Origin: a virus
Strand: one strand, 5' to 3'
Length of the DNA: 25,833 nt
IMG/VR virus record: IMGVR_UViG_3300046002_002435
Span: 1-25,833 of that record
A program made the translations under genes and the position numbers. Of the stretch, positions 1 through 25,833 are shown one piece after another; the first letter of the stretch is position 1; each line of letters opens with the position of its first letter. The notes below the pieces were generated by a model. It saw only the letters and a program-made list of their open reading frames with translations. It was not told the DNA's origin and made no database searches.

Positions 1-324
1 GGTACCGGGACGAATATCGTCTGGAGTTTTAATTTTGCGGACTTTTGCAAAATGATCTTGACCAAACTCTACACGGCATCCGTAGTCTAATAGTCTTTTC
101 CCACCCTTAGGTTCAGGCATTTTATCTTTGGGCCACATAAATGTACACTGTACATAGTACCGTGTTTCTTTAGGACCTTCTACAAGTTCCCCGTCCAGCC
201 AGTTTTCGTAGACATAAACATCTAATTCGTCGATTACACGTTCAAAGTCTTTGAGCAAACTTAGGCTGTTAGTAGAACCGTAAATGTTCTCTATGTTGCT
301 GATAATGTCTTTAATGTCGGCCAT
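1..324 (-). CDS. Conserved-looking phage protein of unknown function (C-terminus outside window)
   Basis: This is an open frame of 108 codons that runs off the left edge, so only the N-terminal part is visible. It begins MADIKDIISNIENIYGS and contains the acidic/aromatic stretch YVYENWLDGELVEGPKE followed by a Lys/Gly-rich segment. No signal peptide, membrane helix or catalytic motif is seen. The ATG at 324 is preceded by a good Shine-Dalgarno sequence (GGGAG, about 6 nt upstream). It diverges from phoH across a 143-bp gap. I do not recognise a family and assign no function. The gene is real judging by the ribosome site, the absence of stops to the edge and balanced soluble-protein composition. 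Confidence 0.72.
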   Translation of the reverse strand, partial: MADIKDIISNIENIYGSTNSLSLLKDFERVIDELDVYVYENWLDGELVEGPKETRYYVQCTFMWPKDKMPEPKGGKRLLDYGCRVEFGQDHFAKVRKIKTPDDIRPGT

Positions 325-337
325 AATATCTCCCATT

Positions 338-346
338 GTATTTATC
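338..346 (-). promoter_or_regulatory. Candidate T4-type late promoter -10 motif (GATAAATAC)
   Basis: On the minus strand the sequence reads GATAAATAC, close to the TATAAATA core of T4-like late promoters. It lies only about 13 nt from the start codon at 324, so the transcript would begin almost at the ribosome site. That short leader lowers confidence. Similar TAAATA cores occur in the other main intergenic gaps of this window. Confidence 0.3.
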
Positions 347-387
347 AGTCAAAATACAAACATAACATATAACTTTCCTGTCCATTT

Positions 388-396
388 GTTAAATAC
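388..396 (+). promoter_or_regulatory. Candidate phage promoter -10 motif (GTTAAATAC) upstream of phoH
   Basis: The plus strand carries GTTAAATAC about 70 nt before the phoH start, in the only sizeable gap upstream of that gene. The core matches the TAAATA part of the T4-like late promoter. It would give a leader of about 65 nt containing the hairpin at 407-438. Confidence 0.3.
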
Positions 397-406
397 TTTT
401 GTGTTC

Positions 407-438
407 GGCTACGGACACTACGGTTTGAGGTCCGTGCC
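407..438 (+). promoter_or_regulatory. Hairpin in the phoH 5' leader
   Basis: GGC-T-ACGGAC at 407-416 pairs with GTCCGT-GCC at 430-438, giving a 9-bp stem with one bulged T and a 13-nt loop. The hairpin ends 12 nt before the AGGAGG ribosome site (451-456), and phoH starts at 468. It has no U-tract, so it is not a normal terminator. It could tune translation or mRNA stability; this is inference from position and pairing only. Confidence 0.35.
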
Positions 439-467
439 TAACGCATAACAAGGAGGGCTAACCTTAT

Positions 468-1205
468 ATGAAAAGAAAAAGAGCAGCAGTACTGAAGGCT
501 AACACCTATCAAGAAGCGTCTAATGTAATTAAATTAGTAGATAACACACCCTACAAAAAGCGTCCAAGAGTTCAAATATACCCTAAAAACCTAAGCCAAG
601 AAAACTATCTGTTAAAGCTAAACGATCCAACTAAAATGATCGTATTTGCTACAGGTCCAGCCGGCACGGGCAAAACAATGCTAGCGGTACAATGGGCAAT
701 TGACCAGCTAAAATACGGTGATGCTGATAAGATTATAGTTACTAGACCAGCCGTTTCAGTAGACGAAGAGCACGGTTTCCTACCAGGCGATCTAAATGAA
801 AAGATGGCCCCGTGGACAAGACCGATCTTTGATGTAATCGCTGAGAATTACAATGCTAAAGAGATTGAACACATGGTTGCGGAAGGAATCATAGAAACTA
901 GCCCACTAGCATATATGCGAGGCAGAACATTTAAGAATGCCATAGTCATAGCCGACGAAATGCAAAACACAACACCTAGTCAGATGAAAATGCTGCTTAC
1001 ACGACTAGGTCAGGGATCAAAGATGGTCGTTACTGGAGATCTACAGCAGGCCGACCGCCCTAGCAATAATGGGTTGCTTGAATTCCTGAAGTTATATAAT
1101 AACTTTGAAGATCACAGGTATGTAGACATTTGTCACTTTACTGTGGGTGACGTTGAACGGCACGAAGCTGTCAAGGAGATACTAGCGATTTACGGAGACT
1201 CTTGA
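468..1205 (+). CDS. phoH: PhoH-like P-loop ATPase
   Basis: This 245-aa protein matches the PhoH family, ATPases related to the helicase/NTPase core that are very common in marine phages. The Walker A motif GPAGTGKT is at residues 63-70, a TRPAV motif at 92-96, Walker B IVIADEMQN around 159-167 (acidic D163/E164), and the VTGDLQQ sensor motif at 188-194. The N-terminal 50 residues are basic (MKRKRAAVLK). An AGGAGG ribosome site lies 11 nt before the ATG. The gene is alone on the plus strand, facing away from the partial gene at 1-324 and converging on the leftward block, whose last gene it overlaps by 16 bp. The substrate and role of phage PhoH are not settled; links to phosphate stress or RNA metabolism come from the wider family, not from this sequence. 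Confidence 0.95.
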   Translation: MKRKRAAVLKANTYQEASNVIKLVDNTPYKKRPRVQIYPKNLSQENYLLKLNDPTKMIVFATGPAGTGKTMLAVQWAIDQLKYGDADKIIVTRPAVSVDEEHGFLPGDLNEKMAPWTRPIFDVIAENYNAKEIEHMVAEGIIETSPLAYMRGRTFKNAIVIADEMQNTTPSQMKMLLTRLGQGSKMVVTGDLQQADRPSNNGLLEFLKLYNNFEDHRYVDICHFTVGDVERHEAVKEILAIYGDS

Positions 1206-1450
1206 AACTCGGGAGGCAAATGTGGGGTCAACTTTTCCCCTAGTAGCCTTTTGTAAAACTCAACCATGTCGTCAAATCCAGCTTCTTTATTGAGGGTGTT
1301 TTTGACGACTTTCTTATATCTAAAGTCTAGAATAACCTTAGCGTTCTGTAGGTGTTTAGGTCTAATGCTGTTTTTAAATTCAGTAACCTCGTCCCACTTG
1401 CCGGTGGGCTTTAGCATGTAAGTGACAATCATATATCTGCCAGTGATCAT
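1190..1450 (-). CDS. Small conserved-looking phage protein, unknown function
   Basis: This 86-aa protein is last in the leftward block. It reads MITGRYMIVTYMLKPTG, then a Lys-rich middle (ILDFRYKKVVKNTL) and an acidic/aromatic end. No catalytic motif or membrane helix is visible. The start overlaps the dCMP deaminase stop (ATGA), with an AGGAAG ribosome site just upstream, so translational coupling is likely. Met7 (codon at 1432) is an alternative start. Its 3' end overlaps the convergent phoH 3' end by 16 bp. The role is unknown; position suggests an accessory to the nucleotide-metabolism genes beside it, but that is only context. Confidence 0.8.
   Translation of the reverse strand: MITGRYMIVTYMLKPTGKWDEVTEFKNSIRPKHLQNAKVILDFRYKKVVKNTLNKEAGFDDMVEFYKRLLGEKLTPHLPPEFQESP
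1214..1252 (+). terminator. Weak candidate terminator after phoH
   Basis: Just beyond the phoH stop the plus strand can fold AGGC (1214-1217) with GCCT (1246-1249) and GGGG (1224-1227) with CCCC (1237-1240), followed by TTTTG. The two 4-bp stems are separated by an internal loop and the T-run is short. It lies inside the coding region of the convergent 86-aa gene, so it may be chance. Confidence 0.2.
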
Positions 1451-1989
1451 TTTTCTTCCTTGATTTGTTTTACTTCAACTCCGGACTTTTCAAGGAACTT
1501 GACTCCCGAATCATCTCTATAGTTAGCACCATACCATACACGACTAATGCCAGACTGATAAATGATCTTGGCACAGTCGAGACAAGGCATGTGAGTAACA
1601 AATAGGTCAGCCCCAAGGCCAGAGTTAGTAGACTTCGCCAGTTTTGCAATAGCGTTTGATTCAGCATGTAATACCTCTGGTTTGGTTTTTAATCGATATC
1701 TTCGAGTAGTATTAAATGTACCTTCGTCTGGATCGACTAGTTCTATTAATTCTTCAAATGGCCATCTTTCGTAAATTTCTTCAGGGTCTAACCATCCGCC
1801 AGCACCCCGGTCCATGTAATCTTTGTCCTCGCAATTGTTATCCCATCCTGCAGGCATACCATTGTAGCCGTAGCTGATAACTGTATCGTCTTTGACAATG
1901 ACTGCTCCAACATGCAGCCGCTTGGCATGACTGAGTTCAGCACAGCGTTTGGCCCAGTCCATGTACAGCGTTATAAACTTATCTTTCAT
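1447..1989 (-). CDS. Deoxycytidylate (dCMP) deaminase
   Basis: The protein is a zinc-dependent cytidine/deoxycytidylate deaminase that would convert dCMP to dUMP, feeding dTMP synthesis for phage DNA. With the start at 1989 it is 180 aa. The zinc site is visible as HAE (H108, A109, E110; His ligand and catalytic Glu) and PCLDC (135-139; two Cys ligands). An N-terminal HVGAVIVKDD segment and a roughly 55-residue insert before HAE fit the T4-type dCMP deaminase better than simple cytidine deaminases. I prefer the ATG at 1989 because it forms an ATGA overlap with the upstream gene. A start at 2004 would add MDGNR and has no better ribosome site. It lies between a DUF2452 gene and the 86-aa unknown in a coupled series. 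Confidence 0.93.
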   Translation of the reverse strand: MKDKFITLYMDWAKRCAELSHAKRLHVGAVIVKDDTVISYGYNGMPAGWDNNCEDKDYMDRGAGGWLDPEEIYERWPFEELIELVDPDEGTFNTTRRYRLKTKPEVLHAESNAIAKLAKSTNSGLGADLFVTHMPCLDCAKIIYQSGISRVWYGANYRDDSGVKFLEKSGVEVKQIKEEK

Positions 1990-2459
1990 TCTATTTCCAT
2001 CCAAGTATGGTCGCCCATATATTTTACCTGCGCCTGATAGTCGTAGTCTTCCGGGGCACTACTGGACCAATCGTTGGGACCATTTTGTGTTAGCAGTGTA
2101 TGTTGCTTTCGCTTGTCCCATACTAGCCAATAGATATTGCCCATAACAGGTTGAAACTGATATACAGCACCATGCACTGAATCGGTAATTTCTAATCTGC
2201 GTTTAATGGCCTGTGCCTGTTTTTCCAACACACTGACCAGTTCTATAATTCTATCGTATTCTTGCTGGGCATATATCCTAGCATGATTGATCATGAGATC
2301 TTTTTGCTTGGTCACAGGCACTAGATCAAATTTAACCCCTCCAGCTTCAGTAGGATACTCTGACACATTCCTATTAAAGAACGGTATCATTATTCCACCC
2401 ACATCGGCATCAAAACTGTTTCTGCCTTTGGCTAAGTTTGATTTCTTTTCATCGGACAT
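1986..2459 (-). CDS. DUF2452-family protein, unknown function
   Basis: This is a 157-aa soluble protein. The middle is helical (DRIIELVSVLEKQAQAIKRR) and the C-terminal part reads GNIYWLVWDKR, then LLTQNGPNDWSSSAP and HTWMEIE. That arrangement (GNIYxLY..., WG/S.SxP, xxWxE) is what I recall of DUF2452, a family found in phages, bacteria and eukaryotes with no settled function. The ATG at 2459 overlaps the clamp-loader stop by one base (TGATG); a TTG one codon earlier is less likely. It sits directly downstream of the gp44-like gene, where T4 carries gp62, but it does not look like gp62, so I do not call it a clamp-loader subunit. Confidence 0.8.
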   Translation of the reverse strand: MSDEKKSNLAKGRNSFDADVGGIMIPFFNRNVSEYPTEAGGVKFDLVPVTKQKDLMINHARIYAQQEYDRIIELVSVLEKQAQAIKRRLEITDSVHGAVYQFQPVMGNIYWLVWDKRKQHTLLTQNGPNDWSSSAPEDYDYQAQVKYMGDHTWMEIE

Positions 2460-3373
2460 CAAAGTCTAGCTAGTTTTACTAATGTTGCTGCAAGATTAAT
2501 TTCAGCGTCAATGACAAAGGTGTTGTCTTTAAGACCATCTTTGATAATTAGGATAGCCTTACCTTGTTTTTCTTCTTCCCCAAATATTTCGATATTATTG
2601 TACAGCCAAGTATAAACTTCTACCATTTCTTCTGCACGAAGTTTTCCGCAGAGCAATTTTCTTGCTTCATTACATTTGCCAGCCTTGAATAGTGTAACCA
2701 TGTCAAACTTCCAATCTGCTTCTCCAGCATCGCCTTTGTTAGGCGCTTCTAGATTACCTTCGGTTGAGTTTTGTTGTACCAGTTGAATACACTTGCGGAG
2801 ATCCGGGTAAGCTACCTTTACATACATGTCTAGGGTATCGAGATCGAAGTCAACATTCTCTTCTACCAGGATTGTGGCAACTCGAGCGGTGAACTCTGTT
2901 TGGTCTGTGCGTTCAACATGGAATCCTTGACAGCGACTATGTATAGCAGGAATAATCCTGTTAGGATAGTTACAGGTTAGAATGAATCGACTTGTTGCGT
3001 GATACTCCTCCATGACCCCACGAAGTGCAGCCTGTGCGTTTGGACTCAGATAATCAGCCTCGTCAAGCAGTACAACTTTAAACGGTCCAAACGGAATCAT
3101 TTGTACAAAGTTTGTGATCTTGTCACGAACATCTTCAACACTGTTAGTACGGCTTGCATTGATTTCTAATACATCGTAATCTTCAATGCCGATTTCGTTA
3201 ATGAGAATTTTAGCCAGTGTTGTCTTACCAATGCCGGCGGCACCACTTAGCAACAAGTGAGGAATGCTTTTGTCTTTGATCCATGTGTTGATCTGTTTGC
3301 GCTGATGATCATCTCTAAACACATAACCGTCTACGGTCTTAGGACGATACTTTTCTACCCATAGTTCTTTCAT
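2459..3373 (-). CDS. 44: Sliding-clamp loader large subunit (T4 gp44-like, AAA+ ATPase)
   Basis: This 304-aa AAA+ ATPase would load the sliding clamp onto primer-template DNA in the phage replisome. It opens WVEKYRPKTVDGYV, typical of RFC/gp44 proteins. Walker A is GAAGIGKTT (44-52), Walker B VVLLDEAD (100-107), and the SRC motif carrying the trans-acting arginine finger is HSRCQGF (145-151). The C-terminal third is helical, as expected for the collar domain. Length is close to T4 gp44 (about 319 aa). An AGGA site lies upstream of the ATG. The partner small subunit gp62 and the clamp gp45 are not seen in this window, so the replication genes are dispersed relative to the T4 order. Confidence 0.95.
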   Translation of the reverse strand: MKELWVEKYRPKTVDGYVFRDDHQRKQINTWIKDKSIPHLLLSGAAGIGKTTLAKILINEIGIEDYDVLEINASRTNSVEDVRDKITNFVQMIPFGPFKVVLLDEADYLSPNAQAALRGVMEEYHATSRFILTCNYPNRIIPAIHSRCQGFHVERTDQTEFTARVATILVEENVDFDLDTLDMYVKVAYPDLRKCIQLVQQNSTEGNLEAPNKGDAGEADWKFDMVTLFKAGKCNEARKLLCGKLRAEEMVEVYTWLYNNIEIFGEEEKQGKAILIIKDGLKDNTFVIDAEINLAATLVKLARL

Positions 3374-3389
3374 TTTATTGATCCTATTT

Positions 3390-3650
3390 TCATTCTGGTG
3401 ATACTTCTTCTATAATTGTTTCTTCGTTCGGAAAGTAATGCACATCATAATACCTTCCACCTACATAATATTCTTCAGTCCAGCTATGTTGATTGTTACT
3501 GGTCCTAGTAGGTTCAGTCATTTTTAAAATTGTCCAAACATACTCATACTCCTTGCCTTCTATAAGTCTTTTAGGAGGACCCATGACCCTGCGTATAAAT
3601 TCTTGGGCCTCCTCTGGAGTCATATTTAAAACATTTGATCTTTTAGACAT
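3390..3650 (-). CDS. Small acidic protein, unknown function
   Basis: This 86-aa protein begins MSKRSNVLNMTPEEAQEFIRR. Its C-terminal half is rich in Tyr, His and Glu (EEYYVGGRYYDVHYF). No cysteines, membrane helix or catalytic motif are seen. Its ATG overlaps the end of the MazG-like gene by 8 bp, and 16 bp separate it from the clamp-loader gene, so it is co-transcribed and probably translationally coupled. I do not recognise a family. Coding is supported by the tight overlaps and by the absence of a competing frame. Confidence 0.75.
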   Translation of the reverse strand: MSKRSNVLNMTPEEAQEFIRRVMGPPKRLIEGKEYEYVWTILKMTEPTRTSNNQHSWTEEYYVGGRYYDVHYFPNEETIIEEVSPE

Positions 3651-4005
3651 AGGGTTTTAGATCAGGTGGAGTCCATCCTGTTGGTTTTAAGACCTTGCCA
3701 TCTTCACGTTTGCGAACCTTGCCAGTATCGTGATCAATCTTAGCAAAGTTAGTTTTCATAACTTCTTTCCATGCACCTTCTGCATCTGCACCCATTGAAT
3801 GAATCGCACCAACAGTAACAACTAAAATATCTATCAAGGCATCTAGTTGTTCTACACGATCATCTGATAGTGTTGCTTCTAACAGTTCTTGTTGTTCCTC
3901 AATAATGAGATTGGTGTACAAGGCAAATTGTTTCTCGTTAAACTCACCCACACTTTGATCGCAGGCCCTCATAAATTTTTCTTGATCACGAAAGGGATTT
4001 GTCAT
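3643..4005 (-). CDS. MazG-like / PRA-PH-type nucleotide pyrophosphohydrolase
   Basis: This 120-aa all-alpha protein fits the MazG/HisE/dUTPase-2 NTP-pyrophosphohydrolase superfamily, which hydrolyses (d)NTPs to NMP and PPi. The metal-binding signature is visible as EEQQE (36-40), followed one helix later by EQLDALIDILVV (E52, D55, D59). A conserved-looking KTNFAKI segment (84-90) and a C-terminal KVRKREDGKVLKPTGW stretch follow. The single-domain length fits the phage forms. A GGAG site lies about 7 nt before the ATG, and the start overlaps the upstream dehydrogenase stop (ATGA). A role in nucleotide-pool control is known for the family; whether this one acts on house-cleaning substrates, dUTP or ppGpp cannot be told from the sequence. 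Confidence 0.85.
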   Translation of the reverse strand: MTNPFRDQEKFMRACDQSVGEFNEKQFALYTNLIIEEQQELLEATLSDDRVEQLDALIDILVVTVGAIHSMGADAEGAWKEVMKTNFAKIDHDTGKVRKREDGKVLKPTGWTPPDLKPYV

Positions 4006-4793
4006 TTTTTTCTCCGATGTTTTTTGTTAATCATTTCTACTTGTTGCATTAGGGGAAAGTCTAGTTCCAGATCAATAGCTTCTTCACAGATGGCAGCTAC
4101 ATCTTTAGGGAAACAAAATCCACCCCAACCATATTGCCCGTCGATACCTGGAACAGACAAGTGAGTATCGCCGATTCTAGCATCTTTCCTTATTAGTTTA
4201 GTAACGCCTTCCCACTCAATTTCTTCTACTTCTGCTAGTTCGTAGAAGTCATTCATAAAAGTAACCTTCATAGCAAGAAAGTTATTGGCTAGATACTTGT
4301 ACAGGCTAGCTGTTTTGATATCTGTAATTTGAATATCGTCTTTTCCGATCTCCGCAAGCCCGGTATGAATAATATTAACAGCCTTTTTACACCAATGTTC
4401 ATTACCGCCCACAATGGCAAACTTGCCAAACTTGTAATCCCACATGGCGTTTTTTGCTGTAAGGAATTCAGGTGCATGAACTAGGTTGGGGTATTCTTTT
4501 TGTAGCCTAGCATAGATGCTAGGTGGTGCAGTGACTTTTGATATAAGCGGTATTTGTGTGGCAATGTTTACGAACAACAAATTTTTTAGAACTTCTTCTA
4601 AGATACTGCTGTCACAATGGCCGTCTTCGGTACTGGGACTGGGCACACAGATATAGATGGCATCGCAATTAGTGAAATCATTTAGTGCCACACTGTGTGG
4701 ATGCTTAGGGTCGTTGATTAATAATTCGTCTTTGTTGTGAGCATGAGCCACAGCAGAGCCAACAAAACCGCTACCAATAATTCCTATGCGCAT
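4002..4793 (-). CDS. Short UDP-glucose/GDP-mannose dehydrogenase-family protein
   Basis: This 263-aa protein is built like an NAD-dependent nucleotide-sugar dehydrogenase (UDP-glucose to UDP-glucuronate type). The N-terminal Rossmann fold has GxxGxGxxG (GIIGSGFVGSA, 4-14) and the ICVPSPS motif (48-54). The central domain has KYLANNFLAMKVTFMNDF (166-183) and the active-site loop GWGGFCFPKD (222-231) with catalytic Cys227. Usual family members are about 390-450 aa; this one stops after the central helices, so the C-terminal nucleotide-sugar-binding domain is missing. The Cys loop is intact, which argues against simple decay. An AAGGA site precedes the ATG by about 6 nt. It may act on sugar nucleotides for host surface or phage DNA modification, but the substrate is unknown. 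Confidence 0.87.
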   Translation of the reverse strand: MRIGIIGSGFVGSAVAHAHNKDELLINDPKHPHSVALNDFTNCDAIYICVPSPSTEDGHCDSSILEEVLKNLLFVNIATQIPLISKVTAPPSIYARLQKEYPNLVHAPEFLTAKNAMWDYKFGKFAIVGGNEHWCKKAVNIIHTGLAEIGKDDIQITDIKTASLYKYLANNFLAMKVTFMNDFYELAEVEEIEWEGVTKLIRKDARIGDTHLSVPGIDGQYGWGGFCFPKDVAAICEEAIDLELDFPLMQQVEMINKKHRRKK

Positions 4794-4802
4794 TTAAAAT
4801 CC

Positions 4803-5039
4803 TTATGATTTAAGAATTTTAATTATACGCTGTTGTTCCCTCTCTGTCAACCACTCTTGTTCTCCAGAAAATGTAGGACATCTTCTAAGTGCTTCGTTGA
4901 CTGCTTCTTGTATTTGATAGAGATCTTGTTTGCAGTACCAGCCGGTATACCCATCGTTGTGGGGACTGGTACATTCTCTAGCCAGTGAACCAATTTGAGA
5001 CACTACATCACCAGCATCCCAAGATTTTTTAAAACCCAT
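4803..5039 (-). CDS. Small protein, unknown function
   Basis: This 78-aa soluble protein starts MGFKKSWDAGDVVSQIG and carries a central CTSPHNDGYTGWYCKQDLYQ segment with two cysteines and clustered aromatics, ending in a basic helix (EREQQRIIKILKS). The helical C-terminus and lone cysteines do not match a zinc finger I can name. The ATG overlaps the stop of the Cpn10-like gene by one base (TAATG), with AAGG just upstream, so it is translationally coupled. Nine bases separate it from the dehydrogenase gene. Function not recognised. Confidence 0.75.
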   Translation of the reverse strand: MGFKKSWDAGDVVSQIGSLARECTSPHNDGYTGWYCKQDLYQIQEAVNEALRRCPTFSGEQEWLTEREQQRIIKILKS

Positions 5040-5437
5040 TACCTTGCACCAAAATCTTCTGGTCGAATAGTAGCTGTGTCTCCGTGGCCGTATTCTGTTC
5101 CAATGTAAAAGTCGTTGGGTCTTTCGTCAGCCACAGCAAGGATAGATTTAGTTTCTACCTTTTGAAAGTCTTTAACACCTTCTCCATCGTCGATGGTAAT
5201 TTTACGAGTCCATCGTCCATGCTCAATAAGAATCCACTGACCTTCTTGGATGTCGGTAACATTACTACCAACTTTGTAGACTTTGGCCCAACGAGGTTTG
5301 ATACCATGTGCCTTACCGTCATCACTCTTGATAACAATACCGCCCGAGGTTGTCATCTCTCCTAAGTCCATATCCACGACTAGAATATCGTCAGGCAATG
5401 CTCTTACTTTGATCTGTTTAGGTGCAAATGCAAACAT
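5039..5437 (-). CDS. 31: GroES/Cpn10-like cochaperonin (T4 gp31-type)
   Basis: This 132-aa protein resembles the GroES fold: IKVRALPDDILVVDMD at the N-terminus, then TTSGGIVIKSDDGKAHG (29-45), which looks like the GroEL-binding mobile loop with its hydrophobic GIVI tripeptide, then WAKVYKVGSNVTDIQEGQWILIEHG and a final strand KVETKSILAVAD. T4 gp31 and RB49 CocO replace host GroES during capsid-protein folding, so a similar role acting with host GroEL is likely. It is longer than GroES (about 97 aa) and gp31 (111 aa); the last 25 residues (ERPNDFYIGTEYGHGD onward) are extra. An AGAGG ribosome site precedes the ATG. The family call rests on the loop and strand pattern, not on a search. Confidence 0.8.
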   Translation of the reverse strand: MFAFAPKQIKVRALPDDILVVDMDLGEMTTSGGIVIKSDDGKAHGIKPRWAKVYKVGSNVTDIQEGQWILIEHGRWTRKITIDDGEGVKDFQKVETKSILAVADERPNDFYIGTEYGHGDTATIRPEDFGAR

Positions 5438-5446
5438 TAGTGCCTC

Positions 5447-5671
5447 TTATCGTCTACGAGCTGCAATTTCTTCTTGCATGGCACCCGGGTTCTTAGCATA
5501 GTAATCTGCTAGAACTTGTTCACGAGTGCGTTTAATTACACCACCTGGGCCTAATTCGTCACCTCGAGCATTTACTTTGGCATTGCCAACTGCCGGAACA
5601 TTTTCGTGAATCATGTTGAGTTTTTCTAGATCAACTTCTCTTCCACGCATACTTGTGTGCATTTTACCCAT
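5447..5671 (-). CDS. Small basic protein, unknown function
   Basis: This 74-aa protein begins MGKMHTSMRGREVDLEKL and has the segment AVGNAKVNARGDELGPGG followed by a helical, charged tail ending in RRR. The glycine-rich turn and conserved look suggest a phage-specific protein, but I cannot name a family. Its ATG overlaps the end of the Pol III alpha-like fragment by 8 bp, with GGAG upstream, and a 9-bp gap separates it from the Cpn10-like gene. Position next to a head-assembly chaperone is suggestive only. Confidence 0.78.
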   Translation of the reverse strand: MGKMHTSMRGREVDLEKLNMIHENVPAVGNAKVNARGDELGPGGVIKRTREQVLADYYAKNPGAMQEEIAARRR

Positions 5672-6143
5672 TTTGTTCTCCTTTAAAGAATTCGTCTATT
5701 GGTAAAGCGTATTTAACGCTGTCTATCTTATGTATCCCTATTAGATAGAGTACATAGCTGGAAACGGAACTGCCCCGTCCTACACCCCAGACTATATTGT
5801 TTTTACGCAGTGTATCTACAACATACTTCATAGTTTTAAGTACAGGAATCATATCATGTTTGGCAAATAATCTAAGTTCCTCGACTACTCGTTCTCGTAT
5901 CTCTGGAGTCGGACATCTTTGATACAGCCAATCTAAGATATCCATGGTTTTATACTCTTGAGGTATAAACCAATTGTTCTTGTCTATAGATAATTTAGTC
6001 ACAGGATAGTCTAGCCGTTCTTGATCTACTCTTTGTAGATATTGTACTATGTCGTTGGGATTGGCAACACAGTTTTCCAGTATTTCTGGACCGTGTTGCA
6101 TTACACCTTTGATAAGATTTTCTAATGTGTTTTCAATCAACAT
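5664..6143 (-). CDS. Stand-alone fragment of DNA polymerase III alpha (C-family) palm region
   Basis: This 159-aa protein has a helical N-terminus and a C-terminal segment (117-152) reading IVWGVGRGSSVSSYVLYLIG, then IHKIDSVKYALPIDEFF. That closely follows bacterial DnaE, where a GRGS motif, a hydrophobic helix, an IT..DP motif and F[ED]RFL lie in the polymerase palm. DnaE is over 1,100 aa; here there is no PHP domain, no fingers, and the catalytic PD.D.DF aspartates that come next in DnaE are absent because the protein stops. It is therefore unlikely to be a polymerase on its own. Neighbours overlap both ends by 8-11 bp, so it is a deliberate gene and not a frameshifted remnant. Role unknown; it might bind a nucleotide or a replisome partner. 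Confidence 0.75.
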   Translation of the reverse strand: MLIENTLENLIKGVMQHGPEILENCVANPNDIVQYLQRVDQERLDYPVTKLSIDKNNWFIPQEYKTMDILDWLYQRCPTPEIRERVVEELRLFAKHDMIPVLKTMKYVVDTLRKNNIVWGVGRGSSVSSYVLYLIGIHKIDSVKYALPIDEFFKGEQNG

Positions 6144-6366
6144 TTATCAATTGATCTAGATCCGGGTCTAGAGCGCCTCTGCTTTTTTCCATATATCTAC
6201 GAGATAGTTCCTGTCTATATATTGTAACAAAGGTTGATACTTGTGTCAAGAGATCATAGCTTCCCATTCGCTGTGCAGCAAAGTATTTTTTACTCAATTC
6301 TTGTAATTTGTTTTCAATTTCAGTATCGGTAAACTTTGTAAGATCTTGCTGCAAGGGATGAAACAT
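6133..6366 (-). CDS. Small helical protein, unknown function
   Basis: This 77-aa protein is predicted mostly helical: TEIENKLQELSKKYFAAQRM, then a second amphipathic stretch TFVTIYRQELSRRYMEKS, then an acidic tail DPDLDQLINVD. The pattern suggests a short coiled coil or helical hairpin, with no catalytic residues. The ATG overlaps the stop of the upstream fibre gene by one base (TAATG), and its own end overlaps the Pol III alpha-like gene by 11 bp. It is the first small gene after the fibre block. Function not recognised. Confidence 0.78.
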   Translation of the reverse strand: MFHPLQQDLTKFTDTEIENKLQELSKKYFAAQRMGSYDLLTQVSTFVTIYRQELSRRYMEKSRGALDPDLDQLINVD

Positions 6367-6953
6367 TAGCTGAATTGTCCTAGGTAATTCATAAAAATGT
6401 TAGTAGAATTGTGGCGCCAAACTTCTATGATGATTGGTGCAGAATTAGAACTTACAGAAACAACACCAGAAGGCGGAAAGTCTGTGTTGCGTCTTAGGTT
6501 AGTACCTGCAGTGGTAATAAATGTTAAGTTTCTAGTAGTACCATCGCCGTACAGCTCTAGAGTCATTCGGCCGCAGCCAATTGGACCACTGGCAGAAGAA
6601 TTTTCAGGAAAGTTTTGAAAATCAATATTCATGTTAGCAGAAAATCGAAAAACTTGATATCCACCATTTTCGTAGTCAACAGTTAACAAAGTTGTTGGCA
6701 AAGCAATAATGCCACCATCGAACCTTTGATCCATTACATCTCTAAACACCGCTCGACTTATTTCATTGTCTTCAAAATCGTTGTCCAGATTTGTTTTTGC
6801 AGTATTGGCCTGCAGGGCTGTAATTTCTTCTTGACCTGCTTGTAGACTGGTTTTGATAGTGTCAAAGTTGTCTCTGAAGGTCTGTGTATCGTTGTCCTCT
6901 CCTGCTACAGGAAAGTTCTCGTTAATGCTCAAATAGTTAATATTGCTGGTCAC
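6366..6953 (-). CDS. Short tail-fibre/adhesin-like structural protein
   Basis: This 195-aa protein starts with GTG (GTGA overlap with the 926-aa gene stop) behind a GGAG site. The N-terminus has SINENFPVAGEDNDTQTFRD, then NFDTIKTSLQ, a diverged form of the docking motif shared by its neighbours (xDxxxxFRxNFxxIxxxL). A short coiled-coil-like helix (AGQEEITALQANTAKTN) follows, then a beta-rich C-terminal part with alternating hydrophobics (FRFSANMNIDFQNFP, LELYGDGTTRNLTFIT). It lacks signal peptide or membrane segment. The arrangement of N-terminal anchor, coiled coil and beta tip fits a trimeric fibre or fibre-tip protein. Not matched to any named T4 gene. Confidence 0.8.
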   Translation of the reverse strand: MTSNINYLSINENFPVAGEDNDTQTFRDNFDTIKTSLQAGQEEITALQANTAKTNLDNDFEDNEISRAVFRDVMDQRFDGGIIALPTTLLTVDYENGGYQVFRFSANMNIDFQNFPENSSASGPIGCGRMTLELYGDGTTRNLTFITTAGTNLRRNTDFPPSGVVSVSSNSAPIIIEVWRHNSTNIFMNYLGQFS

Positions 6954-9730
6954 GGTAGTTTTTCTCCACGTTGTGCGAACGCTAGGTATTTATCCTGGAA
7001 CTCACCGCCTATAACATCTATTAGGTAGCGATCTATAGTGAAGTCCATTGTTTTGAAATCAAAGCCCTTGTTTTTAATGCGGGTAAGGACATTAGTTGAG
7101 TAGCCTGGTTTTAGATAGCAGAGTACAACACTCTTGACCCAACCTGGTTCTACATAAGTATCGGGCTGTATACTGCGCATCCATAGTGGAAGAAATTCTC
7201 TATCTCGTTCGCCTATGCCTTTTATACGCTTACGCATATTCTTGTAACTATTTGGAAATATCCGTTGATGATCACTGTCACTGACTAGAGGAATATCGCT
7301 ATCTATTTTAATAGCATCGTAGCTGACCAATATCTTGCTGTTTATTCTATCACTTAGTTGTACAGTTTGACTGATGCTTTTTCCGTCTTTTTCTAATTCG
7401 TCTACAATTTCTACATAAACAATTTCGTATACAGGAATTTGTGTTACTGGATCCTTGGCCACTGCACTCTTAACATCTCCAAATCTCACCTGTTTGTTGT
7501 AATGATTTCGGCCCATTGCCTGAATGAAAAATTCTGCATTACGGCTTTCAATGCCTGCGTACATGAGCATTTTTAATTCTGGTTGAATTCCGAAATTAGG
7601 ATCCCCGTATCTGTAGACTTCACTTTCTCTAAAGACATCGTTGTCTGTGATAAAATTATACCAGGTAAGCCGTTTGTCTTTGCTTTGGAATGCCTTGGCA
7701 TATAGATTAGAAAATGTTACATTAGTCTTGGTAGCAACAGTTAGAAAAAACGATTTGATATTTTCTGCGACATTATTAGCATCTCTGGCCTTTACATCAA
7801 AGGCAAATGTTCTATCAAAACTAGTGGTACCGACATCCCAACTTTCGCTAAACAGTCTAGATCTAGTTGAGCTATCCTCTGCCGAGTCTGTACGCTCGTA
7901 AAAGCGAGTCAATCCCGGCCCCGCCGTATCAGCAAACTGCTTTACCTTGCCCTGTATCAGACCGTTTGAGATTAATTCCAATCCTGGAGGTAAGTGACCA
8001 CTAACTAATTCATAAATAGTTCTACCGCCGTAGAGTTTAGTTTCGGCTAACAGTGTTTTGTCGCTGGCAATATTGGGAGGGATATAGCCTAGATCACTGT
8101 CAGTGATCCATTCGATAGCACTTTCAATTTCTCCAATGATATCTACACTGAATGTTTTCTTAACTGTAGATACTCCTCGATCCCAATAGACTCCATCCTG
8201 AGGAGCTTTAAATCTGTTGGCTTCGATACAAACCCAAATAAAGTTATCATATCGAACAGCATCACCTATAACATAGTCTGCGCTGGAGTTCCAGTCTCCG
8301 CGAAGTGTATAGTTTTGTTCAAACAGTACTGGTGGGAAACTCACAGCTTCTAAAGTGAATTTATAATTTCTAGTAACAGCGGCCTGGTAAGGAACACGCC
8401 CTGCAACTTCTCCAGTCAGTGTATCTATAGTTGTACCAGGGGGAAATTCGCTAACTGTTTCTGGTTCTATAACAGTCCATGCCGCCGGATATGCTGCCTT
8501 AAAAGTTATGGCTGTTGTAGAGATATCTCTATTCCAAAAGACCGTTGTTAGACTAGGAGCTCTATTCAGATTGGCAGTTTGACAAACCCAGGTTTGATCA
8601 CCGTATATTATTGCATCGCCAACAACATAGCTTATTGAGGAATCCCATTCGTCTTTCAGTGTGTATTTGAATTCAGGTAATGCTCCACTTAGTTCGTAAT
8701 ACCCATCAGTAATAGTTTCCCCAGTTGACTTTAATTGATAAGTGCCGGGATTGGTGGTCATCTTGAAGTAGATTATTGTGCCTTCAAGACTTGGCGGATC
8801 ATAGACATCTAAAAATATAGTTACATAATTGTTAGCCCTAATACGACCAAGATTGCTTTCGGTAATCCAGATAGGTTTACGAGTACCGTCCCCGTCTGCT
8901 TGAAATAAGTTGGTATCAACTTGAACAACATTGTTATCTGCTTTGAGAAACTCTTCAGTGACTACCCATATACGAAACAGTCTTCTAACTTCATGGACGC
9001 CATCAGATGCTGCCACTATAAAAGTATAGAACCTACTTAGTCGTCTTGGAGCTTTGGTATCTTCTTTGTAGTCGAAACTTTGTAAATCATAGATAAAACT
9101 ATCAAAGCCGGTGGTTTCTGCTGCGGCAAGGTCCAAAGGCATAGTATCAAATGTACCCGAATCATAAGCACCTGTTCGACTGTCGTTGTATTCTAGAGCG
9201 AATACTGGATCTGTAAACCCATTGATCCTGCCATCTCTGGTCAATGATAGTCCTGGAGGCATTTCCCCACCGTTGGGTATTTGATAATATTCTATGGCAT
9301 CCCCAGCGATAATGTCCGGGTCTCGGACTTCTAGCTGAAAGTTAACATAACTGTTGTCTAACACATAGTAGGCATTGTTTAAGCCAACATTCAAGAAACC
9401 TTCTTGTGTTACCCATTGAGGAGCATCGTCGCCGTCTATGCTGATGCCAAATGTTCGATCTTCAATGTCGACTCCGTCGCTAGCACGAATAACAAATCTG
9501 TTTGTGGTAAATTTTCTTACTTCTGTGGGACTGCCTTTAATAGCAGAACTGTAGACGGTACTATCGCTGGTAACAGTTTGACTGAGTCTAAGACCACGAG
9601 GCAGTCTTCCGGATAGCAAAGTGAAAGTAACCGGACCTGCATTTGAGCTGGCTTCTATTGGAATGTCTAGGGTTACACGCTCAACAACTGTGCCTAGACT
9701 TCCTGCAGGAGTAATCCAAGATATTGTCAT
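6950..9730 (-). CDS. Large tail structural protein with Ig-like and chitin-binding-like modules
   Basis: This 926-aa protein is modular. He_PIG-type putative Ig repeats are seen around 36-50 (LLSGRLPRGLRLS), 148-173 (MPPGLSLTRDGRINGF), 427-449 (FPPGTTIDTLTGEVAG) and 573-597 (LPPGLELISNGLIQGK). Phrases like WITDSDLGYI and WITESNLGRI recur at module starts. Between them lie two modules (361-401 and 480-520) of the form W-x5-Y-V-x-G-D-A-x-x-Y-x-x-x-x-W-V-C-x12-W, resembling CBM5/12 chitin-binding domains. The last 250 residues, with no repeats and a basic stretch KNMRKRIKGIGERDREF, look like a separate assembly domain. It lacks the N-terminal docking motif of its neighbours. There is no clear ribosome site and only a 6-bp gap after the upstream gene, so reinitiation is likely. 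Probably a baseplate or fibre component binding host glycans. Confidence 0.85.
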   Translation of the reverse strand: MTISWITPAGSLGTVVERVTLDIPIEASSNAGPVTFTLLSGRLPRGLRLSQTVTSDSTVYSSAIKGSPTEVRKFTTNRFVIRASDGVDIEDRTFGISIDGDDAPQWVTQEGFLNVGLNNAYYVLDNSYVNFQLEVRDPDIIAGDAIEYYQIPNGGEMPPGLSLTRDGRINGFTDPVFALEYNDSRTGAYDSGTFDTMPLDLAAAETTGFDSFIYDLQSFDYKEDTKAPRRLSRFYTFIVAASDGVHEVRRLFRIWVVTEEFLKADNNVVQVDTNLFQADGDGTRKPIWITESNLGRIRANNYVTIFLDVYDPPSLEGTIIYFKMTTNPGTYQLKSTGETITDGYYELSGALPEFKYTLKDEWDSSISYVVGDAIIYGDQTWVCQTANLNRAPSLTTVFWNRDISTTAITFKAAYPAAWTVIEPETVSEFPPGTTIDTLTGEVAGRVPYQAAVTRNYKFTLEAVSFPPVLFEQNYTLRGDWNSSADYVIGDAVRYDNFIWVCIEANRFKAPQDGVYWDRGVSTVKKTFSVDIIGEIESAIEWITDSDLGYIPPNIASDKTLLAETKLYGGRTIYELVSGHLPPGLELISNGLIQGKVKQFADTAGPGLTRFYERTDSAEDSSTRSRLFSESWDVGTTSFDRTFAFDVKARDANNVAENIKSFFLTVATKTNVTFSNLYAKAFQSKDKRLTWYNFITDNDVFRESEVYRYGDPNFGIQPELKMLMYAGIESRNAEFFIQAMGRNHYNKQVRFGDVKSAVAKDPVTQIPVYEIVYVEIVDELEKDGKSISQTVQLSDRINSKILVSYDAIKIDSDIPLVSDSDHQRIFPNSYKNMRKRIKGIGERDREFLPLWMRSIQPDTYVEPGWVKSVVLCYLKPGYSTNVLTRIKNKGFDFKTMDFTIDRYLIDVIGGEFQDKYLAFAQRGEKLP
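8092..8108. repeat. 17-bp perfect inverted repeat (8+1+8)
   Basis: GATCACTG at 8092-8099, a single T, then CAGTGATC at 8101-8108, inside the 926-aa gene where it encodes part of WITDSDLG. It may be a chance result of codon use; no function is assigned. Confidence 0.5.
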
Positions 9731-9736
9731 AGGTAA

Positions 9737-10315
9737 TTATGCAACTGTAAATTGTCCAAGATCAAAATTAATTGATCCGGGATTGGTAAATGTACCAAAG
9801 TCTATATTTGCTGCCGCAGTATTCAGTTGTACAATACTAGTGTATGCTCCGCCGATCGCACCAGTTACACTGCCAATTGGTCCAAAATCTAAAACTTGCA
9901 ATATTTGATTTAGGTCTTGCACAGTGGTAACTGTGATAACATCCGCCGCAGCCGTAACTCTAATATCGGGATCGCCTTGAATTGTAACAAACCCGCTGGC
10001 CCCAGCATCAACATAACCACTTTGTGTGATAATGCGTTGAAAAGTATTTCCAACTGTGCTAGAAATCAACAAGCTATCTGAACTTGAACTAATTGTAATC
10101 TTATTACCAGCAACCAGCTTTTTGAACTCTAGATTAACGCCACTCTTCTGTTTGAAAACTGGTTCGCCAACTGTGCCTAGATTACTTGCGGTAATTGTTA
10201 GGTCGTTGTTCAGTGTGGCAAAATTAGCATTTACCTTTTGAAACGCGGTGCGTAGATCATCGCCTAGGCCGTCGTTTACGATGTTACCAATGTTGATTGT
10301 TTGTATAGTTGCCAT
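9737..10315 (-). CDS. Tail-fibre/adhesin-like structural protein with shared N-terminal motif
   Basis: This 192-aa protein begins MATIQTINIGNIVNDGLGDD, then LRTAFQKVNANFATLNNDL, a clear copy of the docking motif found on the neighbouring fibre genes. The rest is beta-rich, low in charge and rich in Ser, Thr, Val and Ile (KITISSSSDSLLIS, FVTIQGDPDIRVTAAADVIT), ending in NPGSINFDLGQFTVA, as expected for a trimeric beta fibre. No enzymatic motif. A GAGAG ribosome site lies before the ATG and a TAAATA core lies in the short gap upstream. It could be a short fibre or a base onto which longer fibres attach. Confidence 0.82.
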   Translation of the reverse strand: MATIQTINIGNIVNDGLGDDLRTAFQKVNANFATLNNDLTITASNLGTVGEPVFKQKSGVNLEFKKLVAGNKITISSSSDSLLISSTVGNTFQRIITQSGYVDAGASGFVTIQGDPDIRVTAAADVITVTTVQDLNQILQVLDFGPIGSVTGAIGGAYTSIVQLNTAAANIDFGTFTNPGSINFDLGQFTVA

Positions 10316-10330
10316 ATCACGCTCTCTTTA

Positions 10331-10340
10331 GTATATTTAC
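10331..10340 (-). promoter_or_regulatory. Candidate phage promoter core (GTAAATATAC)
   Basis: On the minus strand GTAAATATAC spans the stop codon of the HAD-like gene and the 21-bp gap before the 192-aa fibre gene (start at 10315). The TAAATA core matches those in the other intergenic gaps. Start-site spacing of about 15-20 nt to the ATG is plausible for a late promoter. Sequence match only. Confidence 0.3.
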
Positions 10341-10855
10341 CGTTCGTTGAACTCTAAATCTTGTGCGGCCAATAACTCTAGTATCTGACCTTGCACTGCT
10401 GGATCTTTGATACCTTGATCCACATGTTTAGCCCAGGCAAAGTTGGGTAACCAGGTCCCCATATACAAATCATCTACTGCACACCAGTGAGTGATTTCAG
10501 GATGCTGATCCAGCCAAGTGCGTATTTCACCAGCCCGTTGTTCGTGATATGTTGGTGCCCCGGGCAACCAGTCAGTATATGCCAAGGGCATTTTTTCTAT
10601 GCCCTGTTCCTGATAAAACTCACACATTCCACTCAGTGTGGTTTCTCGTTTCCAATCACTAGAGATCACTATCTCAGCACCTGTTTGCTGTATAATATCA
10701 TTTAACACAGCCACCGCATCGGGATCAAAGTCGCTGAAAAAGGTTATGCCCGTGTCAGCAAATTCATCCGATGTGGGCATACTGAACTCAGTTCTTGTAA
10801 CAGGATTAGGGCTCAGGCACAGCACTCCGTAATGATCCAAGAACAAAACTTTCAT
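10337..10855 (-). CDS. HAD-like hydrolase-fold protein with an altered first motif
   Basis: This 172-aa protein has the HAD-fold order: motif I FLDHYGVL (5-12), then FDPDAVAVLNDIIQQTGAEI and motif II VISSDWKR (63-70), and an acidic motif IV AVDDLY (126-131). This order resembles the HAD domain seen in RNA-repair proteins (HAD_SAK group) and the phosphatase half of T4 polynucleotide kinase. The nucleophile Asp7 is present, but the second Asp (general acid/base, D+2) is Tyr9 here, so normal phosphatase activity is doubtful. It lies between two fibre genes, its ATG overlapping the upstream stop (ATGA). Role unknown; possibilities are a binding protein, a phosphonatase-like variant, or an end-processing enzyme that needs no D+2 acid. 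Confidence 0.8.
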   Translation of the reverse strand: MKVLFLDHYGVLCLSPNPVTRTEFSMPTSDEFADTGITFFSDFDPDAVAVLNDIIQQTGAEIVISSDWKRETTLSGMCEFYQEQGIEKMPLAYTDWLPGAPTYHEQRAGEIRTWLDQHPEITHWCAVDDLYMGTWLPNFAWAKHVDQGIKDPAVQGQILELLAAQDLEFNER

Positions 10856-13800
10856 ACGCTTTCAGTTTCTCTCTCAACTTCTAAGGTGAGCAACCATTGG
10901 ATATGAGTTTCAATTTCTTCAACGCTTTGTGTTTGTTCCGCCAATCTAAATCCTTTGTATAATCTTTCTTCAATATTTGGATAATCATCTGCGGTGCGTA
11001 GTGTTCTGCTGTCCTTGACAAACTTCATATCTGTGATAGGATAGACATTGTTATAACGCATACTGGTTAGAATTGAGTTGGCAAATAGATTCATATGATA
11101 GTCTGTCATAACATTATAGAACTCAACCTCACCCACAATCCACTCTTTGCTGATCAGCGTGATTTCTTCACCTTGGTCATTGAATGTGGTTGTTCCTATT
11201 GGAGTCTCTGGCATTGAGCCGTATGTGAACTTGCCAGCCTCTTTATTGAAAATTCTATGTGCTTTTGGTGACTCACCAACAATTTGCAATTCACTATGAT
11301 CACTGAATCTCAGTAAACAAGACACAACTGCGGTCTGTGTTTTCTTGATCCATACAGGCCTGGCTGATGCAAACTCTCCAAGATCAAAGTTCCAGACCAG
11401 AATGTCGTCACTATATGTGATATTCTCCACAGCCACTCTTGACATATCCGCCATGGTGATCATGGTGCCTCTTACCAAACAAGGAGTTGTTCCTGCGCCT
11501 AATCCTGGTGCACCATAACCAGTGCCGCTGGCATTTGTGGCAAAAGGTATTAATATATAAGTGTCGCCGGGGGTGGTGTTGGTAACCACAACTAAATCGA
11601 ATGATCCCGTAGCCGGAGATCCAGATAATGTAACTGTTCCTTTAGATGGATCAGACACACCAATTGCAGTAACACCAACAGCGGTCACTGTGGTAGCACT
11701 GGTCACTGTGAATTGCACCTTGCAATGAGACGCACCATCATCGCCCACGGCTCCGGTGGTAACCACAGTGGGTATACTGCTGCCACCGCCCGATCCAGTG
11801 ATTGTGATATTGCCTTCTGCATCACTGGCAGTGGTAATACCACCCGAGCCTATAAATTTAATAGATTCGTTGTTGGATATTGTTCTCTGTGTAGAATCAT
11901 CTCCTGCCACACTGAACGAGAATGCGTCAGCATAGGTAATCTCACCAGTGGATGAATTATAATACATTGCATCTGCTGTCTCACCCTGTCTCACTGGTTT
12001 CACGGTGAATGTGTTGGCAGTGGTTTGTTCTAGGGGATCGCCAGTGGCATTTAGAATGATTGAGTTAGCAGCCTGATTAGTTTGTCCAGCAAATGTGCCA
12101 ATTGCTATAGCATTGGTGCCTTGTTCAGTATAACCAGCACTCCTACCAATAGCCACTGCATTAATACCTTGTAAGCCATTGCCGGCACCACTTCCAATGG
12201 CCACTGCTTCACCACCTTGTGAATTTACTCCAGCATATGAGCCAATGGCCACTGCTGCGTTGCCTTGACCATTATAACCGGCACCGGCACCAACTGCCAC
12301 TGCCTGGATGCCTTGTGAGATTGTGCCCGCCAACTCACCAAATGCTACGGCAAGATAGTCAGTGTCTTTTATCACTGACCCGTTGGGCAATGTTATATTA
12401 CCCGGAAGGGTTAGATTTCCTGCGCCATTGAACTGCCAAACTCGTTCGTTATCACCTTGATTAGTGAGGATTCGTACTGGGGCAGCATAATTTCCACTGT
12501 TCTCTGTGTAAGCACGAACAGTTAGACCATCTTCGTCTTGTCTAATCCTACTGTTAACACCGCCAGCACCCGAGCCATAGTCCCATACGATACCTCTATC
12601 AGTACCGCCAGTTTCGCCGCTGAATGTTGCATTACCTGCTGCGGAAAGTGTAAAAGTTTCTGTGCCGTTGACCAAATTAGAAACACTGCCACCTAATACA
12701 CTAGTGCCTGTGCTGTTCTTGATATCTCCACCTGCTGGCAATATTAGATCCCCGTCTTCGCCAAACTGCCATCTACGCAGTGTTGAGTCTGCAAGGTTGA
12801 TGTCAATGTTGATGTTGCCGTTGCTGGTAATATCACCCGGGATTCGTAAACTTCCATCTGTGCCAAAGGTCCATCCGCGAGCAGTCTCACCACTGTAGGT
12901 ATATATTTGAATATCTTTGTCAACAGCACCGCCTATGATAAATGCATCTGTTCCGTCAGCGGTGGCAATTGTGGTGCCTTGGGGGAATGTTAATGCACCA
13001 CTGTTGTTAAACTCCCAGTAATTGGGTCCAGGGCCGCCATTGTCACCTGTTGCTATTCTAACACTACCTGGACCTCCAGAATTTACATATACAGCCGCTA
13101 GATTACTGGTACCAAAATTTTCTAGATCTTCTATCCACACTAGTTGAACTGTGCCATTTGTTCCTTGTGCTACAACACCAAATGCTGTGTCCTCGTTGGC
13201 TATAATAGCATCTGATCCCAGCAATGTGCCAATACGGGTACTACCACCAGGCAATGTTAACTCCCCATCTGCCCCAAATCGCCAATTGAATGTACTGCTG
13301 TCCGGAGTGTCGATGGTGATGTCGATGTTGGTAGCGGATTTAATTCTACTGTCATTGGGCAGGATCAAGGTGCGGTCTGTGTTAAATGTCCAAGTTTGAA
13401 AATCATCAACACCGTCATTTAAGACTAGGTTGATTTCTTTAGTGTTGCCTTCGTTCCATACACTGAGATAAGAACCACCGTTGGCCGTTTGAAGTTGCAC
13501 TAATCCATTGCCTTCGATGCCAAATTGATTTTCTGAAACAATGGCCTGTGCATTGACTTTGAAAGCGCCAGTCGATTCTACTTCAACTGAATAAGCACCG
13601 TTGACCAAACTACTTACGCTTCCACCTGTGACTTGACTGCCGTTGACTGTTAGATTACCATTGGCATCTAGGCCTACTGCTGTGCCACCAATATAAATTG
13701 TGTTGTTACTCACATACAGGCTGCGCCAAGGCAGTGTGCTTGAGCCTAGGTCGCCACCATTGGCAGTCTGGGGAACAATGTCCCCACCCACTGACAGGTT

Positions 13801-14022
13801 GCTGGTTATGGTGGTAGCTTGATCAATCACAATGGCAGTACTGTCCGTGGTAGTCATAGTACTACCCGCAAATTCAAATGCCCCAATGTTTAGTGTATCA
13901 GCATCTAGACCCAATGCATTGTACAGTTCAGTAAAATTGTCATTTACTTTTACAAAGGCATTTTTAAGGCTGTCACCAGTTGGGTCAGCAGTTGTGCCGG
14001 TTCTAATTATTTTCTTTGCCAT
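10852..14022 (-). CDS. Long tail-fibre protein with YadA-like repeats and a C-terminal Hint domain
   Basis: This 1056-aa protein opens MAKKIIRTGTTADPTGDSLK, then NAFVKVNDNFTELYNALG, the shared docking motif. Residues about 211-551 hold six copies of W-x-F-x-x-x-G-x-L-x-[LI]-P. Residues about 557-657 hold five AVAIGxxAGxxxQG repeats like the YadA head. From Cys848 (PCLVRGTMITM) to about residue 992 there is a Hint-like domain: VAVENITYSDDILVW, the ESPKAHRIF block (His922) and FYNVMTDYHMNLFANSILT (969-987). A charged tail of about 60 residues follows. Hint domains in hedgehog and inteins cleave the backbone at the first Cys; the usual C-terminal His-Asn pair is not seen, so only N-terminal cleavage would be expected, if any. 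AGGA lies about 11 nt before the ATG. Confidence 0.88.
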   Translation of the reverse strand: MAKKIIRTGTTADPTGDSLKNAFVKVNDNFTELYNALGLDADTLNIGAFEFAGSTMTTTDSTAIVIDQATTITSNLSVGGDIVPQTANGGDLGSSTLPWRSLYVSNNTIYIGGTAVGLDANGNLTVNGSQVTGGSVSSLVNGAYSVEVESTGAFKVNAQAIVSENQFGIEGNGLVQLQTANGGSYLSVWNEGNTKEINLVLNDGVDDFQTWTFNTDRTLILPNDSRIKSATNIDITIDTPDSSTFNWRFGADGELTLPGGSTRIGTLLGSDAIIANEDTAFGVVAQGTNGTVQLVWIEDLENFGTSNLAAVYVNSGGPGSVRIATGDNGGPGPNYWEFNNSGALTFPQGTTIATADGTDAFIIGGAVDKDIQIYTYSGETARGWTFGTDGSLRIPGDITSNGNINIDINLADSTLRRWQFGEDGDLILPAGGDIKNSTGTSVLGGSVSNLVNGTETFTLSAAGNATFSGETGGTDRGIVWDYGSGAGGVNSRIRQDEDGLTVRAYTENSGNYAAPVRILTNQGDNERVWQFNGAGNLTLPGNITLPNGSVIKDTDYLAVAFGELAGTISQGIQAVAVGAGAGYNGQGNAAVAIGSYAGVNSQGGEAVAIGSGAGNGLQGINAVAIGRSAGYTEQGTNAIAIGTFAGQTNQAANSIILNATGDPLEQTTANTFTVKPVRQGETADAMYYNSSTGEITYADAFSFSVAGDDSTQRTISNNESIKFIGSGGITTASDAEGNITITGSGGGSSIPTVVTTGAVGDDGASHCKVQFTVTSATTVTAVGVTAIGVSDPSKGTVTLSGSPATGSFDLVVVTNTTPGDTYILIPFATNASGTGYGAPGLGAGTTPCLVRGTMITMADMSRVAVENITYSDDILVWNFDLGEFASARPVWIKKTQTAVVSCLLRFSDHSELQIVGESPKAHRIFNKEAGKFTYGSMPETPIGTTTFNDQGEEITLISKEWIVGEVEFYNVMTDYHMNLFANSILTSMRYNNVYPITDMKFVKDSRTLRTADDYPNIEERLYKGFRLAEQTQSVEEIETHIQWLLTLEVERETESV
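11049..11481 (-). other. Hint (hedgehog/intein-like) domain coding segment
   Basis: This covers codons 848 to about 992 of the 1056-aa fibre gene. Visible parts are Cys848 at the splice-type position, the G-T-x-I-T-M-A-D turn, V-E-N-I-x-x-x-D-x-I-L-V, an S-P-K-A-H-R block, and F-Y-N-V-x-T-D-Y-H-M-N-L-F-A-N-S-I-L. This order matches blocks A, B and F of Hint domains. The residue after block F differs from intein block G. Confidence 0.68.
12055..12354 (-). repeat. YadA-head-like AVAIG repeats (five units)
   Basis: The coding strand repeats a unit of about 19-20 codons of the form A-V-A-I-G-x-x-A-G-x-x-x-Q-G-x-x, five times with drift (AVAFGELAG, AVAVGAGAG, AVAIGSYAG, AVAIGSGAG, AVAIGRSAG, AIAIGTFAG cores). 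In YadA-type adhesins such units build a trimeric left-handed beta-roll. The codon-phase repeats are not a CRISPR array. Confidence 0.75.
12372..13392 (-). repeat. W-x-F-x-x-x-G-x-L-x-L-P repeats (six copies)
   Basis: Codons about 211-551 of the 1056-aa fibre gene hold six irregularly spaced copies such as WTFNTDRTLILP, WRFGADGELTLP, WEFNNSGALTFP, WTFGTDGSLRIP, WQFGEDGDLILP and WQFNGAGNLTLP. Each is followed by a short Gly/Ile strand. They probably mark repeating beta modules of the shaft; no named family is assigned. Confidence 0.75.
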
Positions 14023-14023
14023 T

Positions 14024-15763
14024 TTATGTTAGTCCTGTTCCATTGATATACCATGCTGTGGCTGACACTTTGATAGCAGTGGCAGTACCGTATGCGGCTA
14101 AGGTTCTTGAACCTGTTCCACCTGTGCCTACCAAGTACATGATATCTGTTGTGATAGCAATAGTAACTGTGCCAGCACTTGGTCCAGCAACAAATGTAAT
14201 AGCAGTTCCTATGGGATAAGGTACTGCACTGTTTGCCGGAATCGTCATTGTCTGCCCTGCTGTATTCACATAAATGTGTTTGCCAGCATCACCTATAGCC
14301 AATGTGGCAGTGGTAGTAGTAGCACTCTGCGGCAAGCCCATGTAACCTACACTTGCGGCAGTGCTAGATGTAGTAGCGGTAGCAGCAGGACCAGTAAATG
14401 AAGCAGCTTCAATACCAATGTTGGCTGTCCACAGACCTGTGGAGTTTACATAATTAAATGTCTTGTCTGTGGTGCCTTTGAGTGTGATACCGCCACCGTC
14501 GGCAGTGACATCTGTGGGCGATGCCGTTGATCCCAGTTCTATATTTTTGTCATCTACTGTGAGTGTGACAGAGTTTATGGTAGTAGTGGTGCCGTTTACA
14601 ATTAAATTACCACTTACCGTTAGTTCATTTTCTACAGTAACATCTGAATTAAATGTTGTTGCTGTGATAACAGTTATACCGCTAGAGTCAGTGGTAGAGA
14701 TTGTGCCACCTGTTAATCGAACAACACCTCCAGTAACTGTTGTACCACTGACAGTGTTATCAATGCCGTTGATAATTGCGGTTGAATCATCTCCAAACAC
14801 ACTGCCAATTATATCAATTCTATTATTAAAATTAAGAGTAACAGCCCCAGTGGCTGCACTTACTGTAAGACCGGCGCCAACGGTTAAACTCAACACACCT
14901 GTGTTTTCTAAAGTTATTCGATTAGTAAATGCTCCCGAGGCCACAGTGTTGGTAATGTTTATACCGGCGCCTTCTATGAGTGTTATGGTGTCAGCTGTAC
15001 TTCGAGCAGTTAGGTTTGGTTCACCTGCTGTGGCAAATACACGATAGGCATTGCCTGCTGGCAGTGTATTAGTAACAATAACCCTGCCAGTCGCTGGGTC
15101 TCTAGCGCCCACGCTAATACCATTACCTGCGTCAACATCAACAATACCTTCATTAACAATAGTTACTGCACCTGTAGCAGTATTTCTACTCATTCCAAGT
15201 CCAGCAGTAATTGCAGTAACACCGGTATTGTTAACTGTGACAGCGCCAGTAGCACCACTAATTGCCATAGCAGTTCCTGCAACTAAACTAGTGACTCCGG
15301 TATTTTCTATAATAATAGCATTAGAACTAGAGTTGGTAGTAATACCAATGCCGGTGTTTTCTTGAAAGTCCAACACATCATTAAAATCTTCTGCAACAAT
15401 AGAAGTGTCGCCATTCACTGAAAATTCTTTAAAGAATGTCTTATTGGGATCAATGATTAAATTCCCGCCAACTGTAGTACCACTTGGCAAATTAACAGTT
15501 AATCCTTGATTGGTAATGGCTGCACCCCCAATCATTAGTGTATCACTGAGATACAAACTGGCCCAGCGTTTATTAGGTGCACCTAGATCGTAAGTATCGT
15601 TTTGTGCAGGAGTTAAGCTGCTTTCTAGTGAATCAAATTCAATACCTGCTCCTCCTACACTTGCATAGAGTTCTGTGAAGTTGGCGTTTATTTTGGTAAA
15701 TGCATCTTCTACGGTGCTCCATACAATAGGAGCCTTGCCGGATGTAATAGTTTGTTTTGCCAT
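14024..15763 (-). CDS. Tail-fibre-like structural protein with internal beta repeats
   Basis: This 579-aa protein begins MAKQTITSGKAPIVWSTVED, then AFTKINANFTELYASVG, again the docking motif. Residues about 150-310 carry repeats such as NTGVTSLVAGTAMAISGATG, NTGVTAITAGLGMSRNTATG and NTGVLSLTVGAGLTVSAATG, each followed by AVTVxN or AVTLxF. Residues 380-450 hold LTVSGNLIVNGTTTTINSVT, then LTVDDKNIELGS and FNYVNSTGLWTANIGI, a module common in phage fibres. The end (475-579) is a Gly/Thr/Ala-rich beta domain with YPIGTAITFVAGPSAGTVTI, a likely tip. There is no signal peptide or enzymatic motif. A GGGAG ribosome site precedes the ATG, which overlaps the giant gene stop by one base (TAATG); a 1-bp gap separates its stop from the next gene. 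Confidence 0.87.
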   Translation of the reverse strand: MAKQTITSGKAPIVWSTVEDAFTKINANFTELYASVGGAGIEFDSLESSLTPAQNDTYDLGAPNKRWASLYLSDTLMIGGAAITNQGLTVNLPSGTTVGGNLIIDPNKTFFKEFSVNGDTSIVAEDFNDVLDFQENTGIGITTNSSSNAIIIENTGVTSLVAGTAMAISGATGAVTVNNTGVTAITAGLGMSRNTATGAVTIVNEGIVDVDAGNGISVGARDPATGRVIVTNTLPAGNAYRVFATAGEPNLTARSTADTITLIEGAGINITNTVASGAFTNRITLENTGVLSLTVGAGLTVSAATGAVTLNFNNRIDIIGSVFGDDSTAIINGIDNTVSGTTVTGGVVRLTGGTISTTDSSGITVITATTFNSDVTVENELTVSGNLIVNGTTTTINSVTLTVDDKNIELGSTASPTDVTADGGGITLKGTTDKTFNYVNSTGLWTANIGIEAASFTGPAATATTSSTAASVGYMGLPQSATTTTATLAIGDAGKHIYVNTAGQTMTIPANSAVPYPIGTAITFVAGPSAGTVTIAITTDIMYLVGTGGTGSRTLAAYGTATAIKVSATAWYINGTGLT

Positions 15764-16160
15764 TATGCTCTCCCTACCGCTACTTCAATTGTGCCTATGT
15801 GATCTGAGTCATAGTCCTCAAGGGCTTTTCCTATCATAGATCCTACCTTAATGTCGCCAACAGCAGCAACCGCTACTCCTGGAATTCCACTGGTAACCAA
15901 TATGTTACCCTTTTTAATCTTGCCCGCAACCCGACAAGGAACACGACCAGCTAGTGCAACATATGGATGTGTGTTGTCCTCGCCTGCTTCGCAGTTCATT
16001 CTAAACGCAGGGTTAGCAGAAATAACACCTGCTACCGCAGTGTCCATCTTTGTATTGGTTGTTGTAATTTCTTTGTCACCACCAAACACTACAACAGTAC
16101 CTACAGGATACTCTCGATCTGCAGCATAGCGTTCTGCCAAGTCAGCATATCGTGCCGCTG
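15763..16160 (-). other. C-terminal fibre domain resembling an intramolecular chaperone/peptidase
   Basis: The last about 130 codons of the giant fibre hold RYADLAERYAADREYPVGTV, VVFGGDKEIT, VAGVISANPAFRMN and a compact C-terminal beta part (GRVPCRVAGKIKKGNILVTS, GSMIGKALEDYDS). The order A-E-x-Y, P-G-x-V-V, V-x-G-V-[IV]-S-x-N-P matches what I recall of Peptidase_G2-type C-terminal domains that trimerise the fibre and then cut themselves off. Catalytic residues cannot be named from sequence alone. Confidence 0.55.
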
Positions 16161-19100
16161 TAGCAGTACCAGTCATAACACCTGCACTAAAGTTGCCGCT
16201 GGCATCACGGAATACAATTGTACTACCTGTGTTAGCACTGGTAGCATTTGATGTAACAGTAAATGTAGACCCCTCGCCAGTAGCACTACCACTTAGACCA
16301 TTACCAGAAACTGCACCAGTTCCAACATAGTCACCTGTGGTATCTGTACCTAGTGCTACTGAGTTAGCAGCAATAGTTGTAGCAAAGCTAAGATTACCAC
16401 TACCGTCAAATGCTGCCGATACCCCAGTTACATCACCTGTCAATGTAATTGTTCTACCGGAGGCCCAGGCAGTTGCAGTAGTTGCATTACCACTTAGAGC
16501 AGCACTAATTGTTCCCGCACTAAAATTACCACTTGAATCACGAGCAACAATTGTACTGACTGTGTTTAAATTAGTTGCATTACTTGTAATAGTATAGGCT
16601 GTACCGTCAGCGGCATTTGGTGCAGTACAACTTAGTCCGGTTCCGGTTACAGCAACAGTGGTTGCATATTGACCAGTTGTATCTGTACCTAGTACTGTGG
16701 CATCAGCGCTGATTGTTGTAGTAATAGATATGTCGCCGCCGCCGTTAACACCGCTTACTGTTCCAGTTACATCACCAGTCAAGGTAATTGTTCTACTGGT
16801 AGCCCAAGTAGTTGCAGTACTTGCATTACCACTTAGAGCGGCAGTAATTGTTCCAGCACTGAAGTTGCCGCTGGAATCTCTTAGAACAATTGTGTTGATG
16901 GTATTGGCATTAGTAGCAGTGGTTGTTGCAGAGTTTGCTTGACTCTGAATAGTTGTAGCAACAAATGTGCTGCCTGTGTCAACGGTCCATGCACCGGTTA
17001 CTAATCCAGCAGTTCCACTAGCACCAGTATTTAATGTATCTGTATATAGTGTACCTGTTCGAGCATCGATGTATCCAGTACCTAGAGTTAAGTTGCTGGT
17101 AGTAGCCATACTCCAGTTACCTGTGATAACGCCAGCTGTCCCAGCAGCACCTGTTGTCAGCGTATCTGTATAGAATGTTCCTGGACGCATGTCTAGGTAA
17201 CCAGTGCCCCAAGTAATGTTACTTGTGGTCAACATCGACCAGTCACCTTCTATAGTTCCTGTAGTTGCCGCAGCTCCTGTAGTAATCGCTCTTGTTGTAA
17301 GAGTGGTTCCACCGGTATTAATACTTGATCCTACTGCAACACTCCACTGTCCTGTGATAACACCAGCTGTGGCTGTAGCACCTGTAGTCAATGTTGTTGA
17401 CTGTAGAGTTCCGTTGCTGAAATCAATCTTACTTGCAGATCCTAAACTCCAGTTACCAGTCAATGTACCTGTGGTGATAGTTGCACCTGTGGTCAGTGTC
17501 CTTGACTTGATGGTACCTGTTGCAAAATCAATTTCACTGCCGGTCTGTCCAATAATTTTACTTGTGGTGTTCAAACTCCAAGCACCAGTAATACTACCAG
17601 CAGTTCCTACTGCACCTGTGGTTAGTGTTATAGACTGTAAAGTACCTGCACTGGCGTTGATAGTACCGGTACCCAATGTTAGGTTACTGGTAGTCGCCAT
17701 TGACCAATTACCAGTTAATGTACCTGCGGTGCTAGCACCGCCTGTGGTTACATCGGGGGTAATAATCGAACTGACCTGTATTGGAGCAAATGCACTGTCG
17801 TCATTTAAACGGAATCTGTGACTGTTATTTCTATAACTAGAAACCTTATCACTAGATACGCTTCCATCGCCAATACTAACACCTAGTACACCGCTAAAGC
17901 CGTATAAGTTAATAGAGCCCCCAGTGGCAGTTACCGCGGTATCGGCCAGTTTCTTGTTAGCACTGGCGCTGGTTCCTACATAGAATGCTCTTGACGCATA
18001 AGAATCTCTGACACCAATGTCACCGCTACCGTCTCTAATAACCAATTTGTTATTGGCGCTTACATCAGTAAATCCAGTATAGGCACTAACAGCTTCAACA
18101 ACACCATAGTCGGTATCTTGGCTGCTGGTAGTAGCACCAGTCCTGCGCAAGAAACCTAGACTGCTGTATTGACTCTTCTTGATTGAGCCACCTTCGTCGA
18201 CCACGGTACTGAATTCCACTGCGCTGACATCACCGGTACCAGCAGCACTGCGTCCCAAAACAGTGTCAGTGGCAATCTGTGCAAATTTACCTAGTTCAAT
18301 GCCGTTAGTTTTTAGTTCAACCCATCCGCTAGTTAGTGTAAATTCAGCTGAGTTAAAACTAGCAAGTCCCCTATCTGCTTGTGTAATGCCTGCGGCTGCT
18401 GCTCTAGTGCTGGCAGTAACCATTGACAACTTGCTCTGCGCAATGGCCGCAGCACTATTGATATTCGCGTTGTCGATGATATCAGGTTTAATATAAATGT
18501 TATACTCGTTTAGAGTAGAATCGATACCTGTAGTAACAGCATTGTCGTTAGGTACAGTTAGATCACCTGCAATCTTTACAGCACGACCTTCGTTGCCCGC
18601 TCCAGTGAACGCAATGGTCATTCCGGCATCCACAGCTTGACCTGGGAAGCTATTGGCAATAATAGCATCAAAACTAATACTGCGTCGATTTACAGCGTCA
18701 GTTGGATCAACAGGATCGGCTACATTTCTAATTCTAAAGCCGTTCATGTTCATACTGTTCTTCATGGCCAACTGACCGCTCAGCGCCATGAAGCCACCAG
18801 TGGTTGGAGGAATCATTCTGGCAGCGTCAATATTGTCGCCACCGTGACTCACGCCCAATCTGCGATCTAGATAACCACGAGTTGCATTTTCTGTCGGTAC
18901 AGTATCAGTAGCGTTGTCGCTAAATGTTGTATCTGTTGAGAACTCAGCAATTGGAACACCACGCTTGAATCCTAGACCGCTTAAGTTACTCAATGCCAAA
19001 CTAGCAGAGAATGTTACAGTACCAGTACCTTGGTCAACTCTAAAGAACGGACCAACGGAGAAGTTACCAAATTGGTCAGTGGTTACAAAGAAACAACGGC

Positions 19101-22100
19101 CTTCGCCTCGCTCAACTACCTGACTGTATTCTACTTCGCCTGTGGTATCTAACAATGTCTCTGTAGCAATACGCACAGGTGGTCCGTAGATCTCGCTTGG
19201 ATAGTTAGTGTCGGCATAGCTACCAGTACCAATTTCTAGTAAGTCGTGTCCAGTAACACGAGTCAATGAAATACGAATGGTCAGTGTGCCTTGACTGTCT
19301 TCTGTTCTAGCCTGTACACCGGCAAACAGCGTAATCGGACTGTCGTAGGCAATTACGCTGTCTTGTAATGGAGTGTCAAGATAAATCTCTCCATAGGTCT
19401 CTCCGGTTATATCAGCATCGTTATATTGTGTAATAACATAATTATAACCCTTGAATGTAAATCTACATCCAACAATACGAGCAGCATCAATAGGTCCTAG
19501 TTCTACAACGGATAGTACGGAGTCTCCAACTCTACCCAAGACCTTGCCTACAGCAAATATTCCTGTACCATCATCACTAAATTCAATAACAGGCCCACCA
19601 GAATAGCTAGAAAGTTTAAAGGTATTGGCGGCAGAATCTCGAACAATATATTGTCTACTAGAAAACACTCCTGCTGGCATTAGCCCACTGGTTTCAAATC
19701 TAATGACATCGCCGTCGGCAAATCCGTGACTGTTTTTGTCGATTCTGTCATTGGTATGGTCAAATGTACAACGAGCTGAGTCGACTACAGCAGTACCTGT
19801 TGTTTCTACGGCAGCGCCGGTTGCGGTAAACACAGTACCAACGGTTTCAGCACCTGCACCTACTGTAGCCCAAGTTGTGGTTCCCACGGTTACAATATAA
19901 TATGTGTAACCACTAACCAATTCAATAGCGTCTACAACTAGTCTAGGACCACCTGGATTACTAGGAGCAGCTACAGGAACAAACTCTTGTCTTGGCCATA
20001 GTGTGACCTCGGCATAGTTGTAACCGTCTTTCAGTGCAGTAGCCGCAAGTTTTGTAGCTTCAAAATAATGACTACCTGATCCTGCACTGGTAGTTTCTAA
20101 TGGCTGGCCGTTCTTGGATGATGAAATTCTAAAAGTTGAATCAGTAAAACCGTCGTCAAGAACATAATAGGTGTCCCCAGCTGAAATGCCACCCGGCAAA
20201 GTTCCACTGGTTGCAAATTTTATAGCATATCCCGGTTTCTGACCATGAGCTGGTTTAGCAGTTGGACGAGCTGTACCGTCACCAGTTCCTATGCCTGTGG
20301 CAATGAATACAACTCCAATGGTACTAGACGATGCTCCGATAGTACCCCAAGGAGTTGTGCCCACAACTGTGATGGTATATTCTCTACCAACAACAAACAG
20401 TCCAGCAGCAACAGATGCTGGATTAGCAACAGTTCTAACCAAAGTAGCAACACCTGTGACAAATTCAACAACCACTGACTCAAATGCAGGAGGAAAGTAA
20501 TCTGCAAATTCTAGAACACGATATAGTTGACTGTCGAATAATTCGTTGATTTTCAAAGCAGTTGATGGACGAACTGCAACTCCGACTACACCACCTGTAA
20601 GAACAACTTCGTTATTAGTTCTTAGTGTGACTCTAGTACCATTCGGTACTGCTACTACCAATCCGTCTGTGTCACTGTTTAAGTTCAGACGATACAGCTT
20701 CTGTCCAGTTGAGTCTGCAGGGAAATCACTTTCAGACACTGCGCTAACAACTGGATATCTTACTATTCCTGTGATACCACCGTGATCAATTTCAACTTCA
20801 CTTTGATCTCTTGGAGGATAATCATAGTCAGTTACATAGATAATAAAGCCATTAACATCATTATCGTAACTTCCTAGATCATTATATACAATAGCACCCT
20901 GTGTAAGTTCGTAATACAGGTCAACTGGAGTTGGAACTTCTAACGGGTCTGATCCTTCAGCAGCCAAAGCATACACACCGTGAGCTGACGATCCACCTAC
21001 GCCTCGAATCTGTCCGCCTGTTACAGAATAATAAGAAGTGTAGCAATAGTATGTAAACATACTCACACATTCTGTCAATCCACCATTGGCTGCAATCAGC
21101 CCGTAGCCCATGTCGTTGATCTGTGTAAAGTCGTTTGACAACATTGATCTGTTACCAGGCATCAATACTTCGTAGACATTGGCATTGGCATCGACAAATT
21201 CTATTACATTAGTCTGTATGGTTACTTTTGCACTTTCTAATGCAGTACGAGCATTTGTTCGATTAGTATCATAATCATAACCGCCCAATGCTGCTGTTAG
21301 TTTTGGTAATACTTCAGCAGGCAATGATGCCACTGCGGCTGCAAGTTTTGCCTCTTCTGCCCCGCCAGTAACACGATAGGTGTTTAGTGCGGTAATGATG
21401 ATAGACATTAGTGTTTCGATTTCGCCGGCTACGGCACCGTCACTTGCAGAAGCTGTTACCTGACTTGCGGTTGCGCCATAGGTAGGAGACACTGTGGTAT
21501 TCACAATAACCTGTTTAGCTGCATTTTTAACTGTGGTTAGAGCATTTTCACAGGCTTCTGGCTGAGTAGACAACAGTTGAATAACCAATGCATCGCCGAC
21601 ACCGTTGAAGTAGGCAAAGGCAGCTTTGCGAGTTTCACTGTTACCACCATAGACTAGGTCATAGATTAAACTATCTAGTATGCGCTCAATGTCCTTCTGA
21701 CTATCCGGCGCAGAAAATGTCAAGGACGGATAAGTAGTGGTAATATAACCAGTTCCTACCTGTTTTAAAAATTCTGTGTTGGCTACCAAAAGAATTTTAG
21801 CATTAGCAATATTACTAGCTAATCCTGTTGGATTAGTGATACTCAATGTTGGAGCCGCTGTACTGCCTCGTCTAATAATATTTCTTAGGTTGAGTTTACT
21901 TTGATCAACTACAGCAAGACTAGGATCGTATTCTGATGATACAGCAATTGCTTCTAATGTAGCAGTTGCACGATCGTGCGCTCGGTCAATGGCCCGGATA
22001 GTTAAATCTAGTTGATCGTTGATGACTATTTCGGCATTGGCTTCTCTATATGATTGGGCAGCTCTTCTGCTGTGATAGTTAGTTCCTAGGACAATATCGT

Positions 22101-25100
22101 AGCCTAGGCCTGTGATGATTAATCCTACATCTCTTCGACATATTTCTTTTTCATAGGTAAAAACATCAAATGGCCACGGAGTAACTTCGTCTAGAACAAA
22201 TGTTGCAGTACTACCGTTGACTCCGACTCCGTATTCAAAATCTCTAACATAGTTGATGCGATAAACTGTATCCTGAACAATAAATGAAGCAGGCAGTTGC
22301 GGGAATCTTTTTAGTTGATCAACTACCAGTCTTGTGGTACTGATCTTGTTGGTAATTCTAAATTTAATATTGCCTGCAAATCCGTCAACAAACATACCAC
22401 CACTAAATGTGTGTCGTCCTGTACTCTTTGAAAATACAGCACCTTCTTGTGCATACGGAGATTTAGCAAGAATCTGTCCCTCGGGATCTAGTACAAGACC
22501 AAATCCTCCACCGCCTTGTATTGTCATAGCACGAATAATTGTAGCATCATTCATCAAGAACACATCTATTTGATCGTTGTCTAATGGGGTATTATAAGAT
22601 TCACTAGAAGTGTCGATGATATCAACAATGACATCAGTTAGTCTACCGATAACACCGCCGTTGGGCACACAGTCTCCTGAGCTGGCAGTATATGCGCCAA
22701 ACAATGTACTAACAACGTTTGCTGATCTTGCAGAGTTGGTATATATATTAAACTGTGTACTATTTGCTACTGTTATCCAATAGCTGTTTCCGTTTAATTC
22801 AGTTAGACCGGTCATGTTGCGGAAAGTTACAATTTCTCCACTAGCCAACCCGTGTGCAGGAGATGTTGTAATTGTGGTTTCATTACCTCTGGTTACTGCG
22901 GATACAGTAACCGGGGTGCCGCCGGCCCCAGTTTCTGCGGTATAAGCAGTGTCAATTACCTGCGGCTCAACATAGGTAATCAGGGTGCCTGTAATTGGAG
23001 CAAGGTATTCTGAGTTTACAATTTCGATATTACGGATTACAGCCTGTGCAACAGTTTCTAATCTGCGAATAGCTGCAATGGTTTGATCTAACTGTTCGGT
23101 AACAGCCAGTACCGCGCTGGCATTGTTTGCATCTTTGTATTTTAGTGCTGCCGAAATAGTTCTTGGAGCACTGCCATACCTAAGGTCAAACACCATAGCA
23201 TCAATTAATAGTCCTACATCTCGTTTGCAGATGTCGCTGTTATATTCAAAATCAACAAACGGAGCAACTTCTTCAACTATCTGTTTGTTAATCCAGGCAA
23301 TAACTTCTTCTTGTATAAATTGTTTATTGAGAGCTAATAAGTCTGCGGCCGATCTATAGAAACCCTTGTTATCAATGTTTGCTTCGGGATAAACTGGCTC
23401 ACCTGCATTGCCTAGGTAGTGATAGCCAAATGTGTCTTCTCTAGCAGCATTGAGGTCGTTTCTTGAAGTATTTAAACCATCAATAACTCGATCTCGTTTA
23501 AAATATTGAAATGCCCAAGGGCTTGAGCTCATGCCTTTCTTAGGGCGAATAATTGTTCGGCGGAACTCATCGCCAATAACAGCTACGTTTTGTGAAACCT
23601 TTAGCGGTAAGTTTTCATAATAGATACCAGTTTCAACAAAAACTGCTACCTGTCGCGTGTTAGCTACATCGCCATAGGAAATTGCCTCCCCGTTGACAAA
23701 TGTACCGTATTTGATGTCAACATCAAACAGTTCGTTGCCAGTAGTATCCAATTCACCTTGGTGCGAAAGAATTTGTGCCAATGCTCCAGAAGTCTCGCCC
23801 AATAAGTAAAGGCCTTCGCGAATGTCACGGCCTCTACGAGCCACAGCACTGTCAGTGGTTACATCTCCGGTAAAATCAGTTCTTTGTCCCCCAGTATAGA
23901 TTTCAAATCTAGGTAATGTTACCACAAGGTCGGGAAATTCTGTAAACTTGCTACCCTGATCTGTAATGGTAATACCAGCAATCGCCCCACCAACAATGTC
24001 AGCAAAACCAAAACCTGCAACAGCACCGGTGTCCAATATATCAGGAGTTACGCGAACTGACACTAGACTATAGCCTGAACCTGCAGAAGTAATAACGGCA
24101 GTGCTAACCTTGTAGGTAATGGCAAATTCTGCACTAGTTCCAAATTCACTTCCGTTAGCAACTCCAACTTCGATGTTTCCGCTAACATTTGTTACAGGTA
24201 AAGTTAGGTCAAATTTACCACCAGTTAATAACTGAAATGTAAGAATCGGTCCGTTCGGAGTACCGGGTTCGCTGTTTACTGTGAGAATTCTCACAGTAGC
24301 AGCATCAATTGTGGCACCACCTACCTTATTAATTCTTAAAACTTCATTTACCTTAAAGTTGTAACCACCTGCTACTAATCTAATCGTATCAATAGTTAGA
24401 GTAACACGACCCGCAAATCCTACGCCATTATCCGGGGATACTGCAATATCAGTCAGTGTACAATTGCTGATAACGCCAGTATCTGGATTGGTCCATGTTA
24501 GTACCTTACGATATGGTCCGATTTCAGGAGGTGATGATTTAATAATTTCTTCAGCTTTCTTTAGAGCAGCTTCTAGCGTTCTATAGGCAAATGGTAGAGC
24601 ACGACCTTGTGTGCTGGCCCCAACTCCAACTCTTTCGTCTGAGCCAGAGGTAGCAACATATAGATTAGCCACTGATGCAAAACCTGCATTGTCGACATAG
24701 TTTTTTGTGGCAGCAATTAAACCGCTGTAGGTAACATCATCTTCTGGTCTTGGATTTCTAGATAAAATCAACGGTCCGGTCATGGTACCAAACGCACTAT
24801 TGGCCACATTGCCAGCTGCTGGATCTAGTGCATTAACACCTCCTAGGGCAATTTTGGTATCTGCATAGCCTTTATTAGCTGCCTCATCTGAAGTTATAGG
24901 AGTGGCTAGCGACTGGATACGATATTGAGTGCTACCTGATTGTGCCTGTAGATTTCCTCCTAAACTAGGAGAAGGATCGTTCGCTACTGAAGATCTTGTG
25001 TTGGTAATTTGAATTGCATTTTCATCGGTAAAATTCAAACTGATACCGGTTCCTGCAGTCAGTTGCTTGAATATCAATCCCGATTCGCTGGGATTAACAG

Positions 25101-25311
25101 CTACCAACGCATTTTCGAATCCTTGATAATAGTCGTCACCGGTGCCGCCTATAGGTGCATCTTCGAGAGTAGCAAAGCGAAGTCTACTGCCTAGACCAAG
25201 TGCGCCATAGAGCTCTCTGAAGTTTTCATTTACCTTGCGAAACGAGTCGCGTATGCTATCACCGGTACCGTCATTGCCCACAATACCTGTATCAATTACT
25301 TTTCTTGCCAT
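15763..25311 (-). CDS. Giant (3182-aa) tail-fibre/adhesin
   Basis: It begins MARKVIDTGIVGNDGTGDSI, then RDSFRKVNENFRELYGALG, the best copy of the shared docking motif. Near residue 214 LYVATSGSDERVG opens a probable right-handed beta-helix (VAVIGDEFRRTIIRPKKGM near 575-594). Three modules D-x-x-x-x-[IL]-x-x-[LM]-x-[FY]-D-[LI]-x-x-G start at about 698, 1061 and 1207, each followed by helices. Paired YTI-VGTT modules lie near 1637-1680 and 1796-1842, and three H-G-x-x-x-G modules near 814, 1686 and 1861. Seven LTTGA..T.G.I.G.WS repeats (about 2519-2779) and three RDSSGNFSAG modules follow. The last about 130 residues (ARYADLAERYAADREYPVGT onward, including VAGVISANPAF) resemble C-terminal autoproteolytic chaperone domains of phage fibres. 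AGGA precedes the ATG. Confidence 0.9.
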   Translation of the reverse strand: MARKVIDTGIVGNDGTGDSIRDSFRKVNENFRELYGALGLGSRLRFATLEDAPIGGTGDDYYQGFENALVAVNPSESGLIFKQLTAGTGISLNFTDENAIQITNTRSSVANDPSPSLGGNLQAQSGSTQYRIQSLATPITSDEAANKGYADTKIALGGVNALDPAAGNVANSAFGTMTGPLILSRNPRPEDDVTYSGLIAATKNYVDNAGFASVANLYVATSGSDERVGVGASTQGRALPFAYRTLEAALKKAEEIIKSSPPEIGPYRKVLTWTNPDTGVISNCTLTDIAVSPDNGVGFAGRVTLTIDTIRLVAGGYNFKVNEVLRINKVGGATIDAATVRILTVNSEPGTPNGPILTFQLLTGGKFDLTLPVTNVSGNIEVGVANGSEFGTSAEFAITYKVSTAVITSAGSGYSLVSVRVTPDILDTGAVAGFGFADIVGGAIAGITITDQGSKFTEFPDLVVTLPRFEIYTGGQRTDFTGDVTTDSAVARRGRDIREGLYLLGETSGALAQILSHQGELDTTGNELFDVDIKYGTFVNGEAISYGDVANTRQVAVFVETGIYYENLPLKVSQNVAVIGDEFRRTIIRPKKGMSSSPWAFQYFKRDRVIDGLNTSRNDLNAAREDTFGYHYLGNAGEPVYPEANIDNKGFYRSAADLLALNKQFIQEEVIAWINKQIVEEVAPFVDFEYNSDICKRDVGLLIDAMVFDLRYGSAPRTISAALKYKDANNASAVLAVTEQLDQTIAAIRRLETVAQAVIRNIEIVNSEYLAPITGTLITYVEPQVIDTAYTAETGAGGTPVTVSAVTRGNETTITTSPAHGLASGEIVTFRNMTGLTELNGNSYWITVANSTQFNIYTNSARSANVVSTLFGAYTASSGDCVPNGGVIGRLTDVIVDIIDTSSESYNTPLDNDQIDVFLMNDATIIRAMTIQGGGGFGLVLDPEGQILAKSPYAQEGAVFSKSTGRHTFSGGMFVDGFAGNIKFRITNKISTTRLVVDQLKRFPQLPASFIVQDTVYRINYVRDFEYGVGVNGSTATFVLDEVTPWPFDVFTYEKEICRRDVGLIITGLGYDIVLGTNYHSRRAAQSYREANAEIVINDQLDLTIRAIDRAHDRATATLEAIAVSSEYDPSLAVVDQSKLNLRNIIRRGSTAAPTLSITNPTGLASNIANAKILLVANTEFLKQVGTGYITTTYPSLTFSAPDSQKDIERILDSLIYDLVYGGNSETRKAAFAYFNGVGDALVIQLLSTQPEACENALTTVKNAAKQVIVNTTVSPTYGATASQVTASASDGAVAGEIETLMSIIITALNTYRVTGGAEEAKLAAAVASLPAEVLPKLTAALGGYDYDTNRTNARTALESAKVTIQTNVIEFVDANANVYEVLMPGNRSMLSNDFTQINDMGYGLIAANGGLTECVSMFTYYCYTSYYSVTGGQIRGVGGSSAHGVYALAAEGSDPLEVPTPVDLYYELTQGAIVYNDLGSYDNDVNGFIIYVTDYDYPPRDQSEVEIDHGGITGIVRYPVVSAVSESDFPADSTGQKLYRLNLNSDTDGLVVAVPNGTRVTLRTNNEVVLTGGVVGVAVRPSTALKINELFDSQLYRVLEFADYFPPAFESVVVEFVTGVATLVRTVANPASVAAGLFVVGREYTITVVGTTPWGTIGASSSTIGVVFIATGIGTGDGTARPTAKPAHGQKPGYAIKFATSGTLPGGISAGDTYYVLDDGFTDSTFRISSSKNGQPLETTSAGSGSHYFEATKLAATALKDGYNYAEVTLWPRQEFVPVAAPSNPGGPRLVVDAIELVSGYTYYIVTVGTTTWATVGAGAETVGTVFTATGAAVETTGTAVVDSARCTFDHTNDRIDKNSHGFADGDVIRFETSGLMPAGVFSSRQYIVRDSAANTFKLSSYSGGPVIEFSDDGTGIFAVGKVLGRVGDSVLSVVELGPIDAARIVGCRFTFKGYNYVITQYNDADITGETYGEIYLDTPLQDSVIAYDSPITLFAGVQARTEDSQGTLTIRISLTRVTGHDLLEIGTGSYADTNYPSEIYGPPVRIATETLLDTTGEVEYSQVVERGEGRCFFVTTDQFGNFSVGPFFRVDQGTGTVTFSASLALSNLSGLGFKRGVPIAEFSTDTTFSDNATDTVPTENATRGYLDRRLGVSHGGDNIDAARMIPPTTGGFMALSGQLAMKNSMNMNGFRIRNVADPVDPTDAVNRRSISFDAIIANSFPGQAVDAGMTIAFTGAGNEGRAVKIAGDLTVPNDNAVTTGIDSTLNEYNIYIKPDIIDNANINSAAAIAQSKLSMVTASTRAAAAGITQADRGLASFNSAEFTLTSGWVELKTNGIELGKFAQIATDTVLGRSAAGTGDVSAVEFSTVVDEGGSIKKSQYSSLGFLRRTGATTSSQDTDYGVVEAVSAYTGFTDVSANNKLVIRDGSGDIGVRDSYASRAFYVGTSASANKKLADTAVTATGGSINLYGFSGVLGVSIGDGSVSSDKVSSYRNNSHRFRLNDDSAFAPIQVSSIITPDVTTGGASTAGTLTGNWSMATTSNLTLGTGTINASAGTLQSITLTTGAVGTAGSITGAWSLNTTSKIIGQTGSEIDFATGTIKSRTLTTGATITTGTLTGNWSLGSASKIDFSNGTLQSTTLTTGATATAGVITGQWSVAVGSSINTGGTTLTTRAITTGAAATTGTIEGDWSMLTTSNITWGTGYLDMRPGTFYTDTLTTGAAGTAGVITGNWSMATTSNLTLGTGYIDARTGTLYTDTLNTGASGTAGLVTGAWTVDTGSTFVATTIQSQANSATTTATNANTINTIVLRDSSGNFSAGTITAALSGNASTATTWATSRTITLTGDVTGTVSGVNGGGDISITTTISADATVLGTDTTGQYATTVAVTGTGLSCTAPNAADGTAYTITSNATNLNTVSTIVARDSSGNFSAGTISAALSGNATTATAWASGRTITLTGDVTGVSAAFDGSGNLSFATTIAANSVALGTDTTGDYVGTGAVSGNGLSGSATGEGSTFTVTSNATSANTGSTIVFRDASGNFSAGVMTGTATAARYADLAERYAADREYPVGTVVVFGGDKEITTTNTKMDTAVAGVISANPAFRMNCEAGEDNTHPYVALAGRVPCRVAGKIKKGNILVTSGIPGVAVAAVGDIKVGSMIGKALEDYDSDHIGTIEVAVGRA
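16150..16930 (-). repeat. RDSSGNFSAG fibre modules (three)
   Basis: Three copies of RD[SA]SGNFSAG are followed, in the first two, by AALSGNA[ST]TAT.WA..RTITLTGDVTG and about 50 further residues. The DNA is similar enough between copies (for example around 16190, 16520 and 16870) to permit recombination between modules. The type is common in long phage fibres. Confidence 0.8.
16975..17754 (-). repeat. Seven-copy LTTGA...TG.W fibre repeat
   Basis: The coding strand carries seven units of about 34-43 codons: [LV]TTGx-x-x-T-[AT]-G-x-[IL]-x-G-x-W-S-x, followed by a variable SNLTLGTGxIDxxxGTL part. Two units are nearly identical (GNWSMATTSNLTLGTG occurs twice). The unit length varies, which suggests gain and loss of short strands. 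Confidence 0.8.
24277..24298. repeat. Perfect 22-bp palindrome inside the giant fibre gene
   Basis: TACTGTGAGAA at 24277-24287 is the exact inverse complement of TTCTCACAGTA at 24288-24298. Outside it GCTG (24271-24274) can pair with CAGC (24300-24303) after small bulges. It encodes part of the phrase RILTVNS. It is the longest perfect palindrome I noticed here. Function unknown. Confidence 0.7.
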
Positions 25312-25343
25312 AGTAGAATCCTAAGATTTAATGCTTACTCTAC

Positions 25344-25350
25344 TATTTAG
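25344..25350 (-). promoter_or_regulatory. Candidate late promoter core (CTAAATA) for the fibre block
   Basis: On the minus strand CTAAATA lies about 32 nt before the start of the giant fibre gene (25311), inside the 73-bp divergent gap 25312-25384. The spacing fits a -10 element with a leader of about 25 nt. It is the best placed of the TAAATA cores and could drive the long fibre transcript. Confidence 0.4.
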
Positions 25351-25384
25351 TTTGAAAATTTTATAAGCCGGATGTAAATAAACA

Positions 25385-25672
25385 ATGTTCCTAACAACAG
25401 AAATTCAAGAAACTCAATATGTTAGACATAGTAAGCTAGGAGAAGAACATGCTTACACCCGCAATAAAACGCTGGCGGTGTTTCGCTGTGACAATTGCGA
25501 CGAAGTATTCCGTAGAGATCTAAAACATATTGATCGTAAGAGGTTGAGCAACAATTATTTTCACTGTTGCGCAACCTGTGATAGCAAACGCTTTGCTCAA
25601 AGAAAAGGCGTTGAAAAGAAGAAAATTTGGGATATGCCAGCTAGTAGCACACTACCTGTAGGTAGATACTAA
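25385..25672 (+). CDS. Small zinc-ribbon-like protein, unknown function
   Basis: This 95-aa basic protein has two cysteine knuckles: CDNC (35-38) in LAVFRCDNCDEVFRRD, and HCCATC (60-65) in NNYFHCCATCDSKRF. This spacing fits a zinc ribbon, possibly from a group found near nucleases such as HNH enzymes, but no catalytic HNH residues are visible here. The C-terminus is basic (QRKGVEKKKIW) and ends SSTLPVGRY. The ATG at 25385 lies after the divergent gap; the ribosome site is weak (GGATG about 10 nt upstream). It faces away from the fibre block and is followed 25 bp later by the Ala/Pro-rich gene. A nucleic-acid-binding role is plausible but inferred only from the zinc pattern and charge. Confidence 0.8.
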   Translation: MFLTTEIQETQYVRHSKLGEEHAYTRNKTLAVFRCDNCDEVFRRDLKHIDRKRLSNNYFHCCATCDSKRFAQRKGVEKKKIWDMPASSTLPVGRY

Positions 25673-25675
25673 ATA
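25669..25675 (+). promoter_or_regulatory. Candidate late promoter core (CTAAATA) for the Ala/Pro-rich gene
   Basis: CTAAATA overlaps the stop codon of the zinc-ribbon-like gene (TAA at 25670-25672), 22 nt before the next ATG at 25698. It has the same core as the motif ahead of the giant fibre gene. Confidence 0.35.
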
Positions 25676-25697
25676 AAAATCCAAGGAGACTTTTAAT

Positions 25698-25833
25698 ATG
25701 CTAGGATTGATCAAGAAACTATTCGGAGCCAAAGAGGCAGCACCTGCCCCAGCAGTTGAGGCACCGGCCCCTTATAAAGTTGAGGTAGCGCCTGCCCCAG
25801 CAGTTGAGGCAGTAGTTGTTGTTCCGGAAGCAT
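25698..25833 (+). CDS. Ala/Pro/Val-rich protein (C-terminus outside window)
   Basis: The first 45 codons are visible. The protein begins MLGLIKKLFGAKEAAPAPAV, an amphipathic basic helix followed by low-complexity APAPAVEAPAPYKVEV and APAPAVEAVVVVPEA. The AAGGAG ribosome site at 25683-25688 is strong. The N-terminal helix could touch a membrane or partner, and the Ala/Pro linker looks like an extended spacer. The rest is missing, so the family cannot be named. A lysine-rich continuation, as in histone-like phage proteins, is a guess. Confidence 0.75.
   Translation, partial: MLGLIKKLFGAKEAAPAPAVEAPAPYKVEVAPAPAVEAVVVVPEA
25743..25811 (+). repeat. Exact 21-bp direct repeat in the Ala/Pro-rich gene
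   Basis: The 21-bp sequence beginning CCTGCCCCAGCAG is present at 25743-25763 and again at 25791-25811, exactly 48 bp (16 codons) apart, each copy encoding most of APAPAVEA. In-frame spacing points to slippage or unequal recombination growing the linker. Confidence 0.85.

Follow-up and report, generated by a model that had tools for sequence, protein, structure and literature searches.

In the C family of DNA polymerases, the aspartates D401, D403 and D555 (E. coli numbering) are described as absolutely conserved, and a further residue, D405, as separating DnaE from PolC (PMC3919608). Proteins of this family have been recorded in jumbo phages by several papers: CBB_328, a 172-aa Pol III alpha of phage CBB, was remarked to be truncated (PMC5259590), Atu_ph07 is listed with an alpha subunit, gp316, plus an epsilon subunit (PMC6102473), and an overview of jumbo phages has a PHP-bearing alpha in another subgroup (PMC7824862). 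The RaK2 paper names a B-family enzyme and, in the available portion of its text, does not mention polymerase III (PMC3622015). A recent survey of bacterial polymerases dropped fragments of <200 residues (PMC12926913), and this size class comprises the first protein described below and many homologues of the second. The profile families phrog_11127 (171 aa) and phrog_11778 (197 aa), both labelled 'DNA polymerase', are the two families to which these proteins belong; they are catalogued apart, and the record of phage Phosso names both 'DnaE-like DNA polymerase III alpha'. Our literature searches, which covered few subscription journals or preprints, found no paper that pairs these two as the halves of one active site. 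In this work we analysed a viral DNA fragment of 25,833 nucleotides (the window) that encodes a member of phrog_11127, called piece 1; the second gene is called piece 2.

A palm fragment that stops before the catalytic motif

The window gene has an open frame of 159 codons that overlaps both the next and the previous gene (Table 1). It matches Pfam PF07733 (DNA_pol3_alpha) over residues 70–156 with an E-value of 4.7e-13, which passes the cut-off, and PHROG 11127 with an E-value of 8e-42; NCBIfam TIGR00594, a full-length model, matches at 3.2e-8, under its own cut-off. Comparison of the piece-1 profile with DnaE by hhalign aligned it with E. coli residues 274–395 (E 2.7e-7). This alignment begins past the PHP domain, for which hmmscan of the window protein gave no match. 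After GRGSS the protein continues as ...VSSYVLYLIGI...PIDEFFKGEQNG-stop; PDxDxDF, sought after the GRGSS block, is absent, and as the frame stops before this motif the counterparts of D401, D403 and D555 are absent from piece 1 alone.

Relatives were collected with tblastn. The query from the window (E 0.01) found them in 43 phage records and the 121Q relative as query (E 1e-3) in 84 (60 of them listed), the latter tally taking in Streptomyces and Bacillus phages; 199 IMG/VR stretches also carried relatives and 80 of these were kept. In each of 90 relatives the frame ends at an EFFK or EFLK block or a few residues off. Among 53 non-redundant sequences, residues G120, G122, R123, G124, S125, V127 and S129 are invariant and S126 is present in 98%, the single exception being GRGSC in phage Atu_ph07. 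All 53 have E or D in place of E. coli R390, a residue that does not vary among 14 DnaE sequences, and an invariant tryptophan, W58, lies outside the DnaE motifs. Named phages with piece 1 in a similar setting include Phosso, MIJ3, GAP32, 121Q, SCTP-2, Atu_ph07, Vibrio phage 2.275.O, XaC1, RaK2 and PA5oct. The initial annotation, made from the letters of the window, had described an intact, overlapping 159-aa gene that keeps GRGSS and stops ahead of the catalytic motif, and had proposed a profile comparison with DnaE and a survey of GRGSS among phage homologues as checks; both came out in its favour, and piece 1 is genuine: a conserved part of the Pol III alpha palm, devoid of the catalytic aspartates, encoded on the minus strand.

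Table 1. Features of the window (neighbour counts at piece-1 loci come from iterated jackhmmer searches over stop-to-stop frames)
Feature	Position	Strand	Evidence and remarks
T4 gp44-like sliding-clamp loader	2459..3373	minus	phrog_168 3.5e-76; 56/59 loci with room
Short NDP-sugar dehydrogenase, 263 aa	4002..4793	minus	PF00984 and PF03721; lies within the replication neighbourhood
GroES-like protein (Cpn10 / phrog_931)	5039..5437	minus	Pfam 1.8e-4, PHROG 1.3e-16; 81/81 loci with room
phrog_14844 gene, 74 aa	5447..5671	minus	Downstream of piece 1, 8-nt overlap; 87/87 loci with room
Piece 1, 159-aa DnaE-type (C-family) N-terminal palm fragment	5664..6143	minus	PF07733, phrog_11127, predicted-structure match
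GRGSS motif, piece-1 residues 122–126 (E. coli G361–G365)	5766..5780	minus	G122, R123, G124 and S125 invariant in 53/53 sequences
phrog_15348 gene, 77 aa	6133..6366	minus	Upstream of piece 1, 11-nt overlap; 88/89 loci with room
926-aa protein, probably adhesin or tail fibre	6950..9730	minus	Putative Ig and CBM_5_12 modules
SAK RNA-repair type HAD domain	10337..10855	minus	PF18143, 4.6e-19; between tail-like genes
3182-aa protein	15763..25311	minus	Many repeated stretches; more than one third of the window

A second gene with the catalytic residues

Piece 1 had been taken for a lone polymerase piece, and a second gene in the same phages had been missed. A search of whole records for polymerase families found one clear PF07733 gene per record, which is piece 1, and weak matches to the finger-domain family PF17657, under the cut-off, in 6 of 13 records, all of them in frames of about 200 aa. 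These frames are piece 2, a stand-alone gene of about 190–215 aa in the same jumbo phages. They begin at or near (P/T)DIDID, which is followed by HNxGVYL-, KxDFLN-, RPxK- and FKKxHA-like blocks, and they match PHROG 11778 with E-values down to 4.7e-108; phrog_405, the family of full-length phage Pol III, also matches them (down to 7.2e-12). Residues D3, D5, D7, H34, K66, D68, R135, P136, K138, F164, K165 and H168 are the same in all 60 sequences. In the alignment with E. coli DnaE, PDIDIDF falls at 400–406 and FxKSH at 756–760; D3, D5 and D68 are the counterparts of D401, D403 and D555, that of K553 is present as well, and D7 corresponds to D405, a residue that marks DnaE as against PolC, in all 60 sequences. 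Invariant H83, W94 and W154 are outside the DnaE motifs. The sequence likeness of piece 2 to bacterial DnaE is weak: a PDB profile search gave an E-value of 0.0011 and, when rerun at a higher E-value limit, no further match, Pfam matches are under the cut-off, and hhalign places the middle of the protein on DnaE 529–642 with an E-value of 5.4e-4 and a probability of only 30%. No fused single-gene form was found among 98 piece-2 ORFs (190–233 aa from stop to stop), and no locus holds both pieces. Piece 2 is absent from the 25.8-kb window; we infer from the relatives that the window phage itself has it.

Foldseek searches with AlphaFold2 models (pLDDT 82.6 for piece 1 and 88.8 for piece 2) put Pol III alpha or PolC on top for both, with no PDB E-value reaching 1e-3. 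In a comparison with 43 pre-selected chains, residues 52–159 of the piece-1 model were placed on E. coli Pol III alpha 274–398, with Z 8.1–8.9. Residues 1–190 of the piece-2 model were placed on 401–784 with Z 6.4–8.7 for the E. coli chains, and its 15 C-family rows have Z 5.6–8.9, the next row, an unrelated one, being at 2.8. The two ranges on Pol III alpha abut without overlap. A Z near 8 is middling by itself, and the weight of these comparisons comes from the ranking and from the abutting borders. For each piece the predicted model is closest to C-family chains, for piece 2 by a wide margin over unrelated ones and for piece 1 among the 43 chains compared, which points to a C-family palm and fingers fold.

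It could be asked whether a split intein joins the two halves again as in cyanobacterial DnaE, since DnaE is a known split-intein host. A split intein has also been reported in the B-family polymerase of MIJ3, a phage of the same group (PMC6892783). However, there is no room for intein parts, as the end of piece 1 lies within a few residues of the last block conserved in it, and the start of piece 2 is close to PDIDIDF. The ORF ends contradict this explanation, intein halves at the junction were found on neither side, and we give it practically no credit.

Taken together, the two pieces amount to a core of some 350 aa without the PHP, thumb, central fingers, clamp-binding and OB parts. The thumb is mostly gone, 27 residues of piece 2 (D7–H34) standing for 106 in DnaE (D405–H511), and so are the central fingers, with 28 residues (P136–F164) for 116 (P640–F756); both chains end by about DnaE residue 784. 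In DnaE the central fingers block spans about residues 643–750 (E. coli) and includes R709 and R710, which have a role in nucleotide binding. The HhH family PF14579 was found in 0 of 12 records, and 11 of 14 control genomes were positive. A third gene that might supply the missing finger and thumb parts was not found with any of three families: PF17657 matches span only profile positions 28–91, PF07733 matches comprise the two pieces and one false match in GAP32, in a cytidine-deaminase-like frame, and PF14579 gave none. Because the thumb and the central fingers are missing and R390 is replaced by E or D, ordinary processive DNA synthesis is doubtful.

Co-inheritance, selection and neighbourhoods of the two genes

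Piece 2 gave 63 matches in phage records, and among the 60 records listed for each piece 59 are shared. The one record listed for piece 1 only, RAS14, has piece 2 when searched by profile, and the one listed for piece 2 only, W12-3, is an unverified entry of 109 kb. A profile built from six piece-2 proteins was searched in a first set of 27 records with piece 1; it detected piece 2 in 12, namely ten of ten reference phages and two other records, G001 (353 kb) and G003 (270 kb), and the 15 records without it are fragments of 62–199 kb. In a second set of 12 records, picked for carrying piece 2 (RAS14 for piece 1), piece 1 was found in 5, the misses being six records of 110–199 kb and one of 280 kb. 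In the two sets combined, both pieces are present in 16 of the 17 examined records of at least 250 kb. Two records, W12-3 and the 280-kb one, G019, count against the pairing in that they show piece 2 and no piece 1. The B-family gene of G019 lies at 260.6 kb, and piece 1 lies about 20–26 kb from the B-family gene, on the same side, in G001, G018 and G020, so that the piece 1 of G019 may fall past the end of the contig. The two genes are 15–224 kb apart in 11 records, and the distance in G001 is about 176 kb. Distances between piece-1 proteins and between piece-2 proteins are correlated over 16 genomes (r 0.80, a value reached by none of 5000 permutations), a correlation that vertical descent alone could yield.

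Both pieces are under purifying selection: dN/dS is 0.06–0.25 for piece 1 between the window and nine relatives, and 0.09–0.14 for piece 2 in three of four pairs, the fourth being undefined. Selection and conservation across relatives rule out an isolated scrap or pseudogene, and the initial annotation's view of piece 1 as a scrap on its own gives way to that of one half of a pair, the catalytic half being a co-inherited second gene that begins where piece 1 ends. The large reduction in size and the scattered parts might suggest the remains of a dnaE gene taken up from a host and now in decay, yet decay is contradicted by the dN/dS values, by the uniform lengths and borders of 90 piece-1 and 98 piece-2 loci, and by the retention of the pieces in Pseudomonas, Agrobacterium, Vibrio and enterobacterial phages, and we regard this explanation as extremely unlikely.

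Piece 1 is regularly accompanied by a clamp-loader gene (Table 1), and the neighbours of piece 2 include primase and helicase genes, with a DNA helicase and a primase in G001. In RaK2, Phosso and PA5oct, piece 2 is followed by a small convergent gene, a structural protein, a primase and a helicase; the small convergent gene is phrog_11637 in G001. The position of piece 1 near a clamp loader and of piece 2 near primase and helicase suggests work at the replication fork. As for the main polymerase, it had been remarked that a T4-like phage normally uses a B-family enzyme. This holds for the relatives, where PF00136 passed the cut-off in every record searched (13 of 13, then 7 of 7); in the window fragment no B-family gene was seen among the annotated ORFs. 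The B-family polymerase of G001 retains the SLYPS and YGDTDS motifs, and because these motifs of the main polymerase are intact the pair is probably auxiliary. MIJ3, PA5oct and Atu_ph07 each have their B-family polymerase divided among two or more frames. RNase_T (DnaQ-type exonuclease) is above the cut-off in 8 of 12 records, and a link with such an exonuclease was set aside since it is not universal. Elsewhere in the window, a Hint/intein-like C-terminus had been suspected by eye in a 1056-aa tail-like protein, for which Pfam gave no support.

A proposed two-subunit enzyme and its known counterparts

Computation establishes the homology of both pieces, their complementary borders, the invariance of the catalytic residues, the co-occurrence and the purifying selection, and on these grounds we consider it likely that piece 1 and piece 2 constitute a two-subunit, strongly reduced DnaE-type nucleotidyltransferase of the phage replisome. 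Piece 1 would contribute the GRGS block and the rest of the palm's first half, and piece 2 would give PDxDxDF, H511, K553-x-D555 and short finger remnants (E. coli numbering); the two chains would physically assemble in trans to form one two-metal active site of the C family, about 350 residues in all, and would catalyse with it. Alternatively, both pieces could be catalytically idle: they might have a structural or regulatory function in the phage replisome, or might be a decoy to which host Pol III, the clamp or nucleotides bind. Piece 1 alone, without any catalytic aspartate, would fit such a function, and an inhibitor of host replication had been proposed from it in the initial annotation. 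However, invariant catalytic residues in piece 2 would be needless for a pure scaffold or decoy, and each piece stops where the other starts. An active two-chain enzyme is favoured over a dead decoy or inhibitor because a separate catalytic half is co-inherited, with no change at its catalytic residues in any of the 60 sequences, and we hold idle pieces to be quite improbable.

The cellular role of the pair is the weakest step, and what we propose for it is tentative. With the thumb gone and the fingers reduced, we expect synthesis to be short and distributive, or the substrate to have changed; the pair would probably work alongside the B-family replicase in a non-processive manner, adding a single nucleotide or a few at a time, and candidate roles are short gap filling, primer extension and lesion bypass. 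The active site might also form in an enzyme that is no longer a DNA polymerase, with a protein, a small molecule or the end of an RNA as the acceptor of the nucleotide; other palm-like nucleotidyltransferases carry out transfers of this kind. The loss of the thumb and central fingers, which hold the DNA and the incoming nucleotide, together with invariant catalytic residues, would be in keeping with such a change, and so would the invariant W58 of piece 1 and H83, W94 and W154 of piece 2. Against this stand the replication neighbourhoods of both genes, with a clamp loader for one and primase plus helicase for the other, and the retention of the finger remnants RP and FxKxH, and we think this alternative rather unlikely. 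In its widest form, the reading of the pair as a two-subunit C-family enzyme would have a thumb-less enzyme encoded by unlinked genes and kept intact through the T4-like jumbo lineage, perhaps as a nucleotidyltransferase with a new substrate and not a DNA copier. Its active site would come into being only on the meeting of the two gene products, and few descendants of a replicative polymerase would be smaller; we offer this form as a possibility, with some doubt. In place of the puzzling 'truncated polymerase' noted for a jumbo phage, the proposal puts a defined two-subunit enzyme that can be tested. Were the pair active, it would show how little of a C-family polymerase suffices for nucleotidyl transfer, and T4-like jumbo phages would gain a second such enzyme beside their B-family replicase.

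Compared with bacterial DnaE (E. coli), the pair shares GRGS, D401/D403/D405, H511, K553-x-D555, RP, FxKxHA and the predicted folds; it differs in being encoded by two genes, in its length of about 350 residues instead of 1160, in the change of R390 to E or D, and in the absence of PHP, thumb, central fingers, clamp-binding and OB parts. Among other phage C-family proteins (phrog_405, phrog_13169, phrog_7513, gp339 of Bacillus phage G and that of Mycobacterium phage Fowlmouth), some are also short of full length, but their chains, of 461–1190 aa, are longer than the pieces. Cyanobacterial split-intein DnaE is likewise encoded by two genes; unlike it, the phage pair has no intein parts, and the phage split lies immediately before the catalytic aspartates.
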